This document shows positions 1 to 64,000 of a DNA stretch of 64,000 bases, piece after piece; within the stretch, counting starts at the first letter, position 1, and each line of letters opens with the position of its first letter. The notes beneath the pieces were generated by a model. That model made no database searches, was not told where the DNA came from, and saw only the letters and a program-made list of their open reading frames with translations. The DNA is taken from contig NZ_CANLWM010000002.1 in assembly GCF_947494875.1 (NCBI RefSeq), positions 1 through 64,000 on the forward strand. The letters run 5' to 3'. Source of the stretch: an uncultured Williamsia sp. Lineage in GTDB: Bacteria > Actinomycetota > Actinomycetes > Mycobacteriales > Mycobacteriaceae. The translations under genes were made by a program, and so were the position numbers.

Positions 1-90
1 ACGGGTTGATGCCAGACACATCCACTCCGTCAGGAGGTCCTCCCCATTTCAAGACGGCACGCCGTCAACAACCTCTCAGGTCAGTACAGC
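1..90. other. Foreign-looking left edge, possible end of a mobile element
   Basis: This stretch is less GC-rich than the rest of the window. It abuts the place where the glycosidase-like lipoprotein (minus strand, up to 451) stops matching its family, near positions 85-94. A GCTAGC hexamer lies at the junction (89-94), and a GGAGG/CCTCC inverted repeat lies near 33-44. No transposase can be read in so short a piece. Inference: the end of an inserted element or a deletion scar. A simple contig-end artefact is equally possible. Confidence 0.25.
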
Positions 91-451
91 TAGCCGCCCA
101 CGCGGGTGTGTAGTCGAGGATCCCGAGGATCTCGATGCCGTGGCGGCGCGCGGAGTCGACGACGGCGTCGGTCGCCGCCCAGTTCCAGACACCGTCGGCG
201 GGTTCGACGGCCGGCCACGCGATGTCCATCCGCAGCAGCGAGACGCCCAGGGTGTTCATCGCCCGCATCGAGCGATCGACGACGGCGGGGGCGGAGCCGA
301 TGAGATTGGTACCGCCGCTCACGCCGACGCGGGCCAGCGGTGTGGGCGCGGCGAGCGGTGTCGAGCTGGTGGGCAGGGTGTCGTCGGGCCGGGGATGTGA
401 CGCGCACCCGCCGAGCGCGGCGGCCAGGACGAGGACCGACGCCGTCAGCAC
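65..451 (-). pseudogene. Truncated clan-A glycosidase-like lipoprotein
   Basis: This 128-residue product has a hydrophobic lead with an LGGC lipobox. The start of a TIM-barrel glycosidase follows (LLRMDIAWPAVEP, then GILDYTPAWA). It ends abruptly after the third barrel element with a junk tail ASCTDLRGC, so the catalytic glutamates are absent. It looks like the first quarter of a protein related to the intact one at 2110-3636. The only standard start is GTG at 451, which leaves no basic n-region. A CTG at 484 in the same frame would add an RRGR segment, so the 5' end may also be unusual. The family is read from motif shape only. Non-functional by inference. Confidence 0.55.
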
Positions 452-613
452 CGCCGCGAGGCGGCCTCGCCGGGGACCGGACAGCGACGATCGCGGTGAC
501 CGTCGGCCACCGGGCGCTGCAGATCTCCGATCGTCGATGAGAAGACACTAGTCGAGGATTTACCCACGCGAATGACATATGCGCGGGTATGAAGTCCCGT
601 GTCGCGCAGGGTG

Positions 614-1900
614 TCAGCGGGTCTTGACGCGCTTGGCCAGATCGATGGCCGGCTTCTCCACGAGGCGGTACGTGATGGATGCGCACACGAAGGTCGCCAC
701 GAAGACGATCACGAGGTTGCGGCCCAGTCCCGTCCATGTGTCCCCGCCGAGCACACCCCACCGGCCGAGGAGCATCAGCAGCGGGAAATGCCAGAGATAC
801 ATGCTCAACGAGATCCGACCCAGGTACTCGAACGGGCGCCAGTCGACGACCTCGGCGATGCGGGACCGCGCGTCGTGCGCCAGCGGCAGGACGATGATCG
901 CGATGATGAGCCCGCTGGCGAACGAAGTCGCCACGACCTGCTGGTTGCTGCCGCCGACGAGCAGCACGAGCATCACCAGCAGCGCGGGGAGCAGGAGGAT
1001 CGCGCTCACCCGGCGCGCCCAGACGGCGAACCGCGCGGACAGGGCGCCGGACTCGACGGCGACGAACAGCACCGCGGCGATCATGCCGAACGTGAAGGTC
1101 TGCGCACCGCCGAGGAAGCTGCGCAGGATCACCGCCGACCAGTTCGGACCGAAGTTGGCGGCGACGACGTCGTCGATGCCCTGGGCGCGGGCGATCGCGT
1201 CGGCGACGACGGTGCCGGCGACACCGAGCACACCGAACGCCACCGGCGCGATCAGCGCGAGCACCATCGGCGACGTACCGCGGCGGCGGCGCAGCGCGAA
1301 CAGGCCCCAGCCCACCAGCGGCAGGCTGATGTAGAAGGCGTATTCCAGCGTCAGCGACCACGACGGGTTGATACCGGTCTGGATGAGACCCGGGACGTAC
1401 GTCTGGACCAGGAAGAGGTTGGCCACGAGGGTGATCGGGTCGGTGATCATCCCGGTCCCGGCCTCGCTGCCGACGACCAGGGCCTGTTGGGCGTTGCGGA
1501 CGAACACCGCCTGCAGGACGAAGTTCGCGATGAGGAACACGACGAGGTAGCAGGGCATGATCCGCAGCACGCGGTGGACGACGAAGCTACGCACGTCCGG
1601 TTGGCGGTCCCGATCGGCGAAGAGCGCCCGCAGGATCGGCAGGTAGAGCAGGAACCCCGACAGCGCGAAGAAGAAGATCAGCGCCTGACCGAGGATCTGC
1701 AGCTTGCCCGATTCCGCGGTGTGCACGGAGTAGTGGCCCGCGACGTGCACCACGAGGATGCAGACGCAGGCGATGCCGCGCGGACCGTCGAGCCCGCGGA
1801 TGCGCTTGTGGCGCCGCGCCGCCGGCGTCGGCAACGCCGGTGACGGCTCCCCCTCGACGGGGGCACCGGAGGCGACGCCCCCGATCCGCTGGTCCGTCAT
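614..1900 (-). CDS. Membrane O-acyltransferase, acyltransferase-3 (OafA) family
   Basis: This 428-residue polytopic protein carries the family opening RGLDGPRGIACVCILVVHVAGHY (conserved R and H near the first membrane helix), FFALSGFLLYLPILRA, and about ten hydrophobic helices. The family transfers acetyl or other acyl groups from the cytoplasm to sugars or lipids at the outer membrane face. Start: ATG 1900 is preceded by AGGGAG at a good distance; an in-frame ATG at 1972 lacks this. It lies next to an exopolysaccharide cluster, which suggests O-acylation of the exported glycan. The acyl donor and acceptor cannot be told from sequence. Confidence 0.85.
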   Translation of the reverse strand: MTDQRIGGVASGAPVEGEPSPALPTPAARRHKRIRGLDGPRGIACVCILVVHVAGHYSVHTAESGKLQILGQALIFFFALSGFLLYLPILRALFADRDRQPDVRSFVVHRVLRIMPCYLVVFLIANFVLQAVFVRNAQQALVVGSEAGTGMITDPITLVANLFLVQTYVPGLIQTGINPSWSLTLEYAFYISLPLVGWGLFALRRRRGTSPMVLALIAPVAFGVLGVAGTVVADAIARAQGIDDVVAANFGPNWSAVILRSFLGGAQTFTFGMIAAVLFVAVESGALSARFAVWARRVSAILLLPALLVMLVLLVGGSNQQVVATSFASGLIIAIIVLPLAHDARSRIAEVVDWRPFEYLGRISLSMYLWHFPLLMLLGRWGVLGGDTWTGLGRNLVIVFVATFVCASITYRLVEKPAIDLAKRVKTR

Positions 1901-2109
1901 CGACTGTGCTCCCTGAGATCGCCGTCGGCAGAGTCCGACGTCCCCCGACGCGCCCGCCCCTGATGTGTGCACCTGGGATCATAGGGGGCGTCGGGCCGCT
2001 CGGCACCACGACGACGATTCACCGCCACCGACGGCGGTCGTGAGTGTGGTTCACTTCTCGCTGCGGGGGCACATCGACCGTCCTCCCCGTTCGCGAAAGG
2101 TCCGGATCC

Positions 2110-3636
2110 ATGCTCCGCCCGTCCCGCCGCCGCCTGCTCGCGGTGATGACGGCGATGCTGCTGACGATCGGCCTGACGGCCTGCGGTTCCTCGCGTCCCG
2201 CCCCCGCCCCGGCGACGCCGGCGAAGGCCGGTGTGGGTGACCGCGGCCACGGTTTCGGCATCGCCCTGGGCGCGGAGGTCTACTGGCAGGGCACGGCCGC
2301 CACGGACGCCGACCTCGACGCGATCGCCGCGGCCGGACTCGGGTCGATCCGTCTGCCGGTGTTCTGGTCGGCGATCCAACCCGTCGGCCCGACCTTCTCT
2401 CTCTGGTCCGTCGTCGACCACATCGTCGACGGCGCCCGCGCACGGGGCCTGCAGGTGATGGCGACCGTCGGCGGCAGCCCGCCCTGGGCGGGTGATCCCG
2501 AGGCGAACGGCGGGCCGTACGCGGCCCCGCGCGACGTCGGACAGTGGGCGACGTTCGTCCGCACGGTCGCGCAACGCTACAAGGGTCGGGTCTCGACGTA
2601 CGAGGTGTGGAACGAACCCAACAGCTCCGTGTTCTTCGCTCCCCGTGTCGATCCCGCGCTCTACACCCGCCTGCTGCGTGCCGCGCACGACGCGATCGTC
2701 GGTGTCGATCCGGGCGCGACGGTGGTGGCCGGGGCACTCGGCACGGTGATCGACACGGCCACCACGAGCGATCCCGTCGACTTCCTGCGGGAGATGTACG
2801 CCGACGGTGCGGCCGGCTCGTTCGACGCCCTGTCGGTGCATCCCTACAAGTACGACCTCGGTCTCGCCGAGGCGTGGACGGTGCCCGACTCGCCGGGTCG
2901 CCAGATCGCCGAGATGCGACGTCTCATGGGCGACAACGGTGATGGCGGCAAGCAACTGTGGGCGACCGAGTACGGCCTGCCGAGCTCGGCGGTCGGCCTC
3001 GACCGTCAGGCGAGCATGATCGCGGAGTTCGGTCGCGACTGGCGGCAGTTGCCCTTCGGCGGGCCGGTGTTCTGGTACACGTTGCGCGACAGGGCGACCG
3101 GCGTCCCCGACGACGAGGACAACTTCGGCCTCATCCGCACCGACCGGTCGCCGAAGCCGGCCGCCCGGGTCGTCGCCGACTACGCCCGGTCGGGTGTGAC
3201 GCCCGGGGCGGATGCGCCGCGGTTCGCCGACGCCCCCCTCGACGCCGCCGGCGGGGAGATCGTCAGCCCGGTCTTCCGCGCGACGCGGTCGGGGGTGTTG
3301 GCGAGGTTCCAACGCGACGAGGTCGTCTATCTCACGCCGACTGGTTTCGTCACGACCACACCGCCGATCGCACTGGCGGCGATCACCGCCGACAGCTACC
3401 CGACCGGGTTGTACGCCGACGACCACCAGGATCTCGCGGACGGCACGACCGTCTTCGAGTCCGACGACGGCGGCGTGCACGTGATCGGCAGCGGGGTGAT
3501 GGACGCGTGGTCACGGTCGCTGGGCGCCGCGCTGACCGACGAGACCCCGGTCGGCGGGGGTGCCGTGCGGGTCGACTTCCAACGAGGGTCGATCACCTGG
3601 TCACCGGATCGCGGGGCGATCCGGGCGATGTCCTGA
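2110..3636 (+). CDS. Secreted glycoside hydrolase lipoprotein (clan A TIM barrel)
   Basis: This is a 508-residue lipoprotein with a basic n-region, a hydrophobic core and a LTAC lipobox (Cys25). The barrel shows YEVWNEPNSS with probable acid/base Glu169 and WATEYGLPSS with probable nucleophile Glu287, the layout of clan-A glycosidases such as GH39/GH5. About 150 residues of a beta-rich tail follow. ATG 2110 has AAAGG upstream. It is divergent from the acyltransferase gene, and the 210-bp gap between them should hold both promoters. Inference: trimming or editing of the polysaccharide made by the neighbouring genes. Substrate unknown. Confidence 0.75.
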   Translation: MLRPSRRRLLAVMTAMLLTIGLTACGSSRPAPAPATPAKAGVGDRGHGFGIALGAEVYWQGTAATDADLDAIAAAGLGSIRLPVFWSAIQPVGPTFSLWSVVDHIVDGARARGLQVMATVGGSPPWAGDPEANGGPYAAPRDVGQWATFVRTVAQRYKGRVSTYEVWNEPNSSVFFAPRVDPALYTRLLRAAHDAIVGVDPGATVVAGALGTVIDTATTSDPVDFLREMYADGAAGSFDALSVHPYKYDLGLAEAWTVPDSPGRQIAEMRRLMGDNGDGGKQLWATEYGLPSSAVGLDRQASMIAEFGRDWRQLPFGGPVFWYTLRDRATGVPDDEDNFGLIRTDRSPKPAARVVADYARSGVTPGADAPRFADAPLDAAGGEIVSPVFRATRSGVLARFQRDEVVYLTPTGFVTTTPPIALAAITADSYPTGLYADDHQDLADGTTVFESDDGGVHVIGSGVMDAWSRSLGAALTDETPVGGGAVRVDFQRGSITWSPDRGAIRAMS

Positions 3637-3659
3637 CCCGACGCCCGAGCCGATTGGGA

Positions 3660-4448
3660 TCAGCTGCGCAGGCGCCGGTACACCGCGGTGGCCAACGGGC
3701 TGCGGGCGAGGATCTCCCGGGGCGTCCGGGCGACATCGGCGACGAGGACGACGGGCGACCCGCCGAAGGTCGACCGCCGGAAGTGGTACAGCGTCCGGTT
3801 GTCGTAGCGCTGGGCGATCGCCGCGGCGTATCGATCGGCGAACTCCGCGTCGGCGAAGAACACCTTGTTGTAGCCGACGGCGAACGGCCGCAGGGCATCT
3901 GGACGCTCGAGGTAGCGCAGCGTCCCGGTCACGACCTCGGGCCACGCGAAGTTGAACACGTCGTCGGCGATCACCACGCCGCCCTTGGTGAGCGATCCCT
4001 CGGCCAGCAGCATGTCCGAGTACACGACGTCGTCGGTGTGACCGCCGTCGACGCTGAACAGTCGGACCTCGCCGTCGACCATCTGTCGCACGTCGTCGGC
4101 GGAGACGAGGGTCGAGTCGCCGGAGTGCACCGCGACCCTGGACGGGTCGGTGAAGCGGGCGACGTTGGCCTCGAACCGTGCGCGATCACCGCGTCCGGAC
4201 CGGTCGACGTTGAGCTCCTGGTCCTCGAAGAGATCGATGGCGACGGACTTCTCGTCGTCGCGCAGCAGCAGGTCGAGGCCGATCAGCAGCTGGCCGTGGT
4301 GGACGCCGATCTCGGCGGCGCCGCCGCGGATCCCCAGCGTCCGCTGGGTCGCGTCGAGCACCTTGATCAGCTCGAACACCTCGGGCTGGACCCACCCCCG
4401 GACCCGACGACGACCTCGACGGGCATAGGTCCCGAACTGCGTGCGCAT
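3660..4448 (-). CDS. Class I SAM-dependent methyltransferase
   Basis: This 262-residue protein has AAEIGVHHGQLLIGLDLLL as the SAM-binding glycine loop, and later VRLFSVDGGHTDDVVYSDM and GGVVIADDVFN, typical of the methyltransferase-24 type found in glycan clusters. There is no signal peptide, so it is cytoplasmic. ATG 4448 is the only reasonable start. Its 3' end converges on the glycosidase gene 23 bp away. Inference: O-methylation of a sugar or of a glycan end, possibly as a chain-stop signal. The acceptor is unknown. Confidence 0.75.
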   Translation of the reverse strand: MRTQFGTYARRGRRRVRGWVQPEVFELIKVLDATQRTLGIRGGAAEIGVHHGQLLIGLDLLLRDDEKSVAIDLFEDQELNVDRSGRGDRARFEANVARFTDPSRVAVHSGDSTLVSADDVRQMVDGEVRLFSVDGGHTDDVVYSDMLLAEGSLTKGGVVIADDVFNFAWPEVVTGTLRYLERPDALRPFAVGYNKVFFADAEFADRYAAAIAQRYDNRTLYHFRRSTFGGSPVVLVADVARTPREILARSPLATAVYRRLRS

Positions 4449-4511
4449 GGGCGCGACCCTAACAGCGCGTGTGGCCCTTCGCGATGCGAAGAACAGCGAA
4501 CAGGCGTCGAG

Positions 4512-5747
4512 TCATCGCGAATCCGCGAACGTGGAGCACGAGTTCACGGGCGGGGTGTCGGTGAATCGCTCCCCCAACCAGCGCAAAGCCGCCTCCGTCG
4601 GGACGTCACCGTGACCGCGGTCGGGGTCGATGCGATACGTCACACTGCCGCCCTCGGCGCATTGGCGTGCGACGGCCGACCTGGTCCAGGGTGCGTCGAT
4701 GAACGTGTCCTGTCCTCCGTGCTCGACGTAGAGCGGCGCCGTCAGCGCGCCCTGCGGCAGGGCCCACGCGCGCAGCCGTGACCGCACGCGGTCGGCGGCG
4801 GCGGGGGTCGCCGGGGCCAGGTCGCCGGGACGCAGCGACCTGACCACCGCCTCCCGCTTCTCCAGCAAGGGCCCTGAGCAGGCGGTGAGCGCATCCCACC
4901 CGGTCGCGGCCGCGCCACGGCGATAGTCGTCCCGGTCGATGTCGGGGTGCAGTCGCGCGAGCGACTCGAGGACGGCCTGGAACGTCGGTCTCTGATCGGC
5001 GGTCAGGTCTCCGGCGAGCGCCTTGTCGACGAGGCCGGCGACGTCGGCCGCCGGTGCGATCGCCACCGCCCCGACCAGCGACAGATCCGGGGCCCGTGAC
5101 GACGCGAGGGTCGCCGTGGCCCAGGTCGCTCCGCCGCCCTGCGACCCGCCGTAGGCAGCCCAGCGCGTCGAGATGTCGGGGAAGGTCGAACGCAGGGCCC
5201 GCACCGCGTCGATCGTGTTGAGTCCGGCGGTCCGCGCGTCGAGATACGGGTGCACGCCGGACGATCCGAGGCCCTGGTAATCGGGGACGGCGACCGCGAA
5301 ACCGAGGCGAACGAACCCGTCGACCGCGTCGACCTGCTCGGACAGCGTCGGCGACGACGACGGCGCGCAGGCCGTGTCGATGCCCGTCGTGCCGTGGGCG
5401 AAGGCGATGACCGGCCACCCACCGACGGGCGCCGCCGTGCGCGGGGTGAACACCGCGCCGGACACCACCGTCGGGGCGCCTGTGTCGCCCGACGACGACC
5501 GATAGGTCACCCGGGCCGACCGCATCGACGACCCCGTCAGGGACCGGGTGAAGTCCGGCATCGGCTCGACGGACACCAACGATCCCGGTGCGTCACCGCC
5601 GATGCGGGCGAAGGGGTACGGCACGGGCGCCCGTCTCGACCCGTCATCCCGGGTGACGAGAAGCCCCACGACCGTCGCCGCGACGAACACGGTGGCCGCC
5701 GCGACCAGCGCAACGATCACCGTCCGCCGTCGGTGACCGATCCTCAC
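4512..5747 (-). CDS. Secretory lipase (LIP family), paralogue 1
   Basis: This 411-residue alpha/beta hydrolase of the secretory lipase family has one N-terminal membrane or signal segment (VIVALVAAATVFVAATVVGLLV) without a lipobox. It shows FAHGTTGIDTACAPS as the oxyanion strand and nucleophile elbow GGSQGG. The acid is in GGQDTFIDAPW and the histidine in DRGHGDVP. GTG 5747 overlaps the preceding stop by 4 bp (GTGA), so translation is coupled to paralogue 2. The family hydrolyses long-chain esters outside the cytoplasm. It is the last gene of a minus-strand run in which lipases alternate with Wzz proteins. Confidence 0.85.
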   Translation of the reverse strand: MRIGHRRRTVIVALVAAATVFVAATVVGLLVTRDDGSRRAPVPYPFARIGGDAPGSLVSVEPMPDFTRSLTGSSMRSARVTYRSSSGDTGAPTVVSGAVFTPRTAAPVGGWPVIAFAHGTTGIDTACAPSSSPTLSEQVDAVDGFVRLGFAVAVPDYQGLGSSGVHPYLDARTAGLNTIDAVRALRSTFPDISTRWAAYGGSQGGGATWATATLASSRAPDLSLVGAVAIAPAADVAGLVDKALAGDLTADQRPTFQAVLESLARLHPDIDRDDYRRGAAATGWDALTACSGPLLEKREAVVRSLRPGDLAPATPAAADRVRSRLRAWALPQGALTAPLYVEHGGQDTFIDAPWTRSAVARQCAEGGSVTYRIDPDRGHGDVPTEAALRWLGERFTDTPPVNSCSTFADSR

Positions 5748-7018
5748 CGCTGATCGGGCGAGGATGCGCCCGGCAGCTGCTCGACCGGCGGCGGGACGTC
5801 GCGGCCGCAGGTGTTCAGCGCCGGGGTGCCCTGGAAGCGGGCCTGGATCCAGGCCACAGCGACCGAGCCGTCGATGTCGTCGTGGCCCGCCTCGGGCAGC
5901 GTGTAGTTCTCGACGGTGTCGCCACGGCGGCACGCGTCATCGACAGCGTCGACGGTCCACGCCGAGTCCACCAGCTGGTCCTTGGCTCCGTGGACGACGA
6001 GCATCGGCGCGGCGGCCCTGCCGAACGGCAGGGCCATCTTCTGCAGATCGGCGCGCAGTGCTGCGGTCGCCGCCGGGGTGGCCGGGCGCAGGTCGTCGGC
6101 GGTGAGCTGCTTCACGACGGCGGTGCGCTGCTCGGCGAGCTCGCCCTGGCACGCGGTCAACACGTCCCAGCGACGTTCGGCGACCCCGCGCCGGTAGTCG
6201 TCGAGATCCATCTCGGGGTGCATCTTCTGTTGCGCCCACAGGATCCAGGGGAAGATGGCGAGTTGCTGCTGCGTCAGCGTCCCCGCGGCGGCCTTGTCGG
6301 CGAACCCGCTGATGTCGCTCACGGGGGCCAGGCTCGCCGTGCCCAGGAGGTCGAGACCGGCCGCGTCGCGCGCCGAGAGCTCATTCGCGGCCCAGGCGGC
6401 CTGGCCACCCTGCGACGACCCGATGGCCACCCAGCGCGTCGAGGTACCGGGCACGAGCTTGCGGGCCGCCCGGACGCCGTCGATCATGTTGTGCCCGACG
6501 GTCTCTGCGTCGAGATACGGGTGGTAGGTGTCGTCGAGCCCGAGGCCCTGATAGTCGGGCATGACCACCACGTAGCCGCGGTTGACGAGGATCCCGACGG
6601 CGTCGGCGTTGCCGAGCAGCGACGGCGACAGCGACGGCGCACATTCGTGCTGGACACCGGTGGTGCCGTGCCCGTAGGCCACGATGGGCCAGCCACCGGC
6701 CGGTGCCGGCCCGACCGGCGCGAACACGGTCCCGGACACCAGCTCGGTCGACCCGTCGACACCGGAGGTCGACTCGTAGGTGATCCGCGCGGCGGTCGAG
6801 GTCAGACGGGTGAGCCTGCGGTCCACGGTCGGCAGGCTGTCCGCCGACCTCAGCGTCCCCGGCCCGGAGCCCGAGAAGTCGCCACTGATCGGGACCCCGG
6901 ACGTCGACGCCGGCGGTGGGGGCGGGCTGCTCTGCGTACACGCGACCAGCGAGCTCAGCGCGGCCAGCAGGACGAGCACCAGCGCGGCGTCCCGACCGGT
7001 CCGGAGGCCGGGTCTCAC
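5744..7018 (-). CDS. Secretory lipase (LIP family) lipoprotein, paralogue 2
   Basis: This 424-residue predicted lipoprotein has a LVAC lipobox after a short hydrophobic stretch. Catalytic signatures are YGHGTTGVQHECAPS, GSSQGGQAAW (nucleophile), HGAKDQLVDSAW (acid) and EAGHDDIDGS (histidine). GTG 7018 overlaps the stop of the Wzz-like gene by 4 bp, and its own stop overlaps the start of paralogue 1. The family acts on extracellular or cell-wall esters. In this setting an acylated glycan or mycolate ester is conceivable, but that is inference. Confidence 0.85.
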   Translation of the reverse strand: MRPGLRTGRDAALVLVLLAALSSLVACTQSSPPPPPASTSGVPISGDFSGSGPGTLRSADSLPTVDRRLTRLTSTAARITYESTSGVDGSTELVSGTVFAPVGPAPAGGWPIVAYGHGTTGVQHECAPSLSPSLLGNADAVGILVNRGYVVVMPDYQGLGLDDTYHPYLDAETVGHNMIDGVRAARKLVPGTSTRWVAIGSSQGGQAAWAANELSARDAAGLDLLGTASLAPVSDISGFADKAAAGTLTQQQLAIFPWILWAQQKMHPEMDLDDYRRGVAERRWDVLTACQGELAEQRTAVVKQLTADDLRPATPAATAALRADLQKMALPFGRAAAPMLVVHGAKDQLVDSAWTVDAVDDACRRGDTVENYTLPEAGHDDIDGSVAVAWIQARFQGTPALNTCGRDVPPPVEQLPGASSPDQR

Positions 7019-7698
7019 GACACCCGCCCCGCGACACCGGCCCGGACCTGCGCGACGACGGTGTCGACCTGACGACGGTGCAGGACACGGTCGCCGAGCA
7101 ACCCGAGCGCGATCACACCGATGACACCCCACACGAATCCGACGGCCGCGGCGAGTCCGACGTCGCGCACCAGCGAGGAGTGCACGGCGACCGCCGGGTA
7201 GGCGCTGCCGACCGGCACCAACTGCGCCTGCGGGCCCAGCTCGTCGTTGTTCTCCAACTGGCGTGACACCGCGACGAGTGCGCCCGCGACCGCGGTCACC
7301 CGCCGTTCCGCGTCGGCCCGGTTGTCGGCGTCGACGGCCACCGTCAGCAGCACGGAGTCGATGCGTTGGGTGGCGGTGACGTGCGCCGCGAGGTCCGGCG
7401 CGGACCCACCGAGCAACTCGTTCGCCTTCGCGGCGATCTCCGGGGAGGTCGCGAGGTCGGCGTAGGTGGGGATCCGAACGCGTCCGCCGAGATCGTTCTG
7501 GGCGGCGGCGCGGGGGTTCGTCGGGCCGTCGATGACGGCGAAGAGGTCGAACCGCGAGGAGTACGTGGTGTCCGCGGTGGCCCAGACCGCGAACCCCGCC
7601 ACACCGGAGAGCAGGGTGACGGCGACGATCAGGATCCACCCACGCAGGGCCAGCCGGACGTAGTCGGCCGGCGACGGGACCGGGTGGGGCGGTCTCAC
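7015..7698 (-). CDS. Wzz-type chain-length determinant / membrane protein without kinase domain
   Basis: This 227-residue protein has two membrane helices (about residues 17-37 and 180-200) enclosing a roughly 140-residue outer domain that begins TTYSSRFDLFAVIDG. This is the layout of polysaccharide co-polymerases. It stops soon after the second helix, so there is no nucleotide-binding domain. The GTG start overlaps the stop of lipase paralogue 3 by 4 bp. Likely role: setting glycan length together with the polymerase and the longer Wzz-kinase encoded upstream. The arrangement between two lipase genes is unusual. Confidence 0.75.
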   Translation of the reverse strand: MRPPHPVPSPADYVRLALRGWILIVAVTLLSGVAGFAVWATADTTYSSRFDLFAVIDGPTNPRAAAQNDLGGRVRIPTYADLATSPEIAAKANELLGGSAPDLAAHVTATQRIDSVLLTVAVDADNRADAERRVTAVAGALVAVSRQLENNDELGPQAQLVPVGSAYPAVAVHSSLVRDVGLAAAVGFVWGVIGVIALGLLGDRVLHRRQVDTVVAQVRAGVAGRVS

Positions 7699-8954
7699 GT
7701 GCGCGGCGGACAGGTGTTGTTCGCCGCCTGTCCGGCGATCCGGTCCTTCAGCCAGGGCAGGCCGCGGTCGCTCTGGAGGTCGCCGTGGCCCTCGCCCATC
7801 CGCTTGTCGATCTCGATGGCGCCGCCGATCCGGCAGGCCTTGTCCGCGGCCGCCTGGGTCCACTGCCAGTCGACCAGCTCGTCCTTGGTCCCGAACATCA
7901 GCAGCATCGGCGCGTCCAGCGGGTTCTTCGGCAGGGCCCACTGCTCGAGGAGTGCGCGGAGACGGTCGGTGTCGGCCTGGGTGTCGGGCTTCAGGTCGGC
8001 GTTGGTCACGGACTCGCGGGTCTTGAGGACCACGTCCAGGTTCGCGGTGCAGTCCAGCAGCAGGGGCCATTTCTGCGCCAGCGACGGCGAGCGGTAGCGG
8101 TTGAGGTCCAGCGTCGGGTTCGTCCACGAGAGCGACTGCAGGGCGAAGATCAGCGCGACGCGCTGGTCGCCGGTGAGGGTGCCCGCCTGCGCCGCGTCGG
8201 CGAGACCGGACATGTCCGCCGGCGGCGCCATCGCCATCGTCCCCTTCAACGACATCCCGCCGCCGTAGGAGGCGTCGCGGTCGGCGGCGCCCCAGGCGGC
8301 CAGTCCGCCGAGCGAGTGCCCGAAGGCGACCCAGTTCGTGCTCACCGCGGTCGGGTCGAGGGCACGGGCCGCGCGCACGGAGTCGATCATGTTGTTGCCG
8401 TAGGTCGCACCGTCCAGGAAGGGGTTCAGGTATCCCTTGACGCCGAGTCCCTGGAAATCGGGCAGCGTCACCGCGAACCCGCTCTGGATCATGCTGGCCA
8501 TCATCGAGCTGTTGCCGACCAGCGTGTCGTACAACGACGGGGCGCACTTGTCGAGCACACCGGTGGTGCCGTGGCCGAACGCGATCACGGGCCACCCGCC
8601 CTTCGGGGGCGTGCCCGGCGGGATAGCGACCACGCCGGAGACCTCGGTGCGCGAGCCGTCGATCCCCGACGTCGAGCGGTAGACGACACGTTCGACACGG
8701 GCGTCGACGTCCTCGAGTTGTACGTTGCCCTCCAGCGGCCGCACCGACACGAGTGATCCCGGCGCCGACCCACCGAGCACCGGCGGGGGGACGGTCGGGG
8801 ATCCGACGAACGGCGGGGCGAAACTCGTCACCTGAGGTGAGTCACCCGGTGGCGGTGGGGGTGTCCCGGCCGTGCACGCCGACACCGCCGTCACGGCCGC
8901 CGCGACGATCGTGACGGCGATCGCTCGTCGTGGTGAACGCAGACTGCGGTGCAT
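7695..8954 (-). CDS. Secretory lipase (LIP family) lipoprotein, paralogue 3
   Basis: This 419-residue product has a basic n-region, a hydrophobic core and a VSAC lipobox followed by a Pro-rich linker. Signatures are FGHGTTGVLDKCAPS, nucleophile elbow GHSLGGLAAWG, acid in FGTKDELVDWQW and histidine in GEGHGDLQ. ATG 8954 has GGTAGGA just upstream, and only 4 bp separate it from the stop of the Wzz-kinase gene. The nucleophile elbow (GHSLG) differs from the GSSQG/GGSQG of the other two, so the three are old duplicates rather than recent copies. An extracytoplasmic esterase or lipase is well supported; the substrate is not known. Confidence 0.85.
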   Translation of the reverse strand: MHRSLRSPRRAIAVTIVAAAVTAVSACTAGTPPPPPGDSPQVTSFAPPFVGSPTVPPPVLGGSAPGSLVSVRPLEGNVQLEDVDARVERVVYRSTSGIDGSRTEVSGVVAIPPGTPPKGGWPVIAFGHGTTGVLDKCAPSLYDTLVGNSSMMASMIQSGFAVTLPDFQGLGVKGYLNPFLDGATYGNNMIDSVRAARALDPTAVSTNWVAFGHSLGGLAAWGAADRDASYGGGMSLKGTMAMAPPADMSGLADAAQAGTLTGDQRVALIFALQSLSWTNPTLDLNRYRSPSLAQKWPLLLDCTANLDVVLKTRESVTNADLKPDTQADTDRLRALLEQWALPKNPLDAPMLLMFGTKDELVDWQWTQAAADKACRIGGAIEIDKRMGEGHGDLQSDRGLPWLKDRIAGQAANNTCPPRT

Positions 8955-8958
8955 GGTC

Positions 8959-10473
8959 CTACCGATCCTGTGGTCCGTGGTCGTCGTCCGGGTCGTCCGC
9001 GAGGTGGTGGTTGCCACGGCGCCGATTCCCCCCACCTCGATTCGAGGGGCCGGACCCTCCGGATTGGTCGCCCCCGCCGGCGGGCGTTTCCGACCCGTGG
9101 GCACGACCGGCGTCGGTCACCACGGCACCGATGAACTCCGCGTGGGCGGTGGCCAGCGACTCGAGGCCGCGGCGCAGCGCCCCGCTGCGGGTGTGGCCGA
9201 GGCGGGCCAGGACGACGGCTCCGTCGCCGAGCGCCGCGGCGACCGCGCCGTCGGTGCAGACCCCGAGCGGCGGGGTGTCGACGACGACGTGGTCGAAACG
9301 CACGGCGAGGTCGGCGAACACCTGCTGGGCACGGTCGGAGCCCCACAACTGTCCACGGGAGGTCGGGAGCGGACCCGCGGGCAGCAGGGCGAACGGACGT
9401 CCACCGACCCGGGTGATCACCGCGTCGTCGAGGGTGTCGTCGCCGAGGAGCACCGTCGAGAGGCCACGTGTCGGGCGCCCGCGGCCGCCGGGGTCGCTGC
9501 TCAGCAGGCGGTCGGCGAGCGTGGGGGTCAACAGGTCTCCGTCGACGAGGAGCACGCGGCGACCCGATTCGGCGAGCACCGCGGCGAGGTCGACGGCGAG
9601 GGTCGACCGGCCGTCGCCGTGGGCGGGGCTGGTGACGGCCACCACGACCGGGCGCCCACCGTCGGCGGTGCGCGCGAAGCGCAGGTTGGTGGCGAGCTGA
9701 CGGACGCGCTCGACCAGTTCGCCGCCGGCGGTCGGGTCGATCGCGGGGACGCCGGGTCGGTGCGGGTCGGCGACGATCTCGCCCAGGACCAGGGATCCGG
9801 CGATGTCCTCGACACGCTCGCGGCGACGCACGCGGGTATCGACCAGAGCCAGGACGATCACGGCGATGACGCCGAGCGCGAGCCCTGCGACCGCACCGAG
9901 GCCGATGCGCGTCACCAGGGACGGGCCGGACGCCGAGGACGGGTAGTCGGCGTCGTCGACGAGGATCGCGCCGGCGGCGGGGGTGCCGCCGCGCCGTGAG
10001 GTCTCGAGCTCGCTGACCAGCTGCACCAGCTGGTCGGCGACCGCGTTGGCGTAGGTCTGCGCGGCGACCGGGTCGGCGTCGGTGGCGGTCACGTCGAGCA
10101 GGACCGTGTTCAGCACGGGCGCCGCGGAGATCTTCGATTGCAGTTCGTCGGCCGACATCGTCGACTTCAGCTGCTCGACGGCGCGGGCCGCGACCTGCCG
10201 GCTCGTCGCCAGGCTCGCGTAGGACTTCACGCGCTCCTGCGAGAACAGGTTGTTCTGATAGGCGTCACCGACGGAGGTGCCGCTCTGCGTGGTGACGAAC
10301 AGCTGTGCGGTCGACGCGTATTTCGGCGCCGCGACCAGCGACCACACGTATCCGCCGGCGGCCCCGATCACGGCGACGACCACGATCAGCCACCAGAACC
10401 GCCGGAAGGCGCGCAGATAATCCCCGATCGCCAAGGGGCGACTCCGTTTCGTGTGTGGTTGCCGATCCTTCAT
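8959..10473 (-). CDS. Wzz / bacterial tyrosine-kinase-like fusion for polysaccharide synthesis
   Basis: This 504-residue protein has an N-terminal Wzz domain with membrane helices near residues 26-46 and 187-210. A P-loop ATPase domain of the bacterial tyrosine kinase type follows. The Walker A' strand is RRVLLVDGDL (306-314) and Walker B is HVVVDTPPLG (395-404). The Walker A loop reads SPAHGDGRST (282-291), with Arg289 where the catalytic lysine is expected. The tail is Gly/Asp/Arg-rich and has no tyrosine cluster. Kinase activity is therefore doubtful; a structural or ATP-sensing role in chain-length control is possible. It is the first gene of the leftward lipase/Wzz run. Confidence 0.8.
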   Translation of the reverse strand: MKDRQPHTKRSRPLAIGDYLRAFRRFWWLIVVVAVIGAAGGYVWSLVAAPKYASTAQLFVTTQSGTSVGDAYQNNLFSQERVKSYASLATSRQVAARAVEQLKSTMSADELQSKISAAPVLNTVLLDVTATDADPVAAQTYANAVADQLVQLVSELETSRRGGTPAAGAILVDDADYPSSASGPSLVTRIGLGAVAGLALGVIAVIVLALVDTRVRRRERVEDIAGSLVLGEIVADPHRPGVPAIDPTAGGELVERVRQLATNLRFARTADGGRPVVVAVTSPAHGDGRSTLAVDLAAVLAESGRRVLLVDGDLLTPTLADRLLSSDPGGRGRPTRGLSTVLLGDDTLDDAVITRVGGRPFALLPAGPLPTSRGQLWGSDRAQQVFADLAVRFDHVVVDTPPLGVCTDGAVAAALGDGAVVLARLGHTRSGALRRGLESLATAHAEFIGAVVTDAGRAHGSETPAGGGDQSGGSGPSNRGGGNRRRGNHHLADDPDDDHGPQDR

Positions 10474-10658
10474 CGTTGTTGGTCGTCGGCAACGTCCGTA
10501 GTGACGGTGCCACCCTAGCCGGGGCATCCCCGCGACACATCTCCGACGACCCCGGTGTGACACTCCCGACGCCCCACCGCGCGGTTCGCCCGCACGGTTC
10601 GCAGCCTGCGGCGATGTCCCCCGATGCGGCTCGATCGTGCGGGTGTCACCATGTACCC

Positions 10659-12116
10659 GTGACGGACGGTGGTCGAGAGCGGCTCGCGACGCTCGGGGTG
10701 GTGGCCGTGCTCGTCGTGGGCCCGCTCGCCGGGGTCGCCGCCGTGCTCGGCGGCAAACTGGCGTTGATCGGTGTGGTCGGCCTGGCGGGCCTGGTGGTCG
10801 GCGCCTACGTCGGGCTGCGCCACCCCATGTGGCTCTACTACGGGCTCGGCGTCACGGTGGGCTTCCTGCCGTTCGGTGTCGTCCCGCTCGCACCGCTGCC
10901 GCTGTATCTCGTGTTCGGCGGGTCGGTGGTCCTCGCCGCCGCCCTGCACCCGTCGGCCGGGATGCACTGGCATCCGCTCGAGCGCACCCTGCTCGTCCTG
11001 GTGGCGGTGTCGGCCGTCTCGGTCGTGTTCTCCGCCGTGTCGATCTCGGACTACGTCGACTACGTGAAGTGGGCCCTGGTCACCCTCGCCGTGATCGGCC
11101 TGCTGCGGCTGTCGTCGGACAACATGCGCCGCGTCGGTGTGGTGTTCGTCGTCGCGGCCGCGTTCAACGCGCTGATCGGCATCGCCCTCTTCGCGTCACC
11201 GGGTCTGCCGCTGCGAAAGGCGTTCAGCGCCTTCGGATACGGCATCGTCGACGCCACCACCCGCTACGTCTACAACGCCGAGGGCGTGGAACAGTCCACC
11301 CGCCTCGGCGGGATGTGGGTGGAGCCCAACGCCGCCGGCATCGGACTGCTGACCGCGCTCTGCGTCGCGCTCGTCGTCCTCGAGGGATGGCGTCGCTGGG
11401 CGTTCGCGACACTGTTCGTCCTCGCGCTGGTGCTGACGCTGAGCCGTGGCGTCATCGTCAGCGTCGTCCTCGGCGCCCTGCTCGTCATGCTCTTCCACCG
11501 CATGCCCGACCGGCTGCGGGCGATCGCGGCCACGATCGGCGCGCTCGCCGTGGTGGCGGGCGCCGCGACACCTCAGATCCGCAACCGCCTGTTGCAGTCG
11601 TTCGTCGGACAGGACGTCAGCTCCTCGTCCCGTCAGGACGCGCTGAGCAACTTCCCGCACCAGCTCGCCGGCCACTGGTTCTTCGGGCTCGGGTGGGCGC
11701 GACCGGAGTTCAAGGACGGCGCCCTGGCCTTCCAGGTGAACTACGTGGCGAACGCGCCGCTGCTCACCGTCTACCGCGGCGGCGTGTTCGCCGGCCTGGC
11801 CTTCGTCGCCGTGCTGATCGCGGGCGCGATCGTCGGGTGGCGCCTCGTCACCGGTCGCTCGCTCCCCCGCGCGCTCGTCGGGGGCATCTTCATCGGTTTC
11901 TGCCTGGTGGGTCTGCAACTCGACCACCCGGTGGTGGCGACCCTGCCGGTCACCACGACGTTCTCGGTGCTGCTGGCGTTCCTGGTACACGCCGACCGGC
12001 TTCGACGTCTGGAGGACCCGCCGGCCGACCGGGTCAGCGGTTCGCGGCCATGGCGTCGACCAGCAGCGACCCCACCGCCTCGTGTGGACGCCGCTCCCGC
12101 CACCGCCGTGCGGTGA
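10659..12116 (+). CDS. O-antigen ligase/polymerase (Wzy-like) membrane protein
   Basis: This 485-residue polytopic protein has ten or more hydrophobic helices and a large periplasm-side loop. The loop contains RLGGMWVEPNAAGIG and, later, a stretch with SSSRQDALSNFPHQLAGHWFFGLGW, the region that carries catalytic residues in the Wzy/WaaL superfamily. GTG 10659 is the first start after a divergent 185-bp gap shared with the Wzz-kinase gene. The last 83 bp overlap the 3' end of the opposite-strand glycosyltransferase gene. Expected role: joining repeat units on lipid carriers outside the membrane, with length set by the Wzz proteins. Confidence 0.75.
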   Translation: MTDGGRERLATLGVVAVLVVGPLAGVAAVLGGKLALIGVVGLAGLVVGAYVGLRHPMWLYYGLGVTVGFLPFGVVPLAPLPLYLVFGGSVVLAAALHPSAGMHWHPLERTLLVLVAVSAVSVVFSAVSISDYVDYVKWALVTLAVIGLLRLSSDNMRRVGVVFVVAAAFNALIGIALFASPGLPLRKAFSAFGYGIVDATTRYVYNAEGVEQSTRLGGMWVEPNAAGIGLLTALCVALVVLEGWRRWAFATLFVLALVLTLSRGVIVSVVLGALLVMLFHRMPDRLRAIAATIGALAVVAGAATPQIRNRLLQSFVGQDVSSSSRQDALSNFPHQLAGHWFFGLGWARPEFKDGALAFQVNYVANAPLLTVYRGGVFAGLAFVAVLIAGAIVGWRLVTGRSLPRALVGGIFIGFCLVGLQLDHPVVATLPVTTTFSVLLAFLVHADRLRRLEDPPADRVSGSRPWRRPAATPPPRVDAAPATAVR

Positions 12117-13188
12117 TGTCGTGCAGTCGCTGTCCATCGGCGACGGCGGCGTCGACGTCGACCAGCAGTCGTCGTGCGGCGGTGACGACCGCGTCGTCGT
12201 CGGCGCATGTGTCGAGGCCGTAGACCTCGTCGAGTGATCCCACCGCCGCTCTCGTCCCGACGACCGGCAGACCGATCCGCGCGGCGTCGAGGAACTTCAC
12301 CCGCACCCCGCCGCCGGTGCTGATCGGCGCGACCATCCCGCGGCACGTCGCGAGGAAACCGTGCAGATCGTCGACGAAGCCGAGATCGCGCACGCCCGGC
12401 GGCAGGTCGACCGGTGTCGCCGAGGCGCTGCGGCCTCCGACGACGCAGAGCTCCGCACCGGCGATCCCGTCGGCGATCCGGGGCCACAGTGCCACGGCGC
12501 GCTCGAACGCCTCCTGGTTCGGCGGCCAGTCACGGGTCCCGAGGAACACCAGCCGTGGTGGAGTCGACGCGACGTCGACCGGATCGCCGGGCGGCAGTGT
12601 CAGGTCCAGCCAGCGGGCGCTGTCGACTCCGCGGTCGCGGTAGTCGTGCGCCTCGTCGGCGTCGAAGGTCGCGACGGCGTGCGCTGCTCGGGCGACGCGC
12701 AGTTCGTCCCGCACCAGGCGGGGCGCCTCCAGACGGCCCAGCAGGCCCCGGGTCGCCCGCCACACCAACGACTCCGACACATGGGTGTTCACCGCGAGGC
12801 GGTCGACACCGGCCCGTCGCGACGCGAGGAACGACTCCGCCATGTAGCTGTGCTCGGCGAGGTACACGTCGGCGTGGACGGACTCGATCACCGACCGCAG
12901 CTCGGGACTGTCGAAGCGGACGTGCACCAGGCTGCGCCGTCCCGCCAGTGACCGGCCCGCGAGCTGCGCGGGCGCGATCTCGGGCTTGCGGACGCGGTGC
13001 AGGGTGAGGCCACCGGGCACCAGGTCGGTCTCGACGGTCCCCGACTGCTCGGACAGACAGATCGCGGTGACCGCGAACGTGTCGGCCGCCAGCGTCATCA
13101 GCAGACGACTCAGTTCGACGTCACCGCCGCGTTCGAGGACCGGGTCCTTCGAGAGCATCAGTGCGACAGTCGGTCTCGGGCTCGTCAC
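12034..13188 (-). CDS. Glycosyltransferase (GT-B, GT4-like)
   Basis: This 384-residue protein has the C-terminal half of a GT-B enzyme: RLVFLGTRDWPPNQEAFERAV, then GVRDLGFVDDLHGFLATCRGMVAPISTGGGVRVKFLDAARIGLPVVGT. The last of these is the nucleotide-sugar binding end with its conserved acidic/Gly pattern. The N-terminal half begins TVALMLSKDPVLERGGDVELSRLL. GTG 13188 overlaps the flippase stop by 4 bp (GTGA). It is cytoplasmic and probably adds one sugar to the lipid-linked repeat unit. Donor and linkage are unknown. Confidence 0.75.
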   Translation of the reverse strand: MTSPRPTVALMLSKDPVLERGGDVELSRLLMTLAADTFAVTAICLSEQSGTVETDLVPGGLTLHRVRKPEIAPAQLAGRSLAGRRSLVHVRFDSPELRSVIESVHADVYLAEHSYMAESFLASRRAGVDRLAVNTHVSESLVWRATRGLLGRLEAPRLVRDELRVARAAHAVATFDADEAHDYRDRGVDSARWLDLTLPPGDPVDVASTPPRLVFLGTRDWPPNQEAFERAVALWPRIADGIAGAELCVVGGRSASATPVDLPPGVRDLGFVDDLHGFLATCRGMVAPISTGGGVRVKFLDAARIGLPVVGTRAAVGSLDEVYGLDTCADDDAVVTAARRLLVDVDAAVADGQRLHDITARRWRERRPHEAVGSLLVDAMAANR

Positions 13189-14378
13189 CGTCGCCTCCGG
13201 TAGATGGCCGTCGCATAGATGGTCAGCAGGATCGCGTCGGCCCCGACCGAGGCGATGGAGGCGCCCACGGCACCGATCGGCGCGAGCGCCGCGACCGCAC
13301 CGAGTTTCACGGGGACCAGACCCATGTTGGCGGCGAGACGCAGGATGTCGCGCCGCTGGGCGTACAGGATCACCTGCAGGATCGAGATCATCGTCCGCAT
13401 ACCGGTGAACAGCGAGATGATGATCATCGCGACGGCGAGTTCGGTGGGCGCGGGCGTCAGCAGCAGCACCACTCCGAAGATCGCGACCGCCGCCGTCGAC
13501 AGACCGCCGATCGCCAGCGTCAACTTCAGGGGCGGTCCCGATGACAACTTCCCGCCCGACAGGCGGAGCGGCTCGTGGTAGGTCATCCCGAACGACTGCC
13601 CGACCGCGGCGAGCGCCGCCGCGACGGTCCAGCACAGGGTGTAGTAGCCGGCGGTCCGGCTGTCGGTGAGGAAGCCCAGCAGCAGCACGTCGCCCTGGAG
13701 ATACAGTGCCGTGCCCAGCATCTCGCCGACGAGCGCGAGCGTGAGACGCGGCGGACCGGGCAGCTGCGGCCGGTGTCCGCGCGCCGCGAGCCCGGCGAGC
13801 ACGAGGATGACGTAGTACGGCGCGACGTAGAGGGCGCTGGCACCCAGCAGCGTCGGGTGGTCGACGCCGAACAGGTAGACGCAGGCGAGCGCCACGCTGA
13901 CGACCTGCCGGATGCTGTCCAGCCGCCAGACGCGGTCCGCCTTGCCGTCGCGGGCGAACCGACTGGAATAGGACTTGTAGGCGATCTCGCCGCCGGCGAC
14001 CGTGAGACCGAACCAGGCGATGTAGCTGACGCCGACGAGGGCTGTGCCCGCGGCGACCAGGGTCAGGCCGACGAGGAACCGGCTCGCGCGTTCGGCGACG
14101 AACCGTTCCTCGCTCTCGCGCATCGACCGCACGACGTACGGGTTGTCCAGCGGCGGCCCGATGACCGCCGACAGCGCGAACGCCATGCCGTAGAGCCCGT
14201 AGTCGGAGACGCCGAGCTGCGAGAGCAGCACGACGGTCCACAGCATGCCGACGCCGCGACCGCCGTAGAGCCACAGCATGGCGACCAGCGTGGTGAGCAG
14301 GTTGCTCTTGGCGGCCGTCGCCACCGCGCGCGTCTTCTCGGCGACCGGTTCGTCCTCGGGGGACGGACCGATGGTCAC
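13185..14378 (-). CDS. Wzx-like polysaccharide flippase (MATE/MOP superfamily)
   Basis: This 397-residue membrane protein has about twelve hydrophobic helices. The first ones (LLTTLVAMLWLYGGRGVGMLWTVVLL, SDYGLYGMAFALSAVIGPP) match the RfbX/Wzx lipopolysaccharide exporter style. GTG 14378 overlaps the stop of the next glycosyltransferase gene by 4 bp; an in-frame ATG at 14405 would make a longer overlap and is less likely. Expected role: moving the lipid-linked repeat unit across the membrane for Wzy. Together with Wzz and Wzy this makes a Wzx/Wzy-type export route. Confidence 0.75.
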   Translation of the reverse strand: MTIGPSPEDEPVAEKTRAVATAAKSNLLTTLVAMLWLYGGRGVGMLWTVVLLSQLGVSDYGLYGMAFALSAVIGPPLDNPYVVRSMRESEERFVAERASRFLVGLTLVAAGTALVGVSYIAWFGLTVAGGEIAYKSYSSRFARDGKADRVWRLDSIRQVVSVALACVYLFGVDHPTLLGASALYVAPYYVILVLAGLAARGHRPQLPGPPRLTLALVGEMLGTALYLQGDVLLLGFLTDSRTAGYYTLCWTVAAALAAVGQSFGMTYHEPLRLSGGKLSSGPPLKLTLAIGGLSTAAVAIFGVVLLLTPAPTELAVAMIIISLFTGMRTMISILQVILYAQRRDILRLAANMGLVPVKLGAVAALAPIGAVGASIASVGADAILLTIYATAIYRRRR

Positions 14379-15493
14379 CGCCGGTCCGTCAGCATGCGAT
14401 CCCACGTCGCGCAGAACCGGGCGGCGACCGCCTCGCGCGAACCCCGGCGGCGTTCGCCCTGCACCTGGCGGCCGGCGAGGGTGAGCGCGTCGCGGTCGTC
14501 GACGAGATCGCGGACCCGGTCGGCGACGACGACGGCGAGCTCGTCGGGGTCCTCGGGTGCGTCGCGGATCACGGTGACACCGTCACCGTCGCCGTGGTCG
14601 GCGAGCGCTCCGTGATCGGTGCAGATCACCGGGGTGCCGTACGCGATCGCCCGGGCCATCACCCCGGAGGCGGGGTATCCCATCCCGTACGGCGAGCGTC
14701 GACCGTAGGGCATCACCAGTGCACGGATGGAGGCGAAGAACGCGTCCTCGTCCGGACCGTCGACGCCGCCGACGATCTCGACGCCGTCGACGCGGGGCAG
14801 GTCCTCGGTCCCACGACCGGCCACCCGGATGGCGATGTCGTCGTCGAGTCGGGCGCGGAGCCGTTCGAGCTGCTCGAACCCCTTGCCGCGGTAGACGAGT
14901 CCGAAGAAGCCGATCGCGCGGGGACGGTCCTGCGGCGGGGTGATGTCGGGTCGGCACGCCACGATGTGCGGAACCTGGACCACGTCGAGGTGCGGGTACA
15001 GCGGTCGGATCGACTCGGCACCGCTGCGGGTCAGCACGAAGGCCGTCGTCGGCCGCAGCCACCGACGCTGCACGCGGTACGAGAGCGGGCGTAGCGGGAA
15101 GTGCACCGCGTGGTTGAGCAGTCGGTGCTCGGCGAGGAACCGCGTGCGCACCGGCCACCAGATCGAATGCGGCGGGTCGTGGATGGTCGCGCTCACCGGG
15201 ACGTCGTCGCAGATTCCGGCGGTGCCCCAGAACGCGGCCACCGCGCCACCGCTGAGCTCGGTGTGCACGAGCACGGGACCGGGGGCCGTGGCGACCATCT
15301 CGCCGATCGCCGCGCTCTGGCGGCGCAGGTCGGCCACGGAGTCGTCACCGGGCATCCCGGTGCGGTGTTCGAGCAACTCGCCCACGTGCGGGCGGACCGC
15401 GTCGATGACGTCCTGCGAGTAGTCACCGACGCCGCCCACACCGACCTTCGGGGCGACGACGACCAGTCGCGCCCCGCTCAGCGCCGAGGCCAT
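14375..15493 (-). CDS. Glycosyltransferase, family 4 type
   Basis: This 372-residue GT-B enzyme has N-terminal VVVAPKVGVGGVGDYSQDV. The C-terminal donor site includes AIGFFGLVYRGKGFEQLERL, and then SPYGMGYPASGVMARAIAYGTPVICTDHG, the usual GT4 acceptor/donor loop. ATG 15493 overlaps the preceding TGA by one base (TGATG). It is a soluble or membrane-peripheral enzyme inside a run of coupled sugar-building genes. The sugar it adds cannot be deduced. Confidence 0.8.
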   Translation of the reverse strand: MASALSGARLVVVAPKVGVGGVGDYSQDVIDAVRPHVGELLEHRTGMPGDDSVADLRRQSAAIGEMVATAPGPVLVHTELSGGAVAAFWGTAGICDDVPVSATIHDPPHSIWWPVRTRFLAEHRLLNHAVHFPLRPLSYRVQRRWLRPTTAFVLTRSGAESIRPLYPHLDVVQVPHIVACRPDITPPQDRPRAIGFFGLVYRGKGFEQLERLRARLDDDIAIRVAGRGTEDLPRVDGVEIVGGVDGPDEDAFFASIRALVMPYGRRSPYGMGYPASGVMARAIAYGTPVICTDHGALADHGDGDGVTVIRDAPEDPDELAVVVADRVRDLVDDRDALTLAGRQVQGERRRGSREAVAARFCATWDRMLTDRR

Positions 15494-16146
15494 CAGTAGA
15501 ACAGCGGACGATAACGTCCCGAGTACTGCAGCGCGTCCGGGTTGCGGGTGGCGAACGGCTTCGCCGGGTTGCCCCCGACCACCTCGAGTTCGCCGACGTC
15601 CTTGTTCACCATCGACTGCGCGGCCACCACACCGCCGCGGCCCACCCGGCAGGGCAGGAGCAGCGCGCGGGTGCCGATCCAGGCGTAGTCCTCGATGATC
15701 ATCGGCTTGGGCATCGGCAGGAAGTCGGGGCTGTTGATGTCGTGGCCGCCGCCCAGCAGGTGGGTGTCGCTCGCGATCACGACGTTGTCGCCGATGATGA
15801 TCCCCGCGCGCGCGTCGAGGACGCAGCGGAAGCTCACGTTGCTGTTCTCGCCGATGGTCAGGTACGGGAGGTCGAACACCGTCGTCCCCCGCAGGACCGT
15901 CGACCCCTTGCCGATCTTGGCGCCGAACAGTCGCAGCCAGGCGAGCCGGATGGTGTGGCTCGGGATGTAGGTGATCAGCAGGTTGTAGCCGACCAGCCCG
16001 ATGCGGTTGTACAGCTTCTGCAGCAGGGAGATGTCCTGCATCTTGTACTTCTTGACGACCTCGCCATCGACGACCGTCTCGGACATCTTCGGCGGCGGAG
16101 GGGTGCGGAGTGCGCGCGTGTACTTGTCGTCGGCTGATGTGGTCAC
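15493..16146 (-). CDS. Left-handed beta-helix O-acyltransferase (hexapeptide repeat)
   Basis: This 217-residue protein has hexapeptide-repeat turns: GAKIGKGSTVLRGTTV, LTIGENSNVSFRCVL, GIIIGDNVVIASDTHLLGG. The end contains GVVAAQSMVNKDVGELEVVGGNPAK, the typical close of WcaF/maltose-acetyltransferase-like enzymes. The family acetylates sugars with acetyl-CoA in the cytoplasm. GTG 16146 is the only fitting start. About 100 bp separate it from the glycosyltransferase gene upstream in the same direction. With the membrane acyltransferase at 614-1900 it suggests that the glycan is acylated at more than one step. Confidence 0.8.
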   Translation of the reverse strand: MTTSADDKYTRALRTPPPPKMSETVVDGEVVKKYKMQDISLLQKLYNRIGLVGYNLLITYIPSHTIRLAWLRLFGAKIGKGSTVLRGTTVFDLPYLTIGENSNVSFRCVLDARAGIIIGDNVVIASDTHLLGGGHDINSPDFLPMPKPMIIEDYAWIGTRALLLPCRVGRGGVVAAQSMVNKDVGELEVVGGNPAKPFATRNPDALQYSGRYRPLFY

Positions 16147-16250
16147 GCCTCGGGGCTCCTGTTCGTGCGGGGACCGTGTCGCTCGTGGCCGGGGTCAGCA
16201 CACCACGTCACCGTCGGGGACGCGAGAGGCGGGTGCGCCGGCGTGGTGTG

Positions 16251-17429
16251 TCAGGCGGCCGAGCCGTCGAACCCCTCGACGATGTCGTGCAGCTGTGCGG
16301 CGAAGTGGGCGTCGCTGAACCGCGACACGTGGTCGACGATCTTCTCGGCGTCCCACGTCATCGACTCGAACCGGCTGATCGCCGCACGGATGGCCAGCGG
16401 CTCGGGCTCGTCGAAGTAGACCGCGGTGATGTCCTCTTCCGCGGTGTCGAGGAACCCGCCGAACCGCAGCAGGATCGACGGTTTGCCGTGCGCGGCGCCC
16501 TCGAGGGGCGTCAGGCCGTAGTCCTCGTAGCTGGCCGCCATCACCGCGGTGCAATGCTTGTACAGCCAGCCGATCTGGCGATCGGTGAGGTCGGAGACCA
16601 TCGTGACGTTGTCCGGCTTCGACGCGAACAGCCGTTCGCGCTCGGGCCCGCGGCCGACGACCACGAGTCGGCGGTCGGCGCCCCGGAAGGAGTCGATGAT
16701 CGCGTCGACGTTCTTGTACGCGAGCAGGCGCGAGATGCAGAGGTAGTAGCCGTCTCCCGCGGAGACCAGGCCCTCCACCTCGGGCACCGGCTCGAACTCG
16801 TCGGGCAGGTCGAGGGACACGGGGGCGGGCAGCACCGGTGCGGTGATCCCGTACGCCGCCGCGATGCGTTCACGCACGACGTTGGAGTTGGCGTAGTAGC
16901 TGTCGCACCGCATGGCGGCCCGACGGTCCCACCGCTTCAGGCTGGAGGACATGACGGCGAGCGCCACCTTCTTCATCCAGCTGGCCTGCTCCCCCAGGTA
17001 GGACTGCTCCTGGTAGAGCCACCGCGCCGGTGAGTGGCAGTAGACGACCTTGCGGCCGTCGGTCGGGAAGGCGTGCGCCCAGCCGCTGGAGCTGGCGATG
17101 ACGATGTCGGCGTCGGGACGGACCCACGACGAGGCGAAGGGCAGCAACGGCAGCGCCGCCCGGTGGTTGCGGCGCAGGAAGCCGAGACGGTTCATCGGGG
17201 ACACACGGATGTCCATGTCCGAGAACTCCGGATAGGTGTTCTCCGGGTCGAAGAGTGTGGTGTAGATGACCGCGTCCGGGAACGCGCGGGCGATCGACAG
17301 GACCACCTTCTCCGCGCCACCGCGTTGCGTCAGGTAGTCGTGCGCGATCGCGATGCGCGGCCGCCCAGGTCGTTGCGCACCGCGCGCTCGGCGAACTCGC
17401 CGACGGCCCCCCGTGTCGGTGACACTCAT
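16251..17429 (-). CDS. Glycosyltransferase, family 4 (WbaZ-like)
   Basis: This 392-residue GT-B protein has RIAIAHDYLTQRGGAEKVVLSIARAF at the N-terminus, VVYCHSPARWLYQEQ mid-domain, and donor-site segments YYLCISRLLAYKNVDAIIDSF and AASYEDYGLTPLEGAAHGKPSI. The last carries the EX7E-like pattern of GT4. It resembles mannosyltransferases of polysaccharide clusters (WbaZ type) in general shape. ATG 17429 has GGGG about 10 bases upstream; an earlier in-frame ATG at 17498 has none. It is the first gene of the leftward sugar-assembly group, with its promoter presumably in the 317-bp gap that follows. Confidence 0.8.
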   Translation of the reverse strand: MSVTDTGGRRRVRRARGAQRPGRPRIAIAHDYLTQRGGAEKVVLSIARAFPDAVIYTTLFDPENTYPEFSDMDIRVSPMNRLGFLRRNHRAALPLLPFASSWVRPDADIVIASSSGWAHAFPTDGRKVVYCHSPARWLYQEQSYLGEQASWMKKVALAVMSSSLKRWDRRAAMRCDSYYANSNVVRERIAAAYGITAPVLPAPVSLDLPDEFEPVPEVEGLVSAGDGYYLCISRLLAYKNVDAIIDSFRGADRRLVVVGRGPERERLFASKPDNVTMVSDLTDRQIGWLYKHCTAVMAASYEDYGLTPLEGAAHGKPSILLRFGGFLDTAEEDITAVYFDEPEPLAIRAAISRFESMTWDAEKIVDHVSRFSDAHFAAQLHDIVEGFDGSAA

Positions 17430-17745
17430 CTCGCTGCCCCCATGTGGCTCAGGTCGAACAAACTGACGGTCCCACGACGCCGTTTGTGGTGAATCCACGA
17501 AGCCCGCTCAGTGTCCCGTGTTCGGACCACATTGCGGAGTCTTTGCGAGCAATTCGTGATCATTGTCACCACGTGTGCCGGTTCCAGCCCCCCAGCCAGA
17601 ACCTGCCACCGATCGTGCGTGTTCCCGCCCATCTTCACATCGCTAAGGAGCCGGCGCCACCGCACGCGCGGTTTGGAAGAGTCCGCGCCCACCCGATAGA
17701 GTCCGTTCTCGGCCGTCGTCGGTCCACGCCGCCGCCGGACGACCT
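17430..17745. promoter_or_regulatory. 316-bp intergenic region with tRNA promoter
   Basis: No gene is seen here. The stretch separates the leftward polysaccharide genes from the rightward tRNA pair and is clearly less GC-rich than its neighbours. A good promoter for the tRNAs is TTGGAA at 17673-17678 and TAGAGT at 17697-17702, with an 18-bp spacer, placing the transcript start about 35-40 bp before tRNA-Asn. The leftward promoter for the glycosyltransferase gene should also lie here, but no box stands out. Confidence 0.6.
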
Positions 17746-17818
<73 letters not shown>

Positions 17819-17828
17819 CCAGCAGCCC

Positions 17829-17902
17829 GGGGCGGTAGCTCAGTCGGTCAGAGCCGCGGACTCATAATCCGTAGGTCGCGGGTTCGAGCCCCGCCCGCCC
17901 CA
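17829..17902 (+). tRNA. tRNA-Met (CAT)
   Basis: The acceptor stem GGGGCGG (17829-17835) pairs with CCGCCCC (17895-17901). The anticodon loop is CTCATAA, with anticodon CAT, and the T arm is GCGGG-TTCGAGC-CCCGC. CCA is not encoded. The first pair G-C and the body fit elongator Met rather than initiator. A lysidine-modified Ile(CAT) tRNA is the alternative. It lies 10 bases after tRNA-Asn and is probably co-transcribed with it. Confidence 0.92.
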
Positions 17903-17991
17903 CTCCGCGAGCCCCGCCCGTACCGCGTGCCCGTCGCCGTCCGGCAGGATGAAGGGCGCGACATCCGCCGCGACGACTGGGAGTTCTTCAC

Positions 17992-18234
17992 ATGGTCCGA
18001 CTGTTGGCATTCCTCGGCGTCGGCTACGTGCTGGGCGCGAAGGCGGGTCGTCGCCGCTACGACCAGATCCACGGCGCCTACCAGGCCGTGACCGAGTCGC
18101 CCGCGACCCGCAAGGTGATCGACGTCGGACGTCAGAAGCTGTCGCAGGCGATCAGCCCGGACGAGCCGCTGACCGAGGTCCACCAGATCGACGACACCAC
18201 GACCGTCTACGCCCGCCGCGACCCGCGCGACTGA
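17992..18234 (+). CDS. Small conserved actinobacterial membrane-associated protein
   Basis: This 80-residue protein has a short hydrophobic N-terminus (VRLLAFLGVGYVLGAKAG) followed by a basic patch GRRRYDQI, the pattern of a widespread small actinobacterial family with a YVLGxKAGRxRY motif. ATG 17992 has GGGAG about 10 bases before it. No enzymatic motif is present. Function unknown. It converges on dnaG across a short tandem repeat. Confidence 0.75.
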   Translation: MVRLLAFLGVGYVLGAKAGRRRYDQIHGAYQAVTESPATRKVIDVGRQKLSQAISPDEPLTEVHQIDDTTTVYARRDPRD

Positions 18235-18239
18235 CCCGT

Positions 18240-18334
18240 CAGGCGGTCTGGCCGCCGCCGATCAGGCGGTCTGACCCCCCGCCGATCAGGCGCTCTGACC
18301 CACCGCCGATCAGGCGCTCTGGCCCACCGTCGGG
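18240..18334. repeat. 23/24-bp tandem repeat, about 4 copies, spanning the dnaG stop codon
   Basis: Units begin at 18240, 18263, 18287 and 18311 with the shape CAGGCGsTCTGrCCnmCCGycGAT. Read on the minus strand, each copy repeats the last codons and stop of dnaG (…QSA-stop). The gene end has thus been duplicated downstream three times between two convergent genes. There are no spacers and no strong hairpin followed by T's. Confidence 0.8.
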
Positions 18335-20271
18335 TCCATGGCCTGCTCCTGCAGGCTGCGGCGGTACGCCTCGAGGGCGACGAGGTCGCCGAACACCGCG
18401 TTGTAGCCGTCCGGGTCGTCGCGGGGCGACATCCGCTTGAGGCGGGACTTGATGTCGGCAACCTGCTCCCCCACCCAGATCTCCTGCAGACGCGCGAGCA
18501 CGCTGACGATGTAGCGCGGGATGCCGTCGTCGTCGACGGGCATCGGTTCGACGGCGAGTTCGGTGACGAGCGAGGTCAGCATCTCGCCGGCCGTGGAGTC
18601 GTCACCGGAGGGTGTCGACGACTGCACCGCGCGGCTCACCGCGTCGACCCACTCCGCGCCACCCATCCCCGTGCCGGTCCCGCCGACGTTCTCGATGGCC
18701 GTGCGGACCAGTGCGTAGGCCGGTTCGGGGAAGCAGTCGGCGGGCAGCGAGTCGAACACCGTGCCCGCGATGCCGGGGTACTGCAGCGCCGACTTGAGTG
18801 CCTCCCGCTGGGGCCACAGCCGCGGGTCCCCCGGCGCGGGACGGGCCGCACCGGCCACGCCCGCCGTCGGACCGGCGCCGCGGACCGCCCCCCGCTGACG
18901 CGCCTGGGTGCGGGCGAGCGCACCGGTGGTGCCCGCCGCCGGTGCACCGGCCGTCTCGCGGACACGCTGCAGGACCTGACGTTCGTCGTCCCAGCCGACC
19001 CACCCCGCCAGCTGCCGGGCGTACTCGTCCCGCAGCGCGACGTCCTTGATGCGCGCGACGACCGGGATGGTCTCGCGCAGCGCGTGCACCCGGCCCTCGG
19101 CGGTCTCCAGGTCGTGCTGGGCGAGGACGGCCTTGATCGCGAACTGGAACATCGGGACACGACGGGCGACGAGGTCGCGGACCGCGGCGTCCCCCTCCTT
19201 CTGGCGGAGTTCGCAGGGGTCCATGCCGTCGGGTGCGATCGCCACGAACGTCTGCCCGGCGATGCTCTGCTCACCCTCGAACGCCTTGAGCGCCGCGGCC
19301 TGTCCCGCCGCGTCACCGTCGAAGGTGTAGATGACCTCACCGCGGAAGTACGAGTCGTCCATGAGCAGCCGGCGGAGCAGCGCGAGGTGGTCGTCGCCGA
19401 ACGCCGTGCCACAGGACGCGACGGCGGTGGTGACACCGGACAGGTGCATCGCCATGACGTCGGTGTAACCCTCGACGATCACCACCTGGTGGCCCTTGGC
19501 GATGTTCTTCTTCGCGTGGTCGAGCCCGAACAGCACCTGCGACTTCTTGTAGAGCATCGTCTCGGGCGTGTTCATGTACTTGCCCATGGTGTCGTCGTCG
19601 AACAGCTTGCGGGCGCCGAACCCGATGATGTCGCCGCCGAGGTTGCGGATGGGCCACAGCAGCCGACGCCGGAACCGGTCACGCGGTCCCCGCTGACCCT
19701 GCACCGACAGCCCCGCCGCCTCCAGTTCGGCGAACTCGAACCCCTGCGACAGCAGGGTCTTGGTCATCGCGTCCCACGACATCGGCGCGAACCCGCAGCC
19801 GAACGTGGTCGCGGCCGCACCGTCGAAGTCGCGCTCACGCAGGTAGTCGCGCGCGGGCTTGGCGTCGGGGGTGAGCAGTTGCTCGGCGTAGAACTTCTGC
19901 GCCGCGGCGTTCGCGGCGACCAGTCGCGCGCGGGTGCCGCGGTCGCGGGCGACGCTGGTCCCGCCTCCCTCGTAGGAGATGCGGTAGCCGATGCGGTCGG
20001 CGAGTTGCTCGACGGCCTCGACGAACGAGATGTGCTCCTGCTTCTGCAGGAAGGTGTAGACGTCGCCGCCCTCGCCGCAGCCGAAGCAGTGGAAGTGGCC
20101 GTGGTTGGGTCGGACGTGGAACGACGGCGACTTCTCGTCGTGGAAGGGGCAGAGACCCTTCAGGCTGTCGGCGCCGGCCCGACGCAGGGCCACGTAGTCG
20201 CCGACGATGTCCTCGATCGCGGTGCGCTCACGGATCTCCGTGATGTCGCGATCAGGGATTCGGCCGGGCAC
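18310..20271 (-). CDS. dnaG: DNA primase
   Basis: This 653-residue primase makes RNA primers for replication forks. The N-terminal CHC2 zinc site is C41-x2-H44 … C62-x2-C65 (CPFHDEKSPSF, HCFGCG). The catalytic TOPRIM domain carries VIVEGYTDVMAM and YTFDGDAAG. A DnaB-interacting C-terminal part of low similarity follows. GTG 20271 (VPGRIPDRDI) gives the usual actinobacterial N-terminus; the open frame upstream has no better start. A short tandem repeat sits across the stop codon. In mycobacteria dgt lies directly next to dnaG; here a transporter gene sits between them. Confidence 0.97.
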   Translation of the reverse strand: MPGRIPDRDITEIRERTAIEDIVGDYVALRRAGADSLKGLCPFHDEKSPSFHVRPNHGHFHCFGCGEGGDVYTFLQKQEHISFVEAVEQLADRIGYRISYEGGGTSVARDRGTRARLVAANAAAQKFYAEQLLTPDAKPARDYLRERDFDGAAATTFGCGFAPMSWDAMTKTLLSQGFEFAELEAAGLSVQGQRGPRDRFRRRLLWPIRNLGGDIIGFGARKLFDDDTMGKYMNTPETMLYKKSQVLFGLDHAKKNIAKGHQVVIVEGYTDVMAMHLSGVTTAVASCGTAFGDDHLALLRRLLMDDSYFRGEVIYTFDGDAAGQAAALKAFEGEQSIAGQTFVAIAPDGMDPCELRQKEGDAAVRDLVARRVPMFQFAIKAVLAQHDLETAEGRVHALRETIPVVARIKDVALRDEYARQLAGWVGWDDERQVLQRVRETAGAPAAGTTGALARTQARQRGAVRGAGPTAGVAGAARPAPGDPRLWPQREALKSALQYPGIAGTVFDSLPADCFPEPAYALVRTAIENVGGTGTGMGGAEWVDAVSRAVQSSTPSGDDSTAGEMLTSLVTELAVEPMPVDDDGIPRYIVSVLARLQEIWVGEQVADIKSRLKRMSPRDDPDGYNAVFGDLVALEAYRRSLQEQAMDPTVGQSA

Positions 20272-20329
20272 GCGACGAGTGTATTCGCTGCACCGCCCTC
20301 CGCGGCCCGGCCGTGCCGGTCGGCGCAGC

Positions 20330-21628
20330 TCAGGGCACCGGTGTCGGGGCCGCTGCCGCGGTGCGATCGCGTGATCCGGGATGACCTGCGACGACACCGC
20401 ACACGGCCAGCGGCACCATGGTCGCCGCGAGGGCGATCAGCGGGACCGACCACCCGTCGGTGACGGAGTGCAACGCGCCCATCGCGATCGGCCCGGTGGC
20501 CGCGAGCAGGTAGCCGACGGTCTGGGCGGACGCCGACAGCGCCGTCGCCTCGGCGGCCGACGCGGTGCGCAGGTTCATCAGGACCAGCGCGAGCGACAGC
20601 GCGCCGCCCTGCCCCAGTCCGATCAGCACGGCGCACGGCCACGCGCCCGATGTGCCCGTGGTCAGCACCCCGAGGATCCCCGCCGCGGCGAGGACGACCA
20701 CGGAGACGGCGAGGAGCCGCTGCGACCGCATCCGCGTCGCGAGGACCGGCACGCCCAGGGCCGTGACGATGCTGCTGACGCTCAGCACCGCGAAGATCAG
20801 TCCGGCCCTGTCGGCGCTGACGCCGCGGTCACGGTAGATCGTCGGCAACCACGCCACCGTGGCGTAGGCGAGCAGCGATTGGATCCCCATGAAACCGGTG
20901 ATCGCCCAGCGCATCCGAGCGCCGACGCCCACCGTCGGCGCCATCGGCGGCACCGCGCCGGGCCCGGTCGTCCCGCGCGCCTCCCGACGCAGCCCGCGAG
21001 CCCGACCGACGGTCAGGACGGCCATGGCCAGCGCGGCGACGAGCGCGGGGATCGCCCACACCCCGAGACCCACCCGCCAGCTGTCGCCGACGGCCCGGAC
21101 CAGGGGTGGGGTGACGCCGGACGCGATACCCGCACTGACGCAGATCAAGGCGGTCAGCAGTCCGGTCATGGCCCCGATGCGGTGCGGGAACAACAGCCGG
21201 ATCAGGACCGGCCCGAGGACGTTGGCGACCGCGATCCCGAGACCGCCGAGCAGCGTGCCGACGAGCAGGACCGGCCATCCCGGGACCGCACGCAGCGCGG
21301 TCCCGACGGCCAGGACGGCCATCGACACCGTCGCCACCGACAGCACCGAGAACCGCCGCGCCAGTCGCGGTGCGACGCTCGCGCCGAGGCCGAGGCAGAC
21401 GACCGGGCCCGTCGTGAGGAGCGCGACCTCGACGGGGTCGAGGTGGTAGCCGTCGCGGATCTCCTCGATCAGCGACGACGCGCTCCCGAACATCAGTCGC
21501 AGGCTCACCCCGAAGACGACGACGGCGGCGACCGCGACGGCACCCGCACGCCACACCGGGCCGGGGTCGGCCCGGAGTACCCGGCTGGGAGCGGCCCGGT
21601 CTCCCAGGTCCACCCGTGCCTCAGCCAA
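20330..21628 (-). CDS. MFS transporter, CynX/NimT-like
   Basis: This protein of about 432 residues has twelve hydrophobic helices and MFS signatures such as [30 protein letters not shown] and [15 protein letters not shown], the style of the cyanate/nitroimidazole-transporter (CynX/NimT) branch. The start is uncertain: TTG 21628 overlaps the end of dgt by 8 bp, while GTG 21613 would remove five residues; neither has a clear ribosome site. Coupling to dgt is likely. The substrate is unknown; the branch name does not prove cyanate transport. Confidence 0.75.
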
Positions 21629-22922
21629 GGTGCGCCTGCGCCCCGGAGTTCTGACGGTCGGTGCGCTCGAGGCGGCCCTCGGTCATCGACGCGATCTGGT
21701 CGACGACGACGCGCTGCCGCGCGGCGTCGTCGGGGGCGTTCTCCCATTCGGGGACGAGCAGCGGGTCGAGGCCGCCGGGCGCGGCGTGCCCGAGCCAGTC
21801 CGCGACGCGGTGGATGCGGTCACGCTGCCGTTCCTGGTGGGCGCGGTGCCGCAGGTCGGAGAAGATGAACTGCAGGGCGACGGTCTTGAGGACGGCGACC
21901 TCGGCCGCCACCAGCGGTGGGATCGAGAGCGACGCGCTGCGACGGTCCACCGGGTCGTCACCCCATGTCCGACGCGTCTGCGCGATGGCGGCCGACGCGA
22001 ACCGCCCGACGAGTTCGCTGGTGAGTCGCTTCAGCGCGACCGATCCCTGCAGGGTGCCGTCGTAGCCCACCGCGTCCTGCACCACGTCGAGCGCGGCGAG
22101 CCGCCCCGCAGCCTCGACGAGCGCGCCGGCGTCGAGTCCGGCGAACTCCCGCACCCCGATCTCGGCCAGCGCGGCCTGATCCGACGGGTCGGCGAGGGTC
22201 CGCAGGTCGATCCGGCCCGAGATCACGCCGTCCTCGACGTCGTGCACCGAGTAGGCCACGTCGTCGGACCAGTCCATGACCTGCGCCTCGAGGCACCGTG
22301 CGGTGCCGCCCACCCCGTCCCGGACCCAGGCGAGCACGGCCTCGTCGTCGGCGTAGGCACCGAACTTCCGGCCCGCCGCAGGACGTGTCCACGGGTACTT
22401 CAGGGTCGCGTCGAGGGAGGCGCGGGTCAGGTTCAACCCCACGCTGCGGCCGTCGTCGGAGAGCACCTTCGGTTCCAGGCGCGTGAGGATCCGCAGGTTC
22501 TGGGCGTTGCCCTCGAACCCGCCGATGCCCGACGCGACCTCGTCGAGCGCCCGCTCGCCGTTGTGCCCGTAGGGCGGGTGCCCGATGTCGTGCGCCAACC
22601 CGGCGAGTTCGACGAGGTCGGGATCGCATCCCAGACCCGACGCGATCCCTCGGCCGATCTGCCCGACCTCCAGGGAGTGCGTGAGACGCGTCCGCGGGGT
22701 GTCGCCCTCGCGCGGACCGACGACCTGGGTCTTGTCGGCGAGGCGACGCAGCGCCGCGCAGTGCAACACCCGCGCGCGGTCCCGCGAGAAGTCTCCGCGG
22801 TCGTCGCTGTGGGTGCCGGAGAGGATCGACGACTTGGGCGCCTCCTCGACCATCCGCGCGCGGGCGTGCCCGTCGTAGACGACCGGCGCGACTCCCGCGT
22901 CCGAGATCAGTCGGTCACCCAT
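21621..22922 (-). CDS. dgt: Deoxyguanosinetriphosphate triphosphohydrolase-like protein
   Basis: This 433-residue HD-domain protein has [15 protein letters not shown] (first histidine), [18 protein letters not shown] (the HD pair and following histidine) and [16 protein letters not shown], all of the dGTPase family. The family cleaves dNTPs to nucleoside and triphosphate and helps to balance precursor pools. ATG 22922 overlaps the end of the cold-shock protein gene by 16 bp. The gene is near dnaG as in mycobacteria, consistent with a replication-linked role. Confidence 0.93.
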
Positions 22923-23425
22923 CCCCGCGCCACGGCGAAGTCGATGACACGGCGACGGATCGCGATGATCTGGGACGCGGTCAGGGTCCCCGAGGCGTCG
23001 AGGAGGAGTTCGGTCAGCTCGTCGCTGAGGCCCGCCGCGTCGCTCGGTCCGTCACCACCGCGCGCGGGGCGCGGCCGACGGTCCCGGTCGCGGTGGTCGC
23101 CACGATGCTCGTTGCGGTCGCGCTGCGGACGGTCGCGGTGGTCGTCGCGGCGGTCCCGACCGCCGGTCGGCGACGATGCCGGTGCGGCGCCGGTGACGGA
23201 GACGTTGACCGCCTTCGACCCACGGTCGGTGTCCTCGACCTCGAACTCGACGCGGGCGCCCGGCTTCAGCGCCGACTCGTCGACGTCCAGATCGTTGATG
23301 TGCACGAACACGTCCGCGCCACCGGATTCCGGGGCCAGGAAGCCGAATCCACGATTCGGGTCGTAATGCACCACCGTGCCCGACACGGGCCCGTCACCAC
23401 TCACCACGCTCACCACTCTCCACAC
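22907..23425 (-). CDS. Cold-shock-domain protein with charged linker and C-terminal helical domain
   Basis: This protein of about 172 residues has an N-terminal cold-shock domain, including [31 protein letters not shown] with RNP1 and RNP2 aromatic residues. A low-complexity Arg/Asp-rich linker (about residues 80-125) and a C-terminal module ([37 protein letters not shown]) follow. Several in-frame GTG codons lie within the first nine positions, so the exact start is uncertain; GGAGAG precedes the later ones. It is expected to bind single-stranded nucleic acid. The linker looks disordered and could drive self-association. Confidence 0.8.
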
Positions 23426-23494
23426 TCACACGACTCGTCTGCAGGTCTCGACTATCCCAGACGTCCGCGATGCGCGGAAACCGCTCGGTGCGCC

Positions 23495-24883
23495 TCAGGC
23501 GCCGAGCAGCTGACCCGCGAGGTGGCCCACCACCTGGTCGAGCGCGATGCGCTGCTGGCTCATCGTGTCCCGCTCGCGGATCGTGACGGCCTGGTCGTCG
23601 AGGGTGTCGAAGTCGACGGTGACGCAGAACGGCGTGCCGATCTCGTCCTGGCGGCGGTAGCGCTTGCCGATGCCCTGCGCGTCGTCGAAGTCGACGTTCC
23701 AGTGCTTGCGCAGCTCGGCGGCGAGGTCGCGGGCCTTCGGCGACAGCTGCTCGTTGCGCGACAGCGGGAGCACCGCGACCTTCACCGGGGCGAGGCGCCG
23801 GTCCAGCTTCAGCACGGTGCGGGTGTCGGTGCCGCCCTTGGCGTTCGGCACCTCCTCCTCGGTCAGCGCGTCGACGAGGAACGCCATCAGCGACCGTGTC
23901 AGGCCGGCGGCGGGCTCGATGACGTACGGCGTGTACCGCTCACCGGAGGCCTGGTCGAAGAAGGAGAGGTCCTCGCCGGAGTGTTTGCTGTGCGTCGAGA
24001 GGTCGAAGTCGGTGCGGTTGGCGACGCCCTCGAGTTCACCCCACGGGTTGCCCGAGAAACCGAACTTGTACTCCACGTCGACCGTGCGCTTGGAGTAGTG
24101 CGACAGCTTCTCCTGCGCGTGCTCGTAGAGACGCAGGTTGTCCGGGTCCACGCCGAGGTCGACGTACCAGGCGAGGCGATGATCGATCCAGTACTGATGC
24201 CAGGTCTCGTCCTCGCCGGGCTTGACGAAGAACTCCATCTCCATCTGCTCGAACTCCCGGGTGCGGAAGATGAAGTTGCCCGGCGTGATCTCGTTGCGGA
24301 AGCTCTTGCCGATCTGCGCGATGCCGAACGGCGGCTTCTTGCGCGCGGTGGTCATCACGTTCTTGAAGTTGACGAAGATGCCCTGCGCGGTCTCCGGGCG
24401 GAGGTAGTGCAGGCCCTCCTCGTCGTCCACGGGACCGAGGTAGGTCTTCATCAGGCCGCTGAACGCGCGCGGCTCGGTCCAGCTGCCGGGCTGGCCGGTC
24501 TCCGGGTCGTTGATGTCGGCGAGACCGTTCTCCGGCGGGTGACCGTGCTTGATCTCGTAGGCCTCGATGAGGTGGTCGGCCCGGTAGCGCTTGTGGGTGT
24601 GCAGCGACTCGACCAGCGGGTCGGAGAAGACCTCGACGTGGCCGGACGCCTCCCACACCTGTCGCGGCAGGATCACCGACGAGTCGAGGCCGACGACGTC
24701 GTCGCGGCTGGTGACCATGCTGCGCCACCACTGGCGCTTGATGTTGTCCTTGAGCTCGACACCGAGCGGGCCGTAGTCCCATGCCGACTTCGTGCCGCCG
24801 TAGATCTCGCCGCACGGGTACACCAGTCCCCTCCGCTTGCAGAGGTTGACGACGGCGTCGACGCGATTGCTTGGTCCGGCCAC
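23495..24883 (-). CDS. glyS: Glycyl-tRNA synthetase (alpha2 type)
   Basis: This 462-residue class II synthetase charges tRNA-Gly with glycine. Seen: [27 protein letters not shown] at the N-terminus, motif 2 [10 protein letters not shown]…[13 protein letters not shown], motif 3 ending [17 protein letters not shown], and a C-terminal anticodon-binding domain. GTG 24883 has GGAG about 10 bases upstream and gives the length typical of mycobacterial GlyS (about 463, from memory). It is divergent from smtB-zur, again as in mycobacteria. Confidence 0.97.
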
Positions 24884-24981
24884 GGTGGACAGCACTCCAT
24901 GGGATCGAGGGGTGAGGGACCCGACCAGCGTAGTCGCGGGGCACCGGCGTCCACGACGCCGCCCACGACGATCGCGGCCGC

Positions 24982-25020
24982 TTGACATGCCCCACCACGC
25001 ATATGAGAATCGTTTCCGAT
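24982..25020 (+). promoter_or_regulatory. smtB-zur promoter with overlapping Zur-box-like palindrome
   Basis: TTGACA at 24982-24987 and GAGAAT at 25005-25010 are separated by 17 bp. The -10 box lies inside ATGAGAATCGTTTCCGAT (25003-25020), an imperfect inverted repeat close to the actinobacterial Zur consensus as I remember it (TGAAAATnnTTTTCA type). A zinc-loaded regulator bound here would block the promoter. The ribosome site AAGGAG follows immediately at 25021. Confidence 0.6.
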
Positions 25021-25036
25021 AAGGAGCGTGGAACGC

Positions 25037-25405
25037 ATGGCTGAACCCACCATCGGGGTCGAGCACGAACCGACCCGACCCGCGACGACCGGCGGGGCCG
25101 CGGACCGCCCCGACGCGGCCGCCCTCGAGGGCGCGGGCGAGTTGCTGCGGGCCCTCGCCGCACCGGTAAGGATCGCCATCGTCCTCGCCCTGCTCGACCG
25201 CGAGCAGTGCGTGCACGAGCTCGTCGGCACGCTCGGCGTCACCCAGCCGCTCGTCAGCCAGCACCTGCGCGTGCTCAAGTCCGCCGGCGTCGTCGTCGGG
25301 CAGCGGACGGGGCGCGAGATCCTCTACCGGCTCGTCGACGACCACCTCGCGCACATCGTCACCGACGCCGTCGCCCACGCCCGCGAGAACCGGATCCGCC
25401 CGTGA
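25037..25405 (+). CDS. smtB: ArsR/SmtB-family metal-responsive repressor
   Basis: This 122-residue winged-helix regulator has an N-terminal tail rich in charged residues, then [18 protein letters not shown], the recognition helix region [18 protein letters not shown] and wing [12 protein letters not shown]. The C-terminal helix has [17 protein letters not shown], with Asp and His residues placed as in alpha5 zinc sites. ATG 25037 has AAGGAG ten bases upstream; GTG 25028 is too close to it. The stop overlaps the zur start by 4 bp. From family knowledge: zinc releases the repressor from DNA. Confidence 0.88.
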
Positions 25406-25815
25406 CCCGCGACGCCGCCCCGGCCACACCCGGCGTCCGGTCGACACGACAGCGCCATGCGATCGCCGAGCTCCTCGGCACCGTCGACGAGTTCCGCTCC
25501 GCACAGGAGCTGCACGACGCGCTGCGCGCCGACGGCCAGTCCATCGGACTGACCACGGTGTACCGGAACCTGCAGGCCCTCGCCGACGCCGGCGAGGTGG
25601 ACGTGCTGCGCACCGATTCCGGCGAGGCCCGGTTCCGGCGGTGCTCCACCGACCACCATCACCATCTCGTGTGCCGCGACTGCGGCACCGCGGTCGAGGT
25701 GCAGGCCGACGCGGTGGAGGACTGGGCGCGTGACGTCGCCGACCGGTTCGGTTTCCGGGACATCAGCCACACCGTCGAGGTGTTCGGCACCTGCGCCGCC
25801 TGCACCCGCGCCTGA
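25402..25815 (+). CDS. zur: Zinc uptake regulator (Fur family)
   Basis: This 137-residue Fur-type protein has the DNA-binding part [13 protein letters not shown] … [23 protein letters not shown]. The metal-binding part has a run of four histidines, then LVCRDCG and a terminal CAAC, the two CxxC pairs of the structural zinc site. GTG 25402 overlaps the smtB stop (GTGA). The smtB-zur pair next to glyS is the order found in mycobacteria. Expected: it represses zinc uptake and zinc-free ribosomal protein genes when zinc is plentiful. Confidence 0.92.
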
Positions 25816-25831
25816 CCCGCCCGGACGGGGC

Positions 25832-26239
25832 TCAGTCGGTGAGGCGCCGAGCCAGGTCGGCACCGATGGACAGCACCAGGGTGACCATGGTGATCAGGGC
25901 GGAGTCGTCGAGACCACCTGCCGGGAACGTGTAGTTCTGCAGCACGTCGGTCGTCACCCCGTCGACGGACGCCCGCTTGAGGCTGCCGAAGCTGGTCTCC
26001 CCGGCGAGACGGTCGATGTCGTCGCGCAGCGCCTCGGTGTTCGGCAGGTCCCACGCGAGGACCTGCGTCACCGACACCACGTCGAGGCCGTCGGCCAACG
26101 ACATCGCCTGCAGCGCAGCGCGGGTGCCGTCGAACGACACCGTCGCCGACACGCCGTCGTCGCCGCGCAGCACCTCCGACGAGGACGCGAGGAGGGTCGC
26201 GACGCGGTCGAGCAGCGCCTCCGCGCTCGACCCGCTCAC
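25832..26239 (-). CDS. Conserved hypothetical protein (Rv2360c-like by position)
   Basis: This 135-residue soluble protein of alternating helices and strands ([24 protein letters not shown] … [23 protein letters not shown]) shows no catalytic motif I recognise. GTG 26239 overlaps the uppS stop by 4 bp. A protein of similar size sits in the same place in M. tuberculosis, which is the main reason to believe it. The fold may be of the secretion-chaperone/YbjN kind, but that is a guess. Confidence 0.75.
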
Positions 26240-27063
26240 GTCGCCGGCCGAGACAGGTCGACGCCGCCGAATCGGCGGTCGCGCGAGGCGTATTCGACGC
26301 ACGCGGCCCACAGGTCGCGACGGTCGAAGTCGGGGAAGAGCTTCTCCTGGTAGACCATCTCCGCGTAGGCCGACTGCCACAGCAGGAAATTCGAGGTCCG
26401 CTGCTCCCCCGACGGGCGCAGGAACAGGTCGACGTCGGGCATGTCGGGTTCGTCGAGGTGGCGGGCCACGGTCTCCTCGGTGATGCGCTCGGGGTCGAGG
26501 TCGCCGGCGGCGACCCGCCGCGCGATGTCGCGCACCGCGTCGGCGATCTCGGCGCGGCCGCCGTAGTTCACACACATGGTGAGGTTCATGACGGTGTTGT
26601 CCCTCGTCATCTCCTCCGCCGTCTCCAGTTCCTTGATGACGCTGCGCCACAGGCGCGGTCGGCGACCGGCCCAGCGCACCCGCACGCCCAGCTCGTGCAT
26701 CTGATCGCGACGCCGCCGGATCACGTCGCGGTTGAACCCCATGAGGAAGCGCACCTCCTCCGGGCTGCGTGACCAGTTCTCGGTGGAGAACGCGTACGCC
26801 GAGAGCCACGTGACACCGAGTTCGATGCAGCCCTCGACGGTGTCCATGAGCACGGCCTCGCCGCGCTTGTGGCCCTCGGTGCGGGGCAGACCCCGGTCGG
26901 TGGCCCAGCGGCCGTTGCCGTCCATCACGAGCGCGACGTGCCGCGGGACGAGCTCGGGCGGCAACGCCGGCGGTCGCGCACCCGACGGGTGTGGACTCGG
27001 CGGCCGGACGACCCGGGGGGTCGGGTCAGCCGACTGCTTCGCGGATCGGCGTCGGACCGCCAT
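26236..27063 (-). CDS. uppS: Long-chain polyprenyl diphosphate synthase (UppS family)
   Basis: This 275-residue cis-prenyltransferase has [13 protein letters not shown] with catalytic Asp48, [14 protein letters not shown], and the C-terminal [16 protein letters not shown] … [10 protein letters not shown]. In mycobacteria the enzyme at this position makes decaprenyl phosphate, the carrier for peptidoglycan, arabinogalactan and other glycans, so it also serves the polysaccharide cluster upstream. The usual RTSGEQR/RTGGEQR reads RPSGEQR here (216-222). The start overlaps the end of recO by 38 bp. Confidence 0.93.
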
Positions 27064-27823
27064 CGCTGTCGTCCTTCCCGGCGCGATGCGGCGCCTCGCG
27101 TTCGATCAACGGCAGGGTGCGCAGCTGGCGTTCGAGGTGCCACTGCAGGTGCGCGGCGGTCAGGCCGCTGGTCTGTCGACGGACCGTGGCCGCGACGCCC
27201 TCGGTGTGCTCCCACCGACCTCGGTGCAGGTCCTCCATCAGTTCCAGGACGCCGGGCGCCGGTGTCGCCGATCCCTGGGGGCGGCAGTGCAGGCACACCG
27301 CTCCCCCGGCGGCGACGTGGAACGCGCGGTGCGGTCCCGGCACGTCGCAGCGCGCGCAGCGGTCGAGCGCCGGCATCCAGCCCGCGAAGTCCATCGCGCG
27401 CAGCAGGAACGCGTCGAGCACGTAGTCACGGGGACGTCGTCCGTCGGCGATGGCCCGCAGGGCACCGACGGTGAGCGAGTGCAGTCGGTCGACGGGCGCC
27501 CGTTCCTCCCCGGCGAGCCGTTCCGCGGTCTCGAGGATCGCGCAGGCGCTGGTGTAGCGGCCGTAGTCGGCGACGATGGGCGCGGCGAACGCGTCGAGGC
27601 TGTGGACCTGCGTGACGATGTCGAGGTTGCGGCCGGGGTGCAGCATGACGTCGACGTGGGCGAACGGCTCGAGCCGGGCCCCGAACTTCGACCGGGTGCG
27701 GCGGACCCCCTTGGCGACCGCACGGACCAGACCGTTGTGCTTGGTCAGCAGGGTCACGATGCGGTCGGCCTCGCCCAGCTTGTGCTGCCGGACCACCACC
27801 GCCTCGTCCCGATAGACCCTCAC
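27026..27823 (-). CDS. recO: DNA repair protein RecO
   Basis: This 265-residue protein opens with [24 protein letters not shown], the OB-fold N-terminus of RecO. A helical domain with a zinc knuckle follows ([25 protein letters not shown]). RecO helps to load RecA onto gaps with RecF/RecR and anneals strands. GTG 27823 lies 5 bases after the stop of the upstream membrane gene. It sits in the era-recO-uppS run as in mycobacteria. Confidence 0.92.
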
Positions 27824-27827
27824 CGGG

Positions 27828-29192
27828 TCAGTCTGCCACCGCCGTCTCGGCATCTCGCCGAGACACGGCCGGGGTCGGGGACTCGGGCTCGCGGCGCCAG
27901 CCCTTCCCGTCGTAGAGGCGGGTGGCGATCGAACCGAGGAGCAGTCCGATGGCGAGGCCGATGCCCGTGGCCACCAGCGAGTGGCCGAGACCGGCGCGGA
28001 AGTCGCCGCCGAAGTAGAGGATCGAGCGGACGCCGAGGTAGATCTGGCGCATCGGTTCGACCTCGGCCAGCCAGCCGAACACCCGCGGGCTGGCCTCCAG
28101 CGGCACCGCCCCACCCGACGACGGCAGTCCGAGTATGACGAAGAAGATGAGGTTGACGATCATCCCGGGCGTCCCGAACAGGGCCATCACGGACGACGCC
28201 GTGACGCCGACCGTGGTGATCGCGAGCGTCGAGTACATCCACAGCGTGAACGGCGCAGGGTTGTCCATCCCGACGGCGGCGCACACCCCGACATACAACG
28301 CGGACTGCAGCATCGCGATGACGAACATGATCCACCACTTGGCGACCAGGGTGCCGCGACGCGAGATCGGCAGACGGGGGCGCAGCCGGAAGCGCGGCCC
28401 GATCTCGATGGGGATGAACCCCAGCATCCCGTCGACGAGGGAGTGCACGATCAGGGCGCCGGTGAACCCGGCGAGCACCAGCAGGATGGTGAAGTAGAAG
28501 GCGGACAGCCCGTTCGCGGCCCCGCCGGGCAGCGGGTCGGCGTCGACGACGTCGAACACCACGGGCGCCGCGAACGCGTAGGCGGCGAGGCCGGGGAACG
28601 AGATCCGGTTCTGCGCCAACCGTTCCCGCACGGTCTGCGTCAGCTGCTTGCCGAACTGCTCGTTGACCTGGGCCTCGATGCGATCGACGGCGGTGGTCGT
28701 GATCGACGACGCGAACGTCCCCGACCGTCGGTTGGTGAGCACCTGGATCGTCGGCGGGGTCGGGGTGTCGCGCCCGATCACCGAGCCGGCGAGGTCGATG
28801 GCCTGCTGGGAGAAGTCGGCCGGGATGACGATCGCGCCGTAGGACTGCGCCGACCCGAGCCGGTCGACGGCGTCTGCGCGGTCGGTGACACGGATGTCGA
28901 TGCCGGTGCCCTTCGTCCCCGCCACGATCCCCTCGGCGACCTGTTTCCCGAACTCCGCGCGAGGTGCGTCGTCGCCCTGGGATGCACCGGCGTCGTCGTT
29001 CACCAGGTCGATCGAGAACCCGTGCAGGTTCTTCTCGGTGTCGACGATCGCGCCCATGTACATGGCCGCCAGCAGCGACATGACGGCGAGGACGGCGGCG
29101 ATCGGGGCGATCCAGAACCGCGGCGTCGAGATCAGGTGCAGGACCGCGTCCCGCGAGGTGCCGTCGTCCTCACCGGACTCGTGCCGACCCAC
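27828..29192 (-). CDS. YhgE/Pip-like (DUF3533-type) membrane protein
   Basis: This 454-residue protein has one N-terminal helix (FWIAPIAAVLAVMSLLAAMYMGAIVDTEKN), an outer domain of about 200 residues with GAIVIPADFSQQA and VLTNRRSGTFASSITTTAVDRI, and five or six C-terminal helices of the ABC-2 permease style. The large outer domain between helix 1 and helix 2 is typical of the YhgE/Pip and DUF3533 families, some of which belong to export or phage-infection systems. GTG 29192 follows the era stop directly. There is no ATPase gene nearby. In M. tuberculosis an amidase gene (amiA2) occupies this slot. Confidence 0.7.
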   Translation of the reverse strand: MGRHESGEDDGTSRDAVLHLISTPRFWIAPIAAVLAVMSLLAAMYMGAIVDTEKNLHGFSIDLVNDDAGASQGDDAPRAEFGKQVAEGIVAGTKGTGIDIRVTDRADAVDRLGSAQSYGAIVIPADFSQQAIDLAGSVIGRDTPTPPTIQVLTNRRSGTFASSITTTAVDRIEAQVNEQFGKQLTQTVRERLAQNRISFPGLAAYAFAAPVVFDVVDADPLPGGAANGLSAFYFTILLVLAGFTGALIVHSLVDGMLGFIPIEIGPRFRLRPRLPISRRGTLVAKWWIMFVIAMLQSALYVGVCAAVGMDNPAPFTLWMYSTLAITTVGVTASSVMALFGTPGMIVNLIFFVILGLPSSGGAVPLEASPRVFGWLAEVEPMRQIYLGVRSILYFGGDFRAGLGHSLVATGIGLAIGLLLGSIATRLYDGKGWRREPESPTPAVSRRDAETAVAD

Positions 29193-30137
29193 TCAGAACC
29201 CCATGCGGCGGAGCTGGCGCGGGTCACGCTGCCAGTCCTTGGCCACCTTCACGTGCAGGTCGAGATAGACCTTGGTGCCCAGCAGTTTCTCGATCTGCGT
29301 GCGCGCCGCGGTGCCGACCTCCTTGAGACGGGCACCCTTGTGCCCGATGACGATCCCCTTCTGGCTCGACCGCTCGACGTAGAGGATGGCGTGGACGTCC
29401 ACCATCGGTGGCGCGTCCTCGGGACGGTCCTCTCGGTCGATGACCTCCTCGATCACCACCGCCAACGAGTGCGGGAGCTCGTCACGGACGCCCTCGAGGG
29501 CCGCCTCCCGGATGAACTCCGCCATGAGCACCTGCTCGGGCTCGTCGGTGAGCTCGCCGTCGGGGTAGAAGGCCGGCCCCGGCTCCATCATCGACACGAG
29601 GAGGTCGGACAGGACGTCGAGCTGCTTGCCCGCCTTCGCGGAGACGGGGACCACCTCACGCTCGGGACCGAGCAGCGCCGACAGCACCAGCAGTTGCTTG
29701 GCGACGCGATCCGGGGTGACACGGTCGATCTTGGTCACGACGCCGAGAAGCGGTGTGCGCGGAGCCATCCGCGTCACCTGGTCGACGATCCACCGGTCAC
29801 CGGGGCCGATCGGTTCGTCGGCGGGGATGCACACCCCGACGACGTCGACCTCGGAGTAGGTGTCGCGCACCAGGTCGTTCAGGCGTTGGCCGAGCAGGGT
29901 CCGCGGCCGGTGCAGACCGGGGGTGTCGACGAGCACCAGCTGGGCGTCCGGTCGGTTCACGATGCCGCGGATGGTGTGCCGTGTGGTCTGCGGACGATTG
30001 GACGTGATGGCGATCTTCTCGCCGACCAGGGCGTTGGTCAGCGTCGACTTGCCGGTGTTGGGTCGCCCGACGAAACACACGAAACCCGAACGGAACTCGC
30101 CCGATCCGGTGTCGCCCGGGCGGGACTCGTCGCTCAT
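29193..30137 (-). CDS. era: GTPase Era
   Basis: This 314-residue ribosome-assembly GTPase has G1 GRPNTGKST, the switch region [13 protein letters not shown]3 DTPG, G4 TKID and G5 SAK. A C-terminal KH domain with [15 protein letters not shown] follows. Era binds the 3' end of 16S rRNA during 30S maturation. ATG 30137 overlaps the stop of the CBS-domain protein gene (ATGA). YbeY, also an rRNA-processing factor, is two genes upstream in the same run. Confidence 0.96.
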
Positions 30138-31471
30138 GCGCGACCCGCGGCGTCGGCGTGATCGTCGGACGACTGCGCGTCGGCGCTCTCGTCGTCGGGT
30201 GCCGCGACGCGGCGCACGACGGCCGAGGTGATCCGCAGGCGGCCCTGGCGATTCGGTCCACCCTCGGCGACGAGCTCGAGCCCGTGGGTCTCGATCCGCG
30301 CCCCGGGCAACGGCACACGGCCGAGTTCGAGGGCGATGAGACCGCCGACGGTGTCGACCTCGTCGTCGTCGATCTCGACCCCGAACAGCTCTCCGAGGTC
30401 CTCGACGGGCAGTCGTGTCGAGACGCGGATGCGGTCGTCACCGAGATCGTCGACCGGCGGCACCTCGTCGGTGTCGTACTCGTCGTTGATCTCGCCGACG
30501 ATCTCCTCGAGGACGTCCTCGATGGTGACCAGCCCGGCGATGCCGCCGTACTCGTCGACCAGCATCGCCATGTGGTTGCGCAGCCGCTGCATGTCCGACA
30601 GCACCTTGTCGAGCGGTTTGGAGTCGGGGATGAACTCCGCGGGACGCATGACGTCGGCCACACGCACTCCCCCACCGGACCACTTCGAGGACACGACGTG
30701 TTCGGCGAGGTCCTTGAGGTAGACGATCCCCACCACGTCGTCGGGGTTCTCGCCGATGACGGGGATACGGGAGTGGCCCGACCGCACGGCGAGGCTCATC
30801 GCCTGCGCCGGGGTCTTGTCCGACTCGATCCAGATCATCTCCGGCCGCGGGACCATCACCTCGCGTGCCGAGGTGTCGCCGAGGTCGAAGACGGACTGGA
30901 TCATCCGACGTTCCTCGGCGTCGACGACACCGCGCGCCTCGGCCATGTCGACGAGTTCGCGCAGTTCCACCTCGGTCGCGAAGGGGCCGTTGCGGAATCC
31001 CTTGCCCGGGGTGATCGCGTTGCCGAGGAGGATGAGCAGCCTGGTGACCGGTCGGATGAGGAAACCGAGCGCCTGCAGCACCGCCGCCGACGCGAGACCG
31101 ATCGAGTAGGCGTGCTGCCGACCCAGGGTCCGCGGCCCCACCCCGACGACGACGTAACTGACGATCGCCATCACGGCGACGGTCACGAGGACGGTGTAGG
31201 CGGGCGAGAGGGCGTCGAACAGCACGACGGCGACGATGGCGGTCGACGCGATCTCGCAGACGATGCGCAGCAGGGTCGTGAGCCCGACGTAGGTCGCGCG
31301 GTCGACCAGCACCCGCCGCAACCGGGTCGACCCCGGACGGTCCTCGCGGATCATGTCGTCCACGCGGGCGACCGAGACGGTGAGCAGCGCGGTGTCCATG
31401 GCGGCGAACAACCCGCCGAGCGGGACGAGGGCGATCGCGACGACGATCAGCCAGATGTCGGTGACGACCAC
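30134..31471 (-). CDS. CNNM/CorC-family membrane protein with CBS pair
   Basis: This 445-residue protein has a CNNM domain of three or four helices at the N-terminus (about residues 5-165). Two CBS domains ([15 protein letters not shown] … [30 protein letters not shown]) and a CorC/HlyC C-terminal domain ([21 protein letters not shown]) follow. The family is linked to magnesium or cobalt efflux and is often mislabelled haemolysin. GTG 31471 lies 4 bases after the ybeY stop. The same position is held by Rv2366c in M. tuberculosis. Confidence 0.88.
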
Positions 31472-31475
31472 GGTG

Positions 31476-32027
31476 TCAGCGCTCCCGGCGGGCGTCGCCG
31501 GCGGTGAACCCGATGCGGTCGAGCAGGCTCGAGTCGCGGGCCTCCTGGCGACGTCGGCGCTCGTCCTCGCGCCGCGCGACGTACCAGTCGTCGACGATCC
31601 GACCCTGCAGGCCGAACATCTCCGCCTCCTCGTCCGGCTCCGCGTGGTCGTAGCCGAGCAGGTGGAGCACCCCGTGCACGGTGAGCACCACCAGTTCGTG
31701 GTCGACGGAGTGCTGCGCCGTCGCGGCCTGCGCGGCGGCGAACGACGGGCACAGGACGATGTCGCCGAGCATCGCCGGGCCGGGGTCGGGTGCGTCGGGG
31801 CGCCCGCCGGGGGTCAACTCGTCCATCGGGAAGCTCATGACGTCGGTCGGGCCGGGCAGGTCCATCCAGCGCACGTGCAACTCGGCCATGGTCTCGTCGT
31901 CGACGAGGACCATCGAGAGCTCGGCGCCGGGGTGCACGTCCATCGCCCCGAGCGCGAACCCGGCCACCGCGACCAGCATCGCCTCGTCGACGTCGACGCC
32001 CGACTCGTTGGAGATCTCGATGCTCAT
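31476..32027 (-). CDS. ybeY: Endoribonuclease / rRNA maturation factor YbeY
   Basis: This 183-residue protein has the diagnostic zinc motif [11 protein letters not shown] and the earlier [12 protein letters not shown]. It takes part in 16S rRNA 3'-end processing and ribosome quality control. ATG 32027 ([10 protein letters not shown]) matches the usual actinobacterial N-terminus; ATG 32036 is an in-frame alternative. The C-terminal 30 residues are longer than in E. coli, as in other actinobacteria. phoH lies just upstream. Confidence 0.94.
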
Positions 32028-32058
32028 GGCGTCCATCCGATCACGACGGGGCCACCGA

Positions 32059-33102
32059 TCACGAACGACGGCCGACGGGACCGGCTCGGCGCGCGGCACG
32101 GTTGCCGCCGCGCGCGATGTCCTGCGACTCCTCGAACCGGCCGTACGCGTCGACGATGTCGGCGACGAGCCGGTGTCGCACCACGTCCGAGCTGGTCAGC
32201 GTGGCGAAGTGGATGTCGTCGATCCCGTCGAGGATCCGGGCGGCCGTCCGCAGGCCGCTCTCGGCGCCGCCGGGCAGGTCGACCTGGGTGACGTCACCGG
32301 TGACGACGACCTTCGACCCGAAGCCCAGGCGGGTGAGGAACATCTTCATCTGCTCGCCGGTCGTGTTCTGCGCCTCGTCGAGGATGATGAACGCGTCGTT
32401 GAGCGTCCGTCCACGCATGTAGGCCAGCGGCGCGACCTCGATCACGCCCGCCGCCATCAGCTTCGGGATCGCGTCGGGGTCCATCATGTCGTGCAGCGCG
32501 TCGTGCAGGGGCCGCAGATACGGGTCGATCTTGTCGTTGAGGGTGCCGGGCAGGAACCCCAGCCGCTCCCCCGCCTCGACCGCCGGTCGGGTCAGGATGA
32601 TGCGGCTGACCGACTTCGACTGCAGCGCCTGGACCGCCTTGGCCATGGCGAGGTAGGTCTTGCCGGTACCGGCGGGACCCATGCCGAAGACGATCGTGTT
32701 CGTGTCGATGGCGTCGACGTACCGCTTCTGGTTGAGCGTCTTGGGGCGGATCGTCTTGCCGCGCCGCGAGATGATGTCGAGGCTCAGCACGTCGGCGGGC
32801 GACGCCCCGGAGCCGTCGGACATCATCGTCACGCTGTGGCGCACGAGGTCCGGGGTGAGGGTGGTGCCGTGCCGGACGATCGAGATCAGCTCGGCCAGAA
32901 CACGTTCGGCGAGTGCGACGTCGGCCGGCGCACCGGTCAGGGTGACCCTGTTGCCGCGCACGTGGACATCGGCGTCGAGCAGCCCCTCGAGGGCCCGCAG
33001 ATTGCGGTCGCCGGTACCGAGCAGGCCCACGACGACGTCCGGCGACACCTCCATGCTGGATTCCGCACGCTGGTCACGGCCAGCGGTGATGGCGTCGGTC
33101 AC
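32059..33102 (-). CDS. phoH: PhoH-like ATPase
   Basis: This 347-residue protein has an N-terminal KH-like segment and then the PhoH helicase-type ATPase: Walker [33 protein letters not shown], Walker [23 protein letters not shown]. PhoH-ybeY pairs are common and suggest RNA metabolism. GTG 33102 is the first start after a 145-bp gap, which should hold the promoter of the phoH-ybeY-era-recO-uppS run. Confidence 0.93.
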
Positions 33103-33246
33103 TAAGGCAGTCGCTCCTCGTCAGATCTCCCACACCCGGCGGGGTCGACGAGTGCGCACCCGTCGAGTCTACCCGTGCGCGCGCGTCGGGATCGACCGTG
33201 TTTCCGCACCGTCGTCGCAGGTCGGGCGCGAGGTGACGGGCGCCGG

Positions 33247-34029
33247 TCAGACGCCGAGTCGGCGGAGGGTCTCCCGGTGGACCCGGCTCGTCGGGTCGAG
33301 GAACGCCTCGTGCCCCTCCCCGCGGACGCGGACCAGCTCGGCGGACTGGCCCCGCGCACTCACGGCGTCGACGTAAGCGGCGCTGAACGCGGGTGGCACG
33401 GCCACGTCCTCGTCCCCGCTGATCACCACGACATGGGCGGGGAACGGCTCGAGATGCGCGGGCGAGGCGTCACGGTAGCGGTGTGGTGTGGCCGCGTAGT
33501 CCGCCCCCATGAAGGTCGCGAGACGTTCGTGCCCCCGCTGTCCGACGAGTACCAGGTCCGAGGCCGGTGCCTGCGCGATCACCGTCGAGATGGTGAGGAA
33601 CCGGGTCCGTGCCCCGATCCGCGCCACCGACCACAGCGCGAGCTGCCCGCCCGCCGAATGGGCGACGACCGCGACGTCGCGGTCGACGACGGCGAGCATC
33701 TCGCGGGGCACCGCGTCGCGGACGGGCCCGTCGAGCGCGAGGAGGGCGTTCGTCACGTCGTACCCCGACTGCGGCCACCCGCCGCCGGGCTCCCCCGCCC
33801 GCCGGTACTCGACGTTCCAGACGATGACGCCGCGGTCGGCCAGATCCTTGGCCACCGGGGTCTGGACCATCAACCCGAACTCGGTCGACCAGTACCCGCC
33901 GTGCACCACCACCACCACCCGCACGGGCGGCAGGATCCCGTCGACGTCGGGTTCGGGCGGGGTCGGGATGTAGAGATGCCCGAACTGGGACTCGCCGGGC
34001 CCGTAGGGCACCTTCACCCGCGTGGTCAC
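33247..34029 (-). CDS. Alpha/beta hydrolase (kynurenine-formamidase-like)
   Basis: This 260-residue cytoplasmic hydrolase has VVVVHGGYW (oxyanion HGGxW, as in kynurenine formamidase and hormone-sensitive-lipase-like esterases), nucleophile elbow AHSAGG, acid in ISGDEDVAVP and histidine in GEGHEAFLD. GTG 34029 is its start. It sits between phoH and rsmE, a place with other genes in mycobacteria, so it is a lineage-specific addition. No other tryptophan-catabolism gene is nearby, so the exact substrate is open. Confidence 0.75.
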   Translation of the reverse strand: MTTRVKVPYGPGESQFGHLYIPTPPEPDVDGILPPVRVVVVVHGGYWSTEFGLMVQTPVAKDLADRGVIVWNVEYRRAGEPGGGWPQSGYDVTNALLALDGPVRDAVPREMLAVVDRDVAVVAHSAGGQLALWSVARIGARTRFLTISTVIAQAPASDLVLVGQRGHERLATFMGADYAATPHRYRDASPAHLEPFPAHVVVISGDEDVAVPPAFSAAYVDAVSARGQSAELVRVRGEGHEAFLDPTSRVHRETLRRLGV

Positions 34030-34075
34030 CGCTGTGATCCGCTCATCGCCGGGAGCCTATGTCGTCGTTGCGATC

Positions 34076-34831
34076 TCAGCGACCCGACCAGCGGTCGGTG
34101 CGGACACCGATCGCGCCGAGGGCGACCGCGGCGGCGGTCGATGTCCGCAGCACCTCCGGGCCGAGCCGGACCGCGTGCGCTCCCAGCGCCCGCAGGTCCT
34201 CGAGTTCGCCGGGGTCGATGCCACCCTCGGGGCCGACGACGATCACGACCGACGTCGCCGTGTCCAGCGCCACCTCCGCGAGCGCCTCCGTCGCGGATTC
34301 GTGCAGGACGACGGCCACACCGCCGGCTCCGACCGCCTCCGAGACGATCTCCCGGACGCCGGGCGTGCCGACCGGTCCGTCGACCGTGGGGATGCGGGGA
34401 CGGCGGCTCTGCTTCGCGGCGGTCGCGGCGGTCGACATCCACTTGCGGATGCCCTTCTCCGCCCGCGACCCCACCCAGCGGGTGACGCATCGCGCGCTCT
34501 GCCACGCCACGATGCGGTCGATGCCCGCCTCGGTCGCCAGCTCGACGGTGAGCTCGGAGCGATCCGACTTGGGCAGCGCCTGCACCAGGGTCACCGGCGG
34601 TCGGGGTGAGGGGACGACGCGTCGCCCGACCACGCGATACCGCAGCCGATCCTTGGCGAGTGTCGCCTCGACGTCGGCGTCACCGATTGTCCCGGCCCCG
34701 TCGGACACGGTGATCCGGTCACCGGCGACGATGCGGGTGACCGTCACGGCGTGATGCCCCTCGGCGCCCGCGAGGTCGGCGAGGGCGCCCACGCCGGGGA
34801 CCTCGTCGACCCAGAACAGCGGCGGCGTCAC
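34076..34831 (-). CDS. rsmE: 16S rRNA (uracil1498-N3)-methyltransferase
   Basis: This 251-residue SPOUT-class enzyme has an N-terminal PUA-like domain with EGHHAVTVTRIVAGDRITVSDG. The knotted domain carries LPKSDRSELTVELATEAGIDRIVAW, VVIVVGPEGGIDPGEL and VRLGPEVLRTSTAAAVAL. GTG 34831 gives the expected short lead (TPPLFWVDEVPG), although no strong ribosome site is visible. The start lies 13 bp inside the intergenic gap from the dnaJ stop, so translation may be linked. Confidence 0.94.
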   Translation of the reverse strand: MTPPLFWVDEVPGVGALADLAGAEGHHAVTVTRIVAGDRITVSDGAGTIGDADVEATLAKDRLRYRVVGRRVVPSPRPPVTLVQALPKSDRSELTVELATEAGIDRIVAWQSARCVTRWVGSRAEKGIRKWMSTAATAAKQSRRPRIPTVDGPVGTPGVREIVSEAVGAGGVAVVLHESATEALAEVALDTATSVVIVVGPEGGIDPGELEDLRALGAHAVRLGPEVLRTSTAAAVALGAIGVRTDRWSGR

Positions 34832-34844
34832 GACGTCGGTCAGG

Positions 34845-36005
34845 TCAGCGTCCGGCGAACGCGTTGCGCAGCCGCGAGAACAGTCCGCCGGTGGTCGCCG
34901 ACTGCGAGTCCACCAGTTCGAGGCGCTCGCCGGTGGCCACGGCCTTGTACGCCTTGAGCCGGTCGGTCTGCTTGTGGTCGAGGCGTGTGGGGACGACGAC
35001 GTCGAGGTGGACGTGCAGCGTCCCGCGGACACCGGTGTGCAGGTGAGGCATCCCCTGGCCCTTGATGGTCACGACCTGTCCGGGCTGGGTGCCGGCGTCG
35101 ACGGTGACCGTCGCACGGCCGTCGAGGACGGTGTCGATCTCCAGAGACGCGCCGAGGGCGGCGTCGACCATGGGCACGCGCACGGTGCAGTGCAGGTCGT
35201 CGCCGTCGCGCATGAACACCTCGTGCGGCTTCTGGATGACCTCGACGTAGAGGTCACCGGCCGGGCCGCCGCCCGGGCCGACCTCGCCCTGTCCCTGCAG
35301 CCGGACCCGCATTCCCTCGCCGACGCCGGCGGGGATCTTGACGGTCAGGGTCCGCCGCGACCGCACGCGACCGTCGCCGGCGCACTTGCGGCAGGGGTCG
35401 GGGATGACCTGGCCGGTGCCGTTGCAGGTGTTGCACGGCCGCGACGTCATGACCTGCCCGAGGAACGAACGTTGTACGGACTGGATCTCGCCGGCGCCCT
35501 TGCAGATGTCGCAGGTGACGGGCCTGCTGCCCTCGTTGCCGCCCTGGCCGTGGCACACGTCGCACAGCACCGCGGTGTCGACGGTGACCTCCTTGGAGAC
35601 ACCCTTGGCGCACTCGTCGAGGTCGAGCTGCATCCGCAGGAGGGCGTCGGAACCAGGTTGCACGCGACCGCGCGGTGCCCGACCGCCGCCGCCGGCGCCC
35701 GCGCCGAAGAACGCCTCGAAGACGTCGCCGAGTCCGCCGCCGCCGAACCCGCCGAAGCCACCGCCCGACCCGGCGGTCGCCAGCGGGTCACCTCCGGCGT
35801 CGACGATGCGACGCTTCTCGGGATCGGAGAGGACCTCGTACGCCGTCGACACCTCGGCGAAGCGCTGCTGCGCCTCCCCGTCGGGGTTGACGTCGGGGTG
35901 GAGCTCACGGGCGAGCTTGCGGTAGGCCCGCTTGATCTCCGCGTCGGATGCACCGGGCGCGATGCCCAGGGTGCCGTAGTAGTCACGTGCCACGGTGGAA
36001 GCCAT
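34845..36005 (-). CDS. dnaJ: Chaperone protein DnaJ (DnaJ2)
   Basis: This protein of about 386 residues has an N-terminal J domain with the HPD motif (ELHPDVNPD), a Gly/Phe-rich region, and four zinc repeats ([32 protein letters not shown]). The two beta substrate-binding domains follow. It delivers unfolded clients to DnaK. Start choice: ATG 36005 lies just after GAAGGA; GTG 35993 (VARDYYG) would match the mycobacterial DnaJ2 N-terminus; GTG 36014 is also possible. It follows hrcA as in mycobacteria, likely as one heat-shock unit. Confidence 0.95.
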
Positions 36006-36064
36006 GTCCTTCACTCGGTAGTTCGCACTGGGTGGTTCGGAGGGGTCGGTGGTGTGCGGCGCGC

Positions 36065-37099
36065 TCAGCGCTCGGCCAGCACCTCACCGACGTATCGGGC
36101 AACAGCGGCGACCGACGCGATCGTCCCCGGGTAGTCCATCCGCGTGGGCCCCAGGACCCCCAGGCCGCCGAACACGGTGCCCGGGGCACCGTACCCGGTG
36201 GACACGACGGAGGCGCCGCGCAGGTTCTCGGTGTTCGTCTCCTCGCCGATCTGCACGGTGACCTGCCCGGGCATGCCCGCCGCGGCGAGCAGTTTGAGCA
36301 CCACGACCTGCTCCTCGAGGGCCTCGAGGACCGAGTCCATCGAGCCCTGGACCGGCGTGAAGTCGGCAGCCGCCCGCGCCAGGTTCGAGGTGCCGCCGAG
36401 GACGAGACGGTCGTCGCTGCGTTCGACGAGGGTGTCGACGAGGACCGTCGCGATGCGGATGACCGCGGGACGGATGTCGTCGGGGGCGTCGGTCGCCAGC
36501 TCGGCGACGGCGTTCGAGGCGACCTCGAGCCGCTTGCCGTGCAGCGCCGCGGAGAACATGTCGCGCAACCGCGCGATGTCGGTGTCGTCGCGTGCCTCGC
36601 CCAGATCGACCATCCGCTGTTCGACGCGGCCGGTGTCGGTGATGACGACCAGCAGCAGGCGCGACGGGCTCAGCGCGACGACCTCGAGGTGGCGCACCGT
36701 CGCCGACGAGAGCACCGGGTACTGGATGATCGCGACCTGGCGGGTCAGCTGCGCGAGGAGCCGCACCGACCGGCGCAGGACGTCGTCGAGGTCGACGCCG
36801 GAGTCCAGGAAGCTCAGGATCGCGCGGCGTTCGACACCGGACAGCGGCTTGATCTCGGAGATCCGGTCGACGAACAGGCGGTAGCCCTTGTCGGTCGGAA
36901 CGCGGCCGGAGCTGGTGTGCGGCTGGGCGATGTACCCCTCCGCCTCCAGCACGGCCATGTCGTTGCGGATGGTCGCGCTCGACACACCCAGGTGGTGACG
37001 GTCCACCAGGGCCTTCGACCCGATCGGCTCCTGCGTCGCGACGTAATCGGTGACGATCGCGCGCAACACCTCGAACCGTCGTTCGTCCGTACTCGACAT
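36065..37099 (-). CDS. hrcA: Heat-inducible transcription repressor HrcA
   Basis: This 344-residue protein has an N-terminal winged-helix domain with [49 protein letters not shown], fully typical of HrcA, plus the GAF-like and dimerisation domains. It represses chaperone genes through CIRCE operators. ATG 37099 has GGAGG 10 bases upstream. I looked for a CIRCE repeat (TTAGCACTC-N9-GAGTGCTAA) between here and the next gene and saw none, so this hrcA-dnaJ unit is not obviously self-repressed. Confidence 0.95.
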
Positions 37100-37265
37100 G
37101 GGCACACACCTCCGTCCGCGTCCGGCGCCGACCCCGTCGTGCACGACAGGGTCCGATCCGTCGAGTTTACGTGGAGGCGCAGGTCACTCTCGCCCACCGC
37201 GCCCGGTGATCACCTACCGTGAACCCGGTCCGACGCGACACCGACAGCCACGGGAGGACTGGTTC

Positions 37266-37703
37266 GTGATCTTCAAGGGTGTGCGCAACGGCAAGCCCTA
37301 CCGTGACCACGGTCTGACCACCCGCGACTGGGCGAAGATCCCGCCCCGACAGTTCCGGCTCGACCAGCTCACCACCGTGACGACGGCACTCGCCTTGGAC
37401 AAACTGCTGTCGGAGGACTCGACGTTCTACGGCGACCTGTTCGCCCACGTCGTGCGGTGGCACGGGGAGATGTACCTCGAGGACGGCCTGCACCGCGCGG
37501 TCCGGTCGGCCCTGCGGAACCGGCACATCATCCACGCGCGTCTGCTCGACCTCGACGCGCTGCACCCGGAGGCGCCCGAGCCAGGCGGCGACACCGAGGA
37601 CACCGCCCCCATCACCCCGCGACCAGCAGCTCCCGCACCACCGCGTCCGCGAGCAGACGTCCACGGCTGGACAGAACCACCCGATCGTCGCGCCACTCGG
37701 TGA
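37266..37703 (+). CDS. Conserved actinobacterial hypothetical protein (Rv2375-like)
   Basis: This 145-residue protein has a conserved core VIFKGVRNGKPYRDHGLTTRDW … RQFRLDQLTTVTTALALDKLLSEDSTFYGDLFAHVVRWHGEMYLEDGLHRAV in about the first 100 residues, as in a protein found near hemN/hrcA in mycobacteria. Some database labels call such proteins VapB-family antitoxins, but there is no toxin gene beside it. GTG 37266 has GGGAGG 9 bases upstream. A Pro/Arg-rich tail of about 40 residues overlaps the 3' end of hemW on the other strand by 92 bp. Function unknown. Confidence 0.75.
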   Translation: MIFKGVRNGKPYRDHGLTTRDWAKIPPRQFRLDQLTTVTTALALDKLLSEDSTFYGDLFAHVVRWHGEMYLEDGLHRAVRSALRNRHIIHARLLDLDALHPEAPEPGGDTEDTAPITPRPAAPAPPRPRADVHGWTEPPDRRATR

Positions 37704-38817
37704 GACCGTCGGCGGTCAACCGGTCGGCGACGGCGACCTCTGCGGGCCGAAGGTCGCCGTGGGCGATCCCCTCCCGTCTCCGCACGGCGAGCATGACCCG
37801 CTCGGTGTGGCGCTCCTCGGCGGTGAGCGTCTCGACCGTCGCCAGCGGGAGGGTGCCGTCGGCGAGGGCCGCGGCATGCCGGGCCGGGTGCTTCACCGTG
37901 GCGAACCGCACCCCCGCGACGTGCGAGTGCGACCCCGGTCCGACGCCCCACCAGTCCGCCGAGTCCCAGTAGCCGACGTTGTGGCGGCATCGCGCCGAGG
38001 CGTCGCCGGCGCGAGCCCAGTTCGACACCTCGTACCACTCGAGCCCGGCCGCGGACAGCCGCGCGTCGATCGCCTCGTACCGGTCGGCGAGGACGTCGTC
38101 GTCGGGCGCGGGGATCTCGCCGCGTCGCACCCGACGCGCCAGGGCCGTGCCGTCCTCGACGATCAGCGCGTACGCCGAGACGTGGTCCACACCGGCCGAC
38201 AGCACCGCGTCCAGCGTGGCGTCCATGTCCGAGGCGCGCTCACCGGGCGTCCCGTAGATGACGTCGAGGTTGACGTGCGCGAACCCCGCCGCCCGGGCCT
38301 CGCGGGCGGCCTGCACCGCTCGGCCCGGGCTGTGGACACGGTCGAGGGTCGCGAGCACATGAGGCGCCGCGGACTGCATGCCCAGCGACACCCGCGTGAA
38401 CCCGGCGACGAGCAGACCGTCGAAGAACGCCGGGGAGGTGCTCTCCGGGTTGGACTCGGTCGTGACCTCGGCATCGTCGGCGAGGGTGAACGACGCGCGG
38501 ATCGCGTCCATCACCTCCGCCAGCCCGTCGGCCCCCAGCAGCGACGGCGTGCCCCCACCCACGAAGACCGTCGACACCGGCCGGGTGGGCTGCATCGCGG
38601 CTGCCGCGAGGCGCAGCTCGGTGCGGACCGCCGCGAGCCACGAGGACGGGGACGACGACGACCCGAGTTCACCCGGTGTGTAGGTGTTGAAATCGCAGTA
38701 CCCGCAGCGGGTCGCGCAGAACGGGACGTGCACGTAGAGGCCCAGCGGTGTCGCGGGGTCGACCCGACCGAGGTGCAGCGCCGGGGCGTCGGGCGCCGAC
38801 GGGACGACTGTGGTCAT
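37612..38817 (-). CDS. hemW: HemW-type radical SAM protein (heme chaperone)
   Basis: This 401-residue radical-SAM enzyme has the cluster motif CATRCGYCDFN (CxxxCxxC), then FVGGGTPSLLGADGL, SLGMQS and VNLDVIYGTPGE. A C-terminal HemN-like domain follows. The family was long called oxygen-independent coproporphyrinogen oxidase (HemN), but proteins of this length, without the HemN-specific N-terminal extension, belong to HemW, a heme-binding chaperone. ATG 38817 is the start. Confidence 0.88.
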   Translation of the reverse strand: MTTVVPSAPDAPALHLGRVDPATPLGLYVHVPFCATRCGYCDFNTYTPGELGSSSSPSSWLAAVRTELRLAAAAMQPTRPVSTVFVGGGTPSLLGADGLAEVMDAIRASFTLADDAEVTTESNPESTSPAFFDGLLVAGFTRVSLGMQSAAPHVLATLDRVHSPGRAVQAAREARAAGFAHVNLDVIYGTPGERASDMDATLDAVLSAGVDHVSAYALIVEDGTALARRVRRGEIPAPDDDVLADRYEAIDARLSAAGLEWYEVSNWARAGDASARCRHNVGYWDSADWWGVGPGSHSHVAGVRFATVKHPARHAAALADGTLPLATVETLTAEERHTERVMLAVRRREGIAHGDLRPAEVAVADRLTADGLTEWRDDRVVLSSRGRLLADAVVRELLVAG

Positions 38818-39184
38818 CTGCCCATCATCGACCTCGTCCCCGCGGTCGTCCTCGGCGGGGAATGTCGGCCGTGGCCGCGGCGTTGCGCTGCGTCGACGGC
38901 GTGATTGCGATCACGCTGATCCCAAATCAGCCCAAGTAGACCCGTCGAGGAGGCCCGTGGCACCATGGGCACCGTGATCTCACCCGGGGTGTGGCTGGCC
39001 GAACGTCGCCACATAGACCTCAAGCGCGTCTGCAGCGCATTCTGTCGATCCTGACCGATCGTCCGTCCCGTCGCGCACCCGGCGACGTCGCCCTCCGGGC
39101 CGACCGACGACCGCATCACCCGGTATCGCCCTACCCCCGGCCGCGTGCCCTCTGCCCGCGCCGACAGCCCCAGGAGCATCGATC
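38818..39184 (+). promoter_or_regulatory. Leader region of the sirA-cysH-cysD-cysN operon
   Basis: The only coding element in these 367 bp is the leader peptide at 38965-39054. After it come 130 bp before sirA. They include the perfect 12-bp palindrome GGCGACGTCGCC (39081-39092), nested in a larger CCCGG…CCGGG pairing, without a following T-run. This could form a translation- or Rho-linked attenuator. A clear sirA ribosome site, AGGAG, lies 8 bases before the ATG. The divergent hemW promoter should also be here. Confidence 0.55.
38965..39054 (+). CDS. Cysteine-regulon leader peptide (29 aa)
   Basis: The short ORF runs from ATG 38965 to TGA 39052-39054, with AGGAGG about 10 bases upstream (GTG 38974 is an in-frame alternative). 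It contains the hallmark core RRHIDLKRVCSAFCRS, the pattern (RRHxDLxRVCSAxC) known from actinobacterial leader peptides that precede sulfur-assimilation genes. Two cysteine codons lie within the last seven codons. From published mycobacterial work as I recall it, ribosomes stalling at such Cys codons when cysteine is scarce raise expression of the downstream operon. It sits 130 bp before sirA. Confidence 0.88.
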   Translation: MGTVISPGVWLAERRHIDLKRVCSAFCRS

Positions 39185-40891
39185 ATGACGTCGTCCACCG
39201 ACGCCGACAACGCCGCCCCCCGCGCCCGACGCCCCCGCCCGACCAAGCGTCGCGCCGAGGGCCAGTGGAAGCTCGGCTACCGCGAGCCGTTGAACCCCAA
39301 CGAGCAGGTCAAGAAGGACGACAACCCGCTCAACGTCCGTGCCCGCGTCGAGAACATCTACGCCCACCGCGGGTTCGACTCCATCGACAAGCAGGACCTG
39401 CGGGGCCGGCTGCGCTGGTGGGGCCTCTACACCCAGCGCGCCCAGGGCTACGACGGCACGTGGACCGGCGACGAGAACATCGACATCCTCGAGGACAGCC
39501 ACTTCATGATGCGGGTCCGCTGCGACGCGGGCGCGCTGTCCGCCGAGCAGCTGCGCACCATCGGTGAGATCTCCACCGAGTTCGCCCGCGACACCGCCGA
39601 CCTCTCCGACCGCGAGAACGTGCAGTACCACTGGATCCGCATCGAGGACGTGCCGACCATCTGGCAGCGCCTCGAGGCCGTCGGCCTCAAGACCACCGAG
39701 GCCTGCGGCGACACCCCCCGGGTCGTCCTCGGGTCACCGCTCGCCGGGGAGGCCGTCGACGAGGTCCTCGACCCGACCCCCGCGATCGACGAGATCGTGC
39801 GTCGCTACGTCGGCGACCCGACCTACTCCAACCTCCCCCGAAAGTTCAAGACGGCGATCTCCGGCCTGCAGGACGTCGCCCACGAGGTGAACGACGTGGC
39901 GTTCATCGGCGTCGTGCATCCCGAACACGGACCGGGCCTCGACCTCTGGGTCGGTGGCGGGCTGTCGACCAATCCGATGCTCGCGCAGCGCGTCGGCGCA
40001 TGGATCCCGCTCGACGAGGTCCCCGACGTCTGGGAAGGCGTGGTCAGCCTGTTCCGCGACTACGGCTACCGCCGCCTCCGCGCCAAGGCCCGCCTCAAGT
40101 TCCTGCTCAAGGACTGGGGTGTCGAGAAGTTCCGCCAGGTCCTCGAGGACGAATACCTCGGCCGGAAGCTGGTGGACGGCCCCGCGCCCGAGCCGCTCGC
40201 CGCGCCGCGCGACCACGTCGGCGTGCAGCGACTCAAGAACGGGCGCAACGCCGTCGGCTTCGCGGCCATCGCCGGTCGCGTCTCCGGCAGCACCCTGCAG
40301 GCCGTCGCCGACGCCGCCGCCCGCGCCGGATCCGACCGCATCCGGTTCACGCCGTACCAGAAGCTCGTCGTCCTCGACGTGCACGACGACGCCGTCGACA
40401 CCCTGATCGACGACCTGCGGCCCCACGGGCTCGACGGACGCCCGTCGCGCTGGCGCCGGAACCTGATCGCGTGCTCGGGCATCGAGTTCTGCAAGCTGTC
40501 GTTCACCGAGACGCGCAAGCGCAGTCAGGCACTCGTGCCCGAGCTCGAGGAACGTCTGGCCGACATCGACGCGCAACTGGACGTCCCCATCACCGTCAAC
40601 ATCAACGGCTGCCCCAACTCGTGCGCTCGCGCCCAGATCGCCGACATCGGCTTCAAGGGTCAGCTGGTCGAGGACGAGAACGGCGACCACGTCGAGGGCT
40701 TCCAGGTGCACCTCGGCGGGAGTCTGGGCCAGGACGCCGGGTTCGGACGCAAACTCCGCCAGCACAAGGTCACAACCGACGAACTGGGTGACTACATCGA
40801 TCGCGTGGTGCGAAACTTTGTCAAGTATCGCGAAGACGGCGAGCGGTTCGCACAGTGGGCCGTCCGTGCCGACGAGGAGGATCTCCGATGA
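39185..40891 (+). CDS. sirA: Ferredoxin-dependent sulfite reductase
   Basis: This 568-residue siroheme/4Fe-4S reductase turns sulfite into sulfide with electrons from ferredoxin. Cluster ligands are C430, C436 (ACSGIEFC), C476 and C480 (NGCPNSC). Tyr82 and Cys174 stand where the mycobacterial enzyme has its Tyr-Cys covalent link next to the active site (Y69/C161 with a constant offset of 13), which marks sulfite rather than nitrite reductases. It was formerly called nirA. ATG 39185 has AGGAG 8 bases upstream. cysH overlaps its stop (ATGA). Confidence 0.95.
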   Translation: MTSSTDADNAAPRARRPRPTKRRAEGQWKLGYREPLNPNEQVKKDDNPLNVRARVENIYAHRGFDSIDKQDLRGRLRWWGLYTQRAQGYDGTWTGDENIDILEDSHFMMRVRCDAGALSAEQLRTIGEISTEFARDTADLSDRENVQYHWIRIEDVPTIWQRLEAVGLKTTEACGDTPRVVLGSPLAGEAVDEVLDPTPAIDEIVRRYVGDPTYSNLPRKFKTAISGLQDVAHEVNDVAFIGVVHPEHGPGLDLWVGGGLSTNPMLAQRVGAWIPLDEVPDVWEGVVSLFRDYGYRRLRAKARLKFLLKDWGVEKFRQVLEDEYLGRKLVDGPAPEPLAAPRDHVGVQRLKNGRNAVGFAAIAGRVSGSTLQAVADAAARAGSDRIRFTPYQKLVVLDVHDDAVDTLIDDLRPHGLDGRPSRWRRNLIACSGIEFCKLSFTETRKRSQALVPELEERLADIDAQLDVPITVNINGCPNSCARAQIADIGFKGQLVEDENGDHVEGFQVHLGGSLGQDAGFGRKLRQHKVTTDELGDYIDRVVRNFVKYREDGERFAQWAVRADEEDLR

Positions 40892-41616
40892 GCACTGCAG
40901 TCCGCGCCGAGGCGGCCCTGCGGGATCTGGCCGCCGAGGGGGCAGCCGACCTCGGTCCCGACGCTGATCCCCGCGACCTGTTGCGGTGGACGGCGGAGAC
41001 CTTCGGGTCCGACTTCGTCGTCGCGTCGAACATGCAGGACGCTGCGCTCGTCGACCTCGCCGTCGACTCGATCGCCCCCGAGGCCCTCGGCGGCGAGAAG
41101 CTGAAGGTCCTCTTCCTCGACACCGGCTACCACTTCGCCGAGACCCTCGGCACCCGCGACGCCGTCGAGCAGGTCTATGCCGTCGACATCGTGAACGTCA
41201 CCCCGGAGCACTCGGTGGCCCAGCAGGACGAGTTGGTGGGGCGCAACCTCTTCGCGTCCGATCCGGCCGAGTGCTGCCGCCTGCGCAAGGTGGTCCCGCT
41301 GCAGAACACGCTCGCCGGATACCGCGCCTGGGTCACCGGCATCCGCCGTGTCGAGTCGCCCACCCGGGCGAACGCGCCGCTGATCTCGTTCGACGAGACC
41401 TTCGGGCTCGTCAAGATCAACCCGATCGCGGCGTGGACCGACGAGCAGATGCAGGACTACATCGAGAGCCGGGGCGTGCTGGTGAACCCGCTCGTCGAGG
41501 AGGGCTACCCCTCCATCGGGTGCGAGCCCTGCACCGCGAAGCCCGAGCCGGGCTCCGATCCGCGCAGTGGCCGCTGGGCCGGCCGCGCCAAGACCGAATG
41601 TGGGCTGCACGCATGA
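40888..41616 (+). CDS. cysH: Adenylyl-sulfate (APS) reductase
   Basis: This 242-residue thioredoxin-dependent reductase converts APS to sulfite. It has the CC (C129, C130) and CxxC (C212, C215) pairs that hold the 4Fe-4S cluster, the mark of APS rather than PAPS reductases, and the catalytic Cys238 in KTECGLH. ATG 40888 overlaps the sirA stop. With no CysC kinase fused to CysN downstream, the route sulfate-APS-sulfite-sulfide is complete without PAPS. Confidence 0.95.
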   Translation: MSTAVRAEAALRDLAAEGAADLGPDADPRDLLRWTAETFGSDFVVASNMQDAALVDLAVDSIAPEALGGEKLKVLFLDTGYHFAETLGTRDAVEQVYAVDIVNVTPEHSVAQQDELVGRNLFASDPAECCRLRKVVPLQNTLAGYRAWVTGIRRVESPTRANAPLISFDETFGLVKINPIAAWTDEQMQDYIESRGVLVNPLVEEGYPSIGCEPCTAKPEPGSDPRSGRWAGRAKTECGLHA

Positions 41617-42560
41617 CCGTTCCCGACACCGAGGTGAGCACGCTGCCGTCGACACATCGCGACCAGACCCGGTACGACACGCTGGACGCCCTCGAGAGCG
41701 AGGGCATCCACATCATCCGTGAGGTCGCCGGGGAGTTCGACCGCCCGGTGATCCTGTTCTCCGGCGGCAAGGACTCGACGGTCCTGCTGCACCTCGCCAT
41801 CAAGGCGTTCTGGCCCGCACCGGTCCCGTTCGCGTTGCTGCACGTCGACACCGGTCACAACCTGCCCGAGGTGCTCGCGTTCCGCGACGAGGTGGTCGCG
41901 CGGCACAATCTGCGACTGCACGTCGCCAAGGTCGAGGACTACCTCGCCGACGGTCGCCTGACCGAGCGCCCCGACGGCGTCCGCAACCCGCTGCAGACCG
42001 TGCCGCTGCTCGACGCCATCACCGAGAACCGCTTCGACGCGGTGTTCGGCGGCGGTCGACGCGACGAGGAGCGCAGTCGTGCCAAGGAGCGGATCTTCTC
42101 GCTGCGCAACGCCTTCGGCCAGTGGGACCCCAAGCGTCAACGACCTGAGCTGTGGAACCTCTACAACGGGCGCCACGCACCCGGTGAACACGTACGCGTC
42201 TTCCCGCTGTCGAACTGGACCGAGCTCGACGTCTGGCGCTACATCGCCCGCGAGCAGGTGCTGTTGCCGCCGATCTACTACGCCCACGAGCGCGAGGTCT
42301 TCCAGCGCGACGGCATGTGGATGACCCCGGGACCGTGGGGCGGACCCCGCGACGGCGAGGAACTGCAGCGACTGTCGGTGCGCTACCGCACCGTCGGCGA
42401 CGGCTCGACCACCGGCGCGGTGCTGTCCGACGCCGCCGACAACGAAGCGGTCCTGGCCGAGGTGGCAGCGTCGCGACTGACCGAGCGCGGGGCCACCCGC
42501 GGCGACGACCGCGTGTCCGAGGCCGCCATGGAGGACCGCAAGCGAGAGGGCTACTTCTGA
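41613..42560 (+). CDS. cysD: Sulfate adenylyltransferase small subunit
   Basis: This 315-residue PP-loop ATP pyrophosphatase has VILFSGGKDSTVLLHLA, LLHVDTGHNLPEVLAFRD, and GGGRRDEERSRAKERIFS. With CysN it makes APS from sulfate and ATP. ATG 41613 overlaps the cysH stop (ATGA), and cysN starts on its own stop (TGATG). This tight coupling keeps the subunits in step. Confidence 0.96.
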   Translation: MTVPDTEVSTLPSTHRDQTRYDTLDALESEGIHIIREVAGEFDRPVILFSGGKDSTVLLHLAIKAFWPAPVPFALLHVDTGHNLPEVLAFRDEVVARHNLRLHVAKVEDYLADGRLTERPDGVRNPLQTVPLLDAITENRFDAVFGGGRRDEERSRAKERIFSLRNAFGQWDPKRQRPELWNLYNGRHAPGEHVRVFPLSNWTELDVWRYIAREQVLLPPIYYAHEREVFQRDGMWMTPGPWGGPRDGEELQRLSVRYRTVGDGSTTGAVLSDAADNEAVLAEVAASRLTERGATRGDDRVSEAAMEDRKREGYF

Positions 42561-43846
42561 TGAGCGACCTGCTGCGCATAGCCACCGCCGGCAGCGTCGA
42601 CGACGGGAAGTCCACGCTCGTCGGTCGGCTGCTGTACGACACGAAATCCGTTCTCGCCGACCAGATCGACGCGGTGACCCGCGCCTCGGTCGATCGCGGT
42701 CTCGACACGCCGGACCTGTCGCTGCTCGTCGATGGCCTGCGCGCCGAGCGCGAACAGGGCATCACCATCGACGTCGCCTACCGCTACTTCGCGACCCCGC
42801 GGCGCAGCTTCGTCCTCGCCGACACCCCGGGGCACGTGCAGTACACGCGGAACACCGTGTCGGGCGCGTCCACCGCGCAGCTGGTCATCCTGCTCGTCGA
42901 CGCGCGCAACGGCATCGTCACCCAGACCCGTCGGCACGCCGCGGTGATGGCTCTGCTGGGTGTGGGCCGACTCGTGTTGGCGGTCAACAAGATCGACCTC
43001 GTCGATGACGCCGAGGCGACGTTCGCGCGGATCCGCGCGGAGTTCTCCGAGCTGTCCCACGCCCTCGGCTGGGACGACGAGCACATCCAGGCCATCCCGG
43101 TCTCGGCGCTGCGCGGCGACAACATCGCCGAGCGGTCGTCGCTGACGGCGTTCTACGACGGCCCGACGCTCATCGAGCACCTCGAGTCCGTGCCGAACGA
43201 ACCCGACCGCGCGCCGGTCGGTGCGCGTTTCCCCGTGCAGTACGTGATCCGTCCCCGCACCCCCGAGCACCCCGACTACCGCGGGTACGCCGGACAGGTC
43301 GCCGCCGGTGAGCTCCATGTCGGCGACGAGGTGGTCGTCCTGCCGTCGGGCCTGCGTACCACGGTCGCCGGCATCGACACCGCCGACGGCGCACTGCAGT
43401 CCGCGCACACGGGGCGCAGCGTGACCGTGCTGCTCGCCGACGATCTCGACGTCTCGCGCGGTGACCTCGTCGCCGCCGTCGCGGACGCGCCGGAGCCGAT
43501 CTCGACGTTCACCGCGACCCTCTGCTGGCTCGGCGACAAGCCCCTGCACCCGGGTGCGCGCCTGCTCCTCAAGCACGGGACCCGCACCACGCCGGCCATC
43601 GTCGGCGGGATCGACGCGGTCTTCGACGAGCAGGACCTCCGCGTGCAGGACGCGCCGGAGTCGCTGGCGCTGAACCAGATCGGTCGGGTGTCGGTGCAGA
43701 CCGCCGAGCCCGTCGCCGCGGACGACTACCAGGTGAACCGGGAGACGGGCAGCTTCCTGCTCATCGACCCACAGGGCGGCAACACCCTGGCCGCGGGACT
43801 CGTCGGTGACGCGCTGGCCCGCCTGCGCCGGTCCGCCCTGGTCTGA
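42560..43846 (+). CDS. cysN: Sulfate adenylyltransferase large subunit (GTPase)
   Basis: This 428-residue GTPase has P-loop GSVDDGKSTLVG, switch segment REQGITIDVAYRYF, G3 DTPGH and G4 NKID, followed by two beta-barrel domains as in EF-Tu. GTP hydrolysis drives APS formation by CysD. The protein ends after the barrels, so the APS-kinase (CysC) domain fused in some mycobacteria is absent. ATG 42560 overlaps the cysD stop by one base. Confidence 0.95.
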   Translation: MSDLLRIATAGSVDDGKSTLVGRLLYDTKSVLADQIDAVTRASVDRGLDTPDLSLLVDGLRAEREQGITIDVAYRYFATPRRSFVLADTPGHVQYTRNTVSGASTAQLVILLVDARNGIVTQTRRHAAVMALLGVGRLVLAVNKIDLVDDAEATFARIRAEFSELSHALGWDDEHIQAIPVSALRGDNIAERSSLTAFYDGPTLIEHLESVPNEPDRAPVGARFPVQYVIRPRTPEHPDYRGYAGQVAAGELHVGDEVVVLPSGLRTTVAGIDTADGALQSAHTGRSVTVLLADDLDVSRGDLVAAVADAPEPISTFTATLCWLGDKPLHPGARLLLKHGTRTTPAIVGGIDAVFDEQDLRVQDAPESLALNQIGRVSVQTAEPVAADDYQVNRETGSFLLIDPQGGNTLAAGLVGDALARLRRSALV

Positions 43847-43854
43847 CACCGTCG

Positions 43855-44595
43855 ATGTCCGCCACCGCGCTCCTCGTCGCCCACGGCAGCCGCGACCCGC
43901 GGTTCGCCGCGACGGCGCGGCAGGTGCGGGACGCGGTCGAGCGGGACGACCCGGCGATCCGCGTCGAGGTGGCCTACCTCGATCTCGACGAGCCGTCGGT
44001 ACCCGACGCCCTCGCCCGGCTCGACGGCGACGTCGCCGTCGTACCACTGCTGTTGGGCGACGCGTTCCACAACCGGGTGGATCTGCCTGCGCTGCTCGCG
44101 GAATCGGCACGACCGGGGCTGCGCACGGCGCATGCGCCGGTCCTCGCCGACCCCCGACTCACCGACGCCCTCGCCGACCGAGCGCTCGACGCCGGTCTCG
44201 AGACGGGTGACGGTGTGCTGATGTGCGCGGTCGGCTCGAGCGACGCCGCGGCCGATTCCGCGACGGTCCGTCGCGGCGCAGACCTCGCCGACACCCTGGC
44301 CCGGCGCGGTCTCGACGTCGCCGTGGACGTCGCGTTCGCGACCCGATCCGACTCGGTCCTCGCAGCGGACGGCCGGCTGCGTGCGGCCGGGGCGACGCGG
44401 GTCCTCGTCGCACCCTGGTTCCTCTCCGCCGGCACGCTCACCGACCGCGTGGAGCGACTCCTCGACGGCACCGGCCGCCCCTGGCGGATGGCGGGCCCCC
44501 TCGGTGCCCACCCGGCCGTCGTCGACGTGGTCCGCGCCCGCATCGCCGCGGCGACGGCCGGCGTGATGTCCGACTCGGGGTCAACTCACCGATAA
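43855..44595 (+). CDS. CbiX-type sirohydrochlorin chelatase
   Basis: This 246-residue protein is made of two chelatase-like halves. The first opens ALLVAHGSRDPRFAATARQV with the metal-site histidine; the second histidine is in LLLGDAFHNRVDLP. The second half has LMCAVGSSDAA and LVAPWFLSAGTLTDRV. It is expected to insert iron into sirohydrochlorin to make siroheme for SirA, which fits its place 8 bp after cysN. It is related in position to che1 of mycobacteria. Cobalt insertion is the alternative. Confidence 0.85.
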   Translation: MSATALLVAHGSRDPRFAATARQVRDAVERDDPAIRVEVAYLDLDEPSVPDALARLDGDVAVVPLLLGDAFHNRVDLPALLAESARPGLRTAHAPVLADPRLTDALADRALDAGLETGDGVLMCAVGSSDAAADSATVRRGADLADTLARRGLDVAVDVAFATRSDSVLAADGRLRAAGATRVLVAPWFLSAGTLTDRVERLLDGTGRPWRMAGPLGAHPAVVDVVRARIAAATAGVMSDSGSTHR

Positions 44596-44657
44596 GCCTC
44601 AGCGGATCGGGGGGAGATTCTCCGCGACTTCTCAGGTCCGCGGCCGAAGGTGGCCTC

Positions 44658-46073
44658 ATGGACCAGACACCGCATGGACAGAACGACGACCCCTCCGTTG
44701 CGCGAGATCGGGACACCGCACCCACCACAGGTTTCGGTGCGTACCGCGACGCGGGACACGGCTCCCACGAGCCGCTGGGACACTACGGCAGTCATCACGC
44801 GGCACCGCCGTACGGTCATGACGCGGGGTACACCCCCTACCCCGGCCAGAGCGCGGCGCCCGCGCCGCTGCGTCGGCGGACCGCGCCGATCGTGGTGGCC
44901 GTCGTCGCGGCCGGCCTGCTCGGTGGCGGACTCGGCGCGGGCGGAGTCGCCCTCCTCGACCACGACTCCTCGTCGTCGCCGACGGCGCTGACAGCTCAGC
45001 CCGCGTCGGCGACCGTCACCTCGGCGTCGCCCGGGTCGATCCCCTATGCCGCGCAGGTCGCGTCGAAGTCGACGGCAGATCTCACCGTGACCGGACAGTC
45101 CGGCGAGGCGGTCGGCAGCGGGATCATCCTGACCCGCGACGGATACGTCCTCACCAACAACCACGTCGTGTCCGGCGCCGGCGACGGCGGACGCATCCAG
45201 GTGACGCTGCCCGACGGGTCGACCCACGCGGCGACCGTCCGCGGCGTCGCCCCGTCCTACGATCTGGCCGTGGTCAAGGTCGACGGTGTGTCGAACCTGA
45301 CCCCGGCGGTGCTCGGACAGTCCTCCGCCGTGCAGGTCGGCCAGCAGGTCGTCGCCGTCGGCAGCCCCGAGAACCTCTCCAACACCGTGACATCCGGCAT
45401 CGTGTCGAACCTCAGCCGCACCGTCACCGCCTCCGACGACAGCGGGCAGTCGGTGGCCGTCTACAACGGCCTGCAGACCGACACCCCGATCAACCCGGGC
45501 AACTCCGGTGGCCCGCTGGTGAACCTGCAGGGGCAGGTCGTCGGGGTCAACTCCGCCGTCGACACCGGCCAGGCGTCCCAGGGTGGGGTGCAGGCGTTCG
45601 GCCTCGGCTTCGCCATCCCCGTCGACACCGCCCGTCGTGTCGCCGACCAGCTCATGCAGGACGGGTCGGCAACCAAGCCGATCCTCGGCGTCTCGGGCTC
45701 GCTCTCCGGTTCCGACAGCTCGTCGACGGTCACCGGGGCCCAGGTCACCGGTGTCACCGAGGGCGGCGCTGCGGCCAAGGCCGGCATCGTCCGCGGCGAT
45801 GTCATCACCAAGGTGAACGGCGTCCCCATCGGCAACTACGCCGACCTGATGGCGCAGATCCTCAAGCAGCAGCCGGGACAGTCCATCCCGCTCACAGTTC
45901 AGTCCGGCGGCAGCAGCAAGACCGTCACCGTCGCGCTCGGCACGGCGAAGGACACCGCCCGCACGACGGTCCCCGCCCGAGAGCAGCAGCAACAGCAGGA
46001 GCAGCAGTCCCCGTTCGGCGGCGGAACCCCCTTCGGAGGGGACTCCCCCTTCGGCGGACTCCCCTTCGGCTGA
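44658..46073 (+). CDS. Membrane-anchored HtrA/DegP-like serine protease with PDZ domain
   Basis: This 471-residue S1C protease has a cytoplasmic Gly/His/Pro-rich N-terminus (about 70 residues) and one helix (about 76-100). The trypsin-like domain has His169 (TNNHVV), Asp202 (YDLAVV) and Ser283 (GNSGGP). A PDZ domain (about 335-430) and a Gln-rich then PFGG-repeat tail follow. It handles misfolded proteins outside the membrane. ATG 44658 is preceded by GAAGGTGG. It splits the two sulfur arms; its 3' end lies 8 bp from the convergent cysA end. Confidence 0.92.
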   Translation: MDQTPHGQNDDPSVARDRDTAPTTGFGAYRDAGHGSHEPLGHYGSHHAAPPYGHDAGYTPYPGQSAAPAPLRRRTAPIVVAVVAAGLLGGGLGAGGVALLDHDSSSSPTALTAQPASATVTSASPGSIPYAAQVASKSTADLTVTGQSGEAVGSGIILTRDGYVLTNNHVVSGAGDGGRIQVTLPDGSTHAATVRGVAPSYDLAVVKVDGVSNLTPAVLGQSSAVQVGQQVVAVGSPENLSNTVTSGIVSNLSRTVTASDDSGQSVAVYNGLQTDTPINPGNSGGPLVNLQGQVVGVNSAVDTGQASQGGVQAFGLGFAIPVDTARRVADQLMQDGSATKPILGVSGSLSGSDSSSTVTGAQVTGVTEGGAAAKAGIVRGDVITKVNGVPIGNYADLMAQILKQQPGQSIPLTVQSGGSSKTVTVALGTAKDTARTTVPAREQQQQQEQQSPFGGGTPFGGDSPFGGLPFG

Positions 46074-46081
46074 GCAGGCTC

Positions 46082-47077
46082 TCAGCCCGCGATCGCCGGA
46101 ATTCTCGTCGCACGGACGAAGACGTCGTCACCCTCCGACAGTGCGAGGGCGGCGGCGTCGCCGCGTGTGATCTGTGCGTGGAACTCGTCGCCGGTCGCGG
46201 CGTTCGTCAGCTCCACCCGCACCTCGAAACCGAGATGCACCACCCGGACCACCCTGGCCTTGAACACGCCGTGGTCGTCCCCGGCGGACTCGGCGCCGTG
46301 CAGCGCGAGGTCCGGCGTCCGGCCGAGCCGGATGTCGTGCGGGCGCACCAGGTTCCCGTTCAGCCGGGCGACCGACCCGAGGAACGACATCACGAACGCG
46401 TTGGAAGGGCGGTCGTAGAGGTCGTCGGGGCTACCGACCTGCTCGATCCGCCCCTTGTTCAGCACCGCGATGCGGTCGGCGACGTCGAGCGCCTCCTGCT
46501 GGTCGTGGGTGACGAGCACCGTCGTGACGTGCACCTCGTCGTGGAGACGACGCAGCCACCGGCGCAGGTCCTCGCGGACCTTGGCGTCGAGGGCACCGAA
46601 CGGCTCGTCGAGCAGCAGCACCTCCGGGTCGACGGCGAGCGCCCGCGCCAGCGCCATGCGCTGTCGCTGCCCGCCAGAGAGCTGCGCGGGATACCGCGTC
46701 TGGAATCCGGCGAGGCCGACGACATCGAGCAGTTCGTCCACCTTCGCCGCCACCTCGGCCTTGGGCCGCTTGCGGATCTTGAGTCCGAACGCGACGTTCT
46801 CGCGGACCGTCATGTGCTTGAACGCGGCGTAGTGCTGGAACACGAAGCCGATGTCGCGGCGCTGCGGCGACAGCCGGGTCACGTCCTCGCCGTTGATGAT
46901 CACGGTGCCCGAGTCGAGTGCGTCGAGTCCGGCGATCGCGCGCAGCAGAGTCGACTTGCCCGACCCCGACGGTCCGAGCAGCGCGGTGAGCGAACCCCTG
47001 GGGATGTCGAGCGAGACGTCGTCGAGCGCGGCGAAGTCGCCGTAACGCTTGTGTGCGTGGGCCACAGAGATGGTCAT
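46082..47077 (-). CDS. cysA: Sulfate/thiosulfate ABC transporter, ATP-binding subunit
   Basis: This 331-residue ABC ATPase has Walker A GPSGSGKS (35-42), Q-loop [14 protein letters not shown], signature [15 protein letters not shown] (133 on), Walker [13 protein letters not shown] and switch His in [12 protein letters not shown]-terminal TOBE-like regulatory domain follows. It powers sulfate uptake through CysT/CysW. ATG 47077 overlaps the cysW stop. It is the last gene of a leftward four-gene operon. Confidence 0.95.
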
Positions 47078-47994
47078 CGTGCGTACTCCTTGTCGCCGAG
47101 GGATCGGCCGGCCGGATCGGGCAGGGGTGGGGTACCGGCGTCGGCGGCCGGTTCGTCGGTCGAGGTCCGGCGCGAGGCCCGGGCGAGACGGCCCGTGGCA
47201 CCGCGCCGTTCGACGAGGGTCATCGCGACGAGGACGACGATCGCGATCAGCATCAGCAGGGTGGCCGCGGCGTACGCGCCGTACTCGTTGTAGTCGTCGG
47301 TGTAGCGCGAGGACACCAGCAACGTCAGCGTCTGGGAGATGCCGGGGTAGCCCGACGACACGATGATCACCGCGCCGTACTCGCCGAGGCTGCGCGCGAC
47401 GGTGAGCACGATGCCGTAGGTGAGACCCCAGCGGATCGCGGGCAGGGTGATGCGGCGGAACGTCGCCCACCCGCCGGCACCGAGCGTGGCCGCCGCCTCC
47501 TCCTGCTCGGTGCCGATCTCGCGCAGGACCGGTTCCACCTCGCGGACGACGAACGGCAGTGTGACGAACACCGTCGCCAGCACCATCCCGGGCAGGCCGA
47601 AGATGACGCGGAAGCCGAGCGACTCGATGCCGCCGAACCACCCGCCGTAGCCCCACAGCAGCACAAGGGACACACCCACGACGACCGGCGAGACCGCGAA
47701 CGGCAGATCGATGATCGCCTGGACGATGCCGCGCCCGGGGAACCGCCCGCGCACCAGCGCGATCGCGGTCGCGATCCCGAAGATCACGTTGAGCGGCACC
47801 ACGATCACCACGATGAGCAGGCTCAGCTGCAATGCGGAGATCGCTGCGGGGGTGGTGACCCAGTCCCAGAACTGGACGATGCCGTGCTCGAAGGAGCGCC
47901 AGAAGATCAGCGCAACGGGCACGACCAACAGGACGAACAGGTACAGCAGCGCGACGGTACGCAGTCCGTATCGCGCTGCCGGGGAGGTCTTCAC
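47074..47994 (-). CDS. cysW: Sulfate ABC transporter permease CysW
   Basis: This 306-residue permease has six hydrophobic helices and the EAA loop [21 protein letters not shown] that docks on CysA; the second half has [17 protein letters not shown]. The C-terminal tail (about 45 residues) is polar and longer than usual. GTG 47994 overlaps the cysT stop (GTGA). Confidence 0.94.
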
Positions 47995-48836
47995 GAGTCG
48001 TCCCCCTCACGACGGGCGGCGCGACGGCCGACGACGCGCAGCACCAGCAGCACGACGAACGCGATGAGCAGCAGCACCACCGACACCGCGGAGGCGTCGA
48101 CCGGGGCGTCGACCTCCAGTTGCTGCTGGATGTACTGCGAGGCGACCTGGGTGTCGTTCGGCACGTTGCCGCCGATGAGCACGACCGAGCCGAACTCCCC
48201 GATCGCGCGGGTGAAGGCGAGTCCGGCGCCGGTGAGGATCGCGGGCGCGAGCGACGGCACGATGATCCGCCACCAGATGGTCCAGTTGGACGCGCCGAGC
48301 GAGGCCGCGGCCTCCTCGACCTCGCGGTCGACCTCGATGAGCACGGGCTGCACCTGGCGCACGACGAACGGCAGGGTCACGAACGCGAGAGCCACGACGA
48401 GCGCAGGCTTCGTCGCGTTGATCTGGATGTCGATCGGGCTGTTCGGCCCGTACAGCGACAGCAACACCAGGCTCGCGACGATGGTCGGCAGCGCGAAGGG
48501 CAGATCGATCAGTGCGTTGACGATCCCCTTGCCGGGGAATTCGTCCCGGACGAGCACCCAGGCGATGACGGTGCCCATGACGACGTTGACGATCGCCACG
48601 ACGATCGAGACGAGCACGGTCACGCGGATCGCGCCGACCGCCGCCTCCGCCGTGATGGCGTCGACGAAACCGCTCCACCCGTCGTCGAACGACTTCGCCG
48701 TGATCGCCGCGAGCGGCAGCAGGACGATGACGCTGAGCCACAGTCCGGCCACGCCGACGCCCAGCGGGGTGGCGCCGATGCGTCGGCGGGCGCGGCGGGT
48801 GGGTCCCGCAGGTGCGTCCACCTCGATCGCGGTCAC
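47991..48836 (-). CDS. cysT: Sulfate ABC transporter permease CysT
   Basis: This 281-residue permease partner of CysW has six helices, the EAA loop [21 protein letters not shown], and [19 protein letters not shown] 48836 overlaps the subI stop by 4 bp. Together CysT and CysW form the membrane channel for sulfate captured by SubI. Confidence 0.94.
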
Positions 48837-49960
48837 GACTTGCCTCCCGCGTCGTAGATCTTGCTGATGGCACCGGAGGTGCCGAAGAGCTCCGAGTCGA
48901 CGGCCTTCCACCCCGTGGGTGCCTTGCCGCCCTTCCTCTCCGCGACGCGCGGCCCGAGGACCTTCCCCAGATCGGAGATCGTCCAGAGCCTGTCGATGCG
49001 CCCGGGGAAGTCACCCGCCGTCGCCGCGATCACCGAGGGCGTCACCGGTCGGAATCCCTGGCGGGCCCAGATCCGCTGACCCTCGTCGCTGAACAGGAAG
49101 TCGAGGAACGCACGTGCCGAGTCCTTCTCCGTGCTGGTCGACACGATCGCGACCGGGTTCTCGATCTTGAACGTCTGAGGAGGGATGACATAGTCGGTGC
49201 GCTGTGAGGGCGGCAGGCTGGCGTTCTTGCGCCCCAACATGATCGCCTCGTTCTCGTAGCTGATCAGGACGTCACCCTGCCCCTGCTCGAAGCTCGTCGT
49301 CGCCTCACGACCGGACTTCGGGTTCACACGGATGTGGCCCGAGACGAGCTGTCGGACATAGTCCAGGCCGGCCTTCTCGTCGACCCCGCCGTTGCTCTTC
49401 GCCGCGAACGGCGCCAACAGGTTCCATTTCGCCGACCCGGAACTGCCCGGGTTGGGTGTGACGACCTCGATGCCCGGACGTAGCAGGTCGTCCCAGTCGC
49501 GGATCTTCTTCGGGTTGCCCTGCCGCACCACGAGCGCCACGACCGACCCGAACGGCGTGCTGTTGTTCGGGTACTGCGTCTTCCAGTCCTTGTCCACCAC
49601 CCCGGCGGTGACGAGCCGGGTGATGTCGGGCTCGACGGAGAAGTTCACGACGTCGGCGGGCACACGACGGGCGACCTTGCGCGACTGGTCGCCGGAGGCG
49701 CCGTAGGACTGCGAGAAGCCGATGTCACCGCCCACGGGTGTGTCGCGGAAGGCGGGGATGATCGCGTCGAAACCGGGCTTGGGGGTGGCGTAGGCGACCA
49801 GGTTCAGATGATGCGAACCGCTCGAGATGTCCCGTCCGCCGGGGACGTCGGTCGACCCGCCACCACACGCCGCCGTCACCAGTGCGACGACCACGGCGAC
49901 CATGATCGCCGCGACGCCACGCGGGCGGGGCGGCGCGGAGAGACGACGGGACGGGGACAC
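48833..49960 (-). CDS. subI: Sulfate-binding lipoprotein
   Basis: This 375-residue lipoprotein has a basic n-region, a hydrophobic core and a TAAC lipobox (Cys32). The mature part shows the sulfate-binding family pattern FSQSYGASGDQSRKV, PADVVNFSVEPDITRL, VTPNPGSSGSAKWN and GQGDVLISYENEA. It captures sulfate outside the membrane. GTG 49960 has GAGAGG 7 bases upstream. A candidate cysteine leader ORF lies about 75 bp upstream. Confidence 0.94.
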   Translation of the reverse strand: MSPSRRLSAPPRPRGVAAIMVAVVVALVTAACGGGSTDVPGGRDISSGSHHLNLVAYATPKPGFDAIIPAFRDTPVGGDIGFSQSYGASGDQSRKVARRVPADVVNFSVEPDITRLVTAGVVDKDWKTQYPNNSTPFGSVVALVVRQGNPKKIRDWDDLLRPGIEVVTPNPGSSGSAKWNLLAPFAAKSNGGVDEKAGLDYVRQLVSGHIRVNPKSGREATTSFEQGQGDVLISYENEAIMLGRKNASLPPSQRTDYVIPPQTFKIENPVAIVSTSTEKDSARAFLDFLFSDEGQRIWARQGFRPVTPSVIAATAGDFPGRIDRLWTISDLGKVLGPRVAERKGGKAPTGWKAVDSELFGTSGAISKIYDAGGKS

Positions 49961-50036
49961 GCAGGACCTCTCGGGCGAGACGAACGGACGGACCAGGTGG
50001 CGGCGTGCGCGCGGGCAGATCGCGGCGGCCAGGGGG

Positions 50037-50126
50037 TCAGCGACAGTGCACGTCGGAGACGCAGTGCTGATCCACCGCGAAGAGCGCGAGGGCCAGCGAA
50101 CTGCGCGGACACACCGAAACGGTCAC
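50037..50126 (-). CDS. Candidate second cysteine leader peptide (29 aa) before subI
   Basis: The short ORF runs from GTG 50126 to TGA 50037-50039 and encodes 29 residues with three cysteines (VTVSVCPR … QHCVSDVHCR), two of them in the last eight codons. It lacks the RRHxDL core of the sirA leader. It ends about 75 bp before the subI start, in the same direction, and is preceded by a -10 box placed for a leaderless transcript. Inference from position, size and Cys placement; not proven coding. Confidence 0.45.
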   Translation of the reverse strand: MTVSVCPRSSLALALFAVDQHCVSDVHCR

Positions 50127-50133
50127 AACGCGG

Positions 50134-50139
50134 AGGTTA
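50134..50139 (-). promoter_or_regulatory. -10 box TAACCT for leaderless leader/subI transcript
   Basis: On the minus strand TAACCT (preceded by TGA, an extended -10) ends 7 bases before GTG 50126. This is the distance at which transcription would start on the G of that codon. The actinobacterial -10 pattern TAnnnT is met. No clear -35 is seen. Confidence 0.5.
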
Positions 50140-50189
50140 TCAGCAGCGATCGTCGCCCTGAACAGCCGCGACGACGGCCGCGGCAGGTG

Positions 50190-50267
50190 TCACAGGGTGA
50201 TCAGCCAGGCCACGACGACCAGCACGATGAGGGCGATCAACGCGATCGTGACCCGGGAGCGGACCAC
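50190..50267 (-). CDS. Very small membrane peptide (25 aa)
   Basis: GTG 50267 begins two bases after the stop of the 67-residue membrane protein gene. The product has a short basic start (VVRSRV) and then one continuous hydrophobic helix to its end (ALIALIVLVVVAWLIT). Size, coupling and composition suggest a real single-span peptide. Small membrane ORFs also occur near here in mycobacteria (Rv2401A region). Function unknown. Confidence 0.5.
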   Translation of the reverse strand: MVRSRVTIALIALIVLVVVAWLITL

Positions 50268-50268
50268 C

Positions 50269-50472
50269 TCAGCGCTCCCCGCCGGTGGGGTCGACGACGT
50301 CGCTACCACGGCCGACGAGACCGAGGACGACGCTGACCAGCAGGTTGATCACCAGAGCCGCGGCGATGGCCGCCGGGATGAGGACGGCGAGCGTGACGAG
50401 CAGCTGCGGGAGGAAGGACAACCCGGTCAACCAGGCCTCCACGCCGTCCCACCACGTCCTGATCCCGTTCAC
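50269..50472 (-). CDS. Small membrane protein (67 aa)
   Basis: This 67-residue protein has a tryptophan-rich start (WWDGVEAWLTGL) and a long hydrophobic stretch (about residues 20-52) that could span the membrane once or as a hairpin. A polar tail with DPTGGER follows. GTG 50472 is the start. It is followed immediately by the 25-residue membrane peptide. No family is recognised. Confidence 0.6.
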   Translation of the reverse strand: MNGIRTWWDGVEAWLTGLSFLPQLLVTLAVLIPAAIAAALVINLLVSVVLGLVGRGSDVVDPTGGER

Positions 50473-50586
50473 CCGGCAACCCTAGCGCGCGGACTAAAAA
50501 TCACCCTGCGCGTAAAGCCGTCGCACGACCCGCCCGGGGCGGGCGGTTCGCGTGCGAACCTCCACACCGCTCGCCATGATGGACCG

Positions 50587-52641
50587 ATGACAACCGCCTC
50601 CGGTCACGCCGGATCGCCGGACACCCCCGCCGGGATCCCCGTCCCCTCCCCGCCCGCCGTCGCGTTGGCCGAGGAGAGTGCCGCGCTGCACGGTGCCTCG
50701 GGTGCCATGGCCGACGCGAGCTCGTTCACCCCGGCGACGGCGACGCGCAACGTCTTCCCGCCCATCGACGACTACGCGTTCCTCTCCGACTGCGAGACCA
50801 ACTGCCTCATCGCCCGCAACGGCTCGGTCGAGTGGATGTGCGTGCCGAGGCCGGACTCGCCGAGCATCTTCGGTGCCGTACTCGACCGCAGCGCAGGGCA
50901 TTTCAAGCTCGCCCCGTACGGCGTCAACGTCCCCGTCGACCGCCGCTACCTGCCGGGCAGTCTCATGGTGGAGACGACGTGGCAGACCGACACCGGCTGG
51001 ATCATCGTGCGGGACGCGCTCGTCATGGGCCCCTGGCACGACAACGATCGTCGTTCTCGCACCCACAAGCGCACCCCCACCGACTGGGACGCCGAGCACA
51101 TCCTGCTGCGTACGGTCCGGTGCGTCAGCGGCACCGTCGAGGTCGCGGTCAGCTGCGAGCCGGCGTTCGACTACCACCGCGGCACGACGACCTGGGAGTA
51201 CTCGGGTCCGGCGTACTCGGAGGCGATCGCGACGGCGTCGGGCACGACGCATCCCGCGCCGACTCTCAAGCTCACCACCAACTTCAAGCTCGGCCTCGAG
51301 GGACGCGAGGCCCGCGCCCGCAGTCGCCTCACCGAGGGTGACGACCGTTTCATCGCGCTCAGCTGGTCGTCCTACCCGGCGCCGCAGACGTGGGACGAGG
51401 CCGCCCAGAAGATGTGGGCGACCGCCGAGTCGTGGCGTCAGTGGATCAACATCGGGGCCTTCCCCGACCACCCGTGGCGCAGCCATCTGCAGCGCAGCGC
51501 GCTGACCCTCAAGGGCCTGACGTACTCCCCGACCGGCGCCCTGCTCGCGGCCGCGACCACGTCGTTGCCCGAGACGCCGGGCGGAGAACGCAACTGGGAC
51601 TACCGCTATGCGTGGGTGCGGGACTCGACTTTCGCCCTCTGGGGTCTCTACACCCTGGGACTCGATCGTGAAGCCGACGACTTCTTCTCGTTCATCGCCG
51701 ACGTGTCCGGGGTGACCAACGGCGAACACCATCCGCTGCAGGTGATGTACGGCGTCGGCGGTGAGCGCGAACTCGTCGAGGAGGAGTTGCTGCACCTCTC
51801 CGGCTACGACGGCGCGCGGCCCGTCCGGATCGGCAACGGCGCCTACAACCAGTCGCAGCACGACATCTGGGGCACCATGCTCGACTCGGTGTACCTCAAC
51901 ACCAAGTCGACCGACACCATCTCGGAGACGCTGTGGCCGGTTCTCAAGGCACAGGTGGAGGAGGCGATCAAGCACTGGCACAAGCCCGATCGCGGGATCT
52001 GGGAGGTCCGCGGGGAGCCTCAGCACTTCACCTCGTCGAAGGTCATGTGCTGGATCGCCCTCGACCGCGGTGCGCGGCTGGCGACGATGCACGGCGAGAA
52101 GTCGTACGCGAAGACGTGGGCGGAGAAGGCCGACGAGATCAAGGACGACATCCTCACCCACGGCGTCAACGACCGCGGGATCTTCACCCAGCGCTACGGC
52201 AGCGACGCCCTCGACGCGTCGCTGTTGTTGGTGCCGCTGCTCCGGTTCCTGCCGCCCGACGACGAACGCGTGCGCAACACCGTGCTGGCGATCGCCGACG
52301 AGCTGACGGAGAACGGTCTCGTGCTGCGCTACCGCGTCGAGGAGACCGACGACGGGTTGTCCGGTGAGGAGGGCACCTTCACGATCTGCTCGTTCTGGCT
52401 CGTGTCCGCGCTCGTCGAGATCGGGGAACTCACCCGGGCGAAGCACCTGTGCGAGCGGCTGCTGAACTACTCGAGCCCGCTGAAGCTGTACGCGGAGGAG
52501 ATCGACCACCGAACCGGTCGGCACCTGGGCAACTTCCCGCAGGCGTTCACCCACCTCGCGCTCATCAACGCGGTCATGCACGTCATCCGCGCCGAGGAGG
52601 CCCACGTGCACGGTGGTGGTTTCATCCCCGCCAACACCTGA
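50587..52641 (+). CDS. GH15 family trehalase / glucoamylase-like enzyme
   Basis: This 684-residue GH15 protein opens with IDDYAFLSDCETNCLIARNGSVEWMCVPRPDSPS. The (alpha/alpha)6 barrel follows with GGERNWDYRYAWVRDSTFALWGLYTLG and RRGT-like substrate loops; the late EEGTFTICSFWLVSALVEIGEL carries the expected catalytic Glu. From memory, the mycobacterial enzyme at this place (Rv2402) is a trehalase, so trehalose hydrolysis is favoured over glucan cleavage. ATG 50587 is the longest start; ATG 50707 would give about 644 residues, close to the mycobacterial length. Confidence 0.87.
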   Translation: MTTASGHAGSPDTPAGIPVPSPPAVALAEESAALHGASGAMADASSFTPATATRNVFPPIDDYAFLSDCETNCLIARNGSVEWMCVPRPDSPSIFGAVLDRSAGHFKLAPYGVNVPVDRRYLPGSLMVETTWQTDTGWIIVRDALVMGPWHDNDRRSRTHKRTPTDWDAEHILLRTVRCVSGTVEVAVSCEPAFDYHRGTTTWEYSGPAYSEAIATASGTTHPAPTLKLTTNFKLGLEGREARARSRLTEGDDRFIALSWSSYPAPQTWDEAAQKMWATAESWRQWINIGAFPDHPWRSHLQRSALTLKGLTYSPTGALLAAATTSLPETPGGERNWDYRYAWVRDSTFALWGLYTLGLDREADDFFSFIADVSGVTNGEHHPLQVMYGVGGERELVEEELLHLSGYDGARPVRIGNGAYNQSQHDIWGTMLDSVYLNTKSTDTISETLWPVLKAQVEEAIKHWHKPDRGIWEVRGEPQHFTSSKVMCWIALDRGARLATMHGEKSYAKTWAEKADEIKDDILTHGVNDRGIFTQRYGSDALDASLLLVPLLRFLPPDDERVRNTVLAIADELTENGLVLRYRVEETDDGLSGEEGTFTICSFWLVSALVEIGELTRAKHLCERLLNYSSPLKLYAEEIDHRTGRHLGNFPQAFTHLALINAVMHVIRAEEAHVHGGGFIPANT

Positions 52642-52660
52642 TCATTCTGTCGGGCACCCC

Positions 52661-52744
52661 GACCACTCGTTGGGCGGCCGGAACCGTTCGTTGGGCAGCC
52701 GGAACCGTTCGTTGGGCGGCAGGAACCGCTCGTCGGGCAGCAGG
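52661..52744 (+). repeat. 21-bp tandem repeat array A, 4 copies
   Basis: Units start at 52661, 52682, 52703 and 52724 with consensus AACCGTTCGTTGGGCGGCCGG. The array begins 20 bp after the trehalase stop codon. It is nearly the reverse complement of array B (53714-53808) on the far side of the nuclease-fold gene. Unit junctions contain GAACCGTTC, a near-palindrome. The copies are contiguous, so this is not CRISPR. Confidence 0.9.
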
Positions 52745-52749
52745 CGACC

Positions 52750-53667
52750 TCATCGTCGCCAACCGCGCGACGCCAGAGCCCGTTCGATCTTCGCGAGCTC
52801 GGCGAACTGGTTCTCCGTGATCGCCGCGGCGCCCGTTCGTAACGGGATCCACCCTCGTCGGCGAACGCCGCCGTCGCGGTGAGCATCGTGCGCGCGCTGC
52901 TCGTCGCTGGAATGGAACTCGACACCGTCGTAGTCGATGCCGACCTTGTACCGCCGGTAGCCGAGATCAAAACGTCCGATGAGGACACCGAACTCGTCGA
53001 ACACCTCGATCTGGGTCTCCGGCCGTGGCAACTCATGGCGATGCATGATCAGGCGGGTCCAGCTCTCACCGGGAGACTCGGCTCCCGCGTCGATCAGACC
53101 GACGAGCTCGCGCAACTGCCGGATCCCGCTGGTGTGGGCATGGTCGCGCGTGTAGGCCCACAGTGCACGTGTGTCCAGCGCGGTGGTCCGAGCCATGTCG
53201 TCGAGATGTCCCAGCGCCAACCAGTCCGGGCGGCGACGACCGAGGTCGAACGCGGTGCGGACCAGGCTCGTGGTGGGCATGCCGTCGATCTCGACGATGT
53301 CGTCGGGACTCAGCTGGTCTGTCCGGATGACGTGGATGCCGGAACGCCGTCGGCCTTGCCCTCGAAGGTCGCGGATGATCTCGACGTCGCCGTCCACGTC
53401 GGGATAGGCGACACCGTGAAGGAATTGCGCGCTGCGTCCGGCGATCACGGATCCCGGCCCGGCGCTGAGATACGCGGCCCGAATGCGGTCGGTGGCGCTC
53501 AACGTCACCCCTGGATCGGCGAACACCCCTCGATGGAGCCTGATCATGTCGCGGCGGAGCTCGCGGGATCCGCGGTCCGTCCGGACGAGGTGGTCGGGGA
53601 CGTCGGGTCGTGAGAGTTCGGGATAGCCCATGTCGATGGGACGCAGCCGCACGGCGATCGGTTCCAC
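52750..53667 (-). CDS. DUF559-like / AbiEi-like protein with nuclease-type C-terminal fold
   Basis: This protein of about 305 residues has an N-terminal helical region with REL-RRDMIRLHRGVFADPG, SVIAGRSAQFLHGVAYP and VEIDGMPTTSLVRTAFDLGRR. These are found in the actinobacterial family often called type IV TA AbiEi-like or DUF559. The C-terminal part FDLGYRRYKVGIDYDGVEFHSS…RAHDAHRD has the D-(x)n-DxD shape of Vsr/PD-(D/E)xK-like endonucleases. No partner toxin or antitoxin gene is present. The start is GTG 53667 or ATG 53631; neither has a clear ribosome site. Both ends are bordered by related repeat arrays in opposite orientation. Activity unproven. Confidence 0.7.
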   Translation of the reverse strand: MEPIAVRLRPIDMGYPELSRPDVPDHLVRTDRGSRELRRDMIRLHRGVFADPGVTLSATDRIRAAYLSAGPGSVIAGRSAQFLHGVAYPDVDGDVEIIRDLRGQGRRRSGIHVIRTDQLSPDDIVEIDGMPTTSLVRTAFDLGRRRPDWLALGHLDDMARTTALDTRALWAYTRDHAHTSGIRQLRELVGLIDAGAESPGESWTRLIMHRHELPRPETQIEVFDEFGVLIGRFDLGYRRYKVGIDYDGVEFHSSDEQRAHDAHRDGGVRRRGWIPLRTGAAAITENQFAELAKIERALASRGWRR

Positions 53668-53713
53668 CGCGCACGACGACGGACGAGCTCTCCCGACGAC
53701 GCCCGTCCCTGCC

Positions 53714-53808
53714 GCCCAACGAACGGTTCCGGGTGCCCAACGAACGGTCCCCGCCGCCCAACGAGTGGTTCCGGGTGCCCAACGAGTGGTTCCGGGTGCC
53801 CAGCAGAT
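53714..53808 (-). repeat. 21-bp tandem repeat array B, 4.5 copies, inverted relative to array A
   Basis: Units on the plus strand start at 53714, 53735, 53756 and 53777 (GCCCAACGAACGGTTCCGGGT and variants), with a partial copy at 53798. On the minus strand this reads as the array A unit. It lies 9 bp beyond the stop of the cation transporter gene. Thus both arrays occupy the same place and direction relative to an upstream gene's 3' end. Confidence 0.9.
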
Positions 53809-53816
53809 GGGTGGGG

Positions 53817-54728
53817 TCAGTCGAGGCGCCAGGACTCGTAGGCGCGGGGGTCGCCGATCGGCTCGAGGTGGATGGTGACGTTCAGGTGGTCGAGGGTCGC
53901 GGCGAGCTCACGTTCCACCCGTTCGACGAGATCGTGACCCCGCTGGACCGACCACTCGCCGGGAACGAGCATGTGCAGCTGCAGGAATCGCTCGTGTCCG
54001 GCCTCGCGGGTGCGGACGTCGTGGAAGTCGACGTCCTCGGCGCGCCACCGGTCGAGGACGGCGTCGAGCTGGGTGCGTTCCTCGTCGGGCAGGGCGGTGT
54101 CCATCAACCCCGCACCGGACTGCCAGACCAGTCGGCCGCCGACGACGAGGATGTTCACCGCCACCGCGATGGCGATCAGCGGGTCGAGCGGCAGCCATCC
54201 GGTGAGCGCGACGAGCAGAACGCCGACGACGACACCCGCGGTGGTCCACACATCGGTCAGCAGATGTTTGCCGTCGGCCTCCAGCGACAGCGACCGGTGT
54301 CTGCGGCCCACGCGGATCAGATACAGACCGGCCACCCCGTTGATCACCGTCGCGACGACGGAGATCACGAGACCGAGGCCGACCGACTCGAGTTCGGCGG
54401 GCGACAGCAACCGGTCGACCGCGGCGACGATGATGAGCCCCGCGGCGACGACGATCATCACGCCCTCGAACACCGCCGAGAAGTACTCGGCCTTGGTGTG
54501 TCCGAAGTTGTGATCGTCGTCGGCGGGGCGAGCCGCCACACGGAGCGCCACGAACGCCGCGACCGCGGCGACGACGTTCACGAGGGACTCGGCGGCATCG
54601 GACAGGAGACCCACCGACCCCGAGACCTGCCACGCGACGACCTTGAGCGAGATGACGACGAGAGACACTGCGAGGCTCAGCAGCGCGAAACGCGACAGGT
54701 CGACCCTGGTCTGCGTGGAGGACGTCAC
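53817..54728 (-). CDS. Cation diffusion facilitator (CDF) family transporter
   Basis: This 303-residue protein has six helices and the CDF metal-site signatures: GLLSDAAESLVN in helix 2, HNFGHTKAEYFSA between helices, and DGKHLLTDVWTTAGV in helix 5. A C-terminal cytoplasmic ferredoxin-like domain (ELAATLDHLNVTIHLEP) follows. It exports divalent metals such as zinc, iron, cobalt or manganese by proton antiport; the metal is not determined. The GTG start lies 12 bp from the peptidase stop, so the two are probably co-transcribed. Confidence 0.9.
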   Translation of the reverse strand: MTSSTQTRVDLSRFALLSLAVSLVVISLKVVAWQVSGSVGLLSDAAESLVNVVAAVAAFVALRVAARPADDDHNFGHTKAEYFSAVFEGVMIVVAAGLIIVAAVDRLLSPAELESVGLGLVISVVATVINGVAGLYLIRVGRRHRSLSLEADGKHLLTDVWTTAGVVVGVLLVALTGWLPLDPLIAIAVAVNILVVGGRLVWQSGAGLMDTALPDEERTQLDAVLDRWRAEDVDFHDVRTREAGHERFLQLHMLVPGEWSVQRGHDLVERVERELAATLDHLNVTIHLEPIGDPRAYESWRLD

Positions 54729-54740
54729 CGCGTCAGCGTC

Positions 54741-56786
54741 TCACGCAGCGCTGTCCGCCAGGCCACGACGCGTCAACAGTGGCTCGATGCGCGCCGGTCG
54801 GCCGAGCAACTCCTGGTGCGCGGCGATCGGGTCGACGCTGTCACCCCGGGACAGGGTCGCCTCCGCGAACGCCCGTCCCGCGGCGCGGCTCAGTCCGCCC
54901 CGCTCGAGGAACCAGAGCTCGGTCTCGGCGTCGAGGATCTCCGACCAGATGTAGCTGTAGTACCCGGCCGCGTAGCCGCCGCCGAAGATGTGGTTGAAGT
55001 AGGTGCTGCGGTAGCGCGGCGGGATGAGCTCCGATCCCACGCCGGCCTGCGCGAGTGCCCGGGCCTCGAACGCCTCGACGTCGTCGATGACCCCGGCCTC
55101 GACGTCGGAGACGGTGACGCGGTGCCACGCGAGGTCGAGCACTGCCGCGGCCAGGTACTCGATGGTGCTGTGGGCACTCTCGGTCGCGGTGGCCGCGCGG
55201 GCCGCGTCGGCGAGTTCGGCCGGGATCGGCTCACCGGTGCGGTGATGACGCGCGTAGTGCGACAACACATCCGGGTGCAGTGCCCACATCTCGTTGACCT
55301 GCGACGGGAACTCGACGAAGTCGCGCGGCACCGCTGTCCCCGACTGCGACGGGTATCGCACGGCGGACAGCAGCCCGTGCAGCGCGTGCCCGAACTCGTG
55401 GAACAGCGTCGTCAACTGGTCGAAGTCGAGCAGACACGGCTCGCCGGCCCGGGGCTTGGTGAAGTTGCAGACGTTCACGACGATCGGCTGGTCACCGAGC
55501 AGCTGGGACTGGTCGACGACGTTGTTCATCCACGCGCCACCGCGTTTGCTGCGGCGGGCGAAGAAGTCACCGAGGTAGAGGCCGATCGACGACCCCGTGG
55601 CGTCGAACACCTCCCACACCCGGACGTCGGGGTGGTAGCCCGCGAGGTCACCGCGCTCGACGAAACGCAGACCGTAGAGCTGACCGGCCGCGTAGAACAC
55701 GCCATCGGTGAGAACCGTGTCGAGGGAACAGAAGTCGGAGAAGTCGTCCAGCGACACAGCGGACGTCCGACGCCGCTCCTGGGAGAGCCAGAACGTCAGG
55801 TCCGCCGGCCCCACCTCCTCACCGGCGAGTGCCCGCAGACGGGTCAGTTCCCGTCCGCCCGCGCGCATCGCCGCGGAGACGAGATCGCGCAACACGGCCT
55901 CGACCGCCTCGGCGTCCGGAGCGGTCTGTTCGGCGATCTCGAACTCCGCGTGGTCGCGGTACCCGAGCAGTCGGGCGCGTCGCGCACGCAGGGTGGCGAT
56001 CTCGGTCACGAGGTCGCGGGTGTCGTGCTCACCGCCGCGCGCACCGCGCGTGGTCGCGGCGTAGAACACCGAGGCGCGCGTGGCGGGGTCGGTCAACGAC
56101 GTGAGCGCCGACTGGCTCGTCGGGAGCTCGATCGTCAGCAGATAGCCGTCGTCGTGCCCGGCCTCGCGGGCCGCGTCGGCGGCGGCGGCGATCGACGCCG
56201 GGGACAAGCCGTCGAGTGCGGCCTCGTCGACGACATGCACCGCGGCGTCGTTGCTCTCGTCGAGCACGTACTGGGAGAAGGTGGTCGTCAGCACGGACAG
56301 GCGTGACGCGATCTCCCGCATCTGTTGCTGCCCGTCCTCGTCGAGTCCGGCGCCCGCGCGGACCGACTCACGGAACCTCGTGTCCAGCAGTCGCAGTGAC
56401 GGCTCGTCGAGGCCGAGCTCGTCGCGACGTGCATGCAGCTCCGCGATCTTGGCGAAGAGCCTCGGGTCGAGGGCGATGGTGGTGCCGTGGTCGGACAGCA
56501 TCGGCGCGAGCTCGGTGGCGATGCGGTTGCGCTCGGGCGTGCTGTCGGCGCCGACGAGGGTGAAGAAGATGCCGGCCACCCGGGCGAGGTCCCGACCCGA
56601 TCGCTCCACCGCCTCGACGGTGTTGGCGAACGTCGGCGCCGCGGGATCCTTGGCGATGAACTCGATCTCCGCCAGGTGCGACGCCATCGCCTCGGTGAAG
56701 GCGGGCAGGAAGTCCGAGTCCGACACGGATGCGAAGTCCGGCAGACCGTGCGGGAGCGCAGTGGGTGTCAGCGCCGGGTTCGCCAC
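54741..56786 (-). CDS. M3-family zinc metallopeptidase (oligopeptidase A / Dcp type)
   Basis: This 681-residue thimet-like peptidase has the zinc motif HEFGHALH with the third ligand Glu in FVEFPSQVNE. Conserved GGAWMNNVV and FNHIFGGGYAAGYYSYIWSE are also present. It is a cytoplasmic enzyme that cleaves short peptides or C-terminal dipeptides. GTG 56786 lies two bases after the lepA stop, so it follows LepA in one transcript. Length fits the Dcp/OpdA subfamily. Confidence 0.93.
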   Translation of the reverse strand: MANPALTPTALPHGLPDFASVSDSDFLPAFTEAMASHLAEIEFIAKDPAAPTFANTVEAVERSGRDLARVAGIFFTLVGADSTPERNRIATELAPMLSDHGTTIALDPRLFAKIAELHARRDELGLDEPSLRLLDTRFRESVRAGAGLDEDGQQQMREIASRLSVLTTTFSQYVLDESNDAAVHVVDEAALDGLSPASIAAAADAAREAGHDDGYLLTIELPTSQSALTSLTDPATRASVFYAATTRGARGGEHDTRDLVTEIATLRARRARLLGYRDHAEFEIAEQTAPDAEAVEAVLRDLVSAAMRAGGRELTRLRALAGEEVGPADLTFWLSQERRRTSAVSLDDFSDFCSLDTVLTDGVFYAAGQLYGLRFVERGDLAGYHPDVRVWEVFDATGSSIGLYLGDFFARRSKRGGAWMNNVVDQSQLLGDQPIVVNVCNFTKPRAGEPCLLDFDQLTTLFHEFGHALHGLLSAVRYPSQSGTAVPRDFVEFPSQVNEMWALHPDVLSHYARHHRTGEPIPAELADAARAATATESAHSTIEYLAAAVLDLAWHRVTVSDVEAGVIDDVEAFEARALAQAGVGSELIPPRYRSTYFNHIFGGGYAAGYYSYIWSEILDAETELWFLERGGLSRAAGRAFAEATLSRGDSVDPIAAHQELLGRPARIEPLLTRRGLADSAA

Positions 56787-56788
56787 GG

Positions 56789-58654
56789 CTACTTGCCCTT
56801 CGCCTTGTCCGCCGGCGCGTCGGCAGACAACGCTGCGACGAACGCCTCCTGCGGGACGTCGACGCGACCGATCGTCTTCATCCGCTTCTTGCCCTCCTTC
56901 TGCTTCTCCAGCAGCTTCCGCTTGCGGCTGATGTCACCGCCGTAACACTTCGCGAGCACGTCCTTGCGGATGGCCCGGATGTTCTCGCGCGCGATGATCT
57001 TCGATCCGACAGCGGCCTGCACCGGCACCTCGAACTGCTGGCGCGGGATGAGTTCCTTGAGCTTGGTGGTCATCTTGTTGCCGTAGGCGAACGCCGAGTC
57101 CTTGTGCACGATCGCGCTGAAGGCGTCCACGGCCTCGCCCTGCAGCAGGATGTCCACCTTCACCAGCGCGGCCTCCTGCTCGCCCGCCTCCTCGTAGTCG
57201 AGGCTGGCGTAGCCGCGCGTCCGCGACTTCAAGGAGTCGAAGAAGTCGAAGATGATCTCGGCCATCGGCATCGTGTAGCGCAGTTCGACACGCGTCTCCG
57301 ACAGGTAGTCCATCCCGCCGAGTTCCCCGCGGCGCGACTGACACAGCTCCATGATGGTGCCGACGAACTCGCTCGGCGCGATGACCGTCGTCTTCACGAT
57401 GGGCTCGAAGATGGCCTGCGCCTTGCCGTCCGGCCAGTCCGACGGGTTGGTGACGATCTGTTCGCGTCCGTCCTCGCCGACGAGCCGGTAGACGACGTTG
57501 GGGGCGGTGGAGATCAGGTCGAGACCGAACTCGCGCTGCAGACGCTCGCGGGTGATCTCCATGTGGAGCAGTCCGAGGAAGCCGCATCGGAACCCGAAGC
57601 CGAGGGCGACCGACGTCTCCGGTTCCCAGGTGAGCGCAGCGTCGTTGAGCTGCAGCTTCTCCAGTGCCTCACGGAGATCCGGGTAGTCCGAGCCGTCGAC
57701 CGGGTAGAGCCCGGAGTAGACCATCGGTCGCGGCTCGCGGTAGCCGGTCAGCGCCTGGGTCGCGCCGTTGCGCGCCGAGGTGACGGTGTCACCGACCTTC
57801 GACTGCCGCACGTCCTTGACGCCGGTGATGAGGTACCCGACCTCCCCGACGCCGAGACCGACACTGGGCTTGGGTTCCGGGGACACGATGCCCACCTCGA
57901 GAAGCTCGTGGGTGGTGCCGGTGGACATCATCTCGATCTTCTCGCGCGGCGTCAGCGTGCCGTCGACGACGCGCACGTAGGTCACCACACCGCGGTAGGT
58001 GTCGTAGACGGAGTCGAAGATCATGGCGCGGGCCGGCGCGTCGGCATCACCGACGGGAGCCGGGACGACGCGGACGACCTCGTCGAGCAGTTCCCCCACC
58101 CCGACACCGGTCTTGCCGGACACCCGCAGCACGTCCTCGGGCTCACAGCCGACGATGTGGGCGATCTCCGCGGCGTAGCGGTCGGGGTCGGCGGCGGGCA
58201 GGTCGATCTTGTTCAGCACCGGGATGATGGCGAGGTCGTTCTCCATGGCCAGGTACAGGTTCGCCAGCGTCTGCGCCTCGATGCCCTGGGCGGCGTCGAC
58301 GAGCAGCACCGCGCCCTCGCACGCCTCGAGTGCCCGCGACACCTCATAGGTGAAGTCGACGTGGCCGGGGGTGTCGATGAGGTGCATCACGTAGTCGGTG
58401 GTCACACCGTCGGCCGTCACCTGCCACGGCAGCCGCACGTTCTGGGCCTTGATGGTGATGCCGCGCTCACGCTCGATGTCCATCCGGTCGAGGTACTGCG
58501 CCCGCATCGCCCGTTCCTCGACGACGCCGGTGAGCTGCAGCATGCGGTCGGCCAGGGTCGATTTGCCGTGGTCGATGTGGGCGATGATGCAGAAGTTCCG
58601 GATCCGGGACGGATCGGTGAACGTCGTGTCGGCGAAGCTGGGAATCGAACTCAC
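56789..58654 (-). CDS. lepA: Elongation factor 4 (LepA)
   Basis: This 621-residue translational GTPase has [20 protein letters not shown] (G1), [18 protein letters not shown] (G3), NKIDLP (G4), an EF-G-like body, and the LepA-specific C-terminal domain ([22 protein letters not shown] … [38 protein letters not shown]). It acts on stalled or stressed ribosomes. GTG 58654 is the chosen start; a longer N-terminus as in M. tuberculosis is not supported here. Confidence 0.97.
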
Positions 58655-58707
58655 TCCTCGTGGTCGGTCACCTGCAAGTTTCGCACGCGCCGGTAATCTG
58701 CCCGGAC

Positions 58708-59382
58708 ATGACCGCAGCGGCGCACATCCCGTTCGTCGGCGACGGCGTCGACGGCGTTCTGCAGCGTCCCGACGGGTCGGTCGTCGCGGGTCTGGTCCTC
58801 ACCCATGGTGCCGGGTCGAACCGGGACGCGCTGCTGCTGCGACGGCTCGCGGACGCGCTGACCGAGCGCGGCGTGGCGGTCGCGCGGATCGACCTCCCGT
58901 ATCGGCAGCGTCGACCGAAGGGTCCACCGAGCCCGTCGACGTCGCAGGCCGACCGCGACGGCATCGTCGCAGCGTCCGGGGTCCTGCGCGGCATCGTCGG
59001 CGATGTCCCGCTGCTCGTCGGCGGGCAGTCGTACGGCGGACGCCAGGCGTCGATGGTCCTCGCGGAGGACCCGAGCGTCGCCGACGGCCTCCTGCTGACC
59101 TCCTACCCCCTCCACCCGCCCGGCAAGCCCGATCGCGCCCGCACCGAACACCTGCCGGGCATCACCTGCCCGGTCGTGGTGGTCCACGGCTCCTCGGACC
59201 CGTTCGCGACCACCGACGAGATCACCGACGCGATCGCGCTGATCCCGGGCCCGGTGCGTCTCGTCGAGATCGAGAAGACCGGCCACGACCTCAAGCCCGA
59301 CCGGTCGCCCGCCGTCGACCGGGCGGTCGATGCTGTGCTCACCCACCTCCTCGGACGCCGGGACCCGACCCCGCCGGACTAG
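58708..59382 (+). CDS. Alpha/beta hydrolase (KANL3/Tex30-like or dienelactone-type)
   Basis: This 224-residue protein has [20 protein letters not shown], nucleophile elbow [11 protein letters not shown], acid region [12 protein letters not shown] and histidine in EKTGHDLKP. This is the compact KANL3/Tex30-like branch of bacterial hydrolases. ATG 58708 is the start. It diverges from lepA and lies where a similar protein is found in mycobacteria. Substrate unknown. Confidence 0.8.
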
Positions 59383-59392
59383 ATTCGGGTCC

Positions 59393-59944
59393 ATGCCCGC
59401 ATGGAAGACGGCCTTGCGCCTGGCCCAGCAGTACGGTCCCCGCGTCTACCGCGAACTGCAGCGGTCCGGCGCGATCGACAAGGGCCGCGCGGCGCTGACC
59501 GCACGCCTCGGCAGCGGCGCCACCACGACGGCGACCGGTCGCCCGGTCACCGACACCTCACGGCCGACGGCCGACGTCGCGCGCCACATCGACTACGCCC
59601 CGAAGCTCGACGGCGCCGCGGACCCGGGCGAGATCGTGTGGACCTGGGTGACGTTCGAGGAGGACGCGAACCAGGGCAAGGACCGTCCGGTGCTGGTGGT
59701 CGGCCGCGATCACGACCGCCTCCTGGGCCTGATGCTGTCGAGCCAGGCCCACCGTGCCGACGACGCCAACTGGTCGCCGATCGGCCGGGGCGGGTGGGAC
59801 GGCGGGCACAAGGACAGCTACGTCCGACTCGACCGTGTCCTCGACGTCCCCGAACAGGGCATCCGCCGCGAGGGCGCCATCCTCGACCGCGGGCGGTTCG
59901 ACGCGATCGCCGATCGCCTCCGGCGCGAGTACGGCTGGCGCTGA
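59393..59944 (+). CDS. PemK/MazF-like family protein, solitary
   Basis: This 183-residue protein has an N-terminal helical part (about 80 residues). A PemK/MazF-like barrel follows: GEIVWTWVTFEEDANQGKDRPVLVVGRD, LGLMLSSQ, and SYVRLDRVLDVPEQGIRREGAILDRGRFDAIADRLRREYGW. ATG 59393 starts it, 10 bp after the hydrolase stop. No antitoxin ORF is beside it and the N-terminal extension is unusual for a free toxin, so it may be a housekeeping relative without toxin activity. RNA cleavage is not shown. Confidence 0.7.
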   Translation: MPAWKTALRLAQQYGPRVYRELQRSGAIDKGRAALTARLGSGATTTATGRPVTDTSRPTADVARHIDYAPKLDGAADPGEIVWTWVTFEEDANQGKDRPVLVVGRDHDRLLGLMLSSQAHRADDANWSPIGRGGWDGGHKDSYVRLDRVLDVPEQGIRREGAILDRGRFDAIADRLRREYGWR

Positions 59945-59950
59945 GGCGCA

Positions 59951-60799
59951 TCACGCCAGTCGCGTGATCTCCACGACGACGTCGAGGTCGGTGGCACCGC
60001 CGCCTGTGTAGATTCCCTTGAGCGGCGGGACATCCGAGTAGTCGCGGCCGATCCCGACCGAGACGTGCTGCTCGTTGATGGTGACGTCGTTGGTGGGGTC
60101 GTATCCCCACCAGGCCCCGGTCCACGCCTCGACCCAGGCGTGGCTCTGACCCTCGACCGTCTCGTCGATGACCGCGTCGCGACTCGGGTGCAGGTATCCC
60201 GACACATAGCGGGCCGGGATCGTCAACGCGCGCAACATGAGCAGGGTGAGGTGGGCGTAGTCCTGACACACGCCCTTGCGCTCGCCCCAGGCGTCGACGG
60301 CCGTCGTGTGGACGCCGGTCGTCCCCGGCACGTACTCCATCTCCGAGTGCACCCACGAGCACACCGCCTCGACCGCCTCCTCGACGTCGAGACCCTTCGT
60401 CAGGCGGCGCGCCTGTGCGGCCAGCTGCCGATTGCGCGGGACGTAGTCGGTGGGGACGAGGTACTCGTCGTAGCGGTCCACCACCCAGGGGTCGGAGAGG
60501 TCGTCCCAGCCGAGTTCGTCGGCACCCTCCGGGCGACTGCCGGGCTCGGTCTCGACGACCGACAGTCCCGACACCTCGAGTTCCTCGTGCGGGGCGTGCA
60601 GGTCGAATGCGGTGACCGCCGTGCCCCAGTAGTCGGTGTAGCGGTACGAACGGGTCGCGGGCACCGTCTCCACACGGTTGACGATGACGTTCTGCCGGGT
60701 GTCGCTCCGAGGTGTCAGACGCGCCTCGTTGTACGACGACGTGACCGGTGCGTTGTACGCGAACCCGGTCGAGTGGACGACGCGCATCCGCCAGCTCAC
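59951..60799 (-). CDS. Transglutaminase-like cysteine protease superfamily protein
   Basis: This 282-residue protein has an N-terminal beta domain (YNAPVTSSYNEARLTPRSDTRQ) and a transglutaminase core with Cys in RKGVCQDYAHL, His in EGQSHAWVEAW and Asp in WWGYDPTND, a complete catalytic triad. GTG 60799 overlaps the alpha-E gene stop by 4 bp (GTGA). The three genes transglutaminase, alpha-E and ATP-grasp form a conserved bacterial cluster also found as Rv2409c-Rv2411c. It is predicted to ligate and process peptides, with no defined product. Confidence 0.9.
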   Translation of the reverse strand: MSWRMRVVHSTGFAYNAPVTSSYNEARLTPRSDTRQNVIVNRVETVPATRSYRYTDYWGTAVTAFDLHAPHEELEVSGLSVVETEPGSRPEGADELGWDDLSDPWVVDRYDEYLVPTDYVPRNRQLAAQARRLTKGLDVEEAVEAVCSWVHSEMEYVPGTTGVHTTAVDAWGERKGVCQDYAHLTLLMLRALTIPARYVSGYLHPSRDAVIDETVEGQSHAWVEAWTGAWWGYDPTNDVTINEQHVSVGIGRDYSDVPPLKGIYTGGGATDLDVVVEITRLA

Positions 60800-61782
60800 A
60801 GTTCACTCTCCTCGATGAAGTGGTCCTCGCCCGCGCTCGCCCGGACATCGGCCCAGGCGACGTAGGGCGTGACGTGGAAGTACTGGGCGGTGACCGCCTC
60901 GTTCACGTCACGACACGTCTGTTGCAGTGCGAGCAGACGGTCCTGCAGCTCGTCGAGGAGCACCCCGGGCTGCATGAACTCCAGACTGCTGCGTGCACGG
61001 CCGAGCAGTCGCTGCGCCTCGGCGCGCGCACCCACGCGGCTGTTGGGACGGTTGTCCAGCTCCATGAGCTGCTGCTCGGCGAGCGTGATGGCGTGGAACA
61101 CCGACCGCGGGAACAGCCTGTCCAACAACATGAACTCGACGACGCGGGGCGCGTCCAGGGCGCCGCGGTAGGTCCGCAGATACGTGTCGTGGGCGCCCGC
61201 CGACCGCAGGACCGTGACCCATGTCGGCGATCCCGACCGATCCCCCGCACGGGACAACAACATCCGGATGGTCATGTCGACGCGCTCGACCGAGCGGCCG
61301 AGGAGCAGGAAGCGGTACCCGTCGTCGTGACTGAGCGTCGCGTCGGCGAGACCGGCGAACATCGCGGCGCGGTTCTTGACGTACGAGAGGAACTCGTACG
61401 GACCGAGCCTGCGCGCGGCACGTTCGGCGTCGGAGAGTCCGTTGAAGGTCGTGTTCAGGCACTCCCACATCTCGCTGGACGTGACCTCCCGTGCGCCGCG
61501 GGCGTTCTCGCGTCCGGCGGCCACGCAGTTCACGATCGAGCCGTAGGCCGTCTTGTCGTAGGCGACCCGCTCGGTCAGCGCCCAGACGTCGTACTCGGAC
61601 ACCTCGGGGTCGTCCTCCATGCCGAGCACCTGCAGCACGAGACGACAGGTGCGGTCCGGGTCGACGGTCGCGTCCTCGAGCAGCTGGTGCACGGCGACGT
61701 CGAGGATCCGGGCCGTGTCGTCGGCACGTTCGACGTATCGGCCGATCCAGTAGAGGGATTCGGCGTTGCGCGCCAGCATCAT
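60796..61782 (-). CDS. Alpha-E domain protein
   Basis: This 328-residue all-helical protein opens with MLARNAESLYWIGRYVERADDTARILDV, the hallmark of the alpha-E family, and has a repeated helix pattern (FLLLGRSVERVDMTIRMLL) later. It has no known enzymatic motif and probably scaffolds its ATP-grasp partner. ATG 61782 overlaps the stop of the ATP-grasp gene (ATGA). Confidence 0.92.
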   Translation of the reverse strand: MMLARNAESLYWIGRYVERADDTARILDVAVHQLLEDATVDPDRTCRLVLQVLGMEDDPEVSEYDVWALTERVAYDKTAYGSIVNCVAAGRENARGAREVTSSEMWECLNTTFNGLSDAERAARRLGPYEFLSYVKNRAAMFAGLADATLSHDDGYRFLLLGRSVERVDMTIRMLLSRAGDRSGSPTWVTVLRSAGAHDTYLRTYRGALDAPRVVEFMLLDRLFPRSVFHAITLAEQQLMELDNRPNSRVGARAEAQRLLGRARSSLEFMQPGVLLDELQDRLLALQQTCRDVNEAVTAQYFHVTPYVAWADVRASAGEDHFIEESEL

Positions 61783-63500
61783 CGGAGATCGCCCTCCGCA
61801 TCGGCCTGCTGCTGCTGTTGTTGTTGCTGCTGCTGGATCTGGCTGGCCAGCATCTCCGGTCCCTGCTCGGTCGACTGGGTGGTGCGCGCCAGATCGGCCG
61901 ACCGCACCAACTCCTCGCCGGACAGCTCACGCTCGGACGCCGACGACCGCGACGCCAGCACCCAGGTGTCCTTCGACCCACCGCCCTGCGACGAGTTGAC
62001 CACCAGGGACCCCTCGGGCAGCGCGACGCGGGTCAGTCCGCCGGGCAGCACCCACACCGATTCCCCGTCGTTGACGGCGAACGGGCGCAGGTCGACGTGC
62101 CGCGGCGCCAGCTTGTCGCCGATCTTGGTCGGGACCGTCGAGAGTTGGACGACGGGCTGCGCGATCCAGCCGCGCGGGTCCGCCTTGATCTTGCGCGCCA
62201 GCGAGTCCAGTTCGGCGCCGGTCGCGTCCGGACCGAACACGATGCCGTACCCACCGGATCCCTCGACCGGTTTCACCACCAACTCGTCGATGCGGTCGAG
62301 CACCTCGTCGCGCTCGTCGTCGAGCCAACAGCGCAGCGTGTCGACGTTGCCCAGGGTCGGCTTCTCGCCGAGGTAGTACTGGATGATCTCCGGCACATAG
62401 GTGTACACGAGCTTGTCGTCGCCCACCCCGTTGCCGACGGCACTGGAGATGACGACGTTGCCGGCGCGCGCCGCGTTGAGCAGACCCGCCACGCCGAGCA
62501 TCGAGTCGGGCCGGAACTGCATGGGGTCGAGGAAGTCGTCGTCGATGCGGCGGTAGATGACGTCGACGCGCTGTTCGCCCTCGGTGGTGCGCATGTAGAC
62601 GACGTTGTCGCGGCAGAACAGGTCGCGGCCTTCGACGAGCTCGACACCCATCTGACGTGCGAGCAGCGAGTGCTCGAAGTAGGCCGAGTTCGCCACGCCC
62701 GGGGTGAGGACGACGACGTTCGGGTCGGCCTCGTTGAACGCCGCGGACGCGCGCAACGCCTTGAGGAGCTGGCTGGAGTAGTCGGCGACCGCGCGGACAC
62801 GATGGCTGGAGAACAGGTCGGGGAAGACCCGCGCCATCGTGCGACGGTTCTCCATCACGTAGGAGACACCCGACGGTGACCGGAGGTTGTCCTCGAGCAC
62901 CCGGAAGTCACCCTGCTCGTCGCGGATGAGATCGATTCCGGCGACGTGGATCCGGACACCGTTGGGCGGCTTGATGCCGACGGCCTGCCGGTGGAAGTGC
63001 TCACACGAGGTGACCAACCGCTTGGGGACGACGCCGTCCCGCAGGATCTCCTGCTCGCCGTAGATGTCGTCGAGGAACATCTCCAGGGCCTGGACACGCT
63101 GGGTGATGCCGCGTTCCAGTTTCGACCACTCCGCGGCGGAGATGACCCGGGGCACCACGTCCAGCGGGAAGGGACGCTCCTTGCCCGAGAGCGAGAAGGT
63201 GATGCCCTGGTCGATGAAGGCCCGCCCGAGCGCGTCCACCCGGTTCTCCAGGTCCACCCGGTCGCTGGGCGCCAGCGCCTTGTGGATACCGCGATACGGC
63301 GCCCGCACCTCGTCGTCGTGGTCGAACATCTCGTCGAAGGCGTTGACGTAGGGGCCTTTCGAGTAGCCCTCGAACAGACCGGTCGTACCCGACTGCCGCG
63401 GCTTGGACGACCGCGCCGGGGCCGCCTTCTTCGCGGGCGATCGACGCTCGGCGGGCTTCTTGGACGGGGCCTTCTTGTCGACCGAACTCGCGGGGCTCAT
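61779..63500 (-). CDS. Circularly permuted type-2 ATP-grasp protein
   Basis: This 573-residue protein has a Lys/Ala/Pro-rich, likely disordered N-terminus (about 40 residues). The permuted ATP-grasp body follows: GIHKALAPSDRVDLENRVDALGRAF, VLEDNLRSPSGVSYVMENRR, YRRIDDDFLDP, LVVKPVEGSGGYGIVFG. ATP-grasp enzymes activate a carboxylate as acyl phosphate and join it to an amine or thiol. The C-terminus has ten consecutive glutamines (codons at 61806-61835). It is first of the three-gene run. The ATG start at 63500 is clear. Confidence 0.92.
   Translation of the reverse strand: MSPASSVDKKAPSKKPAERRSPAKKAAPARSSKPRQSGTTGLFEGYSKGPYVNAFDEMFDHDDEVRAPYRGIHKALAPSDRVDLENRVDALGRAFIDQGITFSLSGKERPFPLDVVPRVISAAEWSKLERGITQRVQALEMFLDDIYGEQEILRDGVVPKRLVTSCEHFHRQAVGIKPPNGVRIHVAGIDLIRDEQGDFRVLEDNLRSPSGVSYVMENRRTMARVFPDLFSSHRVRAVADYSSQLLKALRASAAFNEADPNVVVLTPGVANSAYFEHSLLARQMGVELVEGRDLFCRDNVVYMRTTEGEQRVDVIYRRIDDDFLDPMQFRPDSMLGVAGLLNAARAGNVVISSAVGNGVGDDKLVYTYVPEIIQYYLGEKPTLGNVDTLRCWLDDERDEVLDRIDELVVKPVEGSGGYGIVFGPDATGAELDSLARKIKADPRGWIAQPVVQLSTVPTKIGDKLAPRHVDLRPFAVNDGESVWVLPGGLTRVALPEGSLVVNSSQGGGSKDTWVLASRSSASERELSGEELVRSADLARTTQSTEQGPEMLASQIQQQQQQQQQQADAEGDLR
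61806..61835 (-). repeat. Trinucleotide (CAG/CAA) tract encoding ten glutamines
   Basis: Thirty bases of mixed CTG/TTG triplets on the plus strand (CAG3-CAA3-CAG4 in the sense direction) near the 3' end of the ATP-grasp gene. Being in multiples of three, slippage would only change the glutamine number and not the frame. Confidence 0.9.
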
Positions 63501-63560
63501 CTGTCCATCGTGCTACAGATGGCCCGCGGCGGCAGGGGCTTACGGTTCGGCACGCCGGAC

Positions 63561-64000
63561 TCAGGCCGATCGCACCCGCCTCCGCACTGCGGTCAGACGT
63601 CGATGACCGTTTCGCAGAACGGACTTCACACGCCGGGACACGGTCGGCGTGTCGTCGGGCAACGGCATGCGCCGCAACGTCTCGGCGAGGGTCGCGACGG
63701 CCGTCTCGAGCACCGCGTCGGGTGACGGTTCCGCCGCCTCGTCCCCGACGGACGAGGGGTCGACCCGCAGGTCGGCGAGATCACCGACGACGTCGTACCC
63801 GGCCGCGCGGATGTCGGCGACCATCACGTCGGCGCACTGCGCGGCCCAGGCAGCCTGCTCGCGGGTCAGCACCCGCGGGGAGCGGTCGGGGGCCTCGAAC
63901 AGCACCTCGCCGATGAGGAGTCTCTTGACCGCCCGCTCGTAGCGATCCCAGGGGACCGTCGACGGCTGCAGGTGCTCGTTCAGGCGGCGCACCACCTCGG
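63561..64000 (-). CDS. C-terminal part of an unidentified protein, cut by the window edge
   Basis: The reading frame is open to the right edge (codons …EVVRRLNEHLQPSTVPWDRYERAVKRLL), so the start lies outside. Seen are an Arg/Leu-rich helix and WAAQCADVMVADIRAAGYDVVGDLADLRVDP, followed by a basic tail. The segment with a tryptophan-led helix and GYDVVGDLADL resembles C-termini of some actinobacterial sulfotransferase- or glycan-related proteins, but I cannot name the family. A GTG at 63995 could be an internal codon. Confidence 0.55.
   Translation of the reverse strand, partial: EVVRRLNEHLQPSTVPWDRYERAVKRLLIGEVLFEAPDRSPRVLTREQAAWAAQCADVMVADIRAAGYDVVGDLADLRVDPSSVGDEAAEPSPDAVLETAVATLAETLRRMPLPDDTPTVSRRVKSVLRNGHRRLTAVRRRVRSA

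Follow-up and report, generated by a model that had tools for sequence, protein, structure and literature searches.

The question raised by this locus is why genes for secretory lipases should alternate with genes for Wzz chain-length proteins in a single operon. The locus lies in a stretch of 64,000 nucleotides from an uncultured Williamsia sp. (contig NZ_CANLWM010000002.1, positions 1 to 64,000; here called the window), and a first, sequence-only reading had proposed that acyl groups are added to an exported glycan and then trimmed outside the cell, with the trimming tied to chain-length control.

The operon and its glycan neighbourhood

On re-reading of the window, the gene order, coordinates and strand given in the sequence-only reading were confirmed. 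The operon runs leftward on the minus strand in the order wzzK, lipC, wzzS, lipB and lipA. The first gene, wzzK (8959..10473), encodes a Wzz (PCP) domain together with a degenerate BY-kinase-like domain and is followed, after a 4-bp gap (8955-8958), by lipC (7695..8954; slot C), which encodes a lipoprotein lipase with a predicted CalA/XooLipA fold. The next gene, wzzS (7015..7698), encodes a small Wzz-like co-polymerase without a kinase domain, and is followed by lipB (5744..7018; slot B), encoding a second lipoprotein lipase, and by lipA (4512..5747; slot A), whose lipase product carries an N-terminal hydrophobic segment and is probably membrane-anchored. The other three junctions are GTGA overlaps of 4 bp, as had been claimed, and were located at 7695-7698, 7015-7018 and 5744-5747.

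Beyond lipA lie a gene with a PF13578 methyltransferase profile match (3660..4448, minus strand), a GH5-like glycoside hydrolase gene with an LGFP repeat (2044..3636; PF00150, PF08310) on the plus strand, opposite to the operon, and a PF01757 membrane acyltransferase gene (614..1900, minus strand; 97.1 bits). On the other side, a Wzy-like polymerase gene is divergent from wzzK on the plus strand (10305..12116 as open reading frame bounds, with the true start inside; PF04932, 32.1 bits against a cut-off of 31.7). It is followed, all on the minus strand, by a glycosyltransferase gene (12034..13188; PF13692), a gene for a membrane protein that is Wzx-like by position only, matches 0 Pfam families and is a recurrent neighbour in relatives (13185..14405), a second glycosyltransferase gene (14375..15490; PF13692), a gene for a hexapeptide-repeat, WcaF-like acetyltransferase (15493..16146; PF00132, 31.8 bits, with the WcaF-family models below their cut-off) and a third glycosyltransferase gene (16251..17498; PF00534). 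Thus, a Wzy-like gene, barely above the PF04932 cut-off, stands with three adjacent glycosyltransferase genes, as is expected of a Wzx/Wzy cluster. The two acyltransferases that had been described as flanking the region proved to be of different kinds: that at 614-1900 is a member of the conserved module described below, and the one at 15493-16146, a hexapeptide-repeat acetyltransferase, is encoded in the midst of the glycan genes.

Conservation of the alternation in the family

The wzz-lip-wzz-lip alternation was found in at least 41 of 401 sampled genomes of the family, in 5 genera, and was also present in two named mycobacteria. The best 4, best 6 (order-wide) or best 7 candidates were scored per genome, and the genome counts are accordingly lower bounds; the stretches examined came from 58 of at least 168 matching genomes, plus the window, and yielded 42 fetched modules, 41 of them strict. 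The non-strict one, in genome G383, has a broken slot-C lipase frame; its triad was left unscored and does not enter the 50 slot-C copies counted below. This recurrence rules out chance neighbours, and it is the opposite of the absence from all relatives that the sequence-only reading had named as grounds for giving up its proposal. A comparison of the LipB protein with a plasmid collection gave no match at 1e-40 that would point to plasmid-borne copies.

The PF01757 acyltransferase gene lies downstream of the lipase genes on the same strand in 39 of the 41 strict fetched modules, and in 34 of them it is the next labelled gene after lipB. A GH5/LGFP match, on either strand, was likewise found in 34 of the 41, and the PF13578 methyltransferase gene also follows lipA in the modules of W. 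serinedens, W. deligens and genome G004. Moreover, among the modules examined, one from Rhodococcus and one from Mycolicibacterium contain a SASA carbohydrate esterase. In eight loci, wzzK and lipases occur with neither wzzS nor a PF01757 match in the fetched stretch, and therefore neither of the two is strictly required.

Lipases of this family are not confined to the operon. The 4.77-Mb genome has 17 PF03583 matches; 14 lie outside the operon, and the other three are packed into 4.5 kb next to two Wzz genes. This abundance would suit ordinary nutrient lipases, held in the matrix and freeing fatty acids from outside lipids with no part in polysaccharide synthesis, and binding of a lipase to a matrix has been studied for P. 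aeruginosa lipase LipA and alginate (PMC3733896). However, such a role would not account for the way the lipase genes alternate with two Wzz genes, for their 4-bp overlaps and slot-specific clades, or for the inactive slot-C copies kept by selection (see below), and we consider it improbable.

In the order-wide sample, strong lipase matches were seen in 16 genomes, all of them (16/16) members of the window's own family, which we take to be mycolate-bearing. Furthermore, a simple script, unable to tell anchors from signal peptides that are cleaved, assigned a lipobox or an N-terminal hydrophobic segment to 177 of the 179 lipases. Both observations would be consistent with lipases that open the envelope, remodelling mycolate-layer lipids locally for passage of the polymer and so replacing a Wza-type outer-membrane channel, which is not known from these bacteria. 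Nevertheless, the module is present in 41 of the 401 genomes although 203 of them have a Wzz match at 1e-30, and an opening function of this kind seems to us as improbable as that of nutrient lipases.

Two putative co-polymerases and a predicted pseudokinase

The two proteins that had been called Wzz proteins do not stand on the same footing. The Wzz domain of WzzK is well supported (PF02706, 40.8 bits against a cut-off of 25.5), and WzzS has no Pfam match and reaches 26 bits with TIGR01006, far below the cut-off of 296. WzzS is 40% identical to WzzK over residues 10-218, and in the tree it branches apart from every one of the 35 WzzK rows, with a support of 92.

The label of kinase given to the larger protein did not hold. 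In the window's WzzK the Walker A lysine is replaced by R289, and there are 0 Tyr among the last 70 residues. The Walker A lysine was found in 0 of 50 lipase-linked WzzK copies and in 8 of 9 controls; similarly, the C-terminal 70 residues hold 0-1 Tyr in 48 of the 50 module copies and 2-4 Tyr in 7 of the 9 controls. The controls were nine loci screened for lipases within about 1.5 kb only; locus L033, which belongs to another cluster in the same genome and has a lipase close by, is not one of the nine, and the wzzK of genome G334, which is in two open pieces, stands outside the 50. Since the WzzK sequences are related by descent, the absence of the lysine may go back to one single loss. On these motifs the kinase domain of WzzK is a predicted pseudokinase, and regulation by this protein through phosphorylation finds no support, as it is without both the Walker A lysine and the Tyr tail.

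The comparisons with known systems draw on PMC12786566 and PMC12004946, besides PMC4183827, PMC4329599 and PMC6719172. The module resembles PCP-2a, the Wzc-like co-polymerases with a BY-kinase, in having a Wzz/BY-kinase-like fusion beside glycosyltransferases and a Wzy-like gene; it differs from them in that its copies are without the Walker A lysine and Tyr tail, in the extra kinase-less Wzz and in the interleaved lipases. A closer parallel in the kinase domain is the bipartite PCP-2 EcpK/EpsV of Myxococcus xanthus, for which a phosphorylation-independent model of a BY pseudokinase with a PCP-2 has been described, and in which a co-polymerase is likewise served by a BYK-like domain whose Walker motifs are degenerate and which ends without a Tyr tail. 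WzzK shows both of these features, judged by sequence. Unlike EcpK, which is stand-alone and binds a separate PCP, the pseudokinase of the module is fused to Wzz in one open reading frame, and a second Wzz follows the pseudokinase-Wzz with lipoprotein lipases interleaved.

The lipases and their possible role in acyl chemistry

All three lipases of the window passed the PF03583 cut-off of 23 bits with 57.1 (LipC), 60.4 (LipB) and 72.5 bits (LipA). A CalA-type fold is predicted to span most of the protein: the AF2 model of LipB has a pLDDT of 84.4, and its Foldseek matches include 4ezi, CalA and XooLipA. The lipases thus share with CalA (Candida antarctica lipase A) and Xanthomonas oryzae LipA the profile match, the predicted fold and, in most copies, the triad; they differ in having a lipoprotein or hydrophobic N-terminus, in lying inside a glycan operon and in the repeated inactivation of slot C. 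In agreement with the earlier description of two lipoproteins and one membrane-anchored lipase, a simple motif script found lipoboxes in LipB and LipC and an N-terminal hydrophobic segment in LipA, and a strict lipoprotein motif is present in 41 of 51 slot-C and 32 of 43 slot-B copies.

Every lipase had been said to keep a Ser-Asp-His triad. This is correct for all three in the window (S214/D358/H390 in LipC) and for slot B, intact in 43 of 43 copies, but not for slot C in relatives, where the triad was lost in 8 of 50 scorable copies and kept in 42, including that of the window. Active hydrolases in all three positions everywhere are therefore ruled out by slot C. The lipase slots form slot-specific clades in a tree of 123 of 179 sequences (64 of 98 in the Wzz tree); the trees were quick searches with no bootstrap and with long-branch warnings, and hence the counts of events are approximate, and the slot-C losses, like the WzzK sequences, are related by descent, so that Fisher values for either contrast come out too significant. 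Despite several catalytic losses the slot-C gene is, judging from dN/dS, under purifying selection, with some inactive pairs looking more relaxed (0.50 for G361/G073; 0.37 for G002/G006, whose slot B gives 0.31). Several losses combined with purifying selection suggest that LipC probably has a role that is at least partly glycan-holding or scaffolding.

These results bear on whether acyl chemistry is tied to the chain-length proteins, as had been proposed. The conserved alternation, with PF01757 in the same cassette, supports such a link, and the repeated inactivation of slot C argues against a plain trimming role for at least one of the lipase positions. Trimming along the lines first proposed, in which the PF01757 and hexapeptide enzymes add acyl groups and the lipases strip them outside, setting viscosity or timing chain termination, agrees with the acyltransferase and esterase genes within one cassette and with Xanthomonas LipA, described as an esterase with an octyl glucoside site (PMC4329599). 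As pure trimming by all three lipases is a poor fit to the catalytic losses in slot C, we regard it as plausible at somewhat less than an even chance.

Alternatively, the lipases may act as transacylases, taking fatty or mycolyl chains off membrane lipids and placing them on the emerging polysaccharide, which would anchor the polymer in the mycolate outer membrane; the building of polyacyltrehalose by Chp2 is comparable. The mycobacterial acyltrehalose transesterases Chp1 and Chp2 are likewise membrane-bound alpha/beta hydrolases encoded beside a glycolipid pathway, and Chp2 performs acyl transfer on the periplasmic face; they differ from the module lipases in being cutinase-like and in acting on trehalose lipids with MmpL10 instead of a Wzy polymer. 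To our knowledge, neither is known as a PF03583 protein. The restriction of strong lipase matches to the window's family in the order-wide sample and the mostly lipoprotein nature of slots B and C would suit grafting. Periplasmic acyl transfer by a mycobacterial alpha/beta hydrolase is on record (PMC4183827), and CpLIP2 of the CalA superfamily performs acyl transfer even in water (PMC6719172). On the other hand, the nearest sequence match among solved structures bears the name esterase, and the SASA carbohydrate esterase of the Rhodococcus and Mycolicibacterium modules fits acyl removal. We give grafting the same chance as trimming, somewhat short of even.

The reading that we put forward, at even probability, is an exopolysaccharide assembly module whose lipoproteins, predicted to have the CalA fold, work on ester-linked acyl groups of the exported glycan; LipB and LipA would be enzymes, and LipC would tend to be a non-catalytic partner. 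The module would supply export and chain-length control in an exopolysaccharide cluster of the Wzx/Wzy type, adapted to a glycan that is acylated and to a mycolate outer membrane. The PF01757 acyltransferase would add ester groups to the glycan, and the two Wzz co-polymerases, one pseudokinase-fused and one kinase-less, would operate without tyrosine phosphorylation, each co-produced with a lipoprotein of the CalA/Xanthomonas LipA fold on the outward-facing side of the membrane. LipB and LipA, whose triads are intact, would work on the acyl groups of the emerging chain, by hydrolysis or by transfer, and LipC, adjoining the pseudokinase Wzz, would be at least partly a glycan-holding or scaffolding partner. 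The operon and its conservation, the slot clades, the pseudokinase motifs, the triad losses and the predicted fold are observations, and we infer the siting at the Wzz complex, the substrate, the direction of the acyl chemistry and the effect on length. The alternation of lipase and chain-length genes in a tight, conserved operon suggests that the exported polysaccharide has its acyl decoration dealt with at the site of chain building.

A bolder version, which we think rather unlikely, would have two types of dead enzyme run the co-polymerase, a Wzz-fused pseudokinase inside and, outside, a slot-C partner of lipase fold that is drifting towards a pseudolipase and grips the acylated glycan. The wzz-lip-wzz-lip order would then be a doubled Wzz-plus-lipase unit, so that each Wzz owns one lipase, and length or release would be set by glycan acylation at the Wzz cage and not by tyrosine phosphorylation.

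Wzx/Wzy co-polymerases and CalA-type lipases are both known, and the variant here is the interleaving of the two in one operon. Among the open-licence papers listed in literature searches, none dealt with lipase genes that alternate with Wzz genes, which is weak evidence of absence. Exopolysaccharides with ester-bound palmitate and stearate have been described from Rhodococcus erythropolis and R. rhodochrous, bacteria related to the module hosts; the texts consulted name no genes for them.

In conclusion, little is understood of the way in which bacteria enclosed by a mycolate outer membrane assemble a polysaccharide coat, set its size and keep it in place. The module offers a defined set of genes across several genera, including two named mycobacterial genomes, and predicts that chain length would be controlled through acyl chemistry at the surface in place of tyrosine phosphorylation. 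The module may further indicate the genes behind the ester-linked fatty acids on the polysaccharides of mycolate bacteria.

The operon and its distribution in the family

The window lies at the left end of contig C2 in a genome of 4.77 Mb, and it carries five genes on the minus strand: wzzK (10473-8959), lipC (8954-7695), wzzS (7698-7015), lipB (7018-5744) and lipA (5747-4512). The three lipases matched PF03583 above cut-off. WzzK, a Wzz domain fused to a degenerate BY-kinase-like domain, matched PF02706, and the small kinase-less WzzS, which matched the chain-length model at sub-threshold level only, shared 40% identity with WzzK across residues 10-218. These coordinates bore out the junctions described in the sequence-only reading, namely three GTGA overlaps and one 4-bp gap. 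The closest named matches of the lipB region were Williamsia serinedens (86%) and W. deligens (77%). Upstream of the operon were a Wzy-like ORF (PF04932 barely above cut-off), three glycosyltransferases, one hexapeptide acetyltransferase and a presumed flippase, for which the Pfam search gave no match; downstream were a methyltransferase, a PF01757 acyltransferase and, on the other strand, a GH5-like hydrolase with an LGFP repeat. A further module-type lipase was found on the minus strand of contig C9 (270162-271325), with the right end of the contig 1.3 kb beyond. In the matching region of W. serinedens, an acyltransferase, a glycosidase and a lipase are consecutive, and by this comparison the fourth lipase is probably a member of the same operon, cut here by a gap between contigs. 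Separately, a second glycan cluster of this genome (C8:134000-150000) encoded a PF03583 lipase of divergent sequence together with glycosyltransferases, a Wzy_C protein and proteins resembling Wzz; a lipase thus lies near Wzz twice in the genome.

A profile built from 18 module lipases matched 168 of 401 family genomes at 1e-75. The stretches around the matches were inspected in 58 of the 168, plus the window, and the order wzz-lip-wzz-lip was present in at least 41 genomes, the window's included, which is a lower bound because inspection was confined to these stretches. The alternation, for which the sequence-only reading had proposed a count in related genomes, therefore recurs: it was found in 7 of 8 sampled genomes of the window's genus and in 19, 8, 6 and 1 genomes of the genera coded g6, g9, g45 and g17, respectively. 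Mycolicibacterium sp. P9-64 and Mycobacterium sp. AZCC_0083 both have the order; among the 41, the first lipase frame is broken in G383 and wzzK is split into two pieces in G334. The same 41 genomes came up again, at 6.2e-56 or better, when 18 sequences of the small Wzz were used for a search of their own and kinase-type matches were excluded; the two sets are only partly independent since the small-Wzz profile was trained on module members, with 25 of the 41 genomes outside its training set. In an order-wide sample of 298 genomes, all 16 with lipase matches at 1e-75 belonged to the window's family, and weaker lipase relatives were present outside it.

Coupling, content and history of the module

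Apart from the window, 42 modules were fetched, 41 of them strict (the exception being G383, with its broken lipase frame). Exact 4-bp overlaps joined lipase to wzzS in 36 and wzzS to lipase in 37 of the strict modules, and wzzK to lipase in 12, the remaining 29 being at most 8 bp apart; these figures are somewhat biased toward 4 bp, as the script chose the start closest to such an overlap. A PF01757 acyltransferase followed downstream on the same strand in 39 of the 41, and in 34 no other labelled gene separated it from lipB; a third lipase was likewise present downstream in 39, and a GH5/LGFP match lay nearby in 34. In the one Rhodococcus and one Mycolicibacterium module inspected for it, a SASA carbohydrate esterase (PF03629) lay in or directly beside the module (Rhodococcus sp. 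G-MC3, L101:13527-14390; Mycolicibacterium sp. P9-64, L162:7572-8396). A sister architecture lacks wzzS and has one to three lipases after a degenerate wzzK; it occurred in eight fetched loci (L133, L134, L135, L144, L147, L152, L153 and L157), where hexapeptide acetyltransferases were often on the opposite strand.

In a tree of 123 lipases with the triad columns removed, the lipases preceding wzzS (slot C) of the 27 included wzzS-bearing modules formed one group (support 99). The slot-B lipases fell, in 26 of 27 cases, into a separate group (99) that also took in 8 other rows, and a third group (98) joined 41 of the 49 slot-A lipases to 6 rows of other kinds. In the Wzz tree, a branch with support 92 parted all 35 wzzK rows from the wzzS rows. 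The alternation was therefore not rebuilt genus by genus, and the two Wzz genes with the C and B lipases may have arisen by doubling of a unit of one Wzz and one lipase. The Williamsia cassettes (L137-L140, L034, L035) comprised two lineages in the lipase tree, one near mycobacterial copies and the other near g9, a split that suggests the complete cassette was transferred horizontally.

Changed active sites in slot C and in WzzK

The Ser-Asp-His triad was intact in 43 of 43 slot-B and 65 of 66 slot-A lipases; slot C had 42 intact, 8 changed and 1 unscored owing to a broken frame, and lipases outside the three slots had 16 intact, 2 changed and 1 unscored. The difference between slots C and B (Fisher p = 0.007; in wzzS-bearing modules only, 5 of 42 vs 0 of 43, p = 0.026) is a guide only because the rows are related. 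On the tree as read, slot C lost its triad on at least four branches (G361/G239/G073; G002, which is W. herbipolensis ARP1, with G006; G007/G108; G352), and tree-wide changes numbered 8 when unscored and non-slot-C rows were counted. For the inactive pair G239/G073, dN/dS was 0.27, compared with 0.21 for its lipB and 0.31 for one of its slot-A lipases; G361/G073 (0.50) and G002/G006 (0.37 vs 0.31 for its lipB) were more relaxed, and the values for two slot-C pairs with intact triads were 0.06 and 0.20. By these ratios the triad-less gene remains under constraint, perhaps less so. However, against a reading of slot C as non-catalytic, most of its copies are intact, including lipC of the window. 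In two further slot-C lipases (L121:6008-7222 and L122:5501-6712), the triad is intact and the conserved His-Gly motif, which we take to be the oxyanion loop, is Gln-Gly, perhaps an early stage toward inactivity.

WzzK is a predicted pseudokinase. The Walker A lysine was absent from all 50 scored copies directly preceding a lipase (35 arginine, 15 other residues), and 48 of the 50 had at most one tyrosine within the last 70 residues. Among nine control Wzz-kinases from the same genus, without a lipase within about 1.5 kb, eight kept the lysine and seven had 2-4 tail tyrosines. The lysine may have been lost once in an ancestor, since the copies from modules are all grouped on a single side of the tree. 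EcpK of Myxococcus has been described as a pseudokinase and proposed as a scaffold for its co-polymerase (PMC12004946); in contrast, the predicted pseudokinase domain of the module is fused to Wzz.

Possible role in polysaccharide making

AlphaFold models of LipB (pLDDT 84) and LipC (83) matched Candida antarctica lipase A, Ustilago CalA-like lipases, Xanthomonas LipA and Legionella lpg1103, a likeness at the level of fold, which is no proof of function. Xanthomonas LipA is reported to bind octyl glucoside (PMC4329599), and a CalA-superfamily enzyme to carry out acyl transfer in water (PMC6719172). The module lipases are very probably part of the polysaccharide pathway, and it is somewhat likely that the exported glycan is acyl-esterified. 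Ester-bound palmitate and stearate are known from Rhodococcus polysaccharides (PMC12786566), of strains that may or may not carry the module. There is about an even chance that LipB and LipA act on acyl esters of the glycan at the outer face, transfer and hydrolysis being equally allowed by the evidence; that LipC is mainly a binding partner of WzzK seems rather unlikely. Among the openly licensed papers screened, no account of lipase genes interleaved with Wzz genes was found. Every component of the module comes from an already known family; what appears new is their combination, its conservation and the presence of two kinds of inactivated enzyme.
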